DNA of 64,000 nucleotides, from assembly GCF_003362805.1 (NCBI RefSeq), contig NZ_QNQT01000001.1:806001-870000 (forward strand), in the 5' to 3' direction. The position numbers and the translations under genes are program-made. Position 1 is the first letter of the stretch. Every line of letters starts with the position of its first letter. Shown piece after piece: positions 1 through 64,000 of the stretch. The DNA is from Neobacillus piezotolerans (GTDB taxonomy: Bacteria; Bacillota; Bacilli; Bacillales; Cytobacillaceae). Under the pieces are notes generated by a model, which worked only from the letters and a program-made list of their open reading frames with translations, was not told where the DNA came from and did not search any database.

Positions 1-826
1 TTATCCCATAATAACATTTCAATTGTTGAGATATTGGATTACATTTGTTTAAAATTCTGTTACATTATTTCGTTTCTACACTGGTGAAGTGAGAAAAAAA
101 GATATAAAGGGAGGGGTTGTAATTTTTTGCTGTAGAATGGTGCCATGATTAGTGCCCGAATTTTTTTGAAAAAAATTAAAAGGAATCTTTAGAAAGCAAG
201 ATACCTTAATTTATCAGTACTTCCGCAATGCCATATAGAGGTCTACCAAAATCTCAAATACTGGTTTCTGGATAGATAAAGCCTCCTACCCCTAAAATAA
301 AAGAACAATATTGTAATAAAACCATTAACCAATTGTTAATGAATTTGGTCCAATAAGATTTATGCATTTTTCTGTATCCCATTTAAGTTCGATTTGATTG
401 ACTTCACTTTATACCGGTTGTAAAATTCTGTTAGAAACGTAAATTAAAAGTTCTTTACCACAAAAAGTGGTTTTCAAAAATTTGTTGATTTACTCTCTCG
501 TCCGACTCGCTTTCCGCAGGCGTTTCGGGGAGCTCCTCGACGACAATTCCGCCCAAAGGGTATCACTTGACCCGTTCATCCCGCCAGGACGTTAAATAAT
601 CATCCTTAAAAATTACTGCAAGAGAAAATGCTATAACCAAAGGAAGGCTTCAGCGAACTTTCTTCGAACGAACTTATGCGGTAGCATAATGGATGATGCT
701 TGAACTCTTTCTTCATTCCTTCAGCTCCAATCGTCATAAAATAAAGTCTAAAAATATACCAGCATATATGGTGATAAACCTATTTAAAGTAATGCTCCTA
801 CTAAAAAGTAAAGGACTGATTTATCA
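1..826. other. Intergenic region, no gene recognised
   Basis: AT-rich stretch with no convincing reading frame or ribosome site. The only recognisable structure is the GC-rich block near 500-591, listed separately. The remainder shows nothing I can assign. Confidence 0.5.
500..591. repeat. Dispersed Bacillaceae intergenic repeat (degenerate copy)
   Basis: A GC-rich island in AT-rich surroundings with the segments ACTCGCTTTCCGC and GGGGAGCTCCTCGACG. From memory these are hallmarks of a roughly 100-bp intergenic repeat common in Bacillus-related genomes. The second half looks decayed compared with the form I remember. No coding potential is visible. The assignment rests on recall of the motif, not on a second copy in this window. 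Confidence 0.45.
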
Positions 827-1159
827 ATGATTCATCAACTCGAATGTCCAATTGAGACAGTCATTCATGTATTAGGCGGTAAATGGAAGCCGGTTATTTT
901 ATGGCATTTGATGGAATCAACCAAGCGTTTCAACGATCTGGAAAAACTCATTCCTGATGTTTCCCAAAAAATGCTTACGCAACATCTACGAGAATTGGAA
1001 CATGAAGGGGTGATTAAAAGGACGGTATACCCAACGGTCCCTCCAAAAGTAGAATATTCACTAAGTGAATATGGGAAAACATTGATTCCTGTAGCGGAAG
1101 TAATGTGTGCTTGGGGAGAAAGTCATAATGAGCGAAAACGTGAAGAATCAGCGTCTTAA
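827..1159 (+). CDS. HxlR-family transcriptional regulator
   Basis: 110-residue single-domain winged-helix protein of the HxlR/DUF24 family, whose members bind DNA as dimers and often sense aldehydes, quinones or redox stress. The family core is plain: Cys7 in the N-terminal CPIE segment, GGKWKPVILWHL at about 16-27, the recognition-helix region SQKMLTQHLRELE at about 46-58 and the wing TVPPKVEYSLSEYG. Cys7 lies where redox-sensing members carry their reactive cysteine, so thiol sensing is possible but inferred. The length is normal. The next genes on the same strand, an NAD(P)-binding oxidoreductase and a DUF2269 membrane protein, are plausible targets, though 340 bases separate them. Confidence 0.9.
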   Translation: MIHQLECPIETVIHVLGGKWKPVILWHLMESTKRFNDLEKLIPDVSQKMLTQHLRELEHEGVIKRTVYPTVPPKVEYSLSEYGKTLIPVAEVMCAWGESHNERKREESAS

Positions 1160-1499
1160 AGCTGGTTTTTTTTTGCGAAAAATGATTAAGCAACACATTC
1201 CTTTCATTGTATTGGTTAAAAACTTGTCTTTGTTAAAAAAGGACCACCTCGGAATGTTGGTTTACCACGGGTTCAAAACTCATCCCCATCAAGAAAGCGC
1301 ACTACTATGAGGTTTAAAAAACGGACAGAAAAAATCAACGAATGCTTCTACGATTCCAATTAACTCTTCAAACCATACTTACTTTCAAGTTAGTACCCTA
1401 CTTTAAAGTGCGTTCTTACGTGATTGAGTGACCGATGTTATTCTTAAGTCAATTCAAAGTAAATAAAACAATTTGTTCAAAGAAAGAAGGAAGTGAACA
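1160..1499. other. Intergenic region, no gene recognised
   Basis: 340 bases between the HxlR gene and the oxidoreductase. A T-run follows the HxlR stop but I found no convincing stem. A short frame around 1230-1320 has codon-like texture and no good start, so it may be a decayed fragment; I could not identify it. Confidence 0.35.
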
Positions 1500-2219
1500 A
1501 TGAAAATTATTGTTTTCGGAGCAACGGGTAATACAGGAAAAAGAGTGCTTGCCTTGGGGGTAAAAAAGGGACATGAAATGACCGCTTTCGTGCGAAGCCC
1601 GGAAAAGCTTTACGAACAGCAAGGGGAGCAGATCGCCAGGCAAGTAATGATAGTTAATCATAATATCATGGACCCGCAGAGTGTCTACGAGGCACTTAGT
1701 CACCAGGATGCCGCCGTGATTGCGGCCGGTAATGTCGGCAATGGCGAAGAGTTTATTCGTATCGTCGATAACATTGTTACCCAATGCGAAGACCATCCCT
1801 TGTTCTCTGGCCGTGTATGGTTAATGGGAGGTGCGGGATTACTCGAAATTCCACATACAAACATTATGGGTAACGATCTGCCTGGCTCTCCTCCTATTTT
1901 CCAATATCATAACCAGAATCTGAATCGTCTTAAGCAGACCAAGCTAGATTGGTCCATTATGTGTCCCGGAACAATGATGGATGCTACGGAGGAATCCAAG
2001 CCCGAGCACCTGTATATTACCGCAGACATTCTACCCTTGCCATTCTCGGAAGCCGTACGGGAGTTTTCAGAAGCCGAATTGGCCGGCCATGTGTTCAGCC
2101 GTATTCAGGAACTCGATGTGGCTTATGAAGACGTGGCGAACTGCATGTTGAATAATCTGGAGGTTGAGGGTCCTTTTAAAGGTAAACGGGTGGGGATTGT
2201 ATACCGAAGAGAAATGTAG
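1500..2219 (+). CDS. NAD(P)-binding oxidoreductase, NmrA/SDR type
   Basis: 239 residues with an N-terminal Rossmann fold. It opens MKIIVFGATGNTGKRVL with the glycine motif GATGNTG at residues 7-13, typical of atypical short-chain dehydrogenases of the NmrA/YwnB type. A family-like LNRLKQTKLDWSIMCPG segment lies near 140-157. Family members reduce quinones or flavins or act as redox sensors; the substrate here is unknown. The start is ATG 1500 after an AGAAAGAAGGAAG purine tract. The DUF2269 gene follows after about 100 bases, and HxlR regulators often sit beside such reductases, so a shared stress response is plausible. Confidence 0.85.
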   Translation: MKIIVFGATGNTGKRVLALGVKKGHEMTAFVRSPEKLYEQQGEQIARQVMIVNHNIMDPQSVYEALSHQDAAVIAAGNVGNGEEFIRIVDNIVTQCEDHPLFSGRVWLMGGAGLLEIPHTNIMGNDLPGSPPIFQYHNQNLNRLKQTKLDWSIMCPGTMMDATEESKPEHLYITADILPLPFSEAVREFSEAELAGHVFSRIQELDVAYEDVANCMLNNLEVEGPFKGKRVGIVYRREM

Positions 2220-2323
2220 TCAGGCTATAAGGAGCATAGTGAAAGAAGGCGGGAAGGCACGCTTAAGAAGCAACAGAGCTTACCGTGTGGTTCGAAGATT
2301 TACCAAGAGAGGAGGGCCTGTCC

Positions 2324-2770
2324 ATGTATAATTACTTATTGTTCATCCATATTATATCCGCCGTTACGGCAATCGTCGCCATTACTGGCTATCCGGTGAT
2401 CATGAGCTGCGTCCGGACGGTGGAGCAAGCCAAATTCGGATTAAGGTTGTTAGAGAAGATGGCGATCTTGTCAAAAATCGGGGGCATCCTGCTGCTTCTT
2501 ACCGGCCTTTTGTTCGGATACCAACAAACTTATCTGTTCGGAGAGCTTTGGTATTGGCTCGCTTTGGCCATCTTCTGTGTTATTTTAGTCATCCTTGCCG
2601 TATTACTTCCATTTGGCATGAAGCAACAACTGGAATTACTTCATCAATCTCTGGGCGAAACCTTGCCGGAAGGATACCGTCGAAGCCGCAGACGTTCCTT
2701 GCGACTAGAGGTAATCGCTAATTTCTGCGTGGTAATCTCTATTCTATTAATGGTGTTTAAGCCTTTTTAA
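2324..2770 (+). CDS. DUF2269-like integral membrane protein
   Basis: 148-residue membrane protein with four predicted helices, at roughly residues 3-26, 43-65, 73-97 and 124-146, separated by short charged loops including RRSRRRS before the last helix. The topology and length match the DUF2269 group, whose function is not established. I chose ATG 2324 because AGAGAGGAGGG lies 5-10 bases upstream; an in-frame GTG at 2285 would add 13 residues with no ribosome site. It follows the oxidoreductase on the same strand and ends at a strong terminator, so the two may be cotranscribed. Confidence 0.75.
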   Translation: MYNYLLFIHIISAVTAIVAITGYPVIMSCVRTVEQAKFGLRLLEKMAILSKIGGILLLLTGLLFGYQQTYLFGELWYWLALAIFCVILVILAVLLPFGMKQQLELLHQSLGETLPEGYRRSRRRSLRLEVIANFCVVISILLMVFKPF

Positions 2771-2789
2771 TAAAATTAGGACCAAGTGG

Positions 2790-2844
2790 CCTCTTTAGCG
2801 TTTGTTTGGCAAAACCAAGCAAACGCTAAGGAGGTTTTTGTTTT
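2790..2844 (+). terminator. Rho-independent terminator after the DUF2269-like gene
   Basis: A nearly perfect 20-bp stem: CCTCTTTAGCGTTTGTTTGG at 2790-2809 pairs with CCAAGCAAACGCTAAGGAGG at 2815-2834 across a 5-base loop, then TTTTTGTTTT. Confidence 0.92.
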
Positions 2845-3205
2845 GGCTAAATGAGAACGTCAACAGATGAAGGGGTCAAGACAAATCCGTTATTTCGAAT
2901 AGTCCAACAGAAATTGTTAAAACATGTATCGGAACCGGGGAAATGGATAGGCACCGTTTTGGCTTCTTGAGATTTGTGAAACCTAAGCACAATGCCTGCA
3001 TTGGTATCGTTTAATATAAACGGAGCCTAGTTCCATAATATAGATTTAATAAAAATGTATAGAAATTTAATTAAATCTTTTTTGTTGAAGTGTACTTACT
3101 ATCGAGGATTTTCAATATTTATAATTAAGAAAACTATAAAACGATGAAATAATGGCATTCGTAACGGGGGCATCCATACGAATTTTTTGAAGGGTAGGTG
3201 TTAAT
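2845..3205. other. Intergenic region, no gene recognised
   Basis: 361 bases upstream of the saccharopine-dehydrogenase-like gene. No reading frame, riboswitch fold or clear promoter could be supported. A purine tract near 3188-3200 serves as ribosome site for the next gene. Confidence 0.4.
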
Positions 3206-4375
3206 ATGAAAGTAGCTGTATTGGGATCTGGATTAATGGGGAAAGAAGCAGCACGTGATTTAGTGCAAAGTGCTGGAGTGGAATCAGTTGGATTGGCCGA
3301 TATTGATTTAGGGCGTGCGCAACAAGTCTGCAATCAACTTCAATCACCGAAATTAAAAGCGTTTTCCGTTGATGCCGGGAACTACGACGAGCTGGCAAAT
3401 TTTATTGGCCAATATGATGTCGTTGTTAATGCGCTATTTTATACCTTTAATGAGACGGTTGCGAAAGCGGCTATTGCAGCAGGGGTAAGTTCTGTTGACC
3501 TTGGTGGGCATATCGGTAATATTACAGATCGCGTTCTGGAGCTGAAAGAAGAAGCGATGGCAGCCCAGTCGACGATTATCCCTGATTTGGGGGTTGCCCC
3601 AGGTATGATTAATATTTTGGCCGGCTACGGAGCAAGCAAGCTCGATCGGGTGAAATCTGTTAAGATGTATGTTGGCGGGATACCTGCACGGCCGGAACCC
3701 CCGCTTGAATATAATCATGTTTTTTCAATGGAAGGATTATTCGACCATTATACCGATCCTTCATTGATCATTCGCCATGGTGCAAAGCTGGAAGTACCAT
3801 CGCTTTCAGAAGTGGAAAAGATCTATTTTGAAAAATTTGGTCCACTGGAAGCCTTTCATACTTCGGGTGGAACCTCTACCTTACCCTATTCATACCCATA
3901 TTTAGATGAATTGGAGTATAAAACGATCCGTTACCCAGGCCATGCGGAAAAATTCAAATTGCTCGTTGATCTTAACCTTACCCGTAATGATTACGAAGTG
4001 GAGATAAAAGGGCAACAAGTGAAGCCCAGAGACGTCCTTTTAAAGGTTCTTGCCCCAATTGTGGACTTAAAGGACAAAGATGATGTGGTAGTGCTTCGCG
4101 TCATCGTCTCAGGTGAGAAAAATGGAGTGAAAACGACGTACGAATATGAAATGACGACATTTAAAGACCGTACAAATAATGTAACAGCGATGGCACGCGC
4201 AACCGCAAACACCATTTCTGTCGTAGCTCAAATGATAGGCAATGGAACGATAGCCAAAAAAGGGGTCCACCCGCCAGAGCAGATCGTGCCCGGAAAAGAA
4301 TATATTGAAGAAATGGCAAAGAGAAATATTATGATTTCGGAAATAGAGAAGCGTGATAACCTAATCAAAATTTAA
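3206..4375 (+). CDS. Saccharopine dehydrogenase / lysine 6-dehydrogenase-like enzyme
   Basis: 389-residue NAD(P)-dependent oxidoreductase. The N-terminal Rossmann domain opens [19 protein letters not shown] with GSGLMG at 7-12. The saccharopine-dehydrogenase-type segments VDLGGHIGN (about 98-106) and [19 protein letters not shown] (about 125-143) follow, then the C-terminal substrate domain. The length is close to the roughly 385 residues I recall for lysine 6-dehydrogenase of Geobacillus, which oxidises the epsilon-amino group of lysine. True saccharopine dehydrogenases share the fold, so the substrate stays open. The gene stands alone, with a clear GAAGGGTAGG ribosome site. Lysine 6-dehydrogenase is my best guess at moderate confidence. 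Confidence 0.8.
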
Positions 4376-4386
4376 TATTTTCCGAG

Positions 4387-4425
4387 CCTTCCTGCGTTAT
4401 TGCGGAGGGTGTTTTTCTTTAAATC
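4387..4425. terminator. Short terminator-like hairpin between convergent genes
   Basis: CCTTCC pairs with GGAGGG (one G-U) around TGCGTTATTGC, followed by TGTTTTTCTTT on the plus strand. Weak stem, but positioned between two converging genes. Confidence 0.45.
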
Positions 4426-4431
4426 TCTATT

Positions 4432-5262
4432 TTATTCTTTAGGGACCTCAATCAAAGTTGGATCGGCAAAGGAATATCCTTTGGCCTGCAGCCCCTTGAC
4501 GATACTTTCAAGTGCGTCCTTTGTCCACTCGCGGTCATGCATCAAAAGGTTAGCCCCGTTGGTGAGGTACGGGCTTGTGATCATGATTTCAGCCAAAGAA
4601 TCGGGGGTCTGATATTGTTTCTCCCAGTCATAGCCATACGTCCAGTTCATCAGCAGCATGCCTTCCTGCGCTGCAATCTCCTTGGAATAATCCGTATTCA
4701 TGCCAAAAGGCGCCCTAAAAAAGGCAGGGGATACACCGATGATTTCTTTTACCCTGTCATTCAGGCTGACAATTTCCTGCTTCTGTTCCTCTTCTGGAAT
4801 TTGCGTCATGTTTTTGTGCGAATATGTATGGTTACCAATGGCAAAGCCCATATCGTGGATCTTTTTTAATCTTTGCTCTTCTTCGGGAGTGTCAAGGAAA
4901 TGCCCATTCACGAAAAAAATCGCTTTTACGCCAAGCCTGTTGAGAATCTCAGCCATTTCAAGCGAATGTTTATCGGGTGCATCATCGATCGTGATCAGGA
5001 CATTTTTTTCCTCTGACCCATCCAGCCGTTCGATGGCCCAATTGGCCTTATTCAATTTATAGACTGGATGTTTTTCTTCAATAGCTTCTTTCGTATTTTC
5101 TTCAGCAGATTTTTCCGTTTCCTGCGGTTTTTCTGCATTTTTCGTTTCCGTCACTTCCGCTGAGGGTATAGAGTCTGTGACTTGGGATTTATTGCTTTGC
5201 TTGGTACCGACGCATGCGGCAAGTAAGGCAGCGGCAAACAAAATGGGAATAAATGATTTCAT
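4432..5262 (-). CDS. Polysaccharide deacetylase (NodB domain) lipoprotein
   Basis: 276-residue predicted lipoprotein of carbohydrate esterase family 4. The signal peptide ends in the lipobox LLAAC with Cys17. A Ser/Glu/Lys-rich linker runs to about residue 70. The NodB domain follows, with the metal and base motif TIDDAPD near 90-96 and the zinc-ligand motif HTYSHKN near 143-149. Later segments include RAPFGMN and the GANLLMHD motif. Such enzymes deacetylate GlcNAc or MurNAc in peptidoglycan or other surface glycans outside the membrane. The substrate cannot be read from the sequence. The gene is divergent from another surface lipoprotein at 5417. Confidence 0.88.
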   Translation of the reverse strand: MKSFIPILFAAALLAACVGTKQSNKSQVTDSIPSAEVTETKNAEKPQETEKSAEENTKEAIEEKHPVYKLNKANWAIERLDGSEEKNVLITIDDAPDKHSLEMAEILNRLGVKAIFFVNGHFLDTPEEEQRLKKIHDMGFAIGNHTYSHKNMTQIPEEEQKQEIVSLNDRVKEIIGVSPAFFRAPFGMNTDYSKEIAAQEGMLLMNWTYGYDWEKQYQTPDSLAEIMITSPYLTNGANLLMHDREWTKDALESIVKGLQAKGYSFADPTLIEVPKE

Positions 5263-5416
5263 GTTGATTCCTCCAATATGCTAATTCTAATATCTTCATA
5301 CCCACTGGAAAAGGGAGAAACCCATATTCCCCAACTTTTCGACGAAACATCACTAAAATTTTCGAGTTTCGTCTTCATAATAGATTGAAAGACTAACAAG
5401 AGGAGACATCATCGAA

Positions 5417-6646
5417 ATGAACTACAAAACTCTCATCGTTTTATTGGTTTCTTTCCTGCTAATAGGATGCAGCAATCAGGAAAAAAGTACGGGTCAGCCA
5501 CCGCCTTCTGAAAGCAGCGCGCCCGAGAAACAAGAAAGTAAAGTGGCTAAAGAGCCCGAGGCAAAAAAACCAGTGGCTAAAAAGCCCGAGCCTGAAGGTT
5601 TTAAGGCCCCATTTTCTTTTGATTACCCAAAAGATGGGGTAAAGGGAATCTATGTGACCGGGCCAACTGTGAGCGTTTCAAGGTTCGAGGAGCTTCTAAA
5701 TCTAGTCGAAGCGACTGAATTGAACAGCATGGTCATCGATATCAAGGATGATTTTGGTAAATTGCAATATAAGCCCGAAGAAGGTTCCCGATTTGAAGAG
5801 ATTGGCGGCCCGTACATAAAAGATCCTAACAAACTATTAAAAACCCTGGAAGAAAAGAAGATTTACCCGATTGCCCGCGTGGTGGTATTTAAGGACAGCC
5901 ACCTTGCAACAAAGAGGCCCGACCTTAGTTTTACCGAAAACGGTAAAGTGTGGAAAAACAAGCGAGGCGAAAGCTTTGTCAATCCGTTTATGAAAGAAGT
6001 ATGGGAATATAACGTTCAAATTGCCAAAGAAGTAGCCAAAATGGGCTTCAAAGACATCCAGTTCGATTATGTCCGTTTCCCGGAAGGTTTTGAAACAAGG
6101 GATAGCTCACTTAAGTATTCCCAGGGGGATTACAGTCAAGTAGAAAAAGATAATGTCCAAAAAAGAGTCGATGCCGTAACTGATTTTGTCGCCTATGCGA
6201 AGAAAGAACTCGAGCCTTTCAATGTAGACGTGTCGGTTGATATTTTCGGCTACTCCGCAACCCTTCCGGAAGCTCCGGGAATCGGCCAGAACTTTTCCAA
6301 GATCTCCGCCAATGTGGATGCCATCTCCAGCATGATTTACCCGAGCCACTGGACCAGCTATTTCGGCATTGAAAAGCCCGACCTGCAGCCTTACGAAATC
6401 ATCAATGAGTACGCCAAGTATGAAAACAAAGTACTGGATGCATTGGAAAACCGCCCGATATCAAGGCCGTGGATCCAGGATTTCACCGCAAGCTATCTAG
6501 GGGCAGGGAACTATAAAACCTACGGGAAAGCCGAAGTGGAAGCCCAAATCCGTGCCTTGAATGAAAATGGAATTAAAGAATTCCTTCTATGGAACGCATC
6601 CAACCGCTATACAAAAGGGGTAGACTATACTCCCCTCACACCTTAA
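5417..6646 (+). CDS. Putative glycoside hydrolase (DUF4015 type) lipoprotein
   Basis: 409-residue predicted lipoprotein: the signal peptide ends LLIGC with Cys18, then a Pro/Lys/Glu-rich linker to about residue 60 containing a repeated VAKKPE-like unit. The remainder is a TIM-barrel-like domain of the putative glycosidase family. It has the segments KGIYVTGPTVS, MVIDIKDDFGKLQY and MGFKDIQFDYVRFPEG, the last carrying the acidic pair expected in a retaining barrel, then DIFGYSATLPEAPGIGQ and WIQDFTA. Substrate unknown; action on an exported polysaccharide is likely. It diverges from the NodB lipoprotein, so the pair may remodel the same surface glycan (inference). Confidence 0.82.
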   Translation: MNYKTLIVLLVSFLLIGCSNQEKSTGQPPPSESSAPEKQESKVAKEPEAKKPVAKKPEPEGFKAPFSFDYPKDGVKGIYVTGPTVSVSRFEELLNLVEATELNSMVIDIKDDFGKLQYKPEEGSRFEEIGGPYIKDPNKLLKTLEEKKIYPIARVVVFKDSHLATKRPDLSFTENGKVWKNKRGESFVNPFMKEVWEYNVQIAKEVAKMGFKDIQFDYVRFPEGFETRDSSLKYSQGDYSQVEKDNVQKRVDAVTDFVAYAKKELEPFNVDVSVDIFGYSATLPEAPGIGQNFSKISANVDAISSMIYPSHWTSYFGIEKPDLQPYEIINEYAKYENKVLDALENRPISRPWIQDFTASYLGAGNYKTYGKAEVEAQIRALNENGIKEFLLWNASNRYTKGVDYTPLTP

Positions 6647-6695
6647 ATAATTGTTCGTGGATTCGGAACGATTATAAGAGCAATAGACTGAGGGG

Positions 6696-6730
6696 AAAAA
6701 GACTCGCACACACGGCGAGTCTTTTTCTTT
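6696..6730. terminator. Terminator between convergent genes
   Basis: AAAAAGACTCGC at 6696-6707 pairs with GCGAGTCTTTTT at 6715-6726 over a 7-base loop. The A- and T-tracts at the ends allow use in both directions. Confidence 0.9.
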
Positions 6731-6777
6731 GCTCAATTAAAGTATCCGTTTCATATCGAATGTAAATATTACAAGGA

Positions 6778-7572
6778 CTAAAGTATACTAAACTGTTCAT
6801 TTTTTAGATCAGTTACAAACATATGGCCGGGGGCATGTGTAATCATAATCTCCGGTTTCATATGCATGGCAACAGCCTGAGGAGTCACCCCGCATGCCCA
6901 AAAGACAGGAATCTCACCATCCTTTATCGTTACGCTGTCACCGAAATCCGGAGAATGGATATCCTCGATGCCAATGGCAGCCGGATTGCCGATATGAATT
7001 GGCGCTCCATGTACAGAAGGGAATCGGCTTGTGACCTGGACTGCACGAATGGCTTCCTTTTCTGTCATTGGGCGCATGCTGACAACGGTAGGGCCTTCAA
7101 ATCTGCCAGCTTTAACTGTTGGAATGTTCGTCTTGTACATGGGAACATTCCGTCCCTCTTCCATATGGCGGATTTGGATTCCGTTTTTCAAAAGGGCTTC
7201 TTCAAATGTAAAGCTGCAGCCGATTAGAAAACCAACCATGGAATCATCCCATAGGGCTGATACGTCTGTTATTTCTTCGGTAAAGACCCCATTTCGGTAG
7301 ACGCGGTATTTCGGGATATCGGTCCTTAATTCAGCATCAGGAGCTGAGAGGGCAGGCACCCCTGATCCTGGCATAGTAACATCAATGATGGGGCAGGGCT
7401 TTGGGTTCCTTTGGCAAAACAAGAGGAATTCAAACGCCAAATCCTTTGGAAGCACAGCCAAGTTCGCCTGAATATAACCGGGAGCTAAACCCGAAGTAGG
7501 TTTTACCCACTCGTTTGCGCGGATTTTTTCACGTATAGCTTGTGGAGTCATCATTCCTATTGTGCTTTGCAT
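6778..7572 (-). CDS. ycsI: YcsI-family putative hydro-lyase (DUF1445)
   Basis: 264 residues, the usual length of the YcsI/DUF1445 family. Members have been linked to D-glutamate cyclase or hydro-lyase activity, but the exact reaction in Bacillus is not settled. Recognised segments are [25 protein letters not shown] near 64, [14 protein letters not shown] and [15 protein letters not shown], where the Cys and nearby acidic residues are well kept. It is the last gene of a minus-strand cluster with an Nramp transporter and the three 5-oxoprolinase subunits, the same gene set as the ycs-kip region of B. subtilis. A role in glutamate/5-oxoproline handling follows from context. Confidence 0.88.
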
Positions 7573-7592
7573 AACAGAACCTCGTTTCCTTC

Positions 7593-8783
7593 TTATTTAA
7601 ATAGCTGAGGGATTCCGTTAACCAGTGAATATCCCCCCATAATCGCCATTGCAATGACGACGACAATTCCAAAGATCGTCATCCAGAGAGGGTGTTTATA
7701 GTCGCCAACAATTTTTGTCATGTAGGTAGCGACCAGCATGACCCCTAATGCGATTGGTAAAATAAGTCCATTAAGTGATCCGACCAGTACAAGTATTTTA
7801 ACAGGCCTTCCAATAATCACGAAAACAAGTGTGGAAATTGCAATGAAGGCGACGATTGTCCATTTATTATACTTATCGACCGTCTTGCTTAACGTCTGGA
7901 TGAACGATACGGACGTATACGCAGCACCGACAACAGAGGTAACGGCGGCCGCCCACATGACGACACCGAAGATTTTGTAACCGACGTTTCCGGCAGCCAG
8001 TTTAAACACAGAGGCTGGGGGATTGGCAGGATCAATTGCAAGACCCTGTGCCACTACTCCTAGGGCAGCGAGGAACAGGAAAATCCTCATAATTGAAGCG
8101 ATACCAATGGCACTCACGGCACTTTTGGTCACTTCCGGTAATGATTCTTTTCCTTTAATTCCAGCATCTAGCAAGCGGTGCCCACCGGCAAACGTGATAT
8201 AGCCTCCTACAGTTCCACCGACAAGTGTGACAATGGCAAGGAGGTCAATTTTATCAGGAACGAAAGTCTTTACGACTGCTTCTCCAACAGGGGGCTGGGC
8301 TGTAAACATCACATAAACAGTAAGGGCAATCATGACAAATCCCATGATCTGGGCGAAACGGTCCATGGCTTTGCCGGCTTCACGAACGAGGAAAATTCCA
8401 ATTGCAATAATCCCGCTTAGAAGCGCTCCCATTTCTGTCGACCAGCCAAATAGAACATTGACACCAAGTCCGGCACCAGCGATATTTCCGATGTTAAAAG
8501 CAAGTCCTCCTGCAACGATAAGGGCGGCCAGGAAAAAACCAAGGCCGGGAAGAACATCATTGGCAATATCCTGGGCGCGTTTTTCTGAAATAGCTATAAT
8601 CCTCCATATATTCATCTGGGCACCAATATCAATAATAATGGACATTAAAATGACAAATCCGAAGCTGGCAAGAAGGGTCTCTGTAAAAACGGTTGTCTGA
8701 GTAAGGAACCCCGGGCCAATTGCCGAGGTTGCCATCAGGAACGCTGCACCCATTAGAATACTGGCAGTTGATTTTTTCTGCAT
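7593..8783 (-). CDS. ycsG: Nramp-family transporter (YcsG type)
   Basis: 396-residue integral membrane protein with about eleven hydrophobic helices, of the Nramp/SLC11-like superfamily. It opens with [20 protein letters not shown], where the SAIGPGF turn stands in place of the canonical metal-binding DPGN of helix 1. The change suggests the substrate may not be a divalent metal. YcsG homologues occur in 5-oxoprolinase clusters, so uptake of 5-oxoproline or a related acid has been a reasonable idea (inference). The start ATG has AGGGGG seven bases upstream. It lies 20 bases from ycsI and 45 from pxpA, which fits one operon. Confidence 0.85.
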
Positions 8784-8828
8784 ATGAACCCCCTAAATGT
8801 TATAGCCTGCTAATAGGCCTAATTTCCT

Positions 8829-9599
8829 TTATTTTAAAAAGCTGCCTATTGAGGCAATTGTGATACCAGTTTCCTTTAATGCTGAGGTGATATACCTGGC
8901 AAAATCAAGGGCGCTTTCCCCATCACCGTGAATGCAGACCGTATCAGCCTTTATTGAAATATCAGAACCCTGCTGGGAAGTCACCTTGCTCTCCTTGACC
9001 ATTCGGATCACCTGTCTTACCGCGGTTTCATGGTCCTTGATTAGAGCATTTGGTTCACGCCTTGATGTTAAAGAACCATCTTCCTGATAGGTACGATCGG
9101 AAAAGACTTCACTTGCAGTCCGAAGGCCCAGTCTATGACCGGCTTTCACCAGTTCACTACCTGCTAGGCCGAAAAAGACCATCTCGGGATTGACCTTGTA
9201 TACAGCCTCAGCAATGGCCTCTGCAAGTTCAGCATTTTTTGCAGCCATGTTAAACAAAGCGCCATGAGGTTTAACATGCTGAATTTTTCCGCCTTCCGCT
9301 TTTACAAACGCACTCAGGGCTCCGATTTGGTAGACCACCAGGTCGTATGCTTCCTGAGGGGAGATGTTCATTTCTCTTCTCCCGAATCCAACTAGGTCCG
9401 GAAGGCCAGGATGAACACCGATCCCGACGTTTTTCTCAATTGCTAGTTTGACAGTTTTCCTCATCGTTGCAGGGTCGCCGGCATGAAACCCGCAGGCGAT
9501 GTTTGCTGAAGTCACAAAATCGAGGATTTCGGCATCTCTTCCGAGTGTGTATGCACCAAAGCTTTCTCCCATGTCACAATTAATATCAACAATTGGCAT
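8829..9599 (-). CDS. pxpA: 5-oxoprolinase subunit A (LamB/YcsF family)
   Basis: 256 residues of the LamB/YcsF family. PxpA works with PxpB and PxpC in ATP-dependent opening of 5-oxoproline (pyroglutamate) to glutamate, removing a spontaneous damage product of glutamine and glutamate. Conserved blocks are [12 protein letters not shown] (4-15), ACGFHAGDP (35-43), GVHPGLPDL (61-69) and KPHGALFN (110-117), all intact. The length matches the family. It sits 13 bases downstream of pxpC in the same orientation, directly supporting the assignment as a subunit. Confidence 0.93.
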
Positions 9600-9612
9600 T
9601 TGCTTGTTCCTC

Positions 9613-10614
9613 CTACTTGAATTTTAAAGTGATTCCATTTTTGAGCTGCTTTAGGTTTTCCTCTCTTTCAAGGAAAAGAAGCTGGGCTTCTTCATGTGTC
9701 ACATTTTTAAAGGTGATGTAATCCCCAGGCTTTGCTTGGGCAATAAGGGGTAAATCAACTGAAGCAATTTGTCCAATTTTCGGATAGCCACCTGTAGTCT
9801 GCCGGTCGGCAAGCAGTATGATCGGGTTTCCTTCTGCGGGAACCTGGATGGACCCAAAACTTACGGCCTCGGAGATCAGTTCCTCTGGAACCTCAAGACG
9901 TAGAAGGGGGCCTTTGAGGCGGTATCCCATTCGATCTGATTGAGGGGAAACTTCAAACCTTTCACTGAAAATTTTCCGTTTACTTTCCTCATCGAAGAGA
10001 TGATATTGTTTACCTTTCATGACGCGAATCGGCATGTCCTCTCGGGGAGTCGGAATTAATTTTGATGTTATCGACCAATCCATTTCGGCAAAAGGCTTGT
10101 CCTCGGTTTGGCTCTCCAAGTATTCCATCATGGCTGTTGAAAGGCTTCCTGGCGCGGCCAAATGTATGGCGTCTCCTGTTTTTAAAGCACGACCTTCATA
10201 GCCTCCAATTCCGGCCCTTAAGTAGGTTGATTTACTGTTCATGACTTCCTGGACCGTTATACCTCCAGCCACGGCCAGATACACCCGAGTTCCGGTTAAC
10301 GCAGGCCCAAATCGAAGTTCACTGCCTTTTTTCACAAAGATCGTACGCCATGTCCTAACCGGAAGGCGATTAATAGAAGGGGAAAGGTCTCCTCCACAAA
10401 TGGAAATTAAGCAATCCTTCTCAAATCGTAAAACTGGCCCGAGCAGGGTTATTTCAAGAGTTGGTTCGTTATCCCCGTTGCCTACCAGTATATTAGCAAC
10501 CCGGTGGGCTATTTGGTCCATTACTCCGCTGGCTATTACTCCATATTTTTGGTATCCATAACGGCCCATATCCTGAACACTTGTAAGGAGTCCAGGTTTC
10601 ACTACGGTAATCAT
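9613..10614 (-). CDS. pxpC: 5-oxoprolinase subunit C (KipA-like, carboxyltransferase fold)
   Basis: 333 residues of the biotin-dependent carboxyltransferase-like family that includes KipA/PxpC. The family opening [18 protein letters not shown] leads into YGYQKYGV. Later [18 protein letters not shown] lies near the C-terminus, the usual position. PxpC pairs with PxpB to phosphorylate or activate 5-oxoproline before PxpA acts. Its ATG overlaps the pxpB stop by four bases (ATGA), so translation of the two is coupled. In B. subtilis the paralogous KipA antagonises the sporulation-kinase inhibitor KipI; such a role here is only inferred. Confidence 0.93.
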
Positions 10615-11342
10615 AATGGATCTCCTCCAAGCCTTATGTATTCTTCAATGCTAATCGGAATAAATTTAATTTTATCGCCGGCCCTTAAGAGGGTGGGAGG
10701 CTCGTCTTCAGGACGAAACAGCTCTACCGGCGTCCGGCCGATCAACTGCCAGCCGCCTGGCGTTTCAATCGGATATACCCCTGTTTGTTTGCCAGCAATT
10801 CCGACGGTTCTCGGAGGAATTTTTAATCTGGGACTATCCCTGCGTGGCGTGGCTATTTTTTCCGACATGCCTCCGATAAAAGGGAAGCCTGGAGCAAAGC
10901 CAATCATATAAACCGAGTAGTCACCAGAGGAATGTATGTGGATCACTTCCTCTTCAGAAAGACCGTGATGCTTTGCCACAAACGGGAGATCTGGGCCCAT
11001 TTCCCCTCCATAGCAAACCGGGATTTCTACTGTCCGCGGCAGGGTTTCTTGCGATGAAGACATTTTGCCCAATAATTTCTTAAGCTGGATACAGACAATA
11101 TCATATGGTAATTTGGATATGCCTCTAAACTTAGAGATGACCTCGACCGGGTCGTAAAACACGGTGACAGTCGTGAAGGCGGGTATGTATTCAACGATCC
11201 AGGGTTCCAAGTTTCTATCTAGAAATGAGGTAACTAGCTGAACCTTTCGCTGTGTTTCTTCATTGATATCTTTTCCAAGCTCTATGACGACTGCCTGGTC
11301 TCCTAGAGGATGGAAAATGAACGTCAGGTTTTCTTCCATCAT
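10611..11342 (-). CDS. pxpB: 5-oxoprolinase subunit B (KipI-like)
   Basis: 243 residues of the allophanate-hydrolase subunit 1 family (KipI/PxpB). Diagnostic segments are FHPLGDQAVVIELG at 10-23, the EIPVCYGGEMGPDL segment near 145, YMIGFAPGFPFIGG near 175 and PRTVGIAGKQTGVYP with TPGGWQLIGRTP near 197-230. It is the first gene of the pxpB-pxpC-pxpA-ycsG-ycsI run. In B. subtilis the order is ycsF-ycsG-ycsI-kipI-kipA, so the same five genes are here rearranged with the catalytic subunits first. A sigma-A-like promoter lies about 33 bases upstream. Confidence 0.93.
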   Translation of the reverse strand: MMEENLTFIFHPLGDQAVVIELGKDINEETQRKVQLVTSFLDRNLEPWIVEYIPAFTTVTVFYDPVEVISKFRGISKLPYDIVCIQLKKLLGKMSSSQETLPRTVEIPVCYGGEMGPDLPFVAKHHGLSEEEVIHIHSSGDYSVYMIGFAPGFPFIGGMSEKIATPRRDSPRLKIPPRTVGIAGKQTGVYPIETPGGWQLIGRTPVELFRPEDEPPTLLRAGDKIKFIPISIEEYIRLGGDPL

Positions 11343-11374
11343 GCATTTAGTCTCCCTAAAATAATATTCTGTTT

Positions 11375-11403
11375 ATTATAGCTTAAACTTTTTGAATTTT
11401 GAA
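11375..11403 (-). promoter_or_regulatory. Predicted sigma-A promoter of the pxp operon
   Basis: On the minus strand TTCAAA (11398-11403) and TATAAT (11375-11380) are 17 bases apart, followed by AGGGAG and the pxpB start. The -10 box is perfect and the -35 box partial. Confidence 0.6.
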
Positions 11404-11609
11404 ACATTACCTATATCAACTGGATATTTAAAAGCTGTCCTATGAAAACTTTTCCGAAATATCTTCCTCATGGTGAAGCATGAGAAGGTTTAGATAGTAT
11501 TTGCCTAATTGTTTTCTTTTTTTTATGGTTAGGGCCATTAAAATCTGTTCTAGCTGACTGCTGAATAACACATATCGGGGTACAGTTCAATAATCCAGAA
11601 AACACTTAA

Positions 11610-11648
11610 AACAGGAAAAAGACGTGTGCAGAAACACACGTCTTTACA
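11610..11648 (-). terminator. Terminator of the subtilase gene
   Basis: AAAGACGTGTG (11618-11628) pairs perfectly with CACACGTCTTT (11635-11645). On the minus strand a T-rich tail TTCCTGTTTT follows. It lies just past the subtilase stop. The remaining bases 11404-11609 hold nothing I can assign. Confidence 0.88.
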
Positions 11649-11653
11649 CTTTT

Positions 11654-12991
11654 TTATTGCAATGCATTCCACACATTGACCAACCCGTGGCCAAAATATT
11701 CATCATGTCCTGGATTTCCTAAATCTTCTGCAGTCTGCTGGAGCCTGGTGGCAATCTGCTGTGCTGTTAAGTGAGGGAATTGCGCCTTCACTAGCGCGGC
11801 AGCTGCTGCGACCTTAGGTGCAGCCATACTAGTTCCGATTTTCCAGCCGTATGAGCCTTGTGCAACCGGTATTGTGGAAAGCGTCCTTGCTTCAAGATCA
11901 CGCTTTGATGTATCACTCTCCGGGTTTGGCCAGTTAGGGCCGTAGTCTCCGCCTGGAGAAGCAAGATGAACATTGGATGACCCGTAATTTGAGTAGTATG
12001 CCAAAGTGTCACGGTTTGTCGTTGACGAAACACTGACAACGCCAGGAATACTCGTGAATGTGTCAAATAGCGGGCCATCGTATACTTTGCCGGTTCCTTT
12101 TTCTGTTTTCGTTCGCTTTCCAAGGTCCATTCCGTCATTGCCATTAGCGCCGACAATCAGCATCCCTTTATTAAGGGCATATTGGACAGCCCTTTGGGAG
12201 GACAAGTGGAGTGCACGTTCCTGTTTGTCATTCATAATGCTGTACGTACCGAGGCTTAAGTTTGCAGATACAGCACCATCGTCAGCCGCTGTGGTGATTG
12301 CCGACAATATGCCGGTCCAGTTCATCCTCCCCTGGTTGTTTGATACACGGTAGGAAGCGATTGCGAGTTCAGGACCTACCCCTTTCACTCTGCCATTTGC
12401 TGCAATCGTTCCGGCAACATGGGTCCCGTGTGAGCCGGAATCCCTCAACTCATCGCCTGGTCTAGCTCCCGGGAAAAATGCTTTGCCAAACACAAGATTA
12501 TCTTTTAGATCCGGATGGCTAAAATCGACTCCTGTGTCAATAACAGCTACAAGTGTTTCTTTATTGCCCGGATTAATGTTCCAGGATTCACCGTTTTGAG
12601 CTACCCGTTTAATATCCCACTGATATTGTTCGTATAAATCAGCTTGAACAGGTGCTGCGTTTTCAGCTTCCTGGAGGTTCAATGCCTCGACATCCTCTTC
12701 AAATGTACGGATATCAATATCTTCCGCTACAGCGAGTACTTTGGAGTTTCCTTCAAGCTTTTGCAAAATGGAAGGGTCGTCCGAGCTGATATTGACAACT
12801 CCGATTTGAGGGGCCTCGAAAATAATATCTGCGCTCAATTCCTTTAGTGTATGTATAGAGTCACTGTCTGTTTGAGGTGATTTAAGCACCACAATATAAT
12901 TCTTCTTTGCAGTTTCCTGCGCTGTTGCCGGGAATGAAACGGTTCCGAAGGCAACAAGTAATACGGTAACAAGCAATAATAATCTTTTCAT
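11654..12991 (-). CDS. Subtilisin-like S8 serine protease, secreted
   Basis: 445-residue secreted protease. The signal peptide ends near FPATAQ (about residue 25). An I9-type propeptide begins NYIVVLKS at 31 and runs to about 100. The S8 catalytic domain has all three residues: Asp152 in AVIDTGVD, His191 in GSHGTHVAGT and Ser388 in GTSMAAP; the oxyanion asparagine region GANGND is at 281-286. It ends soon after the domain, with no extra C-terminal module. It should be autoprocessed and degrade extracellular protein. The gene has its own terminator and stands apart from both neighbours, so it is probably monocistronic. Confidence 0.93.
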   Translation of the reverse strand: MKRLLLLVTVLLVAFGTVSFPATAQETAKKNYIVVLKSPQTDSDSIHTLKELSADIIFEAPQIGVVNISSDDPSILQKLEGNSKVLAVAEDIDIRTFEEDVEALNLQEAENAAPVQADLYEQYQWDIKRVAQNGESWNINPGNKETLVAVIDTGVDFSHPDLKDNLVFGKAFFPGARPGDELRDSGSHGTHVAGTIAANGRVKGVGPELAIASYRVSNNQGRMNWTGILSAITTAADDGAVSANLSLGTYSIMNDKQERALHLSSQRAVQYALNKGMLIVGANGNDGMDLGKRTKTEKGTGKVYDGPLFDTFTSIPGVVSVSSTTNRDTLAYYSNYGSSNVHLASPGGDYGPNWPNPESDTSKRDLEARTLSTIPVAQGSYGWKIGTSMAAPKVAAAAALVKAQFPHLTAQQIATRLQQTAEDLGNPGHDEYFGHGLVNVWNALQ

Positions 12992-13489
12992 AATATCCTC
13001 CCTTTTTCAAAAAATTCTGATATAGGATAAGTATAGTTTTTCTAGCAAAACTATGAAATTGGCCGAAAGATATATTTTATTCTTTTGAAAGGGGATAAAA
13101 AGGCCTTTCTTACTGGAGATTTGGACCTTATTCTTGTTTTTCTGAATTGATAAAACAAGCGATTAATTAGGGAAAAAAAACGTTCAATAACATTAATATT
13201 ATCGATTGTTTATTCGAGATTAGGAAAAGTGAAATGTACTTTTATCCTATGTTCATAGCATTATTACTAGGGTCATGGGGATGGGATGGTGTAGGTTGCC
13301 TTCTCCGCAAGATGCACACCTTCTTTGGAGTAAAATAGGGGAGTGTGTGTGTCAGGAAGTGATTTGATCCATTTATTGGCATAAGAAGGGATTTATGATG
13401 GGGTACCGAAAGTGATTTAATGAAAACAATTGAATATTGCCATTTTTGGAAAATTAGGTAATACTCAAACATGGAATGGAAGTGATAAT
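12992..13489. other. Intergenic region between divergent subtilase and response regulator
   Basis: About 500 bases. It must carry the subtilase promoter (minus) and the two-component promoter (plus), but no box pair was good enough to list. A minus-strand reading frame across 13242-13472 has no ribosome site and unlikely composition. Confidence 0.4.
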
Positions 13490-14185
13490 GTGCAAAAAAA
13501 TGTTCTGCTTGTAGAAGATGATAGAGAGATTAGTAAATTGGTTAAAAGCCACTTGGAACAGGAGAGTTTTACGGTACTAACCGCATTTGACGGAGAAGAG
13601 GCGTTGGCTCTTCTTGAAAAAAATCAGGTAGATTTAATCTTACTAGATTTAATGCTTCCTAAGCTAAGTGGGATGGATTTTCTAAAGCAAATAAGAACAA
13701 CAAATTTAGTACCTGTCTTGATCATTTCAGCAAAAGGGAGTGATCTGGATAAAGCGTTAGGCCTGGGTTTTGGTGCAGACGATTATATTAGCAAACCTTT
13801 TTCTATGGTGGAACTAACCGCAAGGGTACACGCTGCAATTCGAAGGGCTACACAATATCTTCCTTCAGAGAATCTAACTCCGACAACTAGACTTCATTTT
13901 AAAGAGCTTTCTCTTGACGTAAAAACATTTTTGGCTGTTGTTAAGGGGAAGACCGTGCCCCTTACATCAAAGGAATTTCATATTTTAAAGCTTTTTATGA
14001 CCAATCAGAACAGAGTGTTTACAAAGGAGCAAATTTACCATTTCATTTGGGAAGATGACTATTTTGGTAATGAAAATGTAATTAACGTACATATTAGAAG
14101 AGTTCGGGAAAAAATAGAAGAAGATCCGTCAAACCCGCAATACATTCGAACGATATGGGGAATCGGATATAAATTAGGTGAATAA
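13490..14185 (+). CDS. OmpR/PhoB-family response regulator
   Basis: 232-residue two-component response regulator. The receiver domain is at about 4-115, with acidic pocket EDD at 9-11, phosphorylated Asp53 in LLDLMLP, Thr/Ser position IISAK and Lys in the SKPF turn. The C-terminal OmpR winged helix has the motifs LTSKEFHILKLFM and VINVHIRRVREKIE. I chose GTG 13490, since TGGAAGTG lies eight bases upstream and the receiver begins at once; an ATG at 13430 would add 20 residues unlike the family. The sensor kinase follows after 3 bases, and an ABC exporter comes next, the arrangement of antibiotic- or cell-envelope-stress modules. Confidence 0.92.
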   Translation: MQKNVLLVEDDREISKLVKSHLEQESFTVLTAFDGEEALALLEKNQVDLILLDLMLPKLSGMDFLKQIRTTNLVPVLIISAKGSDLDKALGLGFGADDYISKPFSMVELTARVHAAIRRATQYLPSENLTPTTRLHFKELSLDVKTFLAVVKGKTVPLTSKEFHILKLFMTNQNRVFTKEQIYHFIWEDDYFGNENVINVHIRRVREKIEEDPSNPQYIRTIWGIGYKLGE

Positions 14186-14188
14186 CTT

Positions 14189-15124
14189 ATGGTTCTTTTA
14201 TTAAGTACAATCATAGTTGTTTTACTTTTGATTATTGGAGTGCAATTTTATTTTAGGAGAAACATGAAGAGGGATCTTAACGAAATACAAAAAAAACTCT
14301 TCGATATAATTGAACAAAAGACTACTGAAAAAGTTTTAATTCAAACTGATCAGAAAGTCACTAAACAATTCCTAATTCAAATTAACCGTCTTTTGGAATA
14401 CAACCAACAAGTCATAGCGGACTATGTAAAAACGAAAGAAAGTTTACGAAAACTTCTGTCTAACATGTCTCACGATTTAAAAACCCCTTTAACTGTAATT
14501 TTAGGCTATGTTGAAAAATTAAATCTGGACAACAGTATGAGTGTGGAAGAACGGGGCCAGGTCCTGAACCGTCTTCATCAAAAAACACTAAACGTAATAG
14601 CACTGCTCAACCAATTTTTTGACCTTGTAAAACTTGATTCAGGCGATTATTCAATCCCTTTAAGCAGGATTTCTATTAATGAAATTTGCAGGAAAAATGT
14701 GCTGGAGTTTTATAGCTTGCTGCAATCAAAAAATCTTCAGGTTGAAGTGAATATTCCAGAACTAAGTTATTTCATTCTTGGAAATGAGGAAGCAATTAAT
14801 CGGGTCTTGAGCAATCTAATCTCTAATGCAATCCGTTATGGAAGCGATGGAGGTGTGTTTGGGCTGGACGTAAGGGAAGAGGGGGATTATATTGCGATTG
14901 ACATTTGGGATAAAGGGAAAGGAATTGCTAAGGTGCATCAAGAGCAGGTGTTTGAACGGTTATATACTCTGGATGATGCGAGAAATCCAGAATTTCAAGG
15001 AAGTGGGCTCGGATTAAGCATAACGAAACACTTAGTCGAAGCAATGAAAGGTTCCATTAACTTAAACAGCATACCTTATGAAAAAACGGTCTTTACGTGT
15101 ATTTTCCATCGGATAACATATTAA
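14189..15124 (+). CDS. Sensor histidine kinase
   Basis: 311-residue membrane sensor kinase. A single N-terminal helix (about 3-22) is followed by a coiled region to 80. The dimerisation helix carries His95 in SNMSHDLKTPLTVI. The ATPase domain has N box NLISNAIRYG, G1 box DIWDKGKGI and G2 box GSGLGLSI. No extracellular sensing domain is present, so it resembles intramembrane-sensing kinases that respond to envelope damage or to their partner transporter. The neighbours are its regulator and an ABC transporter. The stimulus cannot be read from the sequence. Confidence 0.92.
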   Translation: MVLLLSTIIVVLLLIIGVQFYFRRNMKRDLNEIQKKLFDIIEQKTTEKVLIQTDQKVTKQFLIQINRLLEYNQQVIADYVKTKESLRKLLSNMSHDLKTPLTVILGYVEKLNLDNSMSVEERGQVLNRLHQKTLNVIALLNQFFDLVKLDSGDYSIPLSRISINEICRKNVLEFYSLLQSKNLQVEVNIPELSYFILGNEEAINRVLSNLISNAIRYGSDGGVFGLDVREEGDYIAIDIWDKGKGIAKVHQEQVFERLYTLDDARNPEFQGSGLGLSITKHLVEAMKGSINLNSIPYEKTVFTCIFHRITY

Positions 15125-15136
15125 ATACTACTCACA

Positions 15137-15168
15137 GGAGGTATTCAGCCAGAATAGCCTCTTTTTTG
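15137..15168 (+). terminator. Hairpin between kinase and ABC genes
   Basis: GAGGTATTC (15138-15146) pairs with GAATAGCCTC (15152-15161) with one bulge, then TTTTTT. It could terminate or attenuate transcription from the two-component genes into the transporter. Confidence 0.75.
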
Positions 15169-15265
15169 CTAGTAAAAAAACTTAAGAATTATTTAAGGAT
15201 TGAGAAAGGAAAAAGATATTTTTGACGCCTATGATGAAAGTAGAAGGATGAAAGGAGGATTTTGA

Positions 15266-16189
15266 ATGATTAGTGTATTAAAAACAACTGGTCTCACTAA
15301 AAAGGGAAAAAGAAGACAGCTGGTAGAAAATATTAATCTTCACATTCATAAAGGAGAAATTTATGGTCTTCTCGGTCAAAATGGTGCTGGTAAAACAACA
15401 ATTATGAAAATGCTCACCGGCATATTGAAGCCAACAAGTGGAGTGATCGAATTATTTGGCCAGAGGCTTACGGAAAGTTCAAAATTTATGTTAACAAGAG
15501 TCGGAAGTATTATTGAATATCCAATCTTTTTTGAGCACTTAACCGCGATGGAAAATTTGAAGCTCCACTGCGAATATTTGGGATACTATGATGATAAAGG
15601 AATAAAGCAAGCATTGGATATGGTTCAATTAAGAGGGATTGAGGATAAATGTGTAAAAGAATTTTCACTTGGGATGAAACAGCGGCTTGGGATTGCCAGA
15701 GCTATTATAACAAAGCCTGAACTGATCATTTTAGATGAGCCCACAAATGGTCTCGATCCGATCGGGATAAAAGATACAAGGGATTTAATCTTAATGCTTA
15801 ACAAGGAATACGGTATAACCTTTATCCTATCCAGTCATATTTTAGGAGAAATGGAACAGGTAGTGGACAGGATTGGCGTAATAGATAATGGAAGGTTGAT
15901 AAATGAAGTTACATTAGAAGATATTCGGAAGCAACGATCAGATTATATCGAGCTGTTGACAACAGATGTACAAAAAACACTTTATTTACTAGAAAATGAA
16001 CTTCATATTTCGAATATGAAAATCATGCAAGGGAATAGGATTCGGATATATGATCTGACTCGTTCCCAAAGCGATATTTCCAAATTGTTGATTCTCCATG
16101 ATATTGGTATTGAAGAAATTCAAAAACATACGAGCTCCCTTGAAGACTATTTCTATGAGCAAATTAATGGAGGTGAAAAAATTGTTTAA
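15266..16189 (+). CDS. ABC transporter ATP-binding protein (BcrA/lantibiotic-export type)
   Basis: 307-residue ATPase. Walker A is GLLGQNGAGKTTIMKML near 34-50, the signature FSLGMKQRLGIARA near 134-147 and Walker B LIILDEPTNGLDP near 154-166, followed by the switch SSHILGEMEQ. The C-terminal 90 residues match the regulatory tail of bacitracin- and lantibiotic-resistance ATPases (BcrA, BceA-unlike). It partners with the permease that overlaps its 3' end. Role: probably export or removal of a membrane-active antibiotic, controlled by the adjacent two-component system (inference from context). A strong AAAGGAGG precedes the start. Confidence 0.9.
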   Translation: MISVLKTTGLTKKGKRRQLVENINLHIHKGEIYGLLGQNGAGKTTIMKMLTGILKPTSGVIELFGQRLTESSKFMLTRVGSIIEYPIFFEHLTAMENLKLHCEYLGYYDDKGIKQALDMVQLRGIEDKCVKEFSLGMKQRLGIARAIITKPELIILDEPTNGLDPIGIKDTRDLILMLNKEYGITFILSSHILGEMEQVVDRIGVIDNGRLINEVTLEDIRKQRSDYIELLTTDVQKTLYLLENELHISNMKIMQGNRIRIYDLTRSQSDISKLLILHDIGIEEIQKHTSSLEDYFYEQINGGEKIV

Positions 16190-16859
16190 ATTAATGCGAT
16201 TAGAATGGAAGAAGTTAAAACGTCTTTCAGTTATCAGTGAAGTAATCATTTACTGGCTAATTCTTATGTTTATGCCTGTATTTTTCATAAAAATGGTAAT
16301 GCCTGATTTTGGCCAGAATTATGCAGCAGCAATTGAACTAAATTCGTTTACCCAAATGGGTTTCATCTTGTTTGGGGGATCCCTTATCAATCAGGTTTTC
16401 ATTGAAGAATATAAAAATAAAACGATCTCCCTTTCTTTCGGATACCCTATCAGCCGAAAAAAGTTGTTTACGGCAAAAGTGCTGTTTATTTCACTTTCTG
16501 TCTTTCTTGCTACGTTTCTTTCCTTTATTTTTACAGGTTTGACGACCTATTTGCTTGATCAGGTTTTTCCTATCATTAACGGACAGCCAACTAACTCGGA
16601 TATTATTGCCTATTTTTATAGTACAATAACCCGTTCATTTATTATTACCCTGATTAGTTTCATTCCACTTTTTTTATTTGGGATTTTGAAAAGACTAACG
16701 GTTCCCACAGTTGTCTGCTCAATAGCAACTATGCAATTGCCGAATTTCTCATCATTCTTACATCTTGAACCGAATTTTATAATACTCGTACTATGCATAC
16801 TAGGAGCACTTAGCATATCTCTTTCTATTAAAACTGCAGAGAGTGTAGGTGAGATTTAG
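16182..16859 (+). CDS. ABC-2 type transporter permease
   Basis: 225-residue permease with six hydrophobic segments, between about residues 15 and 220, beginning with a basic amphipathic stretch. It belongs to the ABC-2 superfamily that pairs with BcrA-like ATPases. I chose TTG 16182 because GGAGG (16169-16173) lies eight bases before it, inside the end of the ATPase gene, and the frames overlap by eight bases; an upstream ATG at 16098 would add 28 residues without a site. Only one permease is present, whereas lantibiotic immunity systems often have two. The gene is followed by an MFS remnant. Confidence 0.85.
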   Translation: MFKLMRLEWKKLKRLSVISEVIIYWLILMFMPVFFIKMVMPDFGQNYAAAIELNSFTQMGFILFGGSLINQVFIEEYKNKTISLSFGYPISRKKLFTAKVLFISLSVFLATFLSFIFTGLTTYLLDQVFPIINGQPTNSDIIAYFYSTITRSFIITLISFIPLFLFGILKRLTVPTVVCSIATMQLPNFSSFLHLEPNFIILVLCILGALSISLSIKTAESVGEI

Positions 16860-16941
16860 ATTTGAATGGGTAGGGGGGTATACATTTTAAGTAAAAAGTA
16901 TTGAATGAAGTAGCTAAAATATCATTAGAGGTGAACCCCCG

Positions 16942-17185
16942 ATGAAATTAAGGGAGCATAAAAGCTTTGTTCATTTTTGGACTGCATCCACAACTTCAAT
17001 CTTTGGTACATATATTACGACTATTCCTGCAAGTATTGGTGGTAGTTAATATGGGAGGCAGTGCTGTTGATGTTGGCTGGGTTTCAGCATCTAGATGGCT
17101 TCCGTATGTACTGTTGGGATAAATTGCGGATTTTTTACGATTATTCATATCATATCGGACAAATCGTTTATATGGATAAACAATT
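16942..17185 (+). pseudogene. Decayed MFS transporter, N-terminal remnant
   Basis: A GAGGTGA ribosome site precedes ATG 16942, which opens MKLREHKSFVHFWTAS and runs to GTYITTIPASIGG before a stop at about 17050. In the overlapping frame the reading continues VVVNMGGSAVDVGWVSASRW, then LPYVLLG and a stop, followed by IADFLRLF. Joined, these match the first two helices of a major facilitator drug exporter (phenylalanine/tryptophan start, GWVSASRWLPYVLLG loop). The gene thus has one frameshift, one in-frame stop and loss of everything after about residue 75. No function is expected. Confidence 0.8.
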
Positions 17186-17199
17186 GAGGACAGTTAACA

Positions 17200-17232
17200 A
17201 AAAGAAGCACTCCCCGAACAGGTAGTGCTTAT
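17200..17232 (-). terminator. Terminator of the GMC oxidoreductase gene
   Basis: AAGCACT (17205-17211) pairs with AGTGCTT (17224-17230); on the minus strand the stem is followed by CTTTTTG. Confidence 0.7.
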
Positions 17233-17251
17233 CTTCGTATTCAAATCTAAA

Positions 17252-18940
17252 CTATATATCTGCCTGAATAAATCGCACTGCATTAAGGCCAATCATCTGG
17301 CAAGGCAAAACAGTGTTGCCATCTGGCATAATTGGCGCGATGGATAAATCAGCGACTTTAAGGTTCCTGGTGCCAAAGACATTCAGAAATCCGTCTACAA
17401 CACCCTCTTTTATCGTGTTGCCCATCCGACATTGTCCCCCATAATGATTTAGAGCAGTATAGGAGGCTCTAGCGAAGTCTGCAAGCCTGGCTCTTTTTTC
17501 TTGCTCATCCCTTAAATGAAAAATAGTTTCAGATGGGTATACAACCCTATAAACACCATCTGGATCTAATTCGCGGGCTCTCTTCATTATTTCAAACGTA
17601 TCAATATATCGATCAATCATATAATTTAAGTCATCAGGATTTTCTAACGGGTTAAAGGCTACGGATGGAAGGGCCTCTGGATCACTGTGTGCTGCCAAAA
17701 TGGTTCCCTTGCTTGCAGGGTTAAGGTCGACAATGCCTATACTCATCACATTGGTAGGGTTATCGGGATTAAACTCCCATTTATTTATTGTGATATCAGG
17801 ACCCGGCACAAATCTTGGTCCTATGTTTCCTAATAATTGAAGGCGCCGCCCTGAATGGTTTCGTGGCCCATCTTCCTTTTTAAAAGCGCCTATCGGAATA
17901 GGTTGATCCGGATCTTTTTCCATTACTCTTTGAAGGCGTGATGTTTCCACTTCAATTCCGATCCCGACGGCATAATGGGTTTGAAGATTATGCCCGACAT
18001 TTGGGCTCTCAACGATTGTTTTGATACCCGCCTTAGCCAAATCTTCTGATTTTCCAATGCCTGAGCGCTGCAAGATGACCGGGGACATATTTCCCGCGCA
18101 GACGATGATTCCTTTTCTTGCTGAAGCCCGTTGTGCTTTTCCATCCCTGACAAACTCAACAGTCCTGGCAAGAGGGATTCCTGCATTTTCAATAAAGATA
18201 ATTTTATTTACGGTCGACTTGGCTAAAATCGCCAATTTCCTCCTGCCAATTCCAATCTCATCAGGATTAAACTCATTTCCCTGTGTGACTATATGTTCGT
18301 TTAAATACCCAGTTGCAGTAGATGAACGGATGAACCCACCTTCAACTTCTTCCTGGGTGTATTGGGACTTGAAAAACGTGCAATCTCTTATCCCAGTATT
18401 ATAGTCTTCAACAATAGGAATATCTAAAACATCCGATGTTGCCCTAGCTAAAATTGTAGTAAGTCCATTTTCGGGAATGAGTTGTTGTCTAACAAAAATC
18501 GGACCGTCTGTTCCACGTTCTTTGGGTTCTTGGGTCTCTCCTGTATAAGTCTCGTTTTTAATGAATAGGGGACGGACATTTTTGTAACTCCACTGGAATC
18601 CCACCAATTTTGCCCACTCATCGAATAGGTTGCTGCTGCAGCGTACTGCCAACATTGCGTTATGCTCTGAACTTCCACCAATTGCTCTTCCGTTTGATAA
18701 AAGAAGCTGGCGGCCAATCGTTGGTTCCACTTTAGAAAGGATATTTAAGGAATGCCTATTATCACTTGCTAATGCAGAGGATACAGCCCCAGAAGGACTG
18801 CTTAGTTCTTCAGTCATATTCGTTCCAGCTTCTAGAACAAGCACTGAAGTTCTTCTGTCATCTGTTAACTTTTTTGCAATTACGCCTCCTGCTGTTCCGG
18901 CACCAATTATGATATAGTCAAATGGTTTTATTCTTGACAT
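17252..18940 (-). CDS. GMC-family FAD-dependent oxidoreductase
   Basis: 562-residue flavoenzyme of the glucose-methanol-choline family. The dinucleotide motif IIIGAGTAGGVIAKKL lies at about 10-25. The first GMC signature region NGRAIGGSSEHNAM is near 90-103, CAGNMSPVILQRSGIG near 280, and the catalytic histidine region ALNHYGGQCRMG near 500, with PDGNTVLPCQMIGLNAV closing the domain. Family members oxidise alcohols or polyols, usually with oxygen or a quinone. The substrate is unknown. I chose ATG 18940, preceded by AAAGGGATG; an upstream in-frame start at 18994 would add 18 non-conserved residues. The gene stands alone. Confidence 0.85.
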   Translation of the reverse strand: MSRIKPFDYIIIGAGTAGGVIAKKLTDDRRTSVLVLEAGTNMTEELSSPSGAVSSALASDNRHSLNILSKVEPTIGRQLLLSNGRAIGGSSEHNAMLAVRCSSNLFDEWAKLVGFQWSYKNVRPLFIKNETYTGETQEPKERGTDGPIFVRQQLIPENGLTTILARATSDVLDIPIVEDYNTGIRDCTFFKSQYTQEEVEGGFIRSSTATGYLNEHIVTQGNEFNPDEIGIGRRKLAILAKSTVNKIIFIENAGIPLARTVEFVRDGKAQRASARKGIIVCAGNMSPVILQRSGIGKSEDLAKAGIKTIVESPNVGHNLQTHYAVGIGIEVETSRLQRVMEKDPDQPIPIGAFKKEDGPRNHSGRRLQLLGNIGPRFVPGPDITINKWEFNPDNPTNVMSIGIVDLNPASKGTILAAHSDPEALPSVAFNPLENPDDLNYMIDRYIDTFEIMKRARELDPDGVYRVVYPSETIFHLRDEQEKRARLADFARASYTALNHYGGQCRMGNTIKEGVVDGFLNVFGTRNLKVADLSIAPIMPDGNTVLPCQMIGLNAVRFIQADI

Positions 18941-19231
18941 CAAATCATCCCTTTCAAAGATGATACTACAAATTGCAATTGGAAAAATGTCCAAGTCAAG
19001 TTCTTATCCCGCTAAAATTTAATTACAAGTTTTAATGACCAATATCGGCCTCCTTTACATTAAAAGTCCATTGTAGTTTATGAAATGTTTTTCAAAATTG
19101 TTAGTAATTTTCCACCGTATTAAGTACCGAGCCTTTGTCCAAATGTTTTTTTCTGTTCCCACTCTTTGTTCAATACATCTTGTCCATTTTCAAAAGAACG
19201 AGTCTTCAAAGATATTTAAGCGTATTATAAA
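18941..19231. other. Intergenic region, nothing recognised
   Basis: About 290 bases upstream of the GMC gene, AT-rich, presumably holding its promoter; no box pair or fold could be supported. Confidence 0.35.
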
Positions 19232-19494
19232 AATGCGGATGGGCGCACGGCATTGATGGTCGCTACGCAAAACAATCGGATTGATGTTGTAAAGGTGCTG
19301 CTTGAAGCCGGGAACGACGTGAACACACGGGATATCACTCTCTTGACGCCATTTATTTGCGAAGGCGAAACGGTTTTCACGAAATCTTAAGCATCATGAT
19401 GATGTATGGAGCCGATTTAAAGAGCGTCAACTGTTCGGATGCACAGCGTTGTAGCCTGAAGCAAAAGTCGCTTGAGTTGTTGGGGGAAAAATAG
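19232..19494 (+). pseudogene. Ankyrin-repeat protein remnant
   Basis: From 19232 the frame reads ADGRTALMVATQNNRIDVVKV then LLEAGNDVNTRD, a textbook ankyrin repeat, before losing register near 19340. In the adjacent frame it resumes NGFHEILSIMMMYGADLKSVN and ends at TAG 19494. There is no start codon or ribosome site and the 5' part is missing. Two to three repeats survive with one frameshift, so the gene is dead. Ankyrin proteins of this kind are often solitary in Bacillaceae. Confidence 0.8.
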
Positions 19495-19495
19495 G

Positions 19496-19532
19496 TCAAA
19501 AAAAATGCACCCGCCGAAATCGGAAGGTGCCG
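19496..19532 (-). terminator. Terminator of the GldA-like gene
   Basis: GCACC (19507-19511) and GGTGC (19526-19530) pair around an inner CCG/CGG; on the minus strand the stem is followed by ATTTTTTTTG. Confidence 0.8.
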
Positions 19533-19536
19533 GAAG

Positions 19537-20610
19537 TCAATCGTTTACTAACCTCTCAAGCTGGAGGATGGAATTTGTCAGGTGTTCTGTTGTTAAAGCG
19601 ATATCCAGGAAGTGAATCGACTCCCCTGGGGCCAGGGCTTTGGCGGCGACTACTTCAGCGGCCCTTTCAGGTGCAAGTATGCCCATGCTTTTAAGGCTGA
19701 AAGGCAATCCGGTTTTTTTATAAAAGGGAAGCAGGCCAATAATTTCTTCTTCCCTGCCCTCGAGCATTAACTGGACGAGAATCCCGTAAGCTACTTTATC
19801 CCCATGAAGGAACGAATGGGCTTCGGGCAAATGGGTGAGACCGTTATGGATGGAGTGGGCTCCAGCAATCCTACCGAAATGGTCGCCAAACCCTCCAACC
19901 ATTCCGCCAGCCATGATGATCGTTTCACATACCTTTACAAGTTCATGAGTGGCCGTTCCTGTTTCGGCCGCTTCAAGGGCTTCGTTCCCGAAGGCAAGGA
20001 GATTGGTTTTACAAAGAAGTGCTGCTTCCCTGGCGATTTGCATTGGCACCGTCCAATTATGAATTTGCCTTAGCAAAGCATCTGCTTCATACCATTTGGC
20101 AAGCGTGTCCCCGATGCCGGCCCGGAGATAGGCGGGAGGGGAGGCCACGAGTATCGCAGGCTCGACAAGGATGGCCAGGGCGCTACCCTTAAAAATTGTA
20201 TAATGCAGGAATCGGCCGCGGCTGTCATAAATGACGCTTAACGGCGTCCATGCCGCGCAGGTCGATGCAAGGGTTGGTATCAAAATAAACGGAATCGAAA
20301 CAAGGTCTCCGGCCGCTTTTGCAAGATCGAGCACTTTTCCCCCGCCGACGGCAATGATGGCGTCATGGTTCGCATGGGCGACGAGGCTGCCTATCCGTTC
20401 AATTTCTTCTATTGAACATTCACCGCCATACGTTTCTCGCCGGGCATCAAGCCCATCTGGAAAATAGGAGTTTGTGGCGTTCCAGGATTTTTCCCCTGTC
20501 AGTACAAGAGGGTTTCCGATTCCGTGTCTGCCGAGCAGGGAGGGGAGACTATCAAGAATCCCGGCTTCACATGCATAATAATTCGGCGCCCCGCGCACTT
20601 CAAGTTTCAT
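19537..20610 (-). CDS. Iron-containing alcohol dehydrogenase family, GldA-like
   Basis: 357-residue NAD(P)-dependent dehydrogenase of the glycerol-dehydrogenase-like branch of family III. The cofactor motif AVGGGKVLDLAKAAGD lies near 88-103. Metal-binding positions are visible as Asp in GIGDTLAKWYEA, His in GAHSIHNGLTH and His in HSFLHGDKVAYG. The start at 20610 has GGAG nine bases upstream; the ATG three codons earlier overlaps that site. It lies downstream of metNIQ on the same strand, 75 bases past metQ, beyond an 11-bp hairpin. Read-through from the SAM riboswitch-controlled operon is therefore possible. Its substrate is unknown. Confidence 0.85.
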   Translation of the reverse strand: MKLEVRGAPNYYACEAGILDSLPSLLGRHGIGNPLVLTGEKSWNATNSYFPDGLDARRETYGGECSIEEIERIGSLVAHANHDAIIAVGGGKVLDLAKAAGDLVSIPFILIPTLASTCAAWTPLSVIYDSRGRFLHYTIFKGSALAILVEPAILVASPPAYLRAGIGDTLAKWYEADALLRQIHNWTVPMQIAREAALLCKTNLLAFGNEALEAAETGTATHELVKVCETIIMAGGMVGGFGDHFGRIAGAHSIHNGLTHLPEAHSFLHGDKVAYGILVQLMLEGREEEIIGLLPFYKKTGLPFSLKSMGILAPERAAEVVAAKALAPGESIHFLDIALTTEHLTNSILQLERLVND

Positions 20611-20631
20611 CGTACACATCTCCTTATAAAT

Positions 20632-20660
20632 GAAGCCAGCACATAAGCGGTGCTGGCTTC
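20632..20660 (-). terminator. Intercistronic hairpin between metQ and the GldA-like gene
   Basis: A perfect 11-bp stem, GAAGCCAGCAC (20632-20642) with GTGCTGGCTTC (20650-20660), loop of 7. On the minus strand it is followed by ATTTATA, not a full U-run, so it may protect the metQ mRNA end or only partly terminate. Confidence 0.65.
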
Positions 20661-20684
20661 TCTGCTATCTGTTTGAAAGTATGC

Positions 20685-21527
20685 TTAGCGGTTTTTCATC
20701 CATTCCGGCTTGCCGAAACCCTGGAAGTCGCTGTCAATTGTCTTTTCGAACTCTTTTGATTCAACCGCGTCCTTAATATCTTTTGCAAATTCGGAATTAA
20801 GGTCTTTCGTATTTACGACAACACGGTTGCGGTAATCATCCGGCATATCTTCCAGCTGAAGCGCGTCAAGCAGGTTCATCTTCGCGGCAAGTGCGAAGTT
20901 GCCTGGTACAAGGGCAAGGTCGACGCTTTCAACGGAGCGAGGTAGCTGTGCGGCTTCGATTGGTGTGAACTTAAGGTTCTTAGGGTTATCTTTCACATCC
21001 TTTTCCGATGCTTTCAGCGGGTCGATTGAAGAGTCAATCGTGATAAGTCCTGCGTCTTCAAGCACACCCAATGCGCGGGCAAGGTTTGTTGGGTCGTTTG
21101 GCAGGGAAACCGTGCTGCCGTCCGCTACTTCTTCCACTGATTTGAATTTAGTTGAGAAAATTCCCATTGGGGCGGTCGGGACGATCACAAGTTCAGAAAG
21201 CTCCAGGTTGTTTTGTTTCGCGAAGTTTTCCATATAGATTTTGTGCTGGAACAGGTTCGCGTCGATATCGCCGTTGCCAAGCGCAAGGTTTGGCTGAACG
21301 TAGTCGCTGAATTCGACAACTTCAACTTTGTAGCCTTTTTCCTCAAGTAATGGCTTGATGGCTTTTGACGCCATGTCACTGTATGGGCCGGCGGTGGCGC
21401 CGATTTTGATTTCCTTCTTCTCCGCTTTTTCTCCGCCGTTTTTGGAGGAAGACTCGCTGGAATCGCCGCAGGCTGCAAGGGCGCCGAGGCTTAGTACCAG
21501 AATTAGGGCAAGCAATACTTTTTTCAT
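20685..21527 (-). CDS. metQ: Methionine ABC transporter substrate-binding lipoprotein MetQ
   Basis: 280-residue lipoprotein of the NlpA/MetQ family; the signal peptide ends LGALAAC with Cys20. Family landmarks include IKIGATAGPYSDMASKAIKP after the linker, NLFQHKIYMENF near 99-110, the VSLPNDPTNLARAL segment near 144-157 and the end GFGKPEWM. It captures D- or L-methionine outside the membrane and delivers it to MetI-MetN. It is the third gene of metN-metI-metQ, 65 bases past metI. The SAM riboswitch upstream of metN confirms methionine as the substrate. Confidence 0.95.
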   Translation of the reverse strand: MKKVLLALILVLSLGALAACGDSSESSSKNGGEKAEKKEIKIGATAGPYSDMASKAIKPLLEEKGYKVEVVEFSDYVQPNLALGNGDIDANLFQHKIYMENFAKQNNLELSELVIVPTAPMGIFSTKFKSVEEVADGSTVSLPNDPTNLARALGVLEDAGLITIDSSIDPLKASEKDVKDNPKNLKFTPIEAAQLPRSVESVDLALVPGNFALAAKMNLLDALQLEDMPDDYRNRVVVNTKDLNSEFAKDIKDAVESKEFEKTIDSDFQGFGKPEWMKNR

Positions 21528-21591
21528 TTCTCTTGTTCTCCTTTGATGTTTTTATTTATTTTGAAAAGCAATTCGCTTTTGCAAAAGCAGG

Positions 21592-22260
21592 TTAACGTCT
21601 GTCCACTTTCCTGCTAATGGCGTCGCCTGTTAGCTGGATAATCTGGACAAGGCAAATCAGGATGACGATTGTAACAAGCATGACGGTGTTATCATAGCGG
21701 TAATAGCCAAAGCGGATTGCCAGGTCCCCGATGCCGCCGCCGCCGACAATGCCGGCCATGGCTGAAAAGCCAATCAACGAAATTGTTGTAAGCGTTACGC
21801 CCTGGACAATCCCGGGCTTTGCTTCAGGCAGAAGGACATCCTTGATAATCATCCATGGTGTCGCGCCGACCGCTACGGCAGCCTCGATAATTCCCTTATC
21901 GATTTCCCTCAGGGATGTTTCTACCAATCTTGCAAAAAACGGAATCGCGGCAACCGAAAGTGAAACACTCGCGGCAATTGGACCGATTGTTGTACCGGTA
22001 ATCAATTTTGTCAGCGGCAAAAGGGCGACAAGCAATATGATGAACGGAATTGAACGGATCATATTGACCAGGAAGCCAAGGATCGATTTCACCGGCCTGT
22101 TTTCTAGAAACAATCCCCTATCGGAAACAAACAGGAGCACGCCGAGAGGGAGGCCAGTGGCAAGCGCTACTCCAAGGGAGATGAGGACCATCTGGACAGT
22201 CTGAAAAAATGCCTTATTTAGGTCAGGGAGCAATTGTTGGATTGTCTCAAGCATGCGCAA
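21592..22260 (-). CDS. metI: Methionine ABC transporter permease MetI
   Basis: 222-residue permease with five membrane helices. The MetI-type coupling segment is visible as EAAVAVGATPWMIIKDVLLP near 133-152, and the sequence GFSAMAGIVGGGGIGDLAIR follows near 173-192. The start overlaps the 3' end of metN by 14 bases, so translation is coupled. MetI dimerises and is driven by MetN to move methionine inward. Length and features are standard. Confidence 0.95.
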   Translation of the reverse strand: MRMLETIQQLLPDLNKAFFQTVQMVLISLGVALATGLPLGVLLFVSDRGLFLENRPVKSILGFLVNMIRSIPFIILLVALLPLTKLITGTTIGPIAASVSLSVAAIPFFARLVETSLREIDKGIIEAAVAVGATPWMIIKDVLLPEAKPGIVQGVTLTTISLIGFSAMAGIVGGGGIGDLAIRFGYYRYDNTVMLVTIVILICLVQIIQLTGDAISRKVDRR

Positions 22261-23257
22261 TCACCTCCACGTTATTTGTCCTTTCGATGATATAGGCAAT
22301 GGCTTTCTCAATCTCCGTTTTTTCCCCGTTCAGTTCCATAATGAAAATCCCGAGGGGGACCGATTGGATATACTCGATCTTTCCATGAAGGATATTGCCT
22401 TTCACCTTGAATTGCTGGAGTACATCCGATACAATCGCTTCCTCGGCCGCGCTTCCCTTGAAGGTTATTTTTATGACAGGACCCTGGCGCCTCTCCAAAA
22501 GGTGTTCCGGAAGCTCGAAATGGAGGACACTGTTGATGAAAGCCTTCGTCAGCGGCTGCTTTGGATTCGCGAAAATGTCGTAAACCTGACCTTCCTCGAT
22601 GATCTTCCCGTCCTGCATGACGGCGATCCGGTCACAGATTTCCTTTACGACATCCATTTCATGGGTGATCAGGACAATCGTTAGGCCAAGCTCTTTGTTG
22701 ATTTTTTTCAAAAGGGAAAGGATGGACTTTGTCGTGCTCGGATCAAGCGCGGATGTCGCTTCATCGCACAGAAGGACATTCGGGTCGTTTGCGAGGGCCC
22801 TTGCGATTCCGACCCGCTGTTTTTGCCCGCCGCTCAGCTGTGCAGGATAGACATCCCTTTTATCGGAGAGGCCGACAAGTTCAAGCAGTTCGCTGACGCG
22901 CTTTTCAATCTGCGCTTTGTCCTTTCCTGCTGCTTTTAGTGCGAACGCTATATTCTCGAAAACAGTTTTTGAGGATACAAGGTAAAAGTGCTGAAAAATC
23001 ATCCCGATTTTCTGTCTTGCTTGGCGCAGTTCCCTGTCGGAAAGGGAGGTAAGCTTAACCCCGTCGACTGTGATTTCTCCCGAAGTGGGCTTCTCAAGGA
23101 GGTTCAGGCAGCGGATTAATGAACTTTTTCCCGCGCCGCTGTACCCGACGATCCCGAAGATTTCGCCTTTATTAATTTCAAGGGAAACGTTGTCGACGCC
23201 TATCACATTTCCCTTTCTCGTCTTATACTCTTTAACAACTTTATCGATTACGATCAT
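22247..23257 (-). CDS. metN: Methionine ABC transporter ATPase MetN
   Basis: 336-residue ATPase. Walker A is GYSGAGKSSLIRCLN near 38-52, signature LSGGQKQRVGIARAL near 140-154, Walker B VLLCDEATSALDP near 160-172. The C-terminal NIL domain (about 262-336) binds methionine in this family and slows transport when cell methionine is high. First gene of the operon, with GAGGGGG before the ATG. The SAM riboswitch lies about 110 bases upstream and switches the operon off when SAM is abundant. Confidence 0.95.
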   Translation of the reverse strand: MIVIDKVVKEYKTRKGNVIGVDNVSLEINKGEIFGIVGYSGAGKSSLIRCLNLLEKPTSGEITVDGVKLTSLSDRELRQARQKIGMIFQHFYLVSSKTVFENIAFALKAAGKDKAQIEKRVSELLELVGLSDKRDVYPAQLSGGQKQRVGIARALANDPNVLLCDEATSALDPSTTKSILSLLKKINKELGLTIVLITHEMDVVKEICDRIAVMQDGKIIEEGQVYDIFANPKQPLTKAFINSVLHFELPEHLLERRQGPVIKITFKGSAAEEAIVSDVLQQFKVKGNILHGKIEYIQSVPLGIFIMELNGEKTEIEKAIAYIIERTNNVEVIAHA

Positions 23258-23365
23258 GGATTTACCCCCTCTGTTGGTAAAAGAACATTATTTGCAAATA
23301 GTGATTATGTATGGCGGCTTGAAAAAAAAACCGTTGCGCGCCCATCTGTTGGCTTTATAAGTTTT

Positions 23366-23526
23366 TCAAAACAAAAAGCCCCTTTCATTCAGAAAGAGGC
23401 ATCGAAAACAACTAAGTTAACGACTTATCTTCCAGAATGAATCCATTCTGCAGGAAGTGGCACCGTTCCCATACTTGGTGGTTGCCGGACGTCATCGGGC
23501 CTGTCCCTCGGTCGCTCTTGATAAGT
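23366..23526 (-). ncRNA. SAM-I (S-box) riboswitch with expression-platform terminator
   Basis: On the minus strand the aptamer begins CTTATCAAGAGCGACC (23510-23525) and shows the S-box core GAGGGACAGGCCCGATGA, CCGGCAACC, then GGTGCCA-type 3' strand, closing with ATAAG of P1 near 23424-23429. An intrinsic terminator follows: GCCTCTTTCTGAATGAAAGGGGC then TTTTTG at about 23373-23400. It precedes metN by about 110 bases. SAM binding would stabilise the aptamer and let the terminator form, turning off metNIQ. Confidence 0.95.
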
Positions 23527-23729
23527 GTTTTTTGTATGAAATTAACAATACATATCATAATCCTAGGAAAAATGGATGTCAACAAGCAAATTTGAGTTTA
23601 TTATTCTGATAACGCTTACAATGTTGCTAATTAAGGAAATTATCGAAAAATATTTTTTTGGAGTTATTCGAACATTAATCGTAATGTTTTCTGTTAGGGA
23701 CCGTCTAATTAGAAAAGGGGGGCGATAGT

Positions 23730-24197
23730 TTGAAATCTATCCTTTTGGGATTATTGACATTTTCGATATTTTTCATGGCCGGATGTACGAATGGCAACCA
23801 GGGAGATGGACCGATAGAGGATGAACTTTTTAGGAGGGAAGCATTCATTGAGGTTAACGGAAACGGGTATGAACTTAAACGAGGGGGCTATAGGTGGGAA
23901 ACCAGGCTGAAATCTGGCCAAACCAGGGTTGAAATGACAGATCACGCATCTCCGTTTCAAATGGCTTCAAGCATGGAGGCAATCAAATTAGAACCAAATC
24001 AACAAGTGAAAATACGAATTGATGGAGACCCGAAAATAGAGGTATATGACTGGAATGAAGGAGGCAGAGGGAATAAATATGAACTAAGTCATATTCAATT
24101 TGTTGCCCCTGCAAATAAGGGCGAATACATCTTTGAAGTTTTTTCAAAATGGAAAAACGGCGAGGCGTCGTATACATTTGTGGTGGATGTTCAGTAG
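23730..24197 (+). CDS. Uncharacterised lipoprotein
   Basis: 155-residue predicted lipoprotein: the TTG start has AGAAAAGGGGGGC upstream, and the signal peptide ends FFMAGC with Cys19. The mature part is beta-rich: EVNGNGYELKRGGYRWE near 43-59, and a C-terminal segment KGEYIFEVFSKWKNGEASY that looks like an immunoglobulin-like strand pair. I do not recognise a named family. Small lipoproteins of this look occur singly in Bacillaceae. No neighbour suggests a role. Confidence 0.7.
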   Translation: MKSILLGLLTFSIFFMAGCTNGNQGDGPIEDELFRREAFIEVNGNGYELKRGGYRWETRLKSGQTRVEMTDHASPFQMASSMEAIKLEPNQQVKIRIDGDPKIEVYDWNEGGRGNKYELSHIQFVAPANKGEYIFEVFSKWKNGEASYTFVVDVQ

Positions 24198-24330
24198 AGT
24201 TTTAAAAAGTGATTGTGAAAGATACTTGTCCCTCATATTGGCTGTACCTTAATAGATTCCTAGAGCTCTTTTCCTTTGGTTGGTATGATAAGGAGAAATA
24301 TATCGTCCACGAATCAAAGGAGTTGGGAAA

Positions 24331-25245
24331 ATGGAACTGTATGATCAGTTGATGAAAGAAGCAAAATATTGGATCCGTTTTGAATTAGGGCTTGATGAAT
24401 TGGATGGCAAGGAGTACTTTAATGAAATCTATCACCGGGTATCTTCAATTTTTCATTCCCTTTTTAATAAGAAAGATACGATAATGCTAATTGCAACGGC
24501 TAATCAACACATTGATTACAAAGGATATGAGCTGCCCCGAATCCATCGTTTTATAAAAAATGCCAAATCATTAAAACGATTGAAGTTTGAAACTGTCCCT
24601 TATGAGAATGATGAAGAGGATTTAGAGAGAAAAACTACCCGATATAGTTTAAGGGTAGAAAAAGGGGACTTGCGTTTAGGTTATCTTTTTCAAGCGATCG
24701 CCAATAAGGATTTCGGCACGAAGCCAACAATTTATGGAGATGTTTACTTGCTGAATTTGACCAGGAAAACATTGTTGCACATGTATGATGACCGCGGATG
24801 TGATGTGTATAGTTTGGAAAAAGATACACTTCTGCCAATTTACCATGAATACAGGAAGTGGATATTAGATTATAACCGAATACGAATCGACCATATATTC
24901 CAAGAAGGATTATATGGTTACACCGAAACTTCTGAGGAATTGGAAAACAGGCTTCAAACGAATGAACAGAAGGTAAAAGAAACAAATATCAATTTATTTT
25001 TTTCAAATACATGCGAAATCACTCATCAATTGGAAATTCCAAAAGAGGCTGCGGAAGAGTGTGTGAAAGAGATGAAGCAAACCGGGTTTACTATTGAAGC
25101 AGATGACCATTTTAGCTGCATAGTTCTTAAAGCCAGAAAAACCGAAGCTTTGGCACTTATCGATTATCAATCTGAACTTATCTCGTTGTACGCCACGAAA
25201 TATAAAGGGAAGTATAACGGGTGGACAACTAAAAGGGTTTTTTGA
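24331..25245 (+). CDS. DUF3885 domain protein
   Basis: 304 residues. The C-terminal half of the first domain contains MYDDRGCDVYSLEKDTLLPI followed by YRKWILDYNR, which I recognise as the DUF3885 core, and the N-terminal segment (about 12-60) fits the start of the same domain. Residues 210-304 form a second part with an EEC..MKQTGFTIEADDHF stretch that looks like a small alpha/beta domain. No function is established for DUF3885; several Bacillus members sit near polymorphic toxin or immunity genes, but none is seen here. A GGAG ribosome site is present. Confidence 0.7.
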   Translation: MELYDQLMKEAKYWIRFELGLDELDGKEYFNEIYHRVSSIFHSLFNKKDTIMLIATANQHIDYKGYELPRIHRFIKNAKSLKRLKFETVPYENDEEDLERKTTRYSLRVEKGDLRLGYLFQAIANKDFGTKPTIYGDVYLLNLTRKTLLHMYDDRGCDVYSLEKDTLLPIYHEYRKWILDYNRIRIDHIFQEGLYGYTETSEELENRLQTNEQKVKETNINLFFSNTCEITHQLEIPKEAAEECVKEMKQTGFTIEADDHFSCIVLKARKTEALALIDYQSELISLYATKYKGKYNGWTTKRVF

Positions 25246-25276
25246 TTGTTCTAAACAAATAAGAGGAGAATGAAAG

Positions 25277-26218
25277 ATGAATTACAAAATGAATCCAATA
25301 GCTGATCTGAAAAATGACTTTAATGGATATACACTCGCTTCTGTTACTTTGGGTTCAAGCGGAGAAATTTGCATCCTTGGGGTTAATGAAGTCCCTGCAA
25401 GGATTGGTGGGATGTTCCCGCCTGTGCAAACTAAGACGAGCCATAATTACAAAGTGATTATTTTGGGAAAGGAGTATAAGCAGGAGGTTAAAATAAAAAA
25501 ACAAAAGTGGAATTATCATTTCATTCAAATAATCGATGAAAATCATATTCTGCTTGCTTGCGCGCGGGCTGAATTATATGAAAATGGCGAGTATGACCGT
25601 AACGCAAAAGTTTTTGATTTTGAGGGAAATCTCATACGGGAGTTTTTGCTTGGCGACGGCATCCAGGATTTATATGTTACTCGCGAAAATAAAATCTGGA
25701 CTTCCTATTTTGATGAAGGCGTTTTTGGGAATTATGGCTGGGACAATCCGATTGGAGCTTATGGATTAAGGGCATGGGATTCCGATGGGAAAGAGATTTA
25801 TACATACAGAAATGACGACCCGCATTTCATCAGTGACTGTTATGCGCTAAATGTTGCGGGAGAAGAGGATGTCTGGTTTTATTTTTACACGGAGTTCGAG
25901 CTTGGAAGATACAAAAACGGAAAACTTGAGTATTTCCAGCCGGATGTGGAAGGTTCGGACGGTTTTATCGTTTATAAAGAGTATTTTTTGTTTAGGGGAG
26001 ATTATGATGACCGGGATCAGTATATTCTTTATAAAGTGGGGCCTGGAAATCGTTTGAATAAGGTGACCATTCTTACGTTGGCCGATGAAACAGATAACTT
26101 GCTAACACCTTCTCTCCTTAGCTGCAGGGGGGCGGAGATGCTTTTTGTAAGTGATAATAAAGTGTATGTGTTACATCTTAAAGATCTATTGCGTGAAAGA
26201 GGTTATCTGGAAAGTTAA
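25277..26218 (+). CDS. Uncharacterised protein, beta-propeller-like
   Basis: 313 residues, cytoplasmic by sequence: no signal peptide or helices. Repeated short beta units such as KVFDFEGNLIREFLLGDGI, DLYVTRENKIWTSYFDEGVF, RAWDSDGKEIYTYRN and VWFYFYTEFELGRYKNGKLE, each with an aromatic-Asp-Gly turn, suggest a propeller of about five to six blades. I know similar Firmicutes proteins only as hypothetical. A strong AAGAGGAG lies before the ATG, and it begins 31 bases after the DUF3885 gene, so the two are probably cotranscribed. Confidence 0.65.
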   Translation: MNYKMNPIADLKNDFNGYTLASVTLGSSGEICILGVNEVPARIGGMFPPVQTKTSHNYKVIILGKEYKQEVKIKKQKWNYHFIQIIDENHILLACARAELYENGEYDRNAKVFDFEGNLIREFLLGDGIQDLYVTRENKIWTSYFDEGVFGNYGWDNPIGAYGLRAWDSDGKEIYTYRNDDPHFISDCYALNVAGEEDVWFYFYTEFELGRYKNGKLEYFQPDVEGSDGFIVYKEYFLFRGDYDDRDQYILYKVGPGNRLNKVTILTLADETDNLLTPSLLSCRGAEMLFVSDNKVYVLHLKDLLRERGYLES

Positions 26219-26245
26219 ATCCTCATAGAAAAGGAGCTATACGAT

Positions 26246-26995
26246 ATGAGGTTAGTCAAAGTTATTTTGTCGACACTCGTTTTATCATTCATAATTTCCC
26301 TCTTTGGTTCGTTAAAAAACTACACCCCAATATCACAGAGAGAACCTGATGTTTACTATTTATCTGTTTGGGAAAGTTTCAACTTTAAATTTATGTACCT
26401 TACGCCGTTTTTGCTCTTGACGAGTGTTATAGCCTTTTTGATCTATGTACGAATCGTAAAGATACACCGTTTGTCAAATATATATAAGGCTTTTAAGGTT
26501 GTTTTTAGTATATTGATAGCAGCTTCTATCACGTCGCTAACTGTTTTTTTTATAGATAATAAAGGTGAAACCAACGATATTTATCTGATACCGCAGGGGT
26601 TTGAAGGAGACGTTTATGCTTTTTACAATATTAAAGGAGCACCGAAGGTTAAAACTGAGGATGGCTATGAAGTCCATGTAATTAATGAAAAAGGTTATTT
26701 TTTAACATCGAAACCTGACATGGATTATGGCACTGTTACGGATAAATATTTTTATGTTGATGAAAAAGGGAACCGGACTCCTATTAGCAATAAATGTGTC
26801 AGCTTATTCGGTACTGGCGGATTTTCAACAACTTCAGGTCATGAAAAAATCGACCTTCGTTATACAGGGTTCAATCTAACAAAAGATCGTTGTAGCCAGG
26901 AATTTATGACGGCAATTCATGGTTGGGAAGAAAAGAAAGAAACCATCATCCATGAAATCGTAAAGGAATACTACGGAGTTGAACTTGGTCTTTAA
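26246..26995 (+). CDS. Uncharacterised membrane protein
   Basis: 249 residues with three N-terminal helices (about 3-22, 48-70 and 86-106) and a 140-residue outer domain rich in Gly, Asp and Tyr. The domain opens IYLIPQGFEGDVYAFYNIKG, a turn seen in DUF6843-like proteins of Bacillus, and has TSGHEKIDLRYTGFNLT near its end. Function unknown. It follows the propeller gene by 27 bases with AAAAGGAGC ahead of the ATG, so the 24331-26995 genes may form one unit. Confidence 0.6.
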   Translation: MRLVKVILSTLVLSFIISLFGSLKNYTPISQREPDVYYLSVWESFNFKFMYLTPFLLLTSVIAFLIYVRIVKIHRLSNIYKAFKVVFSILIAASITSLTVFFIDNKGETNDIYLIPQGFEGDVYAFYNIKGAPKVKTEDGYEVHVINEKGYFLTSKPDMDYGTVTDKYFYVDEKGNRTPISNKCVSLFGTGGFSTTSGHEKIDLRYTGFNLTKDRCSQEFMTAIHGWEEKKETIIHEIVKEYYGVELGL

Positions 26996-27069
26996 CCGCT
27001 TAAGGGCAGCTGGTTGGAGAGAAATTGTTTTAGGGTAATGATGAAACGAAATTAGAGGAGCCGATCGGT

Positions 27070-27582
27070 ATGCCTTATGCACCATTTAAAACCCGCATTT
27101 ACGCATTTTTATTAGATTATCTTGTTATCGTTATATACGGTATTTTTGTTGTGGGTGCCATTTCTTTTGTGTTTCGGCCATATTTTCCCCCTTTATTTTC
27201 AAGTTCCCCTGTAACAGCTGAACTGACAGGTTTTTTGATGATGACAATGCCAGTTTCGCTTTATTTTATTTTAAGTGAATGTTCCAAATGGCAGGGGACT
27301 TTTGGGAAGAGGAAAATGGGAATGCGTGTTGTTGATGGTGAAGGAAAGCGTATTGGAATCGGTCGCTCTGCTTTGCGAACAACTATCAAGTTTCTTCCCT
27401 GGGAGGTAGCCCATTTCTGTATATGGCGATTAGTGCTTCCGTCCGGCTTTTCTGATTCTACTGTTATTGTGATTTTAAGCGGTGTCAATCTTTTAATATT
27501 GCTATATCTAATCATTCCTCTTACTAATAAAAGAAGGAAAAATGTATATGACTGGATTGCGGGTACGGAAGTCGTTCGTTGA
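27070..27582 (+). CDS. RDD-family membrane protein
   Basis: 170 residues. The RDD signature is present as KTRIYAFLLDYLVIVIYGIF (Arg9, Asp16) in helix 1, then the helix-2 region and the KWQGTFGKRKMGMRVVD loop characteristic of the family, and two further helices ending in RKNVYDWIAGTEVV. RDD proteins are poorly understood small membrane proteins, sometimes ion transporters. It has its own GAGGAG site and is 74 bases after the preceding gene. Confidence 0.85.
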   Translation: MPYAPFKTRIYAFLLDYLVIVIYGIFVVGAISFVFRPYFPPLFSSSPVTAELTGFLMMTMPVSLYFILSECSKWQGTFGKRKMGMRVVDGEGKRIGIGRSALRTTIKFLPWEVAHFCIWRLVLPSGFSDSTVIVILSGVNLLILLYLIIPLTNKRRKNVYDWIAGTEVVR

Positions 27583-27644
27583 AACAAGATAAGCGAATAT
27601 TTTGCGATTTGGAATTAATTTTGAATAATTTGGGAGAATGATAA

Positions 27645-28331
27645 GTGAATACCCTAGTAGATCAAGCAGTTTTAAACAATGTAGCTTGGTGTGAGATTGT
27701 TTGTAATACACATGGTATTGCTGGAATTTCAAAACAACAAGTATGGGGCTTGCTTTCAAAAGCACCACCATTTTACCCCGAAATCATTACAATAAGTAAG
27801 GATGTACCTATTGAAGAAATAAAACACTTTATTGAAAATGGAAATGACTCAAGCATTAAAGACAGTTATGCAAATAATGATCTGGCACGTTTTGGTTTTA
27901 AAATTCTGTTTGAGGCAGAATGGATTTATCATTCATCTGTATCAGACTTAGAGCCAATTCAATCAAACAGGCGTGTGATTACAACAGAAGAGGATTTAGC
28001 TCAATGGACTATAACTAGTGAATTGGATGGCGTGATTAAACCAGACCTATTAAAACGAAAAAACGTGAAAATTTTCATACTCGAGAAAAATGATGGTATA
28101 TACGGTTTTATAGCGAATTTGAATGCCAATGTTGTAGGGATATCCAATGTTTTTTCCATAGGCAAGGAAAATAAGAGTTTGTGGCGAGATATTCCTCAAG
28201 TTGTGGCAAACGAATTTCCAGGGCTAGCCATGGTGGGATATGAGCACGGCAGTACACTTGAAGACGCCCATTTATCCGGATGGAGATCAATTGGGCCACT
28301 CCGTGTGTGGTTTAAATCGATAAAAGATTAG
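27645..28331 (+). CDS. Uncharacterised protein, possibly GNAT-like
   Basis: 228 residues from GTG 27645, with GGGAGAATG upstream. The C-terminal half has an acetyltransferase-like look: EKNDGIYGFIANLNANVVGI (a central beta pair), then ISNVFS and a final strand segment MVGYEHGSTLEDAHLSGWRS. I could not confirm an acetyl-CoA P-loop (Q/RxxGxG/A), so the call is tentative. The N-terminal part HGIAGISKQQVWGLLSKAPPF resembles the start of FR47-like transferases. It ends at a strong hairpin and is probably monocistronic. Confidence 0.55.
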   Translation: MNTLVDQAVLNNVAWCEIVCNTHGIAGISKQQVWGLLSKAPPFYPEIITISKDVPIEEIKHFIENGNDSSIKDSYANNDLARFGFKILFEAEWIYHSSVSDLEPIQSNRRVITTEEDLAQWTITSELDGVIKPDLLKRKNVKIFILEKNDGIYGFIANLNANVVGISNVFSIGKENKSLWRDIPQVVANEFPGLAMVGYEHGSTLEDAHLSGWRSIGPLRVWFKSIKD

Positions 28332-28393
28332 ATGGAGTAAATATCCAATTAATGATTCTCATTTCATCAACGCCTGTTTTATATAAAAAATAA

Positions 28394-28440
28394 AGATGCT
28401 GGGATTTTCAGTTTCTGAAATGGCCCGGCATCTTTTTTTA
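28394..28440. terminator. Repeat-type terminator hairpin between convergent genes, copy A
   Basis: A 40-base hairpin at 28394-28433: AGATGCTGGGATTTTCAG pairs with CTGAAATGGCCCGGCATCT, followed by a T-run. A near-identical copy lies at 32105-32144. Confidence 0.9.
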
Positions 28441-28450
28441 TACCCAATAT

Positions 28451-28984
28451 TTATTCCGTTGCTTCGGTATAAACAGCAATTAGCACTGAAGCAACTTCAT
28501 CTCCGATATTTTTTACATAGTGAGGAACGCTCGCGCACCAGCTGAACGTATCTCCTTCTTCAAGGATATAGGAGTCTTCCCCTTGCTCCGCGAGAATTTT
28601 GCCTTTAAGGACCAGATGGCATTCTTCTCCTTCATGCGCATTTTTTCCACCGGTGGAAGCGCCAGGAGGGAATTCTACCATTCGTATACTTAATCCTCCC
28701 ATTGACGCCAAATGCTCAACCTTCATATCAGACTCGTTGGAAGTCATTACTTGCCGTTCATTTTTCCTTATGACCGACATTTGTTCATTTTTTTCTAAAA
28801 GTAGATATGGTAAAGGGACTCTTAAGAAGCTAGCGATCGTTTGCAATGTATTGATTGATGGAGAAGTGTTATTGTTTTCAACATTGCTGATAAAACCTTT
28901 CGAAAGCCCTGTGCCTTCGCAAATTTGCGCAATTGTGATGTTCTTTCTTTTTCTAATTGTTCGGATTTTGGAACCGATATCCAT
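28451..28984 (-). CDS. XRE-family regulator with cupin sensor domain
   Basis: 177 residues: a lambda-repressor-type helix-turn-helix (about 7-61, with ITIAQICEGTGLSKGFISNV and SPSINTLQTIASFL) joined to a C-terminal cupin (about 105-172, with GGKNAHEGEECHLVLKGK and the second motif FSWCASVPHYVKN). The cupin presumably binds a small ligand or metal and adjusts DNA binding. It is divergent from the hydrolase/dioxygenase/DoxX genes and may control them. A 9-bp direct repeat AGTAAACTT occurs on both sides of the shared promoter region (29016-29024 and 29102-29110) as a candidate operator. Confidence 0.88.
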   Translation of the reverse strand: MDIGSKIRTIRKRKNITIAQICEGTGLSKGFISNVENNNTSPSINTLQTIASFLRVPLPYLLLEKNEQMSVIRKNERQVMTSNESDMKVEHLASMGGLSIRMVEFPPGASTGGKNAHEGEECHLVLKGKILAEQGEDSYILEEGDTFSWCASVPHYVKNIGDEVASVLIAVYTEATE

Positions 28985-29048
28985 TTCCTATCACCCCTCC
29001 AAAAAGTTTCTTAATAGTAAACTTAATTTCATATTACCAAAAAAATCG

Positions 29049-29078
29049 TTGACATGCCATATTTCCTTTTGGTATTGT
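29049..29078 (+). promoter_or_regulatory. Predicted promoter of the mhq-like genes
   Basis: TTGACA (29049-29054) and TATTGT (29073-29078) with 18-base spacing, between the divergent XRE-cupin gene and the hydrolase. AGTAAACTT repeats flank it, suggesting control by the divergent regulator. Confidence 0.6.
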
Positions 29079-29183
29079 ATGAAAGAACAAAGATTCATAT
29101 AAGTAAACTTTTCGAGGTCGATCATTTTACTATGAATTGTTTTGTGGGTTTATCATCATTTTATATACAAGGAGGTGTGGCTA

Positions 29184-29837
29184 TTGGAAACAGAGATGAT
29201 TTATGAACTTCGCCGTCCGAGGAATGTTGTTCAAGGTGAAAAATATCCCGCAATATTTGTTATGCACGGGATAGGAAGCAATGAACAAAACATGCTTTCT
29301 TTAGTAAATGGCTTGGAAGATCGCTTTTTTATCTTCAGTGTAAGGGGCCATCTGCCTCATGGACCTGGCTTTGCTTATTTTACGATTGAAGGATACGGCA
29401 AACCTCACCGGGAAGTTTTTGACGAGGGAATCAATAAATTATCAGCCTTTATAGATTATGCTACCGAGAAATACCCGGTGGACTCTAACAAGGTTTACTT
29501 GATGGGCTTTAGCCAGGGAGCGATTGTTTCGATGACATTGGCACTTAGCCTTGGAAGCAAAATTAAAGGCACGGTAGCTCTTAGTGGTTATATTCCACAA
29601 TTTGTTAAGGAAGAATACACGATAAACCCCGGCAAACAGTTATCTTTGTTTATCTCACATGGGGAATACGACAATGTTCTGCCTTATGAATGGGGAAAAG
29701 AAAATGTGGAATTTTTTACTCAGCTTGAGGTGCCGGTCACGTTTAAATCGTATCCGGAAGGACATACCGTTACCTTGGAAAATCTACGGGATTTTCAAGC
29801 CTGGATTTTAAACGATTTACAAAGGGAAACTGCCTGA
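29184..29837 (+). CDS. Alpha/beta hydrolase, phospholipase/carboxylesterase type (MhqD-like)
   Basis: 217-residue cytoplasmic alpha/beta hydrolase. The nucleophile elbow is GFSQGA (Ser near residue 112), the oxyanion segment PAIFVMHGIGSNEQNM near 26-41, the acid in SHGEYDNVLPYEWG and the histidine in YPEGHTVTLE. Length and motifs match the YodD/MhqD group induced by quinones and catechols in B. subtilis. I chose TTG 29184 because GGAGG lies eight bases upstream; the GTG at 29142 lacks a site. The dioxygenase gene begins 21 bases later, so they form an operon. Confidence 0.85.
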   Translation: METEMIYELRRPRNVVQGEKYPAIFVMHGIGSNEQNMLSLVNGLEDRFFIFSVRGHLPHGPGFAYFTIEGYGKPHREVFDEGINKLSAFIDYATEKYPVDSNKVYLMGFSQGAIVSMTLALSLGSKIKGTVALSGYIPQFVKEEYTINPGKQLSLFISHGEYDNVLPYEWGKENVEFFTQLEVPVTFKSYPEGHTVTLENLRDFQAWILNDLQRETA

Positions 29838-29858
29838 GAAAGATAGGAGGGAAATGAA

Positions 29859-30638
29859 GTGCTGCCATCATTTTTTATCGCTCATGGTTCTCCAATGCTG
29901 GCCATTGAGAATAACGATTACACCCAATTCTTAAATCAATTGGGCCGGGACCTTCCACGTCCAAAAGCGATTGTGTTGTTTTCCGCCCATTGGGAATCGG
30001 GGGTCCAACAGGTGAGCCGGGTCGATCAATATCGGACGATTTATGATTTCGGCGGTTTTGATCGCTCTTTATACACGATTGAGTATCCTGCTCACGGGAG
30101 CAACGAAATCGCTGGGGAAATAGAGGACCTTTTCACTAAAAACGGCATTCCCTTTAAAAATGAGACAACTCGCGGGCTTGACCATGGGGCATGGGTGGTT
30201 CTTCGAATGCTTTATCCGGATGCAAATATACCGGTAATTGCGATGTCGGTGAATCCAGCTCTTCCACCAGAGGAGCAATATAAAATTGGAGCCGCTTTAT
30301 CAGGTTTAAGAGAAAAAGACATATTAATTATCGGAAGCGGAGGAACCGTACACAATCTGGGCGCTTTGAAGTGGGCAGATAACGGAAAGGCTGACTCCTG
30401 GGCGCTGGAATTTGATGATTGGTTGGCAGGCAACCTTGAAAAATGGGATCTGGAATCACTTTTCAACTATAATTCACTTGCTCCTAATGCGTCACTAGCT
30501 GTCCCGCCATATGGGAATGAGCATTTTGTTCCAATTTTTTATGCAATGGGTGCAGCTGATAATCAGCCAAAGGCGGCTTTACTTCACCGCAGTTTTCGAT
30601 ATGGGAACCTAAGTCACAGTGTATGGCAATTTGGATAA
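29859..30638 (+). CDS. Class III extradiol dioxygenase, DODA/YgiD type
   Basis: 259 residues of the 4,5-DOPA-dioxygenase-like family, zinc- or iron-dependent ring-cleaving enzymes. Metal-ligand positions are seen as His9 in FFIAHGSP, His in LFSAHWESG near 46, and His in GLDHGAWVVLRMLYP and GTVHNLGAL. The GTG start has AGGAGG eight bases upstream. Activity is probably cleavage of a catechol-like compound, which fits the neighbouring hydrolase and DoxX genes. In B. subtilis the corresponding mhq genes use a different, VOC-type dioxygenase, so this is a functional analogue rather than an orthologue (inference). Confidence 0.88.
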   Translation: MLPSFFIAHGSPMLAIENNDYTQFLNQLGRDLPRPKAIVLFSAHWESGVQQVSRVDQYRTIYDFGGFDRSLYTIEYPAHGSNEIAGEIEDLFTKNGIPFKNETTRGLDHGAWVVLRMLYPDANIPVIAMSVNPALPPEEQYKIGAALSGLREKDILIIGSGGTVHNLGALKWADNGKADSWALEFDDWLAGNLEKWDLESLFNYNSLAPNASLAVPPYGNEHFVPIFYAMGAADNQPKAALLHRSFRYGNLSHSVWQFG

Positions 30639-30781
30639 AGGCAAAGGATTCAACAGAGATTCCGAAAGTAAATGTTATCGCCTTTTTAAAATTAATAAGC
30701 AATGAATAAATGCAATCATTTATCTCGAAATGAGAAGGATTAATGTCAAGATAAAAAAATATGAATTTGGAGTGAAACTTA

Positions 30782-31183
30782 ATGGAAAAGAAACATGAAA
30801 TCGGAGCACTTATTATACGAGTAACTTTAGGGGTATTGTTTTTTGCCCATGGGCTTGCAAAGTTCCAGGGGGGAATTGAAAATACGGTTGGCTGGTTCGC
30901 CAGCATTGGATTGCCAGGATTTTTGGCTTATGCAGTCGCATTGCTTGAAGTAATCGGTGGGATTGCGTTGGTTATTGGATTAGGGACTAGGATTGTGTCT
31001 GGTTTATTAGCAGTGTTATTAATCGGTGCAATTTTCAAAGTAAAACTTGCGGTTGGTTTACTAGGCAATGGCCAAATGGCTGGCTATGAATTGGATTTGG
31101 CATTCCTGGCAATGGCGGTAGTTTTGGTAATTACGGGTAGCAAGTTATATTCTGTAGACAACCTTTTTAATAAAAAGGATTAA
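30782..31183 (+). CDS. DoxX-family membrane protein (MhqP/YfiD-like)
   Basis: 133 residues with four membrane helices (about 7-27, 45-66, 71-90 and 104-125). The DoxX pattern is clear: LIIRVTLGVLFFAHGLAKFQ, GWFASIGLPGFLAYAVALLE and GARLVSG-like GTRIVSGLLAV. DoxX proteins of this size appear with quinone- or catechol-stress genes, for example MhqP. It lies 143 bases after the dioxygenase and shares the strand. A terminator follows. Confidence 0.88.
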   Translation: MEKKHEIGALIIRVTLGVLFFAHGLAKFQGGIENTVGWFASIGLPGFLAYAVALLEVIGGIALVIGLGTRIVSGLLAVLLIGAIFKVKLAVGLLGNGQMAGYELDLAFLAMAVVLVITGSKLYSVDNLFNKKD

Positions 31184-31212
31184 TAAACTTAATTAATAGA
31201 CAAATAACCGCA

Positions 31213-31245
31213 AAAAGGGGTCCGTAAAAACGGATCCCTTTCTGT
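31213..31245. terminator. Terminator between convergent genes
   Basis: AAGGGGTCCG (31215-31224) pairs with CGGATCCCTT (31231-31240) around TAAAAA; T-rich on both sides. Confidence 0.85.
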
Positions 31246-31258
31246 GGTTTTATTATCC

Positions 31259-31963
31259 CTATGAAGCATTAATAGGTGAAACGGATTTATTCTTTTTATA
31301 AAAAACAATTCCAAGGGCAACATGCGCAACAAGTGTAACCAACCAAAAAACCGGAATAAGAACGAAGGGGAACGTAAAGCCCAAAAAGTTCGATAAAAAG
31401 ACTAGGAGCATAATAGCCGCTGAAATCATGTACAATGCACGGATATATAATGGAACCAACTTACGAGCAAGAATAATAAAAATCACTATCCCTAATCCCC
31501 ACAACAAATTAGCTGTATCGATTCTAGATTCTACTATTTGGAATACTGTCATTTGAATTTCTTTTAACAATTCCTGTTGCTCGGCTGTAGCATTTCCATA
31601 CCGCTTTGCCATATCCAGAGCAGCTGTCCATTGAAGATTTCCAGCAGACATCGGAATAATAAATCCAATCCCGATTGCCCCCAGAAAGGTACTTTTAATT
31701 GGGTTTTCATTTTTGAAAAACCCTGCTAATGCAATAAAGAAAACAGCAACAGAACCCCATAGTAAATTAAGAGACAAACCGGCCAATCTCAACCCTATCG
31801 GTTTTTCTGACGCGGAAATCATGTAAGCTAATTCAATAGGTGTATCCCCACTGGAACTCAATAATATACCTATGGATAAAAACAAAAGCAGGACTGGAAG
31901 AGGTAAAAAAAATATGAACCTCGAAAGAAAATGAAGCCACATTTTTTCTTCGGTACCTCTCAT
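31259..31963 (-). CDS. Uncharacterised multi-pass membrane protein
   Basis: 234 residues with about six hydrophobic helices and a short soluble loop around 106-130 (AALDMAKRYGNATAEQQELL). I do not recognise the family; the loop resembles those in DUF4386-like proteins but the match is weak. I chose ATG 31963, seven bases after AGGGGGT; an in-frame ATG 45 bases earlier has no site. It converges on the DoxX gene and is separated from the carboxypeptidase by a terminator, so it is probably alone. Confidence 0.65.
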   Translation of the reverse strand: MRGTEEKMWLHFLSRFIFFLPLPVLLLFLSIGILLSSSGDTPIELAYMISASEKPIGLRLAGLSLNLLWGSVAVFFIALAGFFKNENPIKSTFLGAIGIGFIIPMSAGNLQWTAALDMAKRYGNATAEQQELLKEIQMTVFQIVESRIDTANLLWGLGIVIFIILARKLVPLYIRALYMISAAIMLLVFLSNFLGFTFPFVLIPVFWLVTLVAHVALGIVFYKKNKSVSPINAS

Positions 31964-32104
31964 TAAAATACCCCCTAATAAAATCCCATTTTTTACTCTA
32001 AACCACACTATGTTTGTAGAGGAAGTATTATGATAAACAGGAATACATTTTTTATAATTGAATGAGAGTGTAGATATAGTGTGCTTAAATCGATCGACAC
32101 AAAA

Positions 32105-32144
32105 AGATGCCGGGCTTTTCAGTATCTGAAAGGGCCCGGCATCT
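32105..32144 (-). terminator. Repeat-type terminator of the carboxypeptidase gene, copy B
   Basis: AGATGCCGGGCTTTTCAG pairs with CTGAAAGGGCCCGGCATCT; on the minus strand TTTTTGTG follows. It differs from the copy at 28394 in four of forty bases, and two of the changes are a compensatory A-T to C-G pair. Confidence 0.9.
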
Positions 32145-32150
32145 TTTGCA

Positions 32151-34550
32151 TTACTTGATTGTTATTTTCACAGAATTAAAGTTCGCCGAATTGTTGAGCG
32201 GGTTGTAGCTTTTCTCGATATTGCCCGCGGCGTCGACAGCGAACCAGTTGAGTACAGTCGTTTTATCAATTTTCAGTGTTTCAGCCGGTTCGCGCGTTCC
32301 AGAAAGGCGGAGGTGCGCTGACTGGAAGGTTGGTCGGGTTCCATCAAGCGTATAATAGATGGTGGCCGCTTCGCTGGTTTCAAATGCCACTTCAACCGGC
32401 CCTTGGAAAGTGCCGTTTCCTGGCACCGCTTTTGTCGATGGCGGCTGCTTATCCTTTGATTGGTTGTAGGCGACCTTGATCAAACCGATTAGTCCATTCG
32501 CGAATTCCATTGCTTCCTCATGCCCCTCTTCGAAAGGAGGCTGGAATCCAACTAGACTCCATCTATTCCTACTGGAATCCCAAAGGTCCGCGCCAACTTC
32601 AAAATTCCAAGCGTAAATGCCTTTTTCATACCAGAGGTAATCCGCAGAATTACCGGCGGCGGAATAAAGGACATCAGGGATAGGGCCGGTGCGGCTTGGC
32701 AGGATGACTGTTCCGCGATGATCCTGGATATCGTTCAGGATTTCATTGGAAGCTGCCCAGTAGAATGCCTCCTGGCCGGCAGTTGGGCGAGGCAGCGTTT
32801 CACGTTTAGGATTGTAGGCACCTGGAGACCACATGAAGTAACCGCCATAGCTGTGAATGTTCATTGCGAATTTGATATTCGGATTTTTGTCTGCGAGCCA
32901 AATTAGGTTCCTTGATTCTGGTTCGGAATTTTCAGCAGGCCCCGCATAGGTTGAGCTCAAGCAGTTCGTATTGGAGGCGCCAACGTATCCATCAAACACA
33001 GATCCGACGGAATGGTTACGGTTAAGGTCGACTCCCCAGCCATTGCGGTTTCCGGGATCGGATTGCGTAGGCCCGCAGTGGTTCGTCATATTTTTCCGTT
33101 GCATATTGTAGTCATAGAAACTGTAGAGCGCGCCATCAGGATTGACGGACGGAATCAGGAAAATATCGAGGTTATTCACCAGCTGCTTCGTTTCTCCGTC
33201 ATGCGCGTAGTTCCGCAAGAGCCGCTCGGCTGTTTCAATCGTGACAAGCGGAGTAACCCATTCTCGGGCATGCTCCTGCGCGTAGCCAAGAACTCCCGGC
33301 TTGGAACCGTCACGGTGCTTGCCGATGCGGATCGCTTTAACGGTTTGCGGCTCGCGGGCGATATGGGCCGGTGCGTTTAGGTTATCGGACAGTTTTGCCG
33401 ACCCTGCCGCCACAATTCCGGTGCCTGTATTGCCGCGGTAAGTGGTTGCAGTTACAAGGTTGCCCGCTTTTGAATTAAGGGCGGAAACAACTTGGCTTGC
33501 CGTGCTTATTAGTTTACCGGAAGAATCAGTTGCCAAATCAACGATTACTTTGCTGTCATCAACTGTGACGGTTAGCGGCTGGCTAGATTTTCCCGGATTT
33601 TTAAACTCAACGGTAATATCGTTTCCGCCTTCATGGCCCCATGCTTTTGAGGAAACAACAACTGCTGAATTGGTGACGGATCCGATTGTCGCCTGGGCGA
33701 GGCGGCGGTACCCGTTTGTCTTGTTTGGCATTTCAATGATTTCGACTAAATCAGGAAATTCCTTGGCGAGCTTCTCTGCTCTTTCATACAACTCGTATGG
33801 GTCCATATAATGGTCAACGAAGTCTTTCACGTAGTGTTTTTTCGGGCTGCCCTTTTTGTCTTCACCTAGCCATTGGGTGACAGCGCTAGTTGCAGAACCG
33901 CCAAGATTGCTCGAGATCGTAATGCTTTCAGGAATGGCTGTAACCGGCAGCTCCATCCAGTGGTACATATACTCCCCATAGTCCACGAACCGGCTTAGTG
34001 AAGCAGTTTTTTCGACCCCATTTTCAACCCACTTCGCAGTCAGGGCAGTGCTCGCGCTTGTTCCGGCGCTTGACTTTGCTTCAACATACAGGAAGGTCGC
34101 TGACTGGTTGGTGTAGTGGTTGGCGCGCAGCACCTTAATGGTGTCTTCAGCCGCCGCGATAGTGGATTCCTGCTGTACTGCCGCGTTTCTTTCCGCGGTC
34201 CGTTGGTTCCACTGGGCTTCCGTAATCAGTGTTTCTTTCACGGTGATTCCGTGCTTTCTCAATTCTTCGATTTCTGAAGGTGTTACAACAACATCAACAT
34301 CCAATTCTTCACCGTGCTGGTGAACCCTGTGGGTCAGGTCGATACCCATTTCAACCAGCTTATCAAGAGCCTTTTTATTCGGCACTTGAAGCTGGACAAT
34401 GGAAAGCGACTCCTCCGGCAGTATCTGTTCACCCTCAAGCTGCTGGGCACCCGTTACCGCCGGAACACCAAGTCCGGGGTACAGGGTAGTGAAACTCAAT
34501 GCGCTGATTGTCGTTGCCATGATGAGGCCTTGCATCACTTTCTTTTTCAT
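32151..34550 (-). CDS. Secreted M14 zinc carboxypeptidase with a large insertion and chitobiase-like C-terminal domain
   Basis: 799 residues. Signal peptide to about residue 38, then a prodomain-like region to about 240. The M14 domain begins near FVDHYMDPYELYERAEKL. Zinc motif HAREW is near 427, the second zinc His in MNIHSYGGYFMWSPG near 590, and the catalytic Glu in WNFEVGADLWD near 655. A roughly 100-residue insertion (about 297-400) rich in Ser, Thr and Val splits the domain before the zinc motif. The C-terminal 90 residues, with PPSTKAVPGNGTFQGPVEV and IYYTLDGTRPT, match the chitobiase C-terminal/Ig-like module. It should trim C-terminal residues from extracellular peptides. Start ATG 34550 has GGAGG eight bases upstream. 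Confidence 0.9.
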   Translation of the reverse strand: MKKKVMQGLIMATTISALSFTTLYPGLGVPAVTGAQQLEGEQILPEESLSIVQLQVPNKKALDKLVEMGIDLTHRVHQHGEELDVDVVVTPSEIEELRKHGITVKETLITEAQWNQRTAERNAAVQQESTIAAAEDTIKVLRANHYTNQSATFLYVEAKSSAGTSASTALTAKWVENGVEKTASLSRFVDYGEYMYHWMELPVTAIPESITISSNLGGSATSAVTQWLGEDKKGSPKKHYVKDFVDHYMDPYELYERAEKLAKEFPDLVEIIEMPNKTNGYRRLAQATIGSVTNSAVVVSSKAWGHEGGNDITVEFKNPGKSSQPLTVTVDDSKVIVDLATDSSGKLISTASQVVSALNSKAGNLVTATTYRGNTGTGIVAAGSAKLSDNLNAPAHIAREPQTVKAIRIGKHRDGSKPGVLGYAQEHAREWVTPLVTIETAERLLRNYAHDGETKQLVNNLDIFLIPSVNPDGALYSFYDYNMQRKNMTNHCGPTQSDPGNRNGWGVDLNRNHSVGSVFDGYVGASNTNCLSSTYAGPAENSEPESRNLIWLADKNPNIKFAMNIHSYGGYFMWSPGAYNPKRETLPRPTAGQEAFYWAASNEILNDIQDHRGTVILPSRTGPIPDVLYSAAGNSADYLWYEKGIYAWNFEVGADLWDSSRNRWSLVGFQPPFEEGHEEAMEFANGLIGLIKVAYNQSKDKQPPSTKAVPGNGTFQGPVEVAFETSEAATIYYTLDGTRPTFQSAHLRLSGTREPAETLKIDKTTVLNWFAVDAAGNIEKSYNPLNNSANFNSVKITIK

Positions 34551-34947
34551 CCTACACACCTCCTATGTAGTTCCACTATTGTGGACAACCCCATTATAGA
34601 TTAATTATTCTGAAAACTATCTAGGTATTAAGTCAGTATTTTTTTAAACTTTACCTTTCATAAAAATTTCCCAATATAGCTCTTATAGGTATTAAGGGGG
34701 ATGTACGAGTTTTGCTGATCTATGAGTATCCTAATTTGGAATTTATCTGAATTAGTTGCAGTCCTTAAGAGTTCCAGCAGTGGGATAGCGATTTTTGAAT
34801 TATTGATCTCTATTTGTAAAAAAAGTGGCGGCGTCCCATGAATCGGGTTTACTTATGATTGGACTAAATAAGCTTAATTCTGGATGAGCGACAAAGAATG
34901 GGCAAAATCCTGAAGAGGTGTCGCTCAAATCGGATGTGCATTTAAGG

Positions 34948-35040
34948 ATATCGGAAACTTTTTGGATTTTATCCGGGAATTTTCAAATATATCGGGAACT
35001 TTTTCGAATATATCCGGGAATTTTTCATTTTAACCGGGAC
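34948..35040. repeat. Short degenerate tandem repeat, about 21-base unit
   Basis: About four and a half diverged units: ATCGGAAACTTTTTGGATTTT, ATCCGGGAATTTTCAAATAT, ATCGGGAACTTTTTCGAATA, ATCCGGGAATTTTTCATTTT and ACCGGGAC. Intergenic, no reading frame. Too irregular and too short for CRISPR. Confidence 0.6.
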
Positions 35041-35136
35041 AGTCACTTTTTGGACACTATTGCAAGTGGAAAACTACACTGTGACAGTAGTTTTCCAATG
35101 CCTAAACCCCTAATAAAATTTCCACCATCAATACAA

Positions 35137-35163
35137 AAAGGACCCACAAGAAAGGGGTCCTTT
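35137..35163 (-). terminator. Terminator of the LysM-GH18 gene
   Basis: AAAGGACCC (35137-35145) pairs with GGGTCCTTT (35155-35163); a TTTTTGTAT tail follows on the minus strand. Confidence 0.88.
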
Positions 35164-35171
35164 AACTTAAA

Positions 35172-36587
35172 TTATGTCTTCTTCCTCACCCTGAAATTCG
35201 ACCTGAGCACTGGCCAGTTTTGCGGGAGGGGAGGGCCGAGGACCCAGTAGCTGACGCCTCGTAAACCGTATTGCTTCACCAGGTCGTATTTTGCCTGCAT
35301 GCTTCGGGCGTCTTCGAACCAGACTTCATGCTGCTGGCCGGTATCATCGGTATATCTGAAAATTGGGGCTTGATACGTTTCGTTGTACTGGATGGCCTGG
35401 TCGTAGCGGGCGGCAAGGTCGACGGCACTTTTCAAATTGACCGTCTTTGCATAAGTGCCCTTGACCCAGGGGATCTTCCAGTCGCGCCCATAGAGAGGGA
35501 CGCCCATCATGATTTTACCCGGGGGGATAGCGGTAACGGCGTAATCGAGCACTTTCCGTACCTCGGTAATCGGAGCGATTGCCCATGGTTCGCCGCCGGC
35601 CCAGCCCCATTCATAGGTCATTAGCACAACGAAATCAACAATCGCGCCATGGGCGGGGTAGTCGTGGGCTTCATAGAGCAAGCCTGGCTGGTTGGCGCTG
35701 ACTTTCGGGGCAAGGGCCGTTGAGAGTGTAAAGCCAGCTGGATGGAGCCGGGCGGCCGCTTTTCTTAAAAATGCATTGTAGTTCTCCCTGTCTTCTGGAA
35801 AAACGTATTCAAAATCGATATTCAAGCCCGTATAACCTTTTTCCCTCATACGAGCCAGGATGTTTGCCAGAAGCGTGTCCTGGACAGCGGAGTTGCGTAA
35901 TATTGCCGCCGCCCGGTCAGAGCTGAACGAGCCTCCGACAGTATTTGTGATCGTGAGCAATGGCGCGGTGTTCGTCGCTTTAGCAGCCTGAAGGACTCGG
36001 GTATCCTGCAAATTTGCCAAAGAGCCGTCTTCGTTCACGCCATAGGAGAAAGGCGAAAGATAGGTGAAAAGATTGCCCCGCGAAATGACTTCTCTTTGGC
36101 CCTGTTCGTCCATCCTCGTTATATAGGTGTTCACTTCTTTGATAGGCTTGGCTTCTGCGGGAATCCGCAGTACCTGACCGGGATAAATCAAGGATGGGTT
36201 GGCGAGGGCATTCGCTCCGACAATCTGGGCAACTGTCACGCCGTACCGATTCGCGATAGCCCAAAGCGTTTCCCCCGCGCGTATTGTATGGCGGAAGTAG
36301 GGGATGAATAGCGTCTGGCCAACAACAATCAAAGAAGGGTTGGCGATATTGTTGAAGCTTGCAATCTTCTGTACAGTGACGCCGTAACGTGCTGCGATCT
36401 GGGAAAGCGTATCGCCCTGTTCGACGACATATTCCTTATCCGGTTCGGGAATTGCCAGCGATTCCCCAACAACCAGCCGATTCGGGTTTTCCAATTCATT
36501 AACGGCAACGATCTGGCTGATCGTGGTCCGGTTCGTCTGCGCCAGCTTCCAGAGGGAATCCCCCGGTTTTATTACATAAATCCTCAT
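35172..36587 (-). CDS. LysM glycosyl hydrolase family 18 protein (YaaH/SleL type)
   Basis: 471 residues: three LysM peptidoglycan-binding repeats at about 2-46, 50-94 and 98-142, opening [19 protein letters not shown], then a GH18 domain. The catalytic motif region is [13 protein letters not shown], with Glu in the DFE triplet, and the barrel closes with [16 protein letters not shown]. Family members are spore-cortex-lytic N-acetylglucosaminidases acting at germination. The known YaaH has two LysM repeats; this one has three. There is no signal peptide, which suits a mother-cell-made spore protein. Start ATG 36587 has AGGGGTGAA upstream; an upstream ATG at 36683 would add 32 non-family residues. 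Confidence 0.9.
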
Positions 36588-36648
36588 CGCTTCACCCCTG
36601 AACATATCATTTCTTATAAAGGTATGCAGGCAGGGAAGCTCTTCATGA

Positions 36649-37029
36649 TTATGGGGAAGATTGTTCGCGCGCTTTTTCTTCAACCATCAGGACTTCTCGA
36701 AATCCGTCGTCGCCAATGGACTGGGCCATTTTCACTTTTGTCATATAGGAGGCCCTTGCGATTAAGTGTGCTGAAACTGGGGCGGTCAGGAACACGAACA
36801 AGATCCCGAGAAACAACCTGACGCTAAAATAACCTTCATTAAAGAGAAAGAATACAAAGGTGCCTACTAGCGTGAACAAAACGCCCAGCGTGGAACTTTT
36901 TGATGCCGCGTGTGACCGTGTATAAACGTCCGGGAGCCTAATTAATCCAAAGGAACTCAATAAACTGGCGAGTGTGCCAGTTAAAATGAGGAAACCGGCA
37001 ATGATTTCACTGATCGCGCCTGGATTCAA
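36649..37029 (-). CDS. mrpG: Na+/H+ antiporter subunit MrpG
   Basis: 126 residues with three membrane helices, matching MrpG in length. Family segments are [21 protein letters not shown] near 13-33 and [16 protein letters not shown] after it, with [20 protein letters not shown] near 75-94. I chose TTG 37029 since AAAGGGG lies eight bases upstream, overlapping the end of mrpF by 23 bases; an ATG at 37119 would add 30 residues unlike the family. Last gene of the mrp operon. Confidence 0.9.
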
Positions 37030-37291
37030 TTGCGACACCCCTTTCAAGGAACCTTGCGAATGCAAGTGTTCCAATAAAGGATAAAATGCCAATGAGCAGG
37101 ATGACTTCAAAAAACGCATGCGTTCTTAAGATGACCGAGCTGACGGCAACAGCCGCGATTGACGTGATTCCGATCGAGTCCAGCGCCTGAATCCTGTCAG
37201 TTGAGGATGGCCCTTTTATTAAGCGGTAAAATGTCGCAAGGATTGAAAGGGCCAGAAAGAACAAAGATAGTTTTAAAATTAATTCAAACAT
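37007..37291 (-). CDS. mrpF: Na+/H+ antiporter subunit MrpF
   Basis: 94 residues with three helices and the MrpF-type core YRLIKGPSSTDRIQALDSIG near 22-41. The length is that of the family. It overlaps mrpE at its start by 13 bases and mrpG at its end. MrpE, F and G are accessory subunits needed for assembly and cation transport. Confidence 0.93.
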   Translation of the reverse strand: MFELILKLSLFFLALSILATFYRLIKGPSSTDRIQALDSIGITSIAAVAVSSVILRTHAFFEVILLIGILSFIGTLAFARFLERGVAIESRRDQ

Positions 37292-37767
37292 TTCCGCGTC
37301 ACCCTCTTTATCGAGTTTTCAAAACGTATCTTTGAATTTATAAGTGCTTCATTCGAATCTGAAGTATCGAGTACATGGACGAAAAACGTTCTGTTATCTT
37401 CGGAAACCTTGATAACGACAGAACCGGGGGTTAACGTTAGCAATAGTGCCAGGAGAGTAACCTCCAAATCACTCTCCAGATCCGTTTCAAGTGTTAACGT
37501 TCCAGGGGCAATCGCCAATCTCGGCCTGATAATTTGTTTGATAACCATAAAGCTGGAGATAAATAATTCCTGGATGAACACAACGGCCAATTTAATGATA
37601 TTTAAAAAAGTAATCAAATAAAAATTCGCGGGAAGAAAGCGGCGCATTAAAAACAGGACAATCATCCCGGCAAAATAGCCGCTGATAAACGTCAGTACGC
37701 TCCAATCTTCCTGGAGAGCCGTCCAAAGCAGCGCAATAAATAAATTTGTCAATACCTGCATCGGCAC
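37279..37767 (-). CDS. mrpE: Na+/H+ antiporter subunit MrpE
   Basis: 162 residues from GTG 37767. It opens VPMQVLTNLFIALLWTALQ, matching the B. subtilis MrpE N-terminus I remember. Two N-terminal helices are followed by the domain VTLLALLLTLTPGSVVIKVS near 107-126 that marks MrpE. The GTG nine bases earlier (37776) sits on the ribosome site AAAGGGGTG and is less likely. It is separated from mrpD by 150 bases, the only sizeable gap in this operon. Confidence 0.92.
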   Translation of the reverse strand: MPMQVLTNLFIALLWTALQEDWSVLTFISGYFAGMIVLFLMRRFLPANFYLITFLNIIKLAVVFIQELFISSFMVIKQIIRPRLAIAPGTLTLETDLESDLEVTLLALLLTLTPGSVVIKVSEDNRTFFVHVLDTSDSNEALINSKIRFENSIKRVTRKCLN

Positions 37768-37776
37768 GGTGATCAC

Positions 37777-37920
37777 CCCTTTCTGTGAAACTAAAAGACT
37801 GGCTGCGGCACAAAGGGCCGCATTTTGTTACTAAAAGTCTGGATGCGGATCAAGCCACATGGTACTACTGAAAAATATCGCTCATTAAGCCTCGCCTGTT
37901 AGGGGAATTCACCCATACGC
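37777..37920. repeat. mrpD-mrpE intercistronic spacer with direct repeat and hairpin
   Basis: ACTAAAAGACTGGCTGCGGC (37790-37809) and ACTAAAAGTCTGGATGCGGA (37830-37849) match at 17 of 20 positions with a 40-base offset. A small hairpin GCGGC/GCCGC lies between about 37805 and 37820. The spacer is unusual because the other mrp genes overlap or nearly touch. Confidence 0.6.
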
Positions 37921-39402
37921 TCAATTTTTTCCGAGTACCGCTTCAATATAGAGTGAGGGATCCATCAAACTTTTAACAGCGAGGCTGGCAAAAGAATGAA
38001 GCCCTTCGGCGCCAAGACCAAGCGCAACCGTCAAGATTGTTAATGAGGCTATCGGGATAAGCAATCCCTTTTTTAGTTTTTGCCCGTTTTCTTCATCTAA
38101 ATAGGATTCTCCCCAAAAGCCATTCATAAAAATTTTCATCACGGAATAAAGGACCATTAAGCTTGTAAAAAGGCCAATTCCCCCAAGCCAATAGTAACCG
38201 GCTTCGAATGTACCTTCAGTTACAAACACTTTGCCGATGAACCCGCTGAGCGGCGGAATCCCTGACAGGGACAACGCAGCAACAAAGAACATCCATCCCA
38301 GGAAAGGATACGTTTGAATCAATCCGCTGAAATCCCTTAGATTTGCTGTACTTGTAAGGGCGATAATCGTTCCGCCAATTAGGAAAAGAAGGGCTTTAAT
38401 GATGATGTCATGAATTAGATAGTAAATTGCTCCTGTCATCCCTTCGGTGGTTCCGGAAGCCAAGCCGGCTAAAATAAAACCAACTCCGACAATGACGTTA
38501 TACGTAAGGATTTTTTTAACATCCCAATACGCAACCGCGCCGATTGCCCCCAAAACCATTGTTAAGCCGGCCATGATGCCGATCAGGAGATGTGTGCTTT
38601 CAGGCTCATGGTAAAAAACAAGCGTGAACAATCGGATAATCGAATAGATCCCGACCTTCGTCAGGAGCGCCGCGAAAATAGCGGCGATTGCCGTAGGCGG
38701 GGCGCTGTACGATCCAGGGAGCCAAAAGAATAGCAGCAGGCCCGCTTTCAAGCTAAAAACGATTAAAAACAGCAGCGAAATGGCTGTCAAAAGGCCGTCC
38801 TGCCCAGCCTCGGCGACACGCATGGAAAGGTGGGCGAAATTTAATGTGCCCATCGTCGCATACAAGTAAGAAATCGCTACAAGGAATAGTAAGGAAGAAA
38901 GAAGGTTTGTAAGGACGTATTTGATGGATTCCCTAATCTGTATACGGGTTCCCCCAATTGAGATAAGCACATAGGAGGAAATCAGCATAATCTCAAAACA
39001 GACAAAGAGATTGAATATATCGCCGGTGATAAAAGAGCCGTTAACCCCTGTCAGAAGGAATAAAAACAGCGGATAAAAATAGTGCATTTCACGGTCCTTG
39101 CCAATCGAACCGAAGGCATAAATGAGACAGAAAAGCGATACAATGCTGCTAGTTAATAAAAGCAGGGCGGAAAACATATCCGCGGCCAAGCTAACCCCGA
39201 AAGGAGCTTCCCAGCCGCCAATATGGAGAACCTGGATGCCTTCATTTTTAATCTGCGAAATTAATACCGCTGATACTGCCCCGGTTCCGGCGATGGCGAG
39301 AATTCCCAGCATCCGCTGGAAGTATATTCTTTTCCGGACAATGACCATGAACATCCCTGTGATTAACGGGATGATGATGGGCAGTATTAGTAAATTATTC
39401 AT
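37921..39402 (-). CDS. mrpD: Na+/H+ antiporter subunit MrpD
   Basis: 493 residues, 14 helices, related to respiratory Complex I subunits. The family lysine/glutamate elements are visible: GDIFNLFVCFEIMLISSYVL near 125-144 with the conserved Glu, and GSYSAPPTAIAAIFAALLTK near 229-248. MrpA and MrpD are the proton and sodium pathways. I placed the start at ATG 39402 with AGAGG upstream; ATG 39408 is two codons earlier and possible. It overlaps mrpC by eight to fourteen bases. Confidence 0.95.
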   Translation of the reverse strand: MNNLLILPIIIPLITGMFMVIVRKRIYFQRMLGILAIAGTGAVSAVLISQIKNEGIQVLHIGGWEAPFGVSLAADMFSALLLLTSSIVSLFCLIYAFGSIGKDREMHYFYPLFLFLLTGVNGSFITGDIFNLFVCFEIMLISSYVLISIGGTRIQIRESIKYVLTNLLSSLLFLVAISYLYATMGTLNFAHLSMRVAEAGQDGLLTAISLLFLIVFSLKAGLLLFFWLPGSYSAPPTAIAAIFAALLTKVGIYSIIRLFTLVFYHEPESTHLLIGIMAGLTMVLGAIGAVAYWDVKKILTYNVIVGVGFILAGLASGTTEGMTGAIYYLIHDIIIKALLFLIGGTIIALTSTANLRDFSGLIQTYPFLGWMFFVAALSLSGIPPLSGFIGKVFVTEGTFEAGYYWLGGIGLFTSLMVLYSVMKIFMNGFWGESYLDEENGQKLKKGLLIPIASLTILTVALGLGAEGLHSFASLAVKSLMDPSLYIEAVLGKN

Positions 39403-39733
39403 TTTCATTACCTCTCATTAGCTGCGTGTCATCCGTGCCAAGCACCTTGTATGCCCGATAGCTCAGGACTAGGAAAAGGGCGGTCGTGGCAAAGTTGATG
39501 ACAATCGCGGTCAAAATCAGCGCCTGCGGCAATGGGTCCGTAAAGGTAGACCTGCCTAAACCCAAAAGTGGGGGGGCACCGGTTTTCAATCCGCCCATTG
39601 TTAGGATAAGCAGATTGACTGCATGGCTTAAAATGGACGTTCCAAAAATAATCCTCAAAAGATTTCCTGATAAAAGTAAATATGTTCCTATTGTAAAGAG
39701 GACGCCAACAAGTATCGAGAGCATTGTTTCCAT
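39395..39733 (-). CDS. mrpC: Na+/H+ antiporter subunit MrpC
   Basis: 112 residues with three helices, homologous to Complex I NuoK. Family segment FGTSILSHAVNLLILTMGGL near 30-49 and TDPLPQALILTAIVINFATT near 66-85, including the Pro-Gln-Ala-Leu motif. It begins close to the end of mrpB and overlaps mrpD. Confidence 0.95.
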   Translation of the reverse strand: METMLSILVGVLFTIGTYLLLSGNLLRIIFGTSILSHAVNLLILTMGGLKTGAPPLLGLGRSTFTDPLPQALILTAIVINFATTALFLVLSYRAYKVLGTDDTQLMRGNENE

Positions 39734-39735
39734 AA

Positions 39736-40161
39736 TTATCGGTCCTCGCTTATCGTAATAATGATAGTCATGGCTGTGCCGATTACCGCCAATGCAACCC
39801 CAAGGTCGAAAATCATCGCCGTTGCCAGCTCAGTTTTACCGAAGAGGGGGAGGTCGAAATAATTGAATGCCTGAGTAAGGAAATGGCGGCCATAGAGCAT
39901 TCCGCCAACCCCTGTGAAAACTGCAATCAGCACGCCTAATGCCGCCATCGCTTTGAAATCAAACGGAATGTTGTCCCGTACTGACTCAATATCGTAAGTC
40001 AGGAATAGAAGAGTGATGGCACATGCGAGCGCAAGCCCGCCTATAAACCCGCCTCCTGGATGATGGTGTCCGGATATGAAAAGGTTAATTGCAAAAGTGA
40101 GAATGATGACAACGGCGATTCTTGCTACAATTCGCAGGATGACGTCATTTTGTTTCTTCAT
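39736..40161 (-). CDS. mrpB: Na+/H+ antiporter subunit MrpB
   Basis: 141 residues with four helices. The hallmark SGHHHPGGGFIGGLALACAI lies near 27-46. I placed the start at ATG 40161 rather than the GTG three codons earlier, because the ribosome site AGGGGTGGG covers that GTG. It overlaps the end of mrpA by 17 bases. Confidence 0.95.
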   Translation of the reverse strand: MKKQNDVILRIVARIAVVIILTFAINLFISGHHHPGGGFIGGLALACAITLLFLTYDIESVRDNIPFDFKAMAALGVLIAVFTGVGGMLYGRHFLTQAFNYFDLPLFGKTELATAMIFDLGVALAVIGTAMTIIITISEDR

Positions 40162-42559
40162 TCTTCCCACCCCTGTCCAGATTTAGTTTTATTAACGTAA
40201 ATACCCCAAGAGCGGCTATTGAGAGAACCGATATCTCCATCATCGTATCAATGCCCCTAAAATCAACAAGAATGGCATTGACAATATTTTTGGCGCCGGC
40301 CAGTTCATACGAGTTTTTATAATAGCTTGAGATCGGCTCAAACATCCTGTTGCCATTGGAAGCCAAAGCAAACAGCGTAACAGTCGCCCCGACTCCCAGA
40401 GAGATAATCAGATTTAACGGCTTGAACGGCATTCGCCCTGCCGCTTTCGGGAATTTCGGCAAATGGTAGTAGCAAAGTAGGAATAAAACGGTTGTTACGG
40501 TTTCGATTACCATTTGCGTTAATGCCAAATCCGGAGCCCTGAAAATAACAAATAGGATGGATACAAGGTAGCCGATACCACCAAGGGCTATGATAGACGC
40601 CATTCTCGTTTTCGCAAAAAGTACGGCAAAGGAGGCAGTGAGCAGCGCCACCGCAATCGCGCCTTCAAATAGGGTGATTGGCGCATTATTTACCGAAGAA
40701 AATGAAAGCCGATTTGAAACAAGGAGAGCCCCTCCAGCGAGCAGGGTCAAAAATCCGAACGTATAGACAATGTAGTCTCTAATAGAGCCAGTCATATATT
40801 TCTCGGTAAGGAAACGTGAACCTTCTTCGCCGCGTTCCAGCCCTAAAGCATAGAACGAATTCAACGTCAGGGGTTCTGGATAGCGCCTTAAAAGGCCAAC
40901 CCAGCTTTTTCGGGACCGATACAAGAGGATCCCAAACAAAACAACGCCAACTGTCATGATAAGTTCTGGATTGAACCCGTGCCAGGCACTGATCTTTTTC
41001 GCGAATACGTTTTCGGGCAGTCCTGGCAATACCGCATGGGAAGCGGGTTGCAGGAAGTATTTCGAAAGGGCGTTCGGAAAAAAGAAGATGCCCACGACAA
41101 GTGAAGCCAGTACAATTGGGGGAATCAACATCCCAAGCGGGGCTTCGTGAGGTTTTTTATCCAATCTTTCGGGCTTATATTTCCCTCTAAAGGTTTTAAA
41201 GACCAGAACTAAGCAATATATGAAAGTAAATACACTGGCAACCCATGCGACTGCCGGAAAAAGGGCCCCAAGTGTGTCCATGTTAAAAATAGACATCTTG
41301 GACGCATCGAGCATCGCCGTAAAAAACATTTCCTTGCTTAAAAAGCCATTAAATGGTGGCAACCCTGCCATAGAAAAAGCACCAATCAGTGCAAGGGTAA
41401 AGGAAACAGGCATTATTTGCATCAAACCGCCCAGCTTCCGGATGTCGCGTGTTCCAGTCTCATGGTCGATAATTCCTACCACCATGAAAAGCGCACCTTT
41501 AAACGTGGAATGGTTAATCAGATGAAAAACAGCAGCCAAAACAGCAACCGCATAGACGGAGGACTCATCGCTTCCTGTAAAATACAAAGCCGCAGACCCG
41601 ACACCGAACAGGCTCATGATCAGGCCCAGCTGACTGATGGTTGAATACGCAAGGAGCGCTTTTAAATCAGTCTGTTTCACAGCGTTTAATGAACCATAGA
41701 GCAATGTGACGAGACCAATCCCGGAAACGAGCCAAAACCACTCAGCCTCTCCTCCGAATACTGGAGTGAATCGGGCCACTAAATAGATGCCAGCTTTGAC
41801 CATCGTCGCTGAATGGAGATATGCACTGATAGGTGTAGGAGCTTCCATCGCCCCTGGCAGCCATATGCTGAACGGGAACTGTGCCGATTTTGTAAATGCG
41901 CCAAGCAGAATCAAAATCATCGCCGGAATGAATAGGGAGTCGGAAGTGATGTCTCCAACGTGGGAAATCATGTCCCGGATGCTGTAGGTCCCGGTTATCA
42001 TCGACAGCATAATAAAGCCCGCCAGCATCGACAGCCCGCCGAAAATTGTAATCATCATCGATTTTTGCGCACCATAACGCGATCGCTCACGCTGGTACCA
42101 ATAGGCAATTAACAAAAAGGATGAAATGCTCGTCAATTCCCAAAATACATAGAGAAGAAGAATGTTGTCAGAAAAGACGACCCCGAGCATCGCACCCATG
42201 AATAAAAGGAGATACACATAGAAATTGTGGAGTGCTTCTGTGTGCTTGGACATATAATAAATCGAATAAAGGATGACCAGTGCGCCTATTCCGGTAATCA
42301 ACAGCCCGAAAATAAGGCCTAGCCCATCCAGATAAAGGGTAAAGTCGAAATTGAACGATGGCATCCAGGGAACAGAACGCAAGAGGTTGTTTCCTTCGGA
42401 GATGCGTGGCACAAAACGGAGCAGATACAGGAAGAGAGTGATTGGTACGAGAAGAACGAACCATCCAGTGTGCACCCGCGGTGTCAAATATTTATATAGC
42501 AGCGGCACGAAAAGTGCGAATAAAAAAGGGCATAAGACAATAAAGTGCAGAGTATGCAA
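40145..42559 (-). CDS. mrpA: Na+/H+ antiporter subunit MrpA
   Basis: 804 residues, close to the 801 of B. subtilis, with about 21 helices. It joins a NuoL-like part (conserved YVFWELTSISSFLLIAYWY near 138-156, FPFSIWLPGAMEAPTPISAY near 229-248) to a C-terminal MrpB-like extension. The Mrp complex exchanges cytoplasmic Na+ for H+ and supports alkali and salt tolerance and sporulation. The TTG start has GGAGG eight bases upstream. This is the first gene of mrpABCDEFG. No promoter boxes could be assigned with confidence in the 178-base divergent region shared with the USP gene. Confidence 0.95.
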   Translation of the reverse strand: MHTLHFIVLCPFLFALFVPLLYKYLTPRVHTGWFVLLVPITLFLYLLRFVPRISEGNNLLRSVPWMPSFNFDFTLYLDGLGLIFGLLITGIGALVILYSIYYMSKHTEALHNFYVYLLLFMGAMLGVVFSDNILLLYVFWELTSISSFLLIAYWYQRERSRYGAQKSMMITIFGGLSMLAGFIMLSMITGTYSIRDMISHVGDITSDSLFIPAMILILLGAFTKSAQFPFSIWLPGAMEAPTPISAYLHSATMVKAGIYLVARFTPVFGGEAEWFWLVSGIGLVTLLYGSLNAVKQTDLKALLAYSTISQLGLIMSLFGVGSAALYFTGSDESSVYAVAVLAAVFHLINHSTFKGALFMVVGIIDHETGTRDIRKLGGLMQIMPVSFTLALIGAFSMAGLPPFNGFLSKEMFFTAMLDASKMSIFNMDTLGALFPAVAWVASVFTFIYCLVLVFKTFRGKYKPERLDKKPHEAPLGMLIPPIVLASLVVGIFFFPNALSKYFLQPASHAVLPGLPENVFAKKISAWHGFNPELIMTVGVVLFGILLYRSRKSWVGLLRRYPEPLTLNSFYALGLERGEEGSRFLTEKYMTGSIRDYIVYTFGFLTLLAGGALLVSNRLSFSSVNNAPITLFEGAIAVALLTASFAVLFAKTRMASIIALGGIGYLVSILFVIFRAPDLALTQMVIETVTTVLFLLCYYHLPKFPKAAGRMPFKPLNLIISLGVGATVTLFALASNGNRMFEPISSYYKNSYELAGAKNIVNAILVDFRGIDTMMEISVLSIAALGVFTLIKLNLDRGGKNEETK

Positions 42560-42737
42560 TTTAACCGCCTCCTTCTAAAAAATCATTTGCAGCGGAGTAA
42601 AGCTGTTCTTTCCTATATTTATGGAATCAGGTAGTATTTACTGGCATTGACTAGCCTGCTTGCTTAAGATATAGTCATACAGAGCCACCCTATATTATTT
42701 GTTAAGAACTTCACATCTATACCGAGGTGACATCATA

Positions 42738-43427
42738 ATGGAAAAAATCAAGGGGCGCATGGACGAAGGCATCCTCGTCTGCGTCTATTACGGCCCAAAT
42801 GGCGAACGGCTTATCCAGCGCGGCTGCAAAATTGCGAGTATGCTGAACTGCCCGCTTTATATTTTAACCGTAGACCCAAACCCATTCAGCGAAATGGACG
42901 CGGAAAAATCTCACTATATCGCCAAGTGGAATAAAATCGCGGAAGGCCATGACGCCGTCTCGTTTATCTTAAAGGATAATGAGAAAAGGCCGATTTCAAA
43001 GGTGATTGCACAAGTAGCCAGGGAAAAGCAGGTTACACAAATCATCCTGGGACAAACGGCGCAAAGCAGATGGGAGCAAATTGCAAAGGGATCCATCATT
43101 AACTCATTGCTGAGGGAAATTCCATTTGTCGATTTGCATATTATCTCAGTTCCCCGTTATTTAAAAGAAGCGGAAGGCCACTATGAAAAAGGGGTCCGCG
43201 CTTATCTTGTCAAAGACAAAGAAAACTACCGGGTGATATTTAAACATACAAAGGATGTATTATTTGAAGGTATTTTCTTTAAGGAACAAGGAACGGATTT
43301 CAATACTGGCGTTTTCAAGTTCATGAAAGACGAGAAGATGCTTCATGTCCAGGTCATCGATGATACCGTTATGGCTCTCGAGAATGTCGAAATGGAAATG
43401 GATATTCAGGACGAAGATGATGAATAA
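42738..43427 (+). CDS. Stand-alone KdpD-type universal stress protein
   Basis: 229 residues. The first 140 match the USP domain that follows the sensor part in KdpD: EGILVCVYYGPNGERLIQRG near 9-28, VTQIILGQTAQSRWEQIAKG near 98-117 and INSLLREIPFVDLHIISVP. The kinase portion of KdpD is absent; a 90-residue C-terminal tail ending in an acidic EMEMDIQDEDDE follows. It binds nucleotide or second messenger in related proteins (family knowledge), possibly cyclic-di-AMP. It is divergent from mrpA, so a link to K+/Na+ homeostasis is likely (inference). Start ATG 42738 after GAGGTGA. Confidence 0.8.
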   Translation: MEKIKGRMDEGILVCVYYGPNGERLIQRGCKIASMLNCPLYILTVDPNPFSEMDAEKSHYIAKWNKIAEGHDAVSFILKDNEKRPISKVIAQVAREKQVTQIILGQTAQSRWEQIAKGSIINSLLREIPFVDLHIISVPRYLKEAEGHYEKGVRAYLVKDKENYRVIFKHTKDVLFEGIFFKEQGTDFNTGVFKFMKDEKMLHVQVIDDTVMALENVEMEMDIQDEDDE

Positions 43428-43438
43428 AAAGTTGTGGG

Positions 43439-43465
43439 CCTCCGCTAATTAAGCGGGGGTCATTT
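43439..43465 (+). terminator. Terminator of the USP gene
   Basis: CCTCCGCT (43439-43446) pairs with AGCGGGGG (43451-43458) with one G-U, followed by TCATTTTG. It converges on the recombinase gene. Confidence 0.6.
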
Positions 43466-43523
43466 TGCGTCCAAAAATGTTTTGCCTTCCCTTTAGGACG
43501 CCTCCGGCATGTTGGGTTCACCG

Positions 43524-44087
43524 CTACAGGTTTACATCCACCCGGATTAATGAATCCTGTTCTCCGTCAATTCCAATGTATTTTAACGTTTCCTTTGGGC
43601 TATGGTGGTTAAAAACCTCCATTAAGATTGAAATCGCGATCCCTTTTCGGTAGGCATGGTAGCCAAACGTTTTTCTAAGGGTATGCGTTCCGATTTTACC
43701 CTGGGCTCCAACTTTTTTAGCGGCTTGGTTGATAATTCGATAAGCTTGCTGCCTGGTGATCGGAAATTCGTTCTTCTTGGACTTGAACAAATAATCATCT
43801 TCCTTCAGTGTGCGCTGATGAAAATAGATTTCCAGTTCAGAGCGGATGCTGTTGTTCAAATAAAAAGCCTTTGGTTTCTCGCCTTCCGAGTCATCGATAA
43901 TCGTAAATTCCTTTAACGACTCTCCGTCCCATACGTCTTTCACCTTTAGGGAAAGCAAGTCGCTAACCCTGATTCCGGTATTAATCCCAAATACAAAAAG
44001 CAGCACATCCCGTTGTGAATGCTCCCTTAATTCATCCTTTATGGCATTGATTCGATCAATGTCTTTAATTGGGTCAACGAACTCCAC
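43524..44087 (-). CDS. Minimal tyrosine recombinase (catalytic domain only)
   Basis: 187 residues consisting of just the integrase catalytic domain. All active-site elements are present: Arg40 in NTGIRVSDLL, His135 and Arg138 in GTHTLRKTFG, His161 in NHHSPKETLKY and the nucleophile Tyr170. The N-terminal SAM-like arm found in XerC/D or phage integrases (another 100-110 residues) is missing, so this group must bind DNA differently or as a partner. I chose GTG 44087 with GGGAGGA six to seven bases upstream. No phage or transposon genes accompany it; the neighbours are a USP gene and a small membrane-protein gene. Confidence 0.85.
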   Translation of the reverse strand: MEFVDPIKDIDRINAIKDELREHSQRDVLLFVFGINTGIRVSDLLSLKVKDVWDGESLKEFTIIDDSEGEKPKAFYLNNSIRSELEIYFHQRTLKEDDYLFKSKKNEFPITRQQAYRIINQAAKKVGAQGKIGTHTLRKTFGYHAYRKGIAISILMEVFNHHSPKETLKYIGIDGEQDSLIRVDVNL

Positions 44088-44100
44088 AGGTACTCCTCCC

Positions 44101-44149
44101 AATGTTACATAAAATAATTTTATCATAAGTTAAGTTACATAACAAAATG
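44101..44149 (-). promoter_or_regulatory. Repeat-rich control element before the recombinase, copy A
   Basis: On the minus strand TATGTAACTTAACTTATGAT then AAAATTATTTTATGTAACAT; two TTATGTAAC elements in direct orientation. A similar block lies at 44648-44695. The position just upstream of the recombinase start suggests promoter or operator. Confidence 0.5.
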
Positions 44150-44172
44150 ATAAACGCAAAAAATGTCGATTT

Positions 44173-44484
44173 TTAAGAAATGGGGGGCTGTTTTAAGTAT
44201 TTCCTGCTTAACACAAACAAGCTAATGAAAAGGGTGATAATTGAAATGAACTTGCTTCCCAAAATTAAACCGGCTGCATAGTTCTTATCGACTGGGATAA
44301 AAGGAAGGGCAATCATCAAGAATGCGAGGGCAATCGCAATAAATAGGACAAAAAACGCATTCGTATAGGATTTATTAATGATAAAAAAACTGGTCTGGCT
44401 GCTTGGTGCATAAATCGAAGCGATATAACCCAGGGCCAAGACAACCAAATACACAAGTATTATGATGCTGATACTAATACCCAT
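44173..44484 (-). CDS. Small membrane protein of unknown function
   Basis: 103 residues with three hydrophobic segments: IIILVYLVVLALGYIASIYA, NAFFVLFIAIALAFLMIALP and GSKFISIITLFISLFVLSRK. The start is preceded by GGAGG. I do not recognise a family. It lies upstream of the recombinase on the same strand, 85 bases apart, and so may be cotranscribed with it. Confidence 0.6.
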   Translation of the reverse strand: MGISISIIILVYLVVLALGYIASIYAPSSQTSFFIINKSYTNAFFVLFIAIALAFLMIALPFIPVDKNYAAGLILGSKFISIITLFISLFVLSRKYLKQPPIS

Positions 44485-44647
44485 AAGATACCTCCTGTGT
44501 TATTAATTATTTAAATGCTAACCAGAAGGGAGAAGGAACCTGATTGCTTGTTCTGTGGAATCGGGAAAAACTGATTAAAACCGAAGAGAGCTTCTGGTTG
44601 AAAAGATCAGACGCTGATGAATGAACGACCTACATATGGGGAGTTAA

Positions 44648-44695
44648 TGTAACATAATTCTATTTTAACAAAAGGTTAAGTTACATTATAGTGTT
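44648..44695. promoter_or_regulatory. Repeat-rich control element, copy B
   Basis: On the minus strand AATGTAACTTAACCTTTTGT then TAAAATAGAATTATGTTACATT. It shares the TGTAACTTAAC start and the TAAAAT centre with copy A at 44101-44149, but its right end is inverted (TGTTACA), making a TGTAAC/GTTACA palindrome. Confidence 0.45.
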
Positions 44696-44736
44696 TTGTC
44701 TTAACAATTTAAGCTGGATAGTTTAAGGTGGTTATT

Positions 44737-44841
44737 TTGAAAATGCAGTGGCCTCGGGAGCTGTTGGAAGGGGAGTGGGAATCTTTATCGAAAGGCGATT
44801 TAACTGTGGAAAATCGTGGGGTAAAGAAAAAGGAACGGTGA
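44737..44841 (+). CDS. Possible 34-residue open reading frame
   Basis: TTG 44737 is preceded by AAGGTGG four to five bases upstream and encodes a 34-residue charged peptide opening MKMQWPRELLEGEWES and ending GVKKKER. It is short and has no recognised relatives. The good ribosome site and the promoter-like element B just upstream are the only support. It may equally be chance, or the truncated start of a larger lost gene. Confidence 0.25.
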   Translation: MKMQWPRELLEGEWESLSKGDLTVENRGVKKKER

Positions 44842-44872
44842 AGTGGGAAAACACCCCATATTTAAATCAACA

Positions 44873-44915
44873 AAAATAGACCTTCATATTACCATTCAAT
44901 TTGAAGGTCATTTTG
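44873..44915. terminator. Terminator of the IclR gene (usable both ways)
   Basis: GACCTTCA (44879-44886) pairs with TGAAGGTC (44902-44909); TATTTTTG follows on the minus strand and ATTTTGTATT on the plus strand. Confidence 0.75.
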
Positions 44916-44990
44916 TATTAGTTTTTAATGTCTGCGATCGTTTACAGAACCGTTTGAATGGTAGTTTGTCCCTTTTTTAACTCGTGAAAA

Positions 44991-45767
44991 TCACTTATTA
45001 TATCCCATCCTTTGAGAAGCTTCCTTGCCTGCATTCATTACCTTTTTAGCAATTTCCGGTACCTTATAATCCTGCATTCTTTGGATTGGACCGACAACAT
45101 TTATGGCGCAGACAACCTTCCCTGTATAATCGTGAATGGGGGCTGACACGGATCTGGTTCCTTCTGTTAATTCCTCTGTACTTATTGCGTACCCTCTGTC
45201 TCGGATTGTCTTTAGTTCTTTCCGCAACTCATCGGGATCTGTAATACTTTTGCTCGTATACGCATGCAACCCTTTTTTGATTACCTCTTCAACGAGATTG
45301 TTTTCATTGAAAGCAAGCAGCACTTTCCCTGAGCTTGTGCAGTACGAGGGGTTCTTTCTCCCAAGATGGGTAAGGATGCGAACTGGATGGCTGCATTCTT
45401 CCTTATGGATGTAGATTGTGTCAAGGCCATCGAGAATCGATAAATGAGCTGTTTCCCCTGTATCATTTACTAATTTATAGAGTAGGGGTGCCGCCTCCTT
45501 ATGGATTTCAAGGTGGTTTGTAACAATCCCCCCTAGTGTCAATACCGATAATCCAAGTTTGTACTTTCCCGTCTTATTCTCTTTTATGACAAACCCCTCA
45601 TGAGCAAGAGTTGCAAGTAAACGGCTTACCGTACTTTTTCCCAGACCAAGAGATTCTGATAGATCTTTTACTTTAAGTGTTGGTTCAAACGTGGAAAAAC
45701 TCTTGAGAATCCGAAGAGCATTACTAACAGATGAAAGAATTTGTGGATTTTCGCTTTTCTTGGACAT
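44991..45767 (-). CDS. IclR-family regulator, probable activator of the aromatic cluster
   Basis: 258 residues. The winged-helix domain (about 10-72) shows LKVKDLSESLGLGKSTVSRL as the recognition region; the effector domain (about 75-255) has the family blocks HLSILDGLDTIYIHKEE near 105, GRKNPSYCTSSGKVLLAF near 129 and STEELTEGTRSVSAPIHDYT near 200. IclR relatives such as PcaU and PobR sense aromatic acids and activate their catabolic genes. It faces the dioxygenase gene across a 434-base region holding two operator palindromes, one of them 22 bases upstream of its own start, which suggests autorepression. Start ATG follows AAGGGGGATG. Confidence 0.92.
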   Translation of the reverse strand: MSKKSENPQILSSVSNALRILKSFSTFEPTLKVKDLSESLGLGKSTVSRLLATLAHEGFVIKENKTGKYKLGLSVLTLGGIVTNHLEIHKEAAPLLYKLVNDTGETAHLSILDGLDTIYIHKEECSHPVRILTHLGRKNPSYCTSSGKVLLAFNENNLVEEVIKKGLHAYTSKSITDPDELRKELKTIRDRGYAISTEELTEGTRSVSAPIHDYTGKVVCAINVVGPIQRMQDYKVPEIAKKVMNAGKEASQRMGYNK

Positions 45768-45789
45768 TTTTCATCCCCCTTTTGCAACT

Positions 45790-45809
45790 TGTTCCATATA
45801 AAGGAACAT
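45790..45809. promoter_or_regulatory. Putative IclR operator, site 1 (regulator's own promoter)
   Basis: TGTTCCATATAAAGGAACAT. A near-perfect palindrome with arms TGTTCC and GGAACA, 22 bases before the IclR start. On the minus strand a TATAAA box lies just upstream, so binding here should block the regulator's own promoter. Confidence 0.7.
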
Positions 45810-45989
45810 CGCTATTTTATATGCTAAGTAATTTATATATACTATGTATATTCTGAATATTCAACCAACAATTTAGAGAATAAGAATTTCCTAATGAAAT
45901 CTCTTTTTTTTATCATCAAAGAGCCCGGGATAGAAACTACAAAAAAATATTTATTTAATAATTGCCATTATTTTAAATTTTTTTAATTT

Positions 45990-46009
45990 TGTTCCGTATA
46001 GAGGAATAG
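45990..46009. promoter_or_regulatory. Putative IclR operator, site 2 (praA promoter)
   Basis: TGTTCCGTATAGAGGAATAG. The shared pattern is GTTCC-R-Y-ATA-R-AGGAA. Its GTTCC starts at 45991 and a TATAAT follows at 46038, a distance of 47 bases, identical to site 3. Confidence 0.75.
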
Positions 46010-46014
46010 TTCGC

Positions 46015-46043
46015 TTTTATTGGCACTTTTACCGCCATATAAT
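46015..46043 (+). promoter_or_regulatory. Predicted praA promoter
   Basis: TTTTAT (46015-46020, weak -35) and TATAAT (46038-46043), spacing 17. A poor -35 with a perfect -10 is typical of activator-dependent promoters; the operator is centred near -50. Confidence 0.55.
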
Positions 46044-46201
46044 AGGAGCTAGTTACAATAATATAGTTCTATATGCCTAATAAGAATTTTTACAATTTAA
46101 TTATTTGAGTATGAGAAGTTACATTAAGTCTTTTTTTAAAATGTAAGCGGTTTCTATTGGGGAGTAATTTATTAAAAAAATAAATCCGGAGGTATGGAAA
46201 A

Positions 46202-47200
46202 ATGGCTTTATCAAGTCCGAACCAAAAAGAAGTAGAACTTACTGAATTGGATTTGAAATTATCGAATGTTGCTCACATTGGCCATGCATCAATCAATGTG
46301 ACAAACCTGGAAAGGTCTACATGGTTTTTCACAGAAGTTCTGGGGCTGCATGTATCCGCGGAGGAAAAAGACAAGGTTTATCTGCGCGCATGGCAGGACT
46401 GGGACCATCACACATTGATACTCAATAAAGCAGAAAAATCCGGGCTCGACCATTTTGGCTGGCGGGTTAACTCTGAAAAATCACTTTATGCATTCGAAAA
46501 AACGTTAAAGGAATCGGGAACTGATTATAAGTGGATTGAAGGAGGTACTGAACGCGGTCAAGGTGATGCAATCAAATTCTACAGCCCTGCTGGAATTCCT
46601 GTTGAGCTATATTGGGAAATGGAAAAATACTCAAACCCGCTGACAGCTTCCAAATTGCCCAGCCACCCAATGAAATACACTGGAAAAGGCGCAGCACCCC
46701 GCCGCTTTGACCATGTAAATGTGATGGTGGATGATGTTGCTCATGAACAGGAATGGTGGACGAATTTCCTTGGAATTCATCATCGCTACTATATCCAGAA
46801 TGAAATGGATGTTCGTCTTGGTTCATGGCTGAGCAAAACAAATATTGCGCATGAAATTGCGTTAATGCGCAACAGTAAACAATCAGGAGCACTCCTCCAC
46901 CATGTCGCATATTTCCTCGATTCACCAGATGAATTACTGCGTGCCCTGAATATTATGGCTGAAAATGACATCAAAATCGAATGGGGACCAGGAAAGCATG
47001 GCACAAGTGGGGCACAATTCCTGTATGCATTTGAACCATCTGGCAACCGGGTTGAACTGTGGACAGGAGGAATGCTGATTTTCGCACCCGATTGGCAGCC
47101 AATTGAGTGGCAATCTGGAACTGGACAGTTTGGGCTTGATATGTGGGGAAGCACGCCACCCGAAACTTACTTGACATATGGTACAGAAATTAAGAAATAG
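46202..47200 (+). CDS. praA: Extradiol ring-cleavage dioxygenase, probable protocatechuate 2,3-dioxygenase
   Basis: 332-residue type I extradiol dioxygenase built from two VOC domains. The iron ligands fall in the C-terminal domain: His171 in RRFDHVNV, His234 in LLHHVAYF and Glu285 in SGNRVEL; the conserved His217 (NIAHEIALM) and Tyr275 are also present. It opens the catechol ring next to the diol. The substrate is inferred from the cluster: the next gene encodes an ACMSD-fold decarboxylase, so a carboxylated catechol, most simply protocatechuate cleaved at 2,3, is expected. Alternatives are 2,3-dihydroxybenzoate or homologous acids. Strong GGAGG site; first gene of the upper unit. Confidence 0.8.
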   Translation: MALSSPNQKEVELTELDLKLSNVAHIGHASINVTNLERSTWFFTEVLGLHVSAEEKDKVYLRAWQDWDHHTLILNKAEKSGLDHFGWRVNSEKSLYAFEKTLKESGTDYKWIEGGTERGQGDAIKFYSPAGIPVELYWEMEKYSNPLTASKLPSHPMKYTGKGAAPRRFDHVNVMVDDVAHEQEWWTNFLGIHHRYYIQNEMDVRLGSWLSKTNIAHEIALMRNSKQSGALLHHVAYFLDSPDELLRALNIMAENDIKIEWGPGKHGTSGAQFLYAFEPSGNRVELWTGGMLIFAPDWQPIEWQSGTGQFGLDMWGSTPPETYLTYGTEIKK

Positions 47201-47243
47201 AATGACAATTTAGTAGACTTTAAAGAAAGGAGCATCTCAAACT

Positions 47244-48260
47244 TTGACAAGACCATTACGCGTTGATTTTCATACACATATCATTTCCGAAGATTACCCT
47301 GACCTCGCAGAAAAATATAACGATGACCGATTTCCGAAACTTGAAAAGACATGCAGCTGTGGTGCTGAAATTAAGATTCAAGGCAAAACGTTCAGGAAGA
47401 TAACCGACCAGGCATGGGATCCAGAAAAGCGGATTGAAGATATGGATAAGGAAGGTGTCGATATTCAGGTTCTGTCACCGATTCCGGTCACTTTTACATA
47501 CTGGTCCGATTCCCAGGCCGGCCTCGAGCTTGCCAAGTCACAAAATGATTTCATCGCTTCTGTCGTAAAAAAGTATCCGGACAGATTTATCGGGATGGGG
47601 ACAGTTCCACTGCAGGACATAAAACAGGCGATAGCTGAGATGGAAAGGGCAGTTCATGTCCTTGGGCTAAAAGGAATCCAGATAGGATCCAACGTAAACG
47701 GACTGAACCTGGATGACGAGTCCCTGTATCCTTTTTTCAAAGCGGCAGCCGAAATGAATGTCCCGCTTTTTGTCCACCCATGGGCAACTCTTGGAAAAGA
47801 AAGGCTTCAGCGTTTCAATACAATGTATACGGTCGGAATGCCTTCAGAAACAGCGTTGGCAGCAGGCAGCATCATTATGAGCGGGATGCTGGATAAGCTC
47901 CCGAATCTGAGGATTTGCTTTGCGCACGGAGGCGGGTCTTTGCCGTATATTCTTCCGAGAATGGATAAAGGCTGGGAAGTTTGGCCGCATACACGGAATA
48001 CAGAAAACCCTCCAAGCTTTTATGCAAAAATACTGTATTACGATTCCCTTGTATACGACCCGGACAATCTGAAATTTATGATTGAAAAATTTGGGGCAAA
48101 ACAGATTATCGCCGGATCTGATTATCCATTCCTGCTACGCGAAATTCCGGCAGGAAAAGTGATTGACCTCCATGAGGATATTTCAAAAGAGGAAGCACGT
48201 TTAATGCTTGGCCAAAATGCTTTGGATTTTCTAGGACTGAATGAATTGGTTAAAACCTGA
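47244..48260 (+). CDS. praH: ACMSD-type amidohydrolase, probable 5-carboxy-2-hydroxymuconate-6-semialdehyde decarboxylase
   Basis: 338 residues from TTG 47244 with AAAGGAG upstream. Metal and catalytic residues match the ACMSD subgroup: His10 and His12 in VDFHTHI, His178 in FVHPW, His228 in FAHGG and Asp293 in GSDYPF. Family members remove a carboxyl group from a muconate semialdehyde without an organic cofactor. Here that would convert the 2,3-cleavage product of protocatechuate to 2-hydroxymuconate semialdehyde, the substrate of the dehydrogenase at 51656. An unusual KTCSCGAEIKIQGK segment (residues 35-48) with two cysteines follows the first strand. Confidence 0.8.
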   Translation: MTRPLRVDFHTHIISEDYPDLAEKYNDDRFPKLEKTCSCGAEIKIQGKTFRKITDQAWDPEKRIEDMDKEGVDIQVLSPIPVTFTYWSDSQAGLELAKSQNDFIASVVKKYPDRFIGMGTVPLQDIKQAIAEMERAVHVLGLKGIQIGSNVNGLNLDDESLYPFFKAAAEMNVPLFVHPWATLGKERLQRFNTMYTVGMPSETALAAGSIIMSGMLDKLPNLRICFAHGGGSLPYILPRMDKGWEVWPHTRNTENPPSFYAKILYYDSLVYDPDNLKFMIEKFGAKQIIAGSDYPFLLREIPAGKVIDLHEDISKEEARLMLGQNALDFLGLNELVKT

Positions 48261-48284
48261 TCGTAAAAATGGGGGGTAGTATTA

Positions 48285-49304
48285 ATGAAGAAATTAAAAC
48301 CAATACTGGGCATGATTTTGACGTCCGCTGTACTTTTCTTAAGTGCATGTAGCGGCAGTAGTGAAACCGAAACAAAAGCTGCAGGAGAAAAAGGAAAAAC
48401 GTATGAATTCAAAATGACACATGTTACACAGACAGGCCATATCTGGCATAAATTCGCAGAGAAGTTTGCCGAAGAATTAGAAGCAAGATCGGACGGCAGA
48501 ATGAAACTTGAAATTTATCCGGCAGCTCAGCTCGGCCCCGAAGCGGATATGGTCCAGCAGCTTTCCAGTGGGTCGCTTGATTTCGCTTTAATCACGGTTC
48601 CTTATCTGAGTTCAAGATTTCCGGAGTTGGACGCATGGAATATGCCATTCCTTTTTGAGGATTTAGAAGATGTCCTGGCAGCACAGGAAACAGAACCTGC
48701 ACAGAAAATGCTTGGATTGCTCGATAGTCAGGGTCTTAAAGGGATGGATTACTTTTTTGCGGCAAATCACAACTTGCTTGTAAATGGAGATCCAATTCAA
48801 TCCATTGACGATGTAAAAGGAAGAAAAATACGTTTCGCTGGTGGAGCATCCGTTATTGATTTCTGGAAAGGGCTCGGTGCAAGCCCAATCGCAATGGGAC
48901 TGCCTGAAGTCTACAATGCAATGCAGACCGGTGTCATTGATGGGGTGTCTATCGATACAAACCCGATGTTATCGGAAAAGTTCTATGAAATAGGTAAAAC
49001 GTATGTACTGACCAATCATATGGCATTTGGGGGCATTGTCACTGCAAGTAAAACAAAATATGAAAGCATGCCGGAAGAGGATCAGAAAATTATCGATGAG
49101 GCCCTTGCAGCAGCTGTTGAATGGGGCGAAAAAGAAATCGTTGCAATTTCAGATAAAAACCTTAAAGAGCTGGAAAAATTAGTCGATGTGGTTGAACTTA
49201 AAAACAGAGAACAATTCAGTGGAGAAGCAAAGAAAATCTATGAAGAATACTCCAATAAAAGTGAATTGATTAAAGAATTTATCTCCACTGTGAAGAAGGA
49301 ATAA
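48285..49304 (+). CDS. TRAP transporter substrate-binding lipoprotein (DctP family)
   Basis: 339 residues. The signal peptide ends LFLSAC with Cys22, so the receptor is a lipoprotein, as expected in a Gram-positive cell. DctP-type segments are FKMTHVTQTGHIWHKFAEKF near 43-62, LEIYPAAQLGPEADMVQQL near 77-95 and VKGRKIRFAGGASVID near 175-190, where the arginine typically grips the carboxylate of the ligand. It should bind an aromatic acid such as protocatechuate (inference from the cluster). A strong hairpin directly follows the gene and separates it from the membrane subunits. Confidence 0.88.
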   Translation: MKKLKPILGMILTSAVLFLSACSGSSETETKAAGEKGKTYEFKMTHVTQTGHIWHKFAEKFAEELEARSDGRMKLEIYPAAQLGPEADMVQQLSSGSLDFALITVPYLSSRFPELDAWNMPFLFEDLEDVLAAQETEPAQKMLGLLDSQGLKGMDYFFAANHNLLVNGDPIQSIDDVKGRKIRFAGGASVIDFWKGLGASPIAMGLPEVYNAMQTGVIDGVSIDTNPMLSEKFYEIGKTYVLTNHMAFGGIVTASKTKYESMPEEDQKIIDEALAAAVEWGEKEIVAISDKNLKELEKLVDVVELKNREQFSGEAKKIYEEYSNKSELIKEFISTVKKE

Positions 49305-49311
49305 TGGTCAT

Positions 49312-49360
49312 AAGAGGTTGTCTCCAAACAGAAAGTATGTTCGCGCAGACAACCTCTTTT
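49312..49360 (+). terminator. Attenuator or terminator after the TRAP receptor gene
   Basis: AAGAGGTTGTCT (49312-49323) pairs perfectly with AGACAACCTCTT (49347-49358), ending in TTTT. Placed between receptor and permease genes, it would raise receptor levels over the membrane subunits. Confidence 0.85.
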
Positions 49361-49386
49361 GATATTTATGTGGAGGCTTACATACA

Positions 49387-49588
49387 ATGATCCATTCTTT
49401 AATAAAGGCATCCACCAGTATGAATCCATCGGGAAGAGCAAGTGAAGCTAGAGAAGTTGCCAAAAAATGTTGTGTTTCTTACTTCTGATGATTCTTCTTA
49501 TATGACAGGGCCTGAAGTTATTCTTGATGGAGGCTTAACCTCGGGCGGCCAGTTTATAGCAATTAAAGCCCAATTTACTATTAATTAA
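49387..49588 (+). pseudogene. Short-chain dehydrogenase remnant (C-terminal end)
   Basis: Frame one reads NPSGRASEAREVAKK up to about 49465; the next frame continues NVVFLTSDDSSYMTGPEVIL then DGGLTSGGQF and stops at 49588. Joined, these are the terminal helix and DSSYMTG..DGG block of a classical SDR, with one frameshift and no N-terminal 200 residues. It sits inside the transporter operon. It may be the relic of a dehydrogenase once part of the same pathway, or a passenger of recombination. Confidence 0.8.
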
Positions 49589-49603
49589 AAAGGGGGGATG
49601 GCA

Positions 49604-50095
49604 ATGAGAGGTATAAGCGATATTATTTTTAAAGTAGAAAAGCTAGCCGTGATCATTATAATACCTGTTATGTTGCTTGCAATGGTATTTGATATCATTT
49701 TCCGTTATTTTGTTCAGTCCCCATTGATTTGGGCACAGGAGCTTACACTTTATACATTCGTATGGTGCAGTTTCATCGGTGCCAGCATGAGTATAAAAAC
49801 GAAAGAAGCAGTTGCAGTGAACCTCTTGGTTGACAAAATTAATCCTAAATTAAGAAATGTTCTTATTGTAGCAGGATTGATTGTCTCTGCTCTATTTTCC
49901 ATTTTTATATTCTATTTATCTATCAATTGGATTACCAATCCAAACATTCTATTACAAAAGTCAATTACAACTCAAACACCCATGATTTTTATGTATATAT
50001 GCATTCCGATTAGTCTGTTATTTATGTCCATCCATTTTCTCAGCTGGTTTTTAGAATCATTACGGTTTACCAGAGCAGGGAAGGTGATTGAATGA
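49604..50095 (+). CDS. TRAP transporter small permease (DctQ family)
   Basis: 163 residues with four helices and the DctQ landmark SPLIWAQELTLYTFVWCSFI then GASMSIKTKEAVAVNLLVD. GGGGGG ends six bases before ATG 49604, so that start is preferred over the ATG two codons upstream, which touches the site. Its stop overlaps the start of the large permease by four bases (ATGA). Together with DctP and DctM it forms a sodium-driven importer. Confidence 0.88.
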   Translation: MRGISDIIFKVEKLAVIIIIPVMLLAMVFDIIFRYFVQSPLIWAQELTLYTFVWCSFIGASMSIKTKEAVAVNLLVDKINPKLRNVLIVAGLIVSALFSIFIFYLSINWITNPNILLQKSITTQTPMIFMYICIPISLLFMSIHFLSWFLESLRFTRAGKVIE

Positions 50096-51366
50096 TACTG
50101 ACAATGCTGATATTTGCAGTTGTACTTCTCATAAGAGTACCAATTGCAATAGTTTTGGGTATTTCCGGTATTGTACTGTTAGTTGTAAGCGGGAACGGAG
50201 ATATGCTGATTAATTCACCACAACGTTTGTTTTCATCACTGGAGAGCTATAGCTTACTGGCAATTCCTTTATTTATGCTTGCCGGTGAAATTATGAATAC
50301 AGGTGGAATTACCAGTCGTCTGGTCACTTTTGCACAGAAATTTGTTGGACATTATAGGGGCGGCCTAGCCTATGTAAACATTGTAGCCAATACATTTTTA
50401 GCTTCGATCATTGGCTCAGCTGCAGCACAAATTGCAATGATGACCAAAATTATGGTTCCTTCAATGGAAAAGGAAGGATATAAGCGGGAATTCGCGGCCG
50501 CTACGACAGCATCAGCGGGAATGCTCGGGCCAATCATTCCGCCAAGTATGCTTTTCATTATTTATGGGGCAACTTCGGGTACCTCCATTGGTGATATGTT
50601 TCTTGCGGGTATTCTGCCTGGAATTCTACTATCTCTAGCTTTTGTTATATTGGTTGCTTATATCGGCTATAAAGAAAAATTTCCTTCAAAGCCTAAAGCT
50701 TCGTGGGGTGAGAGAGGAATGTCACTTTACAAGATTATTCCTGCATTATTGGTTCCAGGAATATTGATTTGGGGTATTGTGACTGGTGTTTTTACTCCAA
50801 CAGAATCAGCCGGAATTGCTTGTGTAATCGCTTTGATTGTCGGATTATTCCTTTATAAAGAATTAAATATCAAAGATCTCCCTAGCATTATGGTGAATAC
50901 AGCTATTTCTACTGCAATGGTCACATTGCTTATTGCGATGGCTAATATTTTTGGCTGGGCAATGACATTTGAACGTATTCCGCAGGCAATTGCGGAATGG
51001 ATGACGACCATTTCTGATAATCCCATCATCTTTTTAATTCTTGTCAACATCTTATTATTGCTGTTGGGCATGCTTGTTGAAGGGATTGCTTTGATTATTA
51101 TCCTAACTCCGATTTTTGTTCCAATTTTACCAGCTTACGATATTGATCCAATTCATTTTGGGGTCATTATATGTTTGAATGTGGTTATCGGTATACTGAC
51201 ACCGCCAGTGGGATCCGGATTGTTTTTAGCAACATCTTTAGGAAAGGTGTCAATTGAATCTTTTGTAAAAGCGGTTTGGCCATTTGTTTTCGTATCTATA
51301 GTCGTTTTGTTACTAGTTACATTTATACCTTCGCTTACATTATGGATTCCTTCAATATCTAAATAA
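50092..51366 (+). CDS. TRAP transporter large permease (DctM family)
   Basis: 424 residues, about 12 helices. Recognised segments include AIPLFMLAGEIMNTGGITSR near 60-79, GSAAAQIAMMTKIMVPSMEK near 108-127 and LGPIIPPSMLFIIYG near 145-159, and GILTPPVGSGLFLATSLGKV near 371-390. It carries the transport path of the importer. Translation is coupled to DctQ by the four-base overlap. The unit ends at the hairpin near 51462. Confidence 0.92.
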   Translation: MILTMLIFAVVLLIRVPIAIVLGISGIVLLVVSGNGDMLINSPQRLFSSLESYSLLAIPLFMLAGEIMNTGGITSRLVTFAQKFVGHYRGGLAYVNIVANTFLASIIGSAAAQIAMMTKIMVPSMEKEGYKREFAAATTASAGMLGPIIPPSMLFIIYGATSGTSIGDMFLAGILPGILLSLAFVILVAYIGYKEKFPSKPKASWGERGMSLYKIIPALLVPGILIWGIVTGVFTPTESAGIACVIALIVGLFLYKELNIKDLPSIMVNTAISTAMVTLLIAMANIFGWAMTFERIPQAIAEWMTTISDNPIIFLILVNILLLLLGMLVEGIALIIILTPIFVPILPAYDIDPIHFGVIICLNVVIGILTPPVGSGLFLATSLGKVSIESFVKAVWPFVFVSIVVLLLVTFIPSLTLWIPSISK

Positions 51367-51461
51367 TAAAGACACCGCAGGCTTTTTACATCCCGCGATG
51401 TAGAAATAGATTGAACATAATGTTGAAAATTTTGGACGTCCTGGAAGTGACCCCATTGAAA

Positions 51462-51491
51462 AATACACCATGCGGTTCCGCATGGTGTATT
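51462..51491 (+). terminator. Terminator-like hairpin after the TRAP genes
   Basis: AATACACCATGC (51462-51473) pairs perfectly with GCATGGTGTATT (51480-51491) over loop GGTTCC; the tail AAATTCTATATTATTTTA is A/T-rich but not a pure U-run. It separates the upper unit from the praB promoter. Confidence 0.7.
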
Positions 51492-51514
51492 AAATTCTAT
51501 ATTATTTTACTATT

Positions 51515-51534
51515 CGTTCCGCATAGAGGAATTG
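51515..51534. promoter_or_regulatory. Putative IclR operator, site 3 (praB promoter)
   Basis: CGTTCCGCATAGAGGAATTG. Shares GTTCC-R-Y-ATAGAGGAAT with site 2. GTTCC starts at 51516 and TATAAT at 51563, again 47 bases. Confidence 0.75.
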
Positions 51535-51562
51535 GCGCGTTTTTAAATTCTATAAGCGAACC

Positions 51563-51568
51563 TATAAT
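51563..51568 (+). promoter_or_regulatory. Predicted -10 box of the praB unit
   Basis: A perfect TATAAT with no good -35 hexamer 16-18 bases upstream, as expected if the regulator bound at site 3 recruits RNA polymerase. Confidence 0.5.
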
Positions 51569-51655
51569 TTAAAATAAAAGATTCATATAAAACAATCACT
51601 ATATGATTCACGGAAAGTAAAAGCACTTTTAAAATCCAGAGGGAGGAATTTTTTC

Positions 51656-53119
51656 ATGCACGTTACAGGAACAGCAGCTGAAATAAAGCCAATTAATTGC
51701 AATCATTACATTAACGGTAAATATGTGGAGTCATTCAGTGGGGAAACATTTTTGAATATCAATCCTGCTACAAAGGAAGTGTTGGGAACCGTTCAGGTAG
51801 GCGGGAAAGAAGAGGTTGATCTGGCAGTAAAGGCGGCCAGAAAAGCGCTTAAAGGTGAATGGGGAAGCATGCCAACGAAAAAACGCTCCCAGATTCTCCG
51901 TAAAATCGGGGACCTGATTTTAGAAAGATTGCCAGAATTGGCCGCGCTGGAAACGCTGGACACTGGTAAACCGCTTTGGCTCTCAAAAAGTGTCGATATT
52001 GACCGAGCTGCAAATAACTTTCACTTCTTTGCGGACTATATGACTGCAATAGGAAATGAATCGTATCAGCAGGATGATATCGCAATCCATTATTCTGTTC
52101 GCAAACCTGTTGGTGTTGTAGGATTGATCAATCCTTGGAACCTTCCATTGTTGCTTTTGACATGGAAATTGGCTCCAGCACTTGCAGCAGGAAATACAGT
52201 AGTCATGAAGCCATCTGAAATAACACCAATGACAGCAACTGTTTTGGCGCAAATTTGTACAGACGCAGGAGTTCCTGAAGGTGTAGTGAATTTGGTGCAT
52301 GGTATGGGAGAAACAGGTGCAGCTATCACCTCGCATGAGGATGTGGATGCAATTGCCTTTACTGGCGAAACAGTAACCGGAAGTACTATTATGAAAGCAG
52401 CAGCTCCGACATTGAAAAAATTATCATTTGAGCTTGGCGGAAAAAATCCAAATGTTATTTTCGCTGATGCCGATCTGAAAGAGACAATTGAAACCACGTT
52501 GAAGTCAAGTTTCATCAACCAGGGTGAAGTTTGTCTCTGTGGTTCGAGAATCTATGTGGAGCGTCCTATTTACGATGAGTTTTTGGAAAGGTTCGCTTCT
52601 AAAGCGAAGGAAATGAAAGTGGGAGATCCATTTGATCCGGATACAAAGGTCGGAGCAATGGTCAGTGAAGAACATTATAACAAAGTAGTAAGCTATTTGG
52701 ATATTGCCAAAGAGGAAGGGGGAAACTTCCTGGTAGGCGGAAACACTCTCTATGAAGATAAAGGATACTATATCGAGCCAACAATTATCACTGGCCTTGG
52801 AAAAAATTCCAGGTGTGTCCGCGAAGAAATTTTTGGGCCGGTTGTAACAGTGATTCCATTTGATTCTGAAGAAGAAGTACTAGAGCAGGTAAATGATACG
52901 CATTATGGATTAAGTGCAAGTGTATGGACATCGAATGTAAAGCGGGCTGTTCGGTTCTCTGCACAAATCGAAGCAGGCATGGTATGGGTGAACACCTGGT
53001 TCCTCCGCGACTTGCGCACACCATTTGGCGGAATGAAGCACAGCGGACTTGGCCGGGAAGGCGGAGCACACAGTATGGACTTCTATACGGAACTGACGAA
53101 CGTGACACTGAAACTCTAG
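51656..53119 (+). CDS. praB: 2-hydroxymuconate semialdehyde dehydrogenase
   Basis: 487-residue NAD-dependent aldehyde dehydrogenase. Catalytic residues are Asn162 in INPWNLPL, Glu259 in FELGGKNP and Cys293 in NQGEVCLCGSRIYV; the cofactor region KPSEITPM near 185-192 is intact. Its closest subgroup is the semialdehyde dehydrogenases of meta-cleavage pathways (XylG, DmpC, AmnC). It should oxidise 2-hydroxymuconate semialdehyde to 2-hydroxymuconate (4-oxalocrotonate enol). First gene of the lower unit, with GGGAGGAA before the ATG and its own IclR-type operator. Confidence 0.88.
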   Translation: MHVTGTAAEIKPINCNHYINGKYVESFSGETFLNINPATKEVLGTVQVGGKEEVDLAVKAARKALKGEWGSMPTKKRSQILRKIGDLILERLPELAALETLDTGKPLWLSKSVDIDRAANNFHFFADYMTAIGNESYQQDDIAIHYSVRKPVGVVGLINPWNLPLLLLTWKLAPALAAGNTVVMKPSEITPMTATVLAQICTDAGVPEGVVNLVHGMGETGAAITSHEDVDAIAFTGETVTGSTIMKAAAPTLKKLSFELGGKNPNVIFADADLKETIETTLKSSFINQGEVCLCGSRIYVERPIYDEFLERFASKAKEMKVGDPFDPDTKVGAMVSEEHYNKVVSYLDIAKEEGGNFLVGGNTLYEDKGYYIEPTIITGLGKNSRCVREEIFGPVVTVIPFDSEEEVLEQVNDTHYGLSASVWTSNVKRAVRFSAQIEAGMVWVNTWFLRDLRTPFGGMKHSGLGREGGAHSMDFYTELTNVTLKL

Positions 53120-53129
53120 GAGGATGGGT

Positions 53130-53924
53130 ATGGAAACGAAACATGCTTCGAAAGTAGAACGCCATGCAAAGCATTTATTGAGTGCCTGGACGAATAGGGA
53201 GGGGGTTCAGCCGCTGTCAGCGCTGGATCCCGAGTTCTCCATCGATGAGGCATATGACGTACAGCTGTACACCATCCAGGGATATCTGGATAACGGCCAG
53301 AAAATTACTGGCAAGAAAATCGGACTTACCTCAAAAGCGATGCAGGATATGTTGGGAGTTGGCGAGCCTGATTACGGCCATTTGACTGATGATATGGAAG
53401 TGGAAAACGGCGGCGAGATTCCGTTTCAACGTGTGTTGCAGCCTAAAGTAGAAGGCGAACTTGCTTTTATTTTAAAAAACGACCTGGCCGGCCCAAACGT
53501 CACTCCACTTGATGTCCTGCTGGCTACAGATGTAATTGTGCCGGCAATTGAGATTGTTGACAGCAGGATTAAAGACTGGAAGATCACCCTTGCAGATACA
53601 GTGGCGGATAATGCTTCATCCGGGTTGTATGTACTGGGTGGCAATCCGAAGAAAATAACAGACATTGATATTAAGCAAATCGGCATGGCTCTTTATAAGA
53701 ATGGTGAATTGCAGAATACCGGGGTAGGTGCCGCCGCACTTGGCGATCCAGTGAAATGCGTGGCGTGGCTTGCAAACAAGCTAGCAAAATATAATATTGC
53801 ATTAAAAGCTGGGGAAGTAGTTTTGTCAGGTGCATTATCTGCGGCTGTCGTGGCAAAGCCTGGAGACCATTTTAGAGTTAAATTTGCTGAGCTTGGTGAA
53901 GTAAGTGTTAGTTTTACAGAATAA
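53130..53924 (+). CDS. praE: 2-hydroxypenta-2,4-dienoate hydratase
   Basis: 264 residues of the hydratase/decarboxylase family related to fumarylacetoacetate hydrolase. It matches hydratases (XylJ, MhpD) rather than decarboxylases: the block KKIGLTSKAMQDMLGV then EPDYGHLTDDM, and the acidic block VDSRIKDWKITLADTVADNA then SSGLYVLGG. Water is added to the dienoate to give 4-hydroxy-2-oxovalerate. I chose ATG 53130, since AGGAGG (53118-53123) abuts the ATG at 53124 but is six bases from 53130. It follows praB by about ten bases. Confidence 0.88.
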   Translation: METKHASKVERHAKHLLSAWTNREGVQPLSALDPEFSIDEAYDVQLYTIQGYLDNGQKITGKKIGLTSKAMQDMLGVGEPDYGHLTDDMEVENGGEIPFQRVLQPKVEGELAFILKNDLAGPNVTPLDVLLATDVIVPAIEIVDSRIKDWKITLADTVADNASSGLYVLGGNPKKITDIDIKQIGMALYKNGELQNTGVGAAALGDPVKCVAWLANKLAKYNIALKAGEVVLSGALSAAVVAKPGDHFRVKFAELGEVSVSFTE

Positions 53925-53942
53925 ATGTGAGGAGGGATGACA

Positions 53943-54827
53943 TTGGGCAAAGTGAAAGTAGGAATCATTGGAACAGGAAACATTGGCTCCGACTTAATGA
54001 TTAAACTGGCAAAATCGGACACCCTCGAATTGACCACAATGATGGGAATCGATGTTACTTCTAGAGGGATGCAGCATGCAAAGCATATCGGGCTAGAGGT
54101 TTTCGATAACGGGGTGGATGGTTTACTGGAAAATCCGGATCTTGTCGATATCGTTTTTGATGCCACAAGTGCTGGTGCACATATCCATAATGCGGAAGTG
54201 GCTAGGAAGTTAGGAAAGCAGATGATTGATTTGACTCCTGCAGCAATCGGTCCATTCATTGTGCCAACCGTTAATCTTGGGGAGCATCTTGATGCGGAAA
54301 ACGTAAATTTAATTACTTGCGGCGGTCAGGCAACGATTCCTATCATCCATGCAATCAACCAAGTAGCCCCAGTTAAGTATGCGGAAATCGTTGCTACCAT
54401 TTCAAGCAAAAGTGCCGGCCCAGGAACACGCGCGAATATTGATGAGTTTACCGAAACAACGGCAAGCGGAATTGAAAAGGTAGGCGGTGCGAAAAAAGGG
54501 AAAGCAATCATTATCCTGAACCCGGCTGAACCTCCAATTATGATGCGTGATACGGTCCAAGCAATTGTGGAAAAAGAATTCATGGATGAAGAAAAAATTA
54601 CTGCATCCATAATGGAAATGGCTGCAAGGGTACAGTCCTACGTTCCTGGATATAAAGTGCGGACAGAACCAATTATTGATGGAAATAAAGTGACCGTATT
54701 CCTGGAAGTCGAAGGAGCTGGGCATTACCTGCCGAAATATGCAGGAAACCTTGATATTATGACATCCGCTGCAGTTAAGGTTGCAGAAGAGTTTGCCAAA
54801 AATCGTATGAAAGCAGCAACACCGTAA
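53943..54827 (+). CDS. praG: Acetaldehyde dehydrogenase (acylating)
   Basis: 294 residues. The NAD fold opens [20 protein letters not shown]; catalytic Cys126 sits in [12 protein letters not shown], and the C-terminal NAD/CoA segment [20 protein letters not shown] is conserved. The enzyme turns acetaldehyde, channelled from the aldolase, into acetyl-CoA. I chose TTG 53943: AGGAGGG is seven bases upstream, whereas the ATG at 53937 directly abuts it. It forms a complex with the aldolase encoded next (family knowledge: DmpF-DmpG). Confidence 0.92.
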
Positions 54828-54848
54828 GAGGGAGGGAGGAGGAGAATC

Positions 54849-55862
54849 ATGCCTGATATAAAAATTACTGAAGTTGCTTTGAGAGATGGCAGCCATGCAA
54901 TCAATCATCAGTACACGGTGGAACAGGTTACACAGATAGCGAGAGCTTTGAATGAAGCGCGAGTTCCATACATCGAAGTTACTCATGGAGATGGCCTTGG
55001 GGGATCAACCCTGCAATACGGTTTATCAAAAACAGATGAACTGAAATTAATTGAAGCAGCTGTTAACGTTGCAGATTTTTCAAAAATTTCGGTCCTATTA
55101 CTTCCTGGAATCGGAACAATTAAGGACCTGAAAGAAGCACACAAAATCGGAGCGAAAATGGTTCGTATCGCTACACACGTCACTGAGGCAGATGTTTCCA
55201 AACAGCACATTGTGACAGCAAAAGAATTAGGGATGGAAACAGTCGGCTTCCTGATGATGAGCCATATGGCGCCAGTTGAGAAACTGGTGGAACAGGCGAA
55301 ATTGATGGAAAGCTATGGAGCGGATTCTGTTTATGTTGTGGATTCTGCGGGTGCATTGCTTCCGAATCAAGTGAGCGAACGAATCAAAGCGTTGTGTTCT
55401 GAACTTAACGGAAATGTCGGATTCCATGCACATAATAATCTGTCGCTCGCTATGGGAAACACTCTTGCAGCCATTGAGCAGGGCGCGACCAGGATTGATG
55501 GAAGCATCCGCTGCCTTGGAGCAGGCGCGGGTAACACGCAGACAGAGGTGCTTGTGGCGGTGCTTGAAAAAATGGGAATCGACACAGGTATTGATCTTTA
55601 TAAGATGATGGATATCGCGGAATACATCGTTGCCCCCATCTTGCCAAAACCGCAGGAAATAACAAAGGACGGTTTAACATTAGGTTATGCAGGAGTTTAT
55701 TCGAGCTTCTTGTTGCACGCCGAACGTGCGGCGAAGCGGTTCAATGTGGATTCCCGTGATATTTTGATCGAACTCGGCAAACGTGAAATCGTCGGGGGCC
55801 AGGAAGATATGATTATCGATGTCGCTGCCGAGATGGCGAAGAAAAATAAAGCGGTAGTCTAA
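54849..55862 (+). CDS. praF: 4-hydroxy-2-oxovalerate aldolase
   Basis: 337 residues. The catalytic opening VALRDGSHAINHQYT puts Arg12, Asp13 and His16 where DmpG has Arg17, Asp18 and His21; metal ligands His193 and His195 lie in GFHAHNN. A C-terminal communication domain follows. It splits 4-hydroxy-2-oxovalerate to pyruvate and acetaldehyde, passing the latter through a tunnel to PraG. A GGGAGGGAGGAGGAG tract supplies the ribosome site, 21 bases after praG. Confidence 0.93.
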   Translation: MPDIKITEVALRDGSHAINHQYTVEQVTQIARALNEARVPYIEVTHGDGLGGSTLQYGLSKTDELKLIEAAVNVADFSKISVLLLPGIGTIKDLKEAHKIGAKMVRIATHVTEADVSKQHIVTAKELGMETVGFLMMSHMAPVEKLVEQAKLMESYGADSVYVVDSAGALLPNQVSERIKALCSELNGNVGFHAHNNLSLAMGNTLAAIEQGATRIDGSIRCLGAGAGNTQTEVLVAVLEKMGIDTGIDLYKMMDIAEYIVAPILPKPQEITKDGLTLGYAGVYSSFLLHAERAAKRFNVDSRDILIELGKREIVGGQEDMIIDVAAEMAKKNKAVV

Positions 55863-55894
55863 TATAGAATCCAACATGTATCAGGAGGGAGAAA

Positions 55895-56686
55895 ATGGAT
55901 AAGGAAACGGTTAAAGAACTTGCTACTTATTTACATAATGCCGAAAAAGAACATCGTGAAATCATTAAAATCACAGCAGAATTGTACCCGGATCTTTCCA
56001 TCGAAGATGCTTATTTGGTCCAGGAGGAATTAGTTAGGCAAAAGATTGAAGAAGGAAGAAAAGTCATTGGGCCGAAAATGGGAATCACCAGTGAAGCGAA
56101 AATGAAGCAGATGAATGTGAAGGATCCGATTTACGGGTATGTTTTCGACTACATGGTCGTGAATGAAGGGGAATCCATTTCTCTGAATGATTACATCCAT
56201 CCAAAAGTGGAACCAGAAATCGGATTTATTTTATCACAGGATTTGCAAGGACCGGGCGTGACAGCTCTTGATGTTATGCGTGTTACTGAATATGTTTTTC
56301 CGGCGATTGAAATCATAGACAGCCGCTACGAAAACTTCAACTTCACATTGCCTGACGTCATTGCAGATAACACCTCCGCGGCTGGAGCGGTATACGGAAC
56401 AAGTTTAAAGCGCCCGGACGCGCTTGAGCTCGATGTCGTAGGCGTGACGTTGTCCATCAATGGTGAAATCCAGGCACTCGGAGCTGGCGCAGCAGTGCTG
56501 GGACATCCAGCAAATTCAGTTGCAAGACTGGCAAACATGCTGAGCAAAAAAGGGGAAAAAGTCAAGGCTGGCCAGCCAATCTTGACTGGCGGCCTCACAG
56601 AAGCGGTACGTTTAACACCTGGAGACTATGTAAGTGCCAAATTTGGAGGCCTTGGGGATATATCGTTCTTTGTAAAAAAAAGCTAG
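55895..56686 (+). CDS. praD: 2-oxo-3-hexenedioate (4-oxalocrotonate) decarboxylase
   Basis: 263 residues, a paralogue of the hydratase at 53130 but with decarboxylase-type blocks: GPKMGITSEAKMKQMNVKDP then IYGYVFDY, the segment IIDSRYENFNFTLPDVIADN and GAGAAVLGHPANSVARLANM. These match XylI/DmpH rather than XylJ. It removes carbon dioxide from 2-oxo-3-hexenedioate to give the dienoate for PraE; the two usually form a complex. AGGAGGGAG precedes the ATG. Confidence 0.9.
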   Translation: MDKETVKELATYLHNAEKEHREIIKITAELYPDLSIEDAYLVQEELVRQKIEEGRKVIGPKMGITSEAKMKQMNVKDPIYGYVFDYMVVNEGESISLNDYIHPKVEPEIGFILSQDLQGPGVTALDVMRVTEYVFPAIEIIDSRYENFNFTLPDVIADNTSAAGAVYGTSLKRPDALELDVVGVTLSINGEIQALGAGAAVLGHPANSVARLANMLSKKGEKVKAGQPILTGGLTEAVRLTPGDYVSAKFGGLGDISFFVKKS

Positions 56687-56716
56687 CATGAGCCTTTAAA
56701 AAGAGGAGTGATTCAA

Positions 56717-56908
56717 TTGCCACTGGTCAATATTCAAATCATGGAAGGCAGATCCCGGGAAACGATCAATGACTTGATGAAAAATGTGACAAACATTATC
56801 AGCGAGACGTTGAATGCCCCCAAGGAAAATATCCGGGTTATTGTCACAGAAGTACCAAAAACCCATTGGGCGATTGGCGGTACAAGTGCGAAGGATTTGG
56901 GAAGATAA
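56717..56908 (+). CDS. praC: 4-oxalocrotonate tautomerase
   Basis: 63 residues including Met. The start must be TTG 56717: the next codon encodes Pro, the catalytic N-terminal residue exposed after Met removal, and AGGAG lies eight bases upstream; the GTG at 56708 would bury it. Counting from Pro1, Arg11 (MEGRS) and Arg39 (ENIRV) sit exactly as in the classic enzyme; the usual Phe50 is Trp. It ketonises 2-hydroxymuconate to 2-oxo-3-hexenedioate for PraD. Last gene of the lower unit. Confidence 0.92.
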   Translation: MPLVNIQIMEGRSRETINDLMKNVTNIISETLNAPKENIRVIVTEVPKTHWAIGGTSAKDLGR

Positions 56909-57021
56909 AGTGATGAAGGTCTAACTCTCATGCAGCAGAATAGATCAAAAAGTACATCAAAAGGTGAGCTTGACCCTTCTCTTGCAGTAAAGCGACCTTA
57001 AAATAAACCGCCCAAACCATC

Positions 57022-57052
57022 TTGACCTGTGAAATGACAATGCTAGTATAAT
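57022..57052 (+). promoter_or_regulatory. Promoter-like pair after the tautomerase gene
   Basis: TTGACC (57022-57027) and TATAAT (57047-57052), spacing 19. No gene with a start follows before the terminator at 57102, so it would yield only a short RNA of roughly 85 bases. Confidence 0.4.
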
Positions 57053-57101
57053 CAACACTTATAAATTAGGTGAGGTACTGAAAGAAAAAGTGAAAAATAA
57101 A

Positions 57102-57142
57102 AAGGCATTTGGGAATAGAAGCATTCCAAATGCCTTTTGTCG
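57102..57142 (+). terminator. Terminator of the lower aromatic unit
   Basis: AAGGCATTTGGGAAT pairs with ATTCCAAATGCCTT (one bulged G) over loop AGAAGC, then TTTTG. The likely end of the pra genes and of any short RNA from 57060. Confidence 0.88.
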
Positions 57143-57151
57143 ACAATCTGA

Positions 57152-57174
57152 AGGAACGGCTATGTGCCGTTCCT
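57152..57174. terminator. Hairpin after the secreted-protein gene
   Basis: AGGAACGGC pairs perfectly with GCCGTTCCT over TATGT. No U-run on the minus strand, so its strength as a terminator is doubtful. Confidence 0.5.
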
Positions 57175-57195
57175 GGAATTTTAATTCTTTTAAAA

Positions 57196-57558
57196 TTATT
57201 GTGGTGTAGCTCCTTTATATACGCCATTAATAAAGACATGGTATTCAATTGTTCCGTCCGCTTTTACAAACGGAATCCCAATCATCACTAATCCATCGAA
57301 AGGATTTATTACCTCAATTGAATGGGCTCCGTTCCAGCTGTAACCTTTTTTCCACAGGTCGGCTTTAACATCCTTGAAAACCTGGCTGCTCAGCAGGCCC
57401 GCTACATTAACATTTCTCTCCGCTCCAGAAATAGGTACCCAGGAGTGGCAATCACATGGTTCTTCCTCAGCCTTAGCCGCATTCCCTGGTAAAGCAAACA
57501 CTCCAAATGCGAGAGCCCCGCTAAATAAAACAGACAGCAACTTTTTCTTCAAGTTCAT
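57196..57558 (-). CDS. Small secreted protein of unknown function
   Basis: 120 residues: a signal peptide MNLKKKLLSVLFSGALAFGV continuing to about residue 30 (AKA), then a mature part with a CDCHSW motif, a helix region GLLSSQVFKDVKADLWKKGY and a beta region ending FVKADGTIEYHVFINGVYKG. It reminds me of the N-terminal pro-region of halocin-C8-like bacteriocin precursors in Firmicutes, which carry an N-K-I-V-type helix and a VFING end, but no bacteriocin tail follows here. That resemblance is recalled, not tested. GGGAGG precedes the ATG. Confidence 0.6.
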   Translation of the reverse strand: MNLKKKLLSVLFSGALAFGVFALPGNAAKAEEEPCDCHSWVPISGAERNVNVAGLLSSQVFKDVKADLWKKGYSWNGAHSIEVINPFDGLVMIGIPFVKADGTIEYHVFINGVYKGATPQ

Positions 57559-57775
57559 TCCTCCCTTTTTAAAAATCTATACTCTATTTCTAGGTATTTT
57601 GCTAAAACCCTTCTTTTTTCGAGGAAAAAATTGATAAAACAAACAGATTATGTCAGATTGGTGAATTATTTGTAAGAAAATTTCCCAATAAAATTTTCGA
57701 AAAGTGTGAACATTTTGTGACAAATAACTATTAATTCTGTTAATATAGTAAAAAAGGAAAAAAGAGGGTGGGGGA

Positions 57776-57976
57776 ATGGGCCGGATTTTAAAGTTCTTTT
57801 ATCTGGCGCTTGGAGTTTATTGTTTGTTGAGTGTCTTTGTACTAATGTTCAAGCATGAATATCAGCAAATGGTTTTGTCTTTTTTCCTGGCTTTATTTAA
57901 TTTGGGGCTCTTTTCTCTATTTAAGAAGGAAGGCAGCGTTCCGCAGCTGCGGCTGATTCGTGGCGGGCGGAGATAA
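57776..57976 (+). CDS. Small membrane protein
   Basis: 66 residues from ATG 57776 after AGAGGGTGGGGG. Two hydrophobic helices (about 4-23 and 31-48) and a basic C-terminal tail LRLIRGGRR. No recognised family. Short double-helix proteins of this kind are common in Bacillus. Confidence 0.55.
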   Translation: MGRILKFFYLALGVYCLLSVFVLMFKHEYQQMVLSFFLALFNLGLFSLFKKEGSVPQLRLIRGGRR

Positions 57977-58412
57977 AAGCTTTATAGATGAACAAAGGAT
58001 TTTCCCAATAACAGTTGTTCCAGCCTTCATCCAGGACAGACATCGATTCAATTAAAAACAGTTACATAACAAAAAGCAGGCGCCCTAGCGGGTAACGGGT
58101 TCGGTTTTCGAGTACAAAAACTTAATTCGCACACTAATTAGCAGTCCAATTCGCAACTGAATTGGACTGCATCTTTTTATTGATATATAAGGGATTTGTG
58201 TACGTTTTATGGCTTTTTAGCACTCGAATTCGCACCCCTTTTAGCAGAGTGACCGAAGTTATTGTCAGCGTGCGAATTCGTATGCTATTTACTATGTGGA
58301 TTCATTTGTTAAAAATTGCAAGCGGGGTTTTTGGATATTTAAGTTAAAATGAAAGAAGAGCTTATTCAACATAAGGGGCAGAAGAGTTTAAGAAGAGTAA
58401 AGGGGGATATTA
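57977..58412. other. Intergenic region with short repeats
   Basis: 435 bases. Contains a GGTAACGGGTTCGGTTTTCG block near 58091-58110, several AATTCGCAC words, the hairpin at 58141 and a degenerate member of the GGGGCAG repeat family at 58361-58392. A 61-residue frame from 58162 lacks a site and is probably chance. Confidence 0.5.
58141..58180 (+). terminator. Terminator-like perfect hairpin
   Basis: GCAGTCCAATTC (58141-58152) pairs with GAATTGGACTGC (58159-58170), then ATCTTTTTATT. Confidence 0.8.
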
Positions 58413-58871
58413 TTGAGTTCAAACACGAAATTACCTTTAACTGGTGATGAAAAATTAAAACTTAGAAGAGCAAAAATAAAAATGAGTGAAATTCATCACT
58501 TTGAAGTAGAAAAAATAGCCCATTTTCTTAATGTTACCGTAGAAAAGGCTAGAATATTAAAGGGATTAGCTGAATTTCAATCTATACCTTCAATTGGTTT
58601 TAAATTAGCTGAGAATCTGGTTTTTGATTTGAATATTTTCTCATTATCTGAAATCAAAGATAAAAATGGTGCTGAACTTTTTAATCAATTAGAAAAAAAG
58701 TTAGGTGTGTTGACAGATAGTTGTGTTGAAGACCAATTTCGTTGCGTTGTTTACTATGCGAACAATCCCAAGAGTATTAAACAATGGTTTGATTTCACTG
58801 AAGAAAGAAAAGCATATCGAGAAAAAGTAGGCTTTCCAAAAGATAGACCTATAAAGGCTGGGTATGAATAA
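58413..58871 (+). CDS. Helix-hairpin-helix protein, pathogenicity-locus (Cdd1) family
   Basis: 152 residues from TTG 58413 with AAAGGGGG upstream. A helix-hairpin-helix (about 46-70, FQSIPSIGFKLAENLVFDL) is followed by the Cdd1-type end VEDQFRCVVYYANNPKSIKQ then WFDFTEERKAYREKVGFPKD. Cdd1 was named from the Clostridioides difficile toxin locus; its function is not known. DNA binding through the hairpin is likely. The small frame at 58864 overlaps its stop. Confidence 0.75.
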   Translation: MSSNTKLPLTGDEKLKLRRAKIKMSEIHHFEVEKIAHFLNVTVEKARILKGLAEFQSIPSIGFKLAENLVFDLNIFSLSEIKDKNGAELFNQLEKKLGVLTDSCVEDQFRCVVYYANNPKSIKQWFDFTEERKAYREKVGFPKDRPIKAGYE

Positions 58872-59010
58872 AAAAATTAATATAACAGGATTACTTCTTA
58901 TATCATTAACAGGTGTGCTGATCCAGGGAGGATTTGCAGCCTTTTTTGTTGAATTCCTTTTTGAACAAACGGGGCAGGTTAGTGAGACAAGTAATACAGG
59001 ATTAATATGA
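58864..59010 (+). CDS. Small single-helix membrane protein, carrying a repeat inside
   Basis: A 48-residue frame beginning eight bases before the end of the Cdd1-type gene: MNKKINITGLLLISLTGVLI then a hydrophobic stretch to FVEFLFEQTGQVSETS. The last third is encoded by the GAACAAACGGGGCAGGTTAGT repeat (58961-58987), so the C-terminus is repeat-derived. No strong ribosome site; translational coupling could serve. It may be a repeat-truncated gene. Confidence 0.4.
   Translation: MNKKINITGLLLISLTGVLIQGGFAAFFVEFLFEQTGQVSETSNTGLI
58961..58987. repeat. Palindromic GGGGCAG repeat, copy A
   Basis: TTGAACAAACGGGGCAGGTT then AGTGAGA; left arm TTGAACAAAC and right arm GTTAGT around loop GGGGCAG. The right arm is less complete than in copies B and C. 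Confidence 0.7.
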
Positions 59011-59035
59011 GAAAAATTAGTGGGAGGTTACTTTT

Positions 59036-59491
59036 GTGCAAAATAATTTAGCTTTTAACATACCGACTTATACACAAGATAATTCAACCTTTCCAAACCC
59101 TGTGAACGAAAATTACGATTATTGGGGTCCGATAATAAACTGTTTTTTAGAAAAATCGGATACAATAGAAATCCATTGTTGGAATGATGAAATTGACACT
59201 ATTGAAGAAATTGGAACTCTCACTTTAAATACATTTGAAATGGTTAAAGAAGATAATATCACAATATTTAAGGGGAAGAAGACCTCTGTTCTTTCGGATT
59301 ATTTATTAAATAACAATACAAATAATGCGGGAGAGTTCAAGTGGTTCACAGTTAATTTGCATATAGGTACGGTGTCTGTGTTTCATTCTGGTCACTGGGG
59401 AACGGAATTTTTTGTACCTAATGCTACGGAAAAAGATATTGCTTTTATCAAAAGTGTAGTCCCCATTGAAACAAGTTTTCATCAATTTTAA
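59036..59491 (+). CDS. Uncharacterised protein
   Basis: 151 residues, soluble, acidic and beta-rich. GTG 59036 has GTGGGAGG upstream. Segments include NENYDYWGPIINCFLEKSD, EIHCWNDEID and the end WGTEFFVPNATEKDIAFIKS. I do not recognise the family. Singletons of this type often act as immunity or antitoxin partners, but no toxin is visible nearby. Confidence 0.55.
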   Translation: MQNNLAFNIPTYTQDNSTFPNPVNENYDYWGPIINCFLEKSDTIEIHCWNDEIDTIEEIGTLTLNTFEMVKEDNITIFKGKKTSVLSDYLLNNNTNNAGEFKWFTVNLHIGTVSVFHSGHWGTEFFVPNATEKDIAFIKSVVPIETSFHQF

Positions 59492-59616
59492 TACGTTGCT
59501 TATTCAACAAAGGGTGCAGTTTAGCACAACAAGGATGGTTAATTCGTGCCGCCGAATTTTACATCAATTTAATGAAGAAGCATATTAAAGGTTTATGACA
59601 GGAAGAAGGTAGGATA

Positions 59617-60063
59617 ATGCTCCAAAAGATTAAAATAGGAAACTGGTTATTAGAAGTTGATATTCATAAAACACGAGAATTTTACAACAAAGACATAACG
59701 GTCTGTAACTGTTTGTACTGTAAAAATTATGTTGAAGCCTGTAAGCATTTAAATACTTCTGTATCCGATATATTCAACAAACTAGAAATTAATTCAGCAA
59801 TACCCGCACATCTTTCAGAATTCCCTTCAGAGGAAGATAACACACGATTATATTTAGGGGAGTATTATTTTGTTGGAAGAGTGTTAGAAGGAGAATTATG
59901 TACATTCAATAACTTTAATGACAACAATATTGAGATAGTGAATTTCAAAGTTGGATTTTCAAAGGATTTAGATTTTGTACCACAAGGCTTCCCAACCCCA
60001 GCCCTAAAGTTAAGCTTTGAGGCTGATATTCCTTGGGTTCTTAATGAAAACCCCGAAGATTGA
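59617..60063 (+). CDS. Uncharacterised protein with CxxC motif
   Basis: 148 residues, soluble. Contains CNCLYCKNYVEAC near 31-43, with four cysteines in a tight cluster that could bind a metal, and an acidic middle. The C-terminal end WVLNENPED is hydrophilic. No family recognised. AAGAAGGTAGG precedes the ATG. A copy of the palindromic repeat follows the stop. Confidence 0.55.
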   Translation: MLQKIKIGNWLLEVDIHKTREFYNKDITVCNCLYCKNYVEACKHLNTSVSDIFNKLEINSAIPAHLSEFPSEEDNTRLYLGEYYFVGRVLEGELCTFNNFNDNNIEIVNFKVGFSKDLDFVPQGFPTPALKLSFEADIPWVLNENPED

Positions 60064-60075
60064 GTAATAGTCTTG

Positions 60076-60102
60076 TTGAACAAACGGGGCAGGTTAGTTT
60101 AA
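60076..60102. repeat. Palindromic GGGGCAG repeat, copy B
   Basis: TTGAACAAACGGGGCAGGTT then AGTTTAA; arms TTGAACAAAC and GTTAGTTTAA. Lies 13 bases after the stop of the preceding gene. Confidence 0.75.
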
Positions 60103-60193
60103 GTAAAATACACCATTAATGCTTGATGTATCTAGAGAAGTAATAAATTTATTCACTCCTTTTGGGAATTTTAAATAAGAGGGAGTGAATATA

Positions 60194-60889
60194 TTGAATA
60201 GACTTTTTTTCAGTTTATTAATTGTTCTTTTGTTCTGTGGTACGGGAAAAACATATGCAGTAGACAGAGTTGTGATTAGAAGCATTACAGTCGATAATCC
60301 TGATAAGTGGAATGAAAATATATATTTAATTGCAGATAAGGATGGTATTGACTATAAGAATTTTACTGTTCAGGTCGGTGACATTGGTCGCAATCTTTAT
60401 GACTTTCCAAACTGGTACAATTACAGTTATGAACCAAAATTATATAAAGAAGATTTAAATGGTGATAAGCTAGAGGACATTATAGTTGTACTAGTAAGGG
60501 GTGCTGGTACTTCAGTATCTGAAAAAGAAATTCACATTTTACATCAAGGTTATGCTGAATTTAATGACTTTCAAGAGGTACCAGTTGAGCCAATAGATGA
60601 TGCCGTCAAGCGGCTTGTGAAAATGGAGCAAAAAGGAAACGTAATCACTGTTTTAATTGGTAAAAAGAAATATGAAGTGGATTATTCAAAATTTGGTTAT
60701 TCCACCCCTGTTTGCCCTCCTGGATTTGGATCAATTGAGGAGTATGAACCAAAAAGCGGTATACTTTATGGCACAACAAATGTTTTTGTAACTATCCCAG
60801 AAGCATATATAGGCAGCTTAAACGTTACATATGCTTGGGATGGGAAGATGTATAAAGCGGTTTCTGTTATTTTTGAGGCAAAGTCATAG
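60194..60889 (+). CDS. Secreted protein with FG-GAP-like calcium turn
   Basis: 231 residues from TTG 60194, chosen because GAGGGAG lies eight bases upstream; the GTG nine bases earlier abuts that site. A signal peptide (about 1-22, ends KTYA) leads to a beta-rich mature part. KEDLNGDKLEDIIVVLVRGA near 90-109 is a DxNxDxxxD calcium-binding turn of the FG-GAP/VCBS kind. The end contains YIGSLNVTYAWDGKMYKAV. Family otherwise unknown. A repeat copy flanks each side. Confidence 0.65.
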   Translation: MNRLFFSLLIVLLFCGTGKTYAVDRVVIRSITVDNPDKWNENIYLIADKDGIDYKNFTVQVGDIGRNLYDFPNWYNYSYEPKLYKEDLNGDKLEDIIVVLVRGAGTSVSEKEIHILHQGYAEFNDFQEVPVEPIDDAVKRLVKMEQKGNVITVLIGKKKYEVDYSKFGYSTPVCPPGFGSIEEYEPKSGILYGTTNVFVTIPEAYIGSLNVTYAWDGKMYKAVSVIFEAKS

Positions 60890-60910
60890 AGCACCTAGCT
60901 GAATTCCCTA

Positions 60911-60937
60911 TTGAACAAACTGGGCAGGTTAGTTCAA
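60911..60937. repeat. Palindromic GGGGCAG repeat, copy C
   Basis: TTGAACAAACTGGGCAGGTT then AGTTCAA; arms TTGAACAAAC and GTTAGTTCAA pair at 9 of 10 positions over a 7-base loop, the most symmetrical copy here. An AACGGGTTCCGTTTTGGGAG block about 40 bases on resembles one near 58091 and may be a second part of the element. Confidence 0.8.
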
Positions 60938-61080
60938 GAAAAAAATATAAGAAAAACCAGCATCGTGGATCAACGGGTTCCGTTTTGGGAGAGAAAATCG
61001 TTAAATCAAGCCAAATAACAAGTTAAATAACAAATGAATTAGCATTTAATTTATAGTAAATTATCGTACCATTCCATCAA

Positions 61081-61115
61081 CAACAGCATCAGAATTATCC
61101 GATGCTGTTTTAATA
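61081..61115. terminator. Terminator between convergent genes
   Basis: AACAGCATC (61081-61089) pairs with GATGCTGTT (61100-61108), followed by TTAATACTT. Confidence 0.75.
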
Positions 61116-61132
61116 CTTACTTTAATCACCTT

Positions 61133-61513
61133 TCACCCTTCACTACCAGCCAAATAATACTTTTCTTCACCGTTGTATTCAACAATTAAAATGCCATTTT
61201 CGTTTGTTGAATAAATTTTTGCTCCTATTGGTAATTCGTTCGTCATACCGTCTTTAAATAATTTAGGATCCTCGTTTGTGTATAGTTCAGTAATCTCACC
61301 AATTGATTCATTCTTAGTAAGTTCTAATTCATTTACCCAATCAATATCTGTTTTGTAAACTACCCCCTCCCATTGAAAAATGTCTGCATTTTCATCAAGA
61401 CGTAATACTTCTTCGGCATCAGGTGGTTTAGAAACCCAGATTTCGGTTTCTCTTTCAAAACAACCCGCTAAAAAGAACAAAAATACCATTAGCATTAGGC
61501 TTAATATTTTCAT
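61133..61513 (-). CDS. Small lipoprotein of unknown function
   Basis: 126 residues: signal peptide ending LFFLAGC with Cys18, then an acidic beta-rich domain with SKPPDAEEVLRLDENADIF and the end NGILIVEYNGEEKYYLAGSE. No family recognised. The ATG is preceded by AAGTGGGGG. It ends at the hairpin shared with the secreted-protein gene on the other strand. Confidence 0.65.
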   Translation of the reverse strand: MKILSLMLMVFLFFLAGCFERETEIWVSKPPDAEEVLRLDENADIFQWEGVVYKTDIDWVNELELTKNESIGEITELYTNEDPKLFKDGMTNELPIGAKIYSTNENGILIVEYNGEEKYYLAGSEG

Positions 61514-61918
61514 TTCGGCACCCCCACTTAATTAGACGTTTATGTTTAATTACTTGTAACATAATTTACCTTAAATACAAGATATCCTTTAGTTTAAACT
61601 TCTTCTCAGAAATGCCCAGCCGTTTGCAGGGGTATGTAAATTTAATGCAACTAAAAATACTGAGACAGTGATTCTTATTAAGCTAACAGGGCTTATGTTC
61701 AACAATGCACTACTATAAAAAAGCTCAGATTATGGCTCCTGAGCTTTTTTACGTGCTAATTTTACTGCTAATGTGTCTGCTAATGCAATTGCGAATTTCT
61801 GTGCAATAAGCACTGCTAATTTACAATTTTTTATTCGAAAATCGAACCAGTTAGGAAGTTCCCTTAGCTTTTTTTGCTGACGGGGATTTAAGTTGTTTGG
61901 AAGAGACCCTCAAGTTAC
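61514..61918. other. Intergenic region with terminator and TGCTAAT words
   Basis: 405 bases. Contains a hairpin at 61721-61746 and, at 61753-61826, five spaced occurrences of (T/A)GCTAAT (GTGCTAAT, CTGCTAAT, CTGCTAAT, and CTGCTAAT again). No gene seen. Confidence 0.45.
61721..61746. terminator. Terminator after the anti-sigma gene
   Basis: AAGCTCAG pairs with CTGAGCTT over ATTATGGCTC, with T-runs on both sides. Confidence 0.85.
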
Positions 61919-63313
61919 CTACTTTTGACGAATATCAATCCACCAACGATTTTTCGCATTCATGTCCTCATTGTTAGCAACTCCACCGTAATAGAAAGCA
62001 TCTAGGAAGATTGAATCCAGTTTATCCTCATCAACAAAATAACCTAAATTAATCTTCTTCGTTTGGCCTGGTTGGATGCTGCCAATATTGTAAAATCCTT
62101 TTCCTGTTCCATGAGATGCTAAATAATCAACTTCGCCCGTCATAATACTTTCTTCGTTAATTCCAGCTTTTGCAGCATAGTTCCATGCATTCTTTTCGGC
62201 TTTAAGTACTTGTATAGACGGGTGCATATAGATTTCTTCAGTTGCATGTTCACCAGTATTTTTAACTGTCGTTGTTAAATAGACAAATTTAAGATTTACT
62301 ACTTTGGACTCGACTAATTGGTCAATTGAATCCTTACCATTTCCCACTTCATATACATCCCGTCTGTACGGTAACAATTTCTTTGTTGGATCTAAAGCCT
62401 TATTCTGGCTAAGTATTTGGAGACCCAATTCATTAAAGTTTTCTTGTTTAAAATCTTTGATTGAATCAAAGACTTCAACTTTTTGTATGACATATTCGAG
62501 AGTTCTTTTGGTTCCGCTAACCCCCTGATTGATGGTTACTGGAACCGTTTGACCTACACTAAAAAGTTGTTCGCTGTTTTTCTTTAAAGGAATAACCCCT
62601 GATTCCGTAGGTTCATTAACTTTGCTAAAATGGGAGTCATTATAATCTACAGTCATTGATGCATTTTCCTTTGATGTTGGTTCAAGTGAAATGTTCCCTA
62701 TAACTTTCAACATTTGTTCTTCGCTGACATCGGCACCAATATAACTTTCTAACATCATCCCTTCTTCCTCGAATAAGAGAAATACCTGTTTGTTAAACAT
62801 TAAATTATCGTTGCCAGTGTCTTTATTGACAATCACCGCTATTCTTCCGTTTATTTCCCTGTTTTCGTAACTGTTTGAGTATAGAGTTGAGAAATCTGAA
62901 TTTTCCCTGAGTTTCCAGAGAATGAATGAAAAGCCACCCCTTGCATAGTTATCTTTAAAGGAGTATTTCATTCCAGTAGAGTCGTCTGCTACCATATTTT
63001 CTGGTAAATTGGCAACTTTCAACTTATACCATTCGTTACTCTTTTTAGAGGCGGTATTCAAAACGGAAATATTTACTTCATAATTTTGTTTATGGACAAT
63101 CATATCATAAACTTTGACTGCCCCAAGAGCGGTTGTTGGAATGCCAATTAACAAGCAGGCAGCAAGAATTAAAAACCGATTCCTTTTTCGCTTGGCCCGG
63201 GGCTGTTCACCTTCTTGGACTGCTCGGCTAACCCCTAATTTTATTGACTGCAACACTTCCTCCCTTGGCACCTCAACTTTATTTAATTGGTTAAAGAATA
63301 TGTCTTTGTCCAT
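61919..63313 (-). CDS. Probable anti-sigma factor (DUF4179/DUF5643 type)
   Basis: 464 residues. A short cytoplasmic N-terminus (about 1-45, VEVPREEVLQSIKLGVSRAV) is followed by one membrane helix (about 47-66) and a large outer domain. The DUF4179-like part has FKDNYARGGFSFILWKLREN, and the C-terminal half with MHPSIQVLKAEKNAWNYAA matches the DUF5643 accessory domain. Such proteins hold an ECF sigma factor at the membrane until a signal arrives. Its start overlaps the sigma gene by 23 bases, direct support for the pairing. Start ATG 63313 after GGAGGGGG. Confidence 0.85.
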   Translation of the reverse strand: MDKDIFFNQLNKVEVPREEVLQSIKLGVSRAVQEGEQPRAKRKRNRFLILAACLLIGIPTTALGAVKVYDMIVHKQNYEVNISVLNTASKKSNEWYKLKVANLPENMVADDSTGMKYSFKDNYARGGFSFILWKLRENSDFSTLYSNSYENREINGRIAVIVNKDTGNDNLMFNKQVFLLFEEEGMMLESYIGADVSEEQMLKVIGNISLEPTSKENASMTVDYNDSHFSKVNEPTESGVIPLKKNSEQLFSVGQTVPVTINQGVSGTKRTLEYVIQKVEVFDSIKDFKQENFNELGLQILSQNKALDPTKKLLPYRRDVYEVGNGKDSIDQLVESKVVNLKFVYLTTTVKNTGEHATEEIYMHPSIQVLKAEKNAWNYAAKAGINEESIMTGEVDYLASHGTGKGFYNIGSIQPGQTKKINLGYFVDEDKLDSIFLDAFYYGGVANNEDMNAKNRWWIDIRQK

Positions 63314-63824
63314 CAAAGTAGCCCCCTCCCAATAACTTTCGCAATTGTTTCTTCCCGCGGCTTAAATATGTTTTTATCGTATTTTCTGGGACTTCCAGGC
63401 TAGTGGCTATTTCCTTCAGGCTCATATCAAAGTAGTAGAAAAGGATGATACTGGTCTGGTGTTTGGCTGGCAATTTACCGATCGCCGCAGCGAGGTCCAG
63501 CTTTTCCTCGTCATCCTTAACATTAGAAATGGCTACGACTTCATTTTCAGATGAAATCTCATTTCTTCTTTTCTTTAGAACATCATAAGCACAGTTAATA
63601 AGAATCTTTGTGACCCAAGTTAAGAAATATTGCTCGTTTCTTAACTGGCTGATAGAGGAAAATGCTTTGTAGGCCGTTTCTTGTACGACATCCAGGGCAT
63701 CTTCCCGATTCCTGACATACAGGTATGCCGTTCTGTAAAGGCGATCAGTATGCTCAACCAGCAACTGTTCAAACGCTTCGGAATCGCCTTGAACGGCTTT
63801 TCTGATTAAATTATTCTCATCCAA
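63291..63824 (-). CDS. ECF-type RNA polymerase sigma factor
   Basis: 177 residues: region 2 (about 8-75, with DRLYRTAYLYVRNREDALDV and VQETAYKAFSSISQLRNEQY) and region 4 (about 115-170, LPAKHQTSIILFYYFDMSLK then EIATSLEVPENTIKTYLSRG). It belongs to the group-IV sigma factors with extracytoplasmic function. The neighbouring membrane anti-sigma is translationally overlapped. The signal is unknown; cell-envelope or antimicrobial stress is usual in Bacillus. AAAAGGAGG precedes the ATG. Confidence 0.93.
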   Translation of the reverse strand: MDENNLIRKAVQGDSEAFEQLLVEHTDRLYRTAYLYVRNREDALDVVQETAYKAFSSISQLRNEQYFLTWVTKILINCAYDVLKKRRNEISSENEVVAISNVKDDEEKLDLAAAIGKLPAKHQTSIILFYYFDMSLKEIATSLEVPENTIKTYLSRGKKQLRKLLGGGYFDGQRHIL

Positions 63825-63844
63825 CTCTTTTACCTCCTTTTACT

Positions 63845-63875
63845 CTTAGAGAAGGATATAAGGTGAAAAGTTTCA
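63845..63875 (-). promoter_or_regulatory. ECF-type promoter, probably autoregulated
   Basis: On the minus strand TGAAAC (63870-63875) matches the ECF -35 element TGAAAC, followed by TTTTCACCTTATATCCTTCT and the sigma gene 20 bases on. The -10 region lacks a clear CGTC, so it is only partly supported. Confidence 0.45.
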
Positions 63876-64000
63876 GTTTTTTTAAATATACTATTTCATG
63901 GTAAGGTGAGATAGGGGGGAGAAGTCAAAATTTGTAATTAAAAAAGTTCATATCTAAGGAAACCCTTTTAACGATGATTTGCAATGATGTGTGTGAAGAA

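Follow-up and report, generated by a model that had tools for sequence, protein, structure and literature searches.

Protocatechuate 2,3-cleavage in Paenibacillus JJ-1b is encoded by genes in the order praABEGFDCH, as given in PMC12455638. The opa cluster of Pseudomonas sp. PTH10 degrades o-phthalate via 2,3-dihydroxybenzoate, and the account of it in PMC6362003 includes assays that established its 2,3-dihydroxybenzoate dioxygenase along with a decarboxylase of the ACMSD type; according to a 2026 review (PMC13040137), no other strain has had this phthalate 2,3-dioxygenation route described. ACMSD itself, an enzyme of the kynurenine pathway, has arginines that pair with two neighbouring head carboxylates, as reported in PMC11650718 from a malonate complex and docking.

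We analysed a 64,000-nucleotide stretch of the Neobacillus piezotolerans genome (the window), which holds an IclR regulator gene, a VOC dioxygenase gene (A), an ACMSD-fold decarboxylase gene (H), TRAP importer genes and then a B-E-G-F-D-C gene set. The first-pass annotation had read this as a pra-type protocatechuate cluster. The reading we favour, at a probability of roughly two in three and judged from the sequence, is that the cluster is an import-fed 2,3-dihydroxybenzoate 3,4-meta-cleavage operon. The features are as follows.

44991..45767, minus strand: IclR-family regulator, divergent from the operon (PF01614, 160.6 bits; PF09339)
45791..45806, plus strand: putative IclR operator 1, a GTTCCNYATANNGGAA copy adjoining the iclR start
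45991..46006, plus strand: putative IclR operator 2, ahead of dioxygenase gene A, 31 nt upstream of TATAAT
46202..47200, plus strand: A, type I (VOC) extradiol dioxygenase, proposed 2,3-dihydroxybenzoate 3,4-dioxygenase (PF00903)
47244..48260, plus strand: H, ACMSD-fold decarboxylase with both head-carboxylate arginines kept (Amidohydro_2, PF04909)
48285..49304, plus strand: TRAP solute-binding protein DctP (PF03480, 208 bits)
49378..49582, plus strand: short-chain dehydrogenase gene remnant (tblastn to the L007 gene)
49598..50095, plus strand: TRAP small permease DctQ (PF04290)
50092..51366, plus strand: TRAP large permease DctM (PF06808, TIGR00786)
51516..51531, plus strand: putative IclR operator 3, ahead of gene B, 31 nt upstream of TATAAT
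51656..53119, plus strand: B, 2-hydroxymuconate semialdehyde dehydrogenase (ALDH; best NCBIfam model TIGR03216, 640 bits, under its cut-off of 693)
53124..53924, plus strand: E, 2-oxopent-4-enoate hydratase (DmpE model; best NCBIfam model TIGR03220, 312 bits, under its cut-off of 409)
53937..54827, plus strand: G, acetaldehyde dehydrogenase (acylating) (TIGR03215, 455, above its cut-off of 282)
54849..55862, plus strand: F, 4-hydroxy-2-oxovalerate aldolase (TIGR03217, 537, above its cut-off of 286)
55895..56686, plus strand: D, 4-oxalocrotonate decarboxylase (DmpH model; best NCBIfam model TIGR03218, 309 bits, under its cut-off of 351)
56717..56908, plus strand: C, 4-oxalocrotonate tautomerase, TTG start (PRK01964, 87.8 against a cut-off of 86; PRK02220, 68 against 55)

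All of the genes named in the first-pass annotation, the regulator included, are present at its coordinates as intact open reading frames with the corresponding family matches. For B, E and D the expected NCBIfam model ranks best yet scores below its cut-off, and C exceeds two equivalog cut-offs. For the tautomerase, TTG 56717 is a likelier start than GTG 56708 and the most probable one; it places proline at position 1. The DctPQM TRAP set is complete by profile matches. Between its P and Q genes lies the short-chain dehydrogenase remnant, which matches the L007 gene at 63% over 43 amino acids and 52% over 29 amino acids (tblastn, E 3.4e-17); the gene is intact at that position in L006 and L007 and survives only as a remnant in the window.

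In the proposed route the TRAP system would import the aromatic acid, and A would cleave the 3,4 bond of 2,3-dihydroxybenzoate to give 3-carboxy-2-hydroxymuconate-6-semialdehyde. H would remove the 3-carboxylate, as ACMSD does on the 2-amino analogue, leaving 2-hydroxymuconate semialdehyde, which B would oxidise, C tautomerise and D decarboxylate to 2-hydroxypenta-2,4-dienoate; E, F and G would then yield pyruvate and acetyl-CoA. The activities of B, C, D, E, F and G are established parts of meta-cleavage pathways, with the families assigned here. The analysis supports a complete extradiol meta-cleavage route with the hydroxy intermediate, decarboxylation and 4-oxalocrotonate branch that had been proposed earlier.

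We read the substrate as 2,3-dihydroxybenzoate and not protocatechuate because the first two enzymes are of other kinds than those of the pra pathway. A has all the iron ligands previously attributed to it: H171, H234 and E285 align to XylE H153, H214 and E265. H217, H266 and Y275 align to XylE H199, H246 and Y255. Among the residues separating A from other VOC rows of the alignment are H193, H194, Y196, W261 and W287, to which the substrate reading gives no weight. In the accessible part of the AromaDeg article (PMC4250580), the substrates named for the VOC superfamily include 2,3-dihydroxybenzoate and do not include protocatechuate. A is 332 amino acids long and OpaC 285 (length from PMC6362003), a comparison of lengths only. 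H lies directly 3’ of A in 17 of the 18 window-type A copies, and ring-hydroxylating oxygenase genes adjoin half of these copies (9/18).

H, as the first-pass annotation had said, is an ACMSD-fold decarboxylase, and the alignment confirms the ACMSD metal ligands and H228. Its best solved-structure matches are ACMSDs (279 bits; 39.5% identity to the human enzyme), and its R51 and R239 correspond to human ACMSD R47 and R235, both kept in 18/18 window-type H rows (17 distinct loci). W191, another carboxylate contact of the human enzyme, is tyrosine in the window-type rows. All 15 pra-type decarboxylase rows have phenylalanine at ACMSD position 47, and in a maximum likelihood tree with no outside root, a 100/100 split sets pra-type H apart from a group made up of window-type H, its plasmid-borne relatives and two ACMSDs. 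A head with two neighbouring carboxylates is present in the cleavage product of 2,3-dihydroxybenzoate and absent from that of protocatechuate 2,3-cleavage. R47 in window-type H may nevertheless be merely ancestral. An H that keeps R47 also occurs in Pontibrevibacter, but its VOC neighbour shares no more than 25% identity with A.

The pra assignment holds for the back half of the cluster, where B-E-G-F-D-C follows the JJ-1b order, and is not supported for its front, A and H. Of 18 mapped LigB loci, 7 (L128, L131, L132, L135, L139, L072 and L076) have the full order A-B-E-G-F-D-C-H and a LigB enzyme as their A gene, and the decarboxylases there lack the ACMSD Arg47 that H keeps; PraA is called LigB-type here by gene order, and the PraH clade is judged from pra-type loci. 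The pra label was rejected for A and H on three grounds: Phe47 versus Arg47, the 100/100 split, and LigB in slot A. Protocatechuate-type relatives carry PraA and PraH on the same IclR/B-E-G-F-D-C trunk, a front end different from A-H.

The strongest competing explanation, which we consider unlikely, is a protocatechuate 2,3-cleavage cluster with PraA replaced by a VOC dioxygenase and PraH by an ACMSD-type decarboxylase. It would account for the trunk order and the IclR neighbour, both as in pra-type loci, and loss of the carboxylate from the 5-carboxy isomer would leave the same semialdehyde; moreover, A homologs occur together with a strong PobA, and no LigB, in three genomes of Actinomycetota. 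Against this, 3 of the 16 Bacillota genomes with window-type A also carry a LigB and PobA pra set, the other 13 have no PobA match above 72 bits, and H keeps the arginine missing from every pra-type row. A VOC gene beside a pra set is not telling by itself, because VOC genes 29-32% identical to A adjoin three LigB pra-type clusters (L072, L076 and L134). In the host genome no match was found to PobA (TIGR02360) at E 0.001, to LigB at E 1e-20 or to a Rieske oxygenase at E 1e-25; the earlier remark that the window has no protocatechuate-forming hydroxylase thus extends, for PobA, to the whole genome.

The cluster could instead serve a catechol 2,3-dioxygenase pathway, with H a side activity or acting on another carboxylated intermediate. 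The best NCBIfam model of A is indeed catechol 2,3-dioxygenase (TIGR03211, 303 bits), and at L055 this trunk is joined to a true catechol enzyme (353). A, however, falls under the curated cut-off of 320.2 and forms with its Actinomycetota kin a 100/100 clade apart from 29 other VOC rows, and the near-constant pairing of A with H stands against L055, where no H lies beside the dioxygenase, making this reading very improbable. Least probable of all is an aminophenol-type route in which 3-hydroxyanthranilate is cleaved and H then works as a true ACMSD. This would suit the structural matches of H, but the 12 cluster genes include neither a cupin dioxygenase nor a deaminase, a 4-oxalocrotonate tautomerase is present, and in relatives A is paired with a Rieske oxygenase, in many cases alongside a dehydrogenase, which is a route to catechols.

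The 4.5-Mb genome contains three copies of the GTTCCNYATANNGGAA site, every one of them at the cluster, where they precede both operons; the site and its restriction to the cluster are new observations. The spacing from site to TATAAT before A is the same in L002, L003 and L016, and the arrangement before B recurs in L016. One IclR protein, acting through the three putative sites, may control two promoters, one for A-H-TRAP and one for B-E-G-F-D-C. IclR genes 73-88% identical to that of the window are found at seven related loci. The operator is common to the catechol type (L055), the window type and at least two pra-type loci (L133 and L134), which may mean that the regulator responds to a downstream metabolite common to these routes and not to the ring substrate. 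Generic promoter and terminator scans gave chance-level results (27 against 30.6 expected; 9 against 11.5 expected). PraR of JJ-1b is said to be IclR-type and probably a repressor. IclR control, earlier called new, was discarded as a novelty: an IclR gene (45-60% identical) occurs in 11 of 18 mapped LigB stretches, a count that leaves out L138, whose IclR is part of a window-type pair. The claim of novelty for the TRAP importer holds in part: TRAP genes lie near 6 of the 18 window-type A copies and also in the opa and Pontibrevibacter clusters.

All five same-genus genomes examined have the conserved flanks without the cluster between them, also a new observation. We do not call the recombinase-like gene at 43524-44126 its mover, because matching DNA occurs in same-genus genomes without the cluster. 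2,3-Dihydroxybenzoate is the catechol unit of many siderophores. A home-made siderophore was rejected as the source, since no DHB-AMP ligase reaches the cut-off in the host genome (G000; best 249.5 against 723.55).

As a tentative wider view, held at somewhat less than even odds, the IclR-controlled B-E-G-F-D-C trunk could be a socket for interchangeable front ends, for catechol (VOC alone), protocatechuate (LigB and a Phe47 decarboxylase) or 2,3-dihydroxybenzoate (VOC and an Arg47 decarboxylase), with a regulator sensing the shared downstream metabolite and the window version acquired and serving, by way of its TRAP importer, to scavenge 2,3-dihydroxybenzoate from outside. We found no Bacillota precedent for a TRAP-fed 2,3-dihydroxybenzoate route in the open-licence papers searched, and no such gene cluster in the accessible text on Bacillus sp. 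M1, which grows on phthalate and protocatechuate (PMC12451004). If the 2,3-dihydroxybenzoate reading is true, annotation by gene order alone would assign to protocatechuate degradation a cluster that in fact degrades 2,3-dihydroxybenzoate, a compound that is also an intermediate of one o-phthalate route. Arg versus Phe at ACMSD position 47 offers a one-residue marker separating two decarboxylase types in genomes, and the defined putative operator offers a test of what the shared regulator senses.

Compared with known systems, the cluster has what would be expected of 2,3-dihydroxybenzoate meta-cleavage of the opa/dhb kind, a type I (VOC) extradiol dioxygenase and an ACMSD-type decarboxylase, the latter here with both arginines for two neighbouring carboxylates. 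With opa it shares an extradiol dioxygenase, an ACMSD-type decarboxylase, a semialdehyde dehydrogenase, the 4-oxalocrotonate branch and TRAP-type importer genes, the last found in the Pontibrevibacter cluster too, and the oxygenase genes beside A copies elsewhere resemble the opa arrangement. It lacks the phthalate dioxygenase, hydroxymuconate semialdehyde hydrolase and TAXI-type TRAP of opa, and has an IclR gene whereas no regulator gene was found for opa. H resembles ACMSD in fold, metal ligands and both arginines, but its expected substrate has OH for NH2 and its cluster is without a 3-hydroxyanthranilate dioxygenase or deaminase. A is, like XylE and TIGR03211, a two-domain VOC enzyme with the same metal ligands and catalytic residues, but lies in a separate clade, under the curated cut-off, and is paired with a decarboxylase. 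With the pra operon of JJ-1b the cluster has in common the B-E-G-F-D-C order, the hydroxymuconate semialdehyde trunk, an ACMSD-fold decarboxylase and an adjacent regulator; it differs in having a VOC dioxygenase where pra gene-order equivalents have LigB, a decarboxylase of another clade, no 4-hydroxybenzoate hydroxylase, H directly after A, and inserted TRAP genes.

The best reading of the cluster is an operon for import-fed 3,4-cleavage of 2,3-dihydroxybenzoate, built on a pra-type trunk, with both substrate and transport predicted; the protocatechuate label given in the first-pass annotation, which saw a complete pra-type 2,3-cleavage cluster with its own TRAP transporter, is probably wrong. 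All ORFs named there were found and none is broken, and the family assignments agree, with B, E and D falling under the cut-offs of their own best NCBIfam models. The order in the window is iclR (reverse strand), A, H, the TRAP genes P-Q-M, and the meta-cleavage trunk B, E, G, F, D, C. Gene A is single-copy in the genome (G000; 4.53 Mb, 36 contigs, 99.98% complete), and tautomerase gene C most likely starts at TTG 56717, a predicted start that would place Pro at position 1. The features needed here are:

46202-47200, A, VOC (type I) extradiol dioxygenase retaining the XylE metal and catalytic residues in alignment
47244-48260, H, ACMSD-fold decarboxylase
49378-49582, degenerate short-chain dehydrogenase gene lying between TRAP P and Q; the counterpart in loci L006 and L007 is intact

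Past TRAP M, at about 51380-51463, there is a weak 29-aa trace of another short-chain dehydrogenase gene. The window also holds a SAM riboswitch (RF00162, 85.5 bits) at 23422-23527 on the reverse strand and, beside the cluster, a gene for a small protein (57196-57558, reverse strand) with a signal-like N-terminus by eye, whose DNA is matched in same-genus genomes.

The pra label holds for the back half, B-E-G-F-D-C, which follows the order praRABEGFDCHI listed for Paenibacillus JJ-1b in the strain table of section 7 of PMC12455638, and does not hold for the front half, A and H. We screened 398 sampled class genomes with the LigB-type dioxygenase gene beside PobA (4-hydroxybenzoate hydroxylase) of Bacillus sp. 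OK048, finding it in 32 (E <= 1e-40), and mapped 18 stretches: 13 of the 32 neighbourhoods, three named relatives, L072 and L076. Seven (L128, L131, L132, L135, L139, L072, L076) have LigB-B-E-G-F-D-C-praH, the JJ-1b order, with PobA after praH in L128 and L131. Seven others (L124, L126, L129, L133, L134, L136, L137) have the trunk flanked by LigB at its C end and, on the opposite strand, by praH at its B end. Bacillus sp. OK048 (L138) has B-E-D-C-LigB without G and F, the L127 and L130 stretches have the trunk and no praH match, and the L125 stretch has the LigB gene only; PobA matches occur in 10 of the 18. By this gene order PraA very probably belongs to the LigB family and is not an ortholog of A. 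Two reported details agree: a length of 881 bp is given for praA (PMC13254512), against 999 bp for A, and Bacillus licheniformis TAB7 is described with praABCDEHI, without F and G (PMC7022639), the same gene set as locus L004. The neighbourhood reading is not straightforward, since VOC genes 29-32% identical to A adjoin three LigB clusters (L072, L076, L134); the two of these in the A tree (L072, L076) group with other VOC rows, outside the A clade.

For H we aligned human and Pseudomonas ACMSD, the kynurenine-pathway decarboxylase, with tblastn matches of > 280 aa and > 42% identity: 15 rows of pra type and 18 of window type, the latter from 17 different loci since L138 repeats L004. At the position of human R47 all 18 window-type rows carry R and all 15 pra-type rows carry F, and at that of human R235 every row of both types carries R; R47 is also kept in all four further relatives of H chosen from the best 25 of 515 plasmid records. 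In ACMSD the two arginines are described as pairing with both carboxylates of the substrate head, from a malonate complex and docking (PMC11650718). A further carboxylate contact of the human enzyme, W191, is replaced by Y in window-type rows. 3,4-cleavage of 2,3-dihydroxybenzoate yields a product with the ACMSD substrate head, OH taking the place of NH2; in the product of protocatechuate 2,3-cleavage the carboxylates are at C1 and C5. By analogy with ACMSD, the R47/F47 difference between the decarboxylase types would bear on substrate. R47 may instead simply be ancestral. Window H is 39.5% identical to human ACMSD, 34.6% to Pseudomonas ACMSD and on average 30% to pra-type rows, and a maximum-likelihood tree, drawn without an outside root and with several long branches, separates window-type rows, plasmid rows and both ACMSDs from pra-type rows with 100/100 support.

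Co-residence was searched in 26 genomes. Five (G325, G030, G398, G399, G400) have a full or almost full LigB gene together with a PobA match > 513 bits, and window-type A stands alongside both in G398, G399 and G400. Among the remaining 13 Bacillota genomes that have window-type A, no PobA match is > 72 bits; one with window-type A-H, G404, has only a LigB-type fragment with a stop codon (G404:C12:175910-176092). In Actinomycetota, three genomes that carry A homologs (G409-G411) have PobA (> 523 bits) and lack LigB, so the co-residence rule is weaker outside Bacillota.

Among 18 window-type A copies from 16 Bacillota genomes, H lies directly 3' of A in 17; in the exception, L003, a transposase-like ORF (by eye) and then the contig end follow. 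The eight copies 85-100% identical to A (window, L002-L007, L016) have no adjoining oxygenase; TRAP genes accompany five, and Liv-type ABC sets, judged by the binding protein alone (PF13458), three. A Rieske oxygenase adjoins nine of the ten 62-69% copies, all except L008, with a short-chain dehydrogenase in the stretch for six of those nine. TRAP genes lie near six of the 18 copies, L049 being the one from the 62-69% set. Two genomes hold one TRAP-linked (85-86% identical to window A) and one oxygenase-linked (63-64%) A-H pair: Lentibacillus persicus (L006/L140) and Oceanobacillus polygoni (L007/L141). The adjoining oxygenase scores 299 bits against the benzoate dioxygenase model (cut-off 781), a match that does not settle its substrate. 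Rubrobacteraceae-type A homologs (62%; L013, L014, L015) lack H and adjoin benzoate-CoA-ligase family and class II aldolase-family genes, the latter weakly resembling dihydroxyphthalate decarboxylase (60 bits, cut-off 200).

A was found in none of 80 sampled relatives (E <= 1e-80) and in one genome of the same order, G371. In all five same-genus genomes examined (L154-L158, of seven found), about 1 to 6 kb separates the flanks that lie near 44.2-44.7 and 57.2 kb in the window, and the 12.4 kb between them (window 44711-57150) has no match, which indicates gain of the cluster as one block here or its loss as one block in the others.

Comparison of the iclR-A and iclR-B intergenic regions yielded a putative operator, GTTCCNYATANNGGAA, with two sites between iclR and A and one before B (three in the window against 0.10 expected, one mismatch allowed). 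Genome-wide these three are the only sites, against none for the reversed control; presence in the intergenic regions is partly built in, as the pattern was drawn from them, and absence elsewhere is not. TATAAT lies 31 nt downstream of the operator before A and before B. L002, L003, L005, L016 (two sites; a third at 30 nt) and L055 show this spacing too. Loosening the pattern adds L006, L011 and a second L055 site, and eight further matches at these loci lack the spacing. TATACT at 31 nt from the iclR-side site may be chance, the stretch being AT-rich. L055, which shares the IclR gene and B-E-G-F-D-C trunk, lacks H and has a true catechol 2,3-dioxygenase; operator-like sites precede both the trunk and the dioxygenase gene. 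Of ten pra-type stretches scanned (L124, L126, L128, L129, L131-L134, L136, L137), seven have no operator; in L133 and L134 sites precede B and lack TATAAT at this spacing, and in L131 a site lies some 2 kb upstream of LigB. DNA binding is predicted, and a position just upstream of the promoter would suit activation; PraR is probably a repressor.

Plasmids of Mycobacterium, Rhodococcus and Pontibrevibacter carry H genes that keep R47, next to oxygenases 48-50% identical to the Rieske neighbour. The Pontibrevibacter cluster, which also has TRAP and IclR genes, encodes a distant VOC dioxygenase (25% to A); the genes annotated as extradiol ring-cleavage dioxygenase in Mycobacterium and Rhodococcus gave no blastp match to A or the LigB reference. 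On a Rhizobium plasmid the neighbours of H are instead a flavin hydroxylase gene and a VOC gene (23% to A). The opa cluster of Pseudomonas PTH10, for which a route from o-phthalate through 2,3-dihydroxybenzoate and assays of dioxygenase and decarboxylase are described (PMC6362003), is the known system that the oxygenase-linked A-H and plasmid H neighbourhoods resemble.
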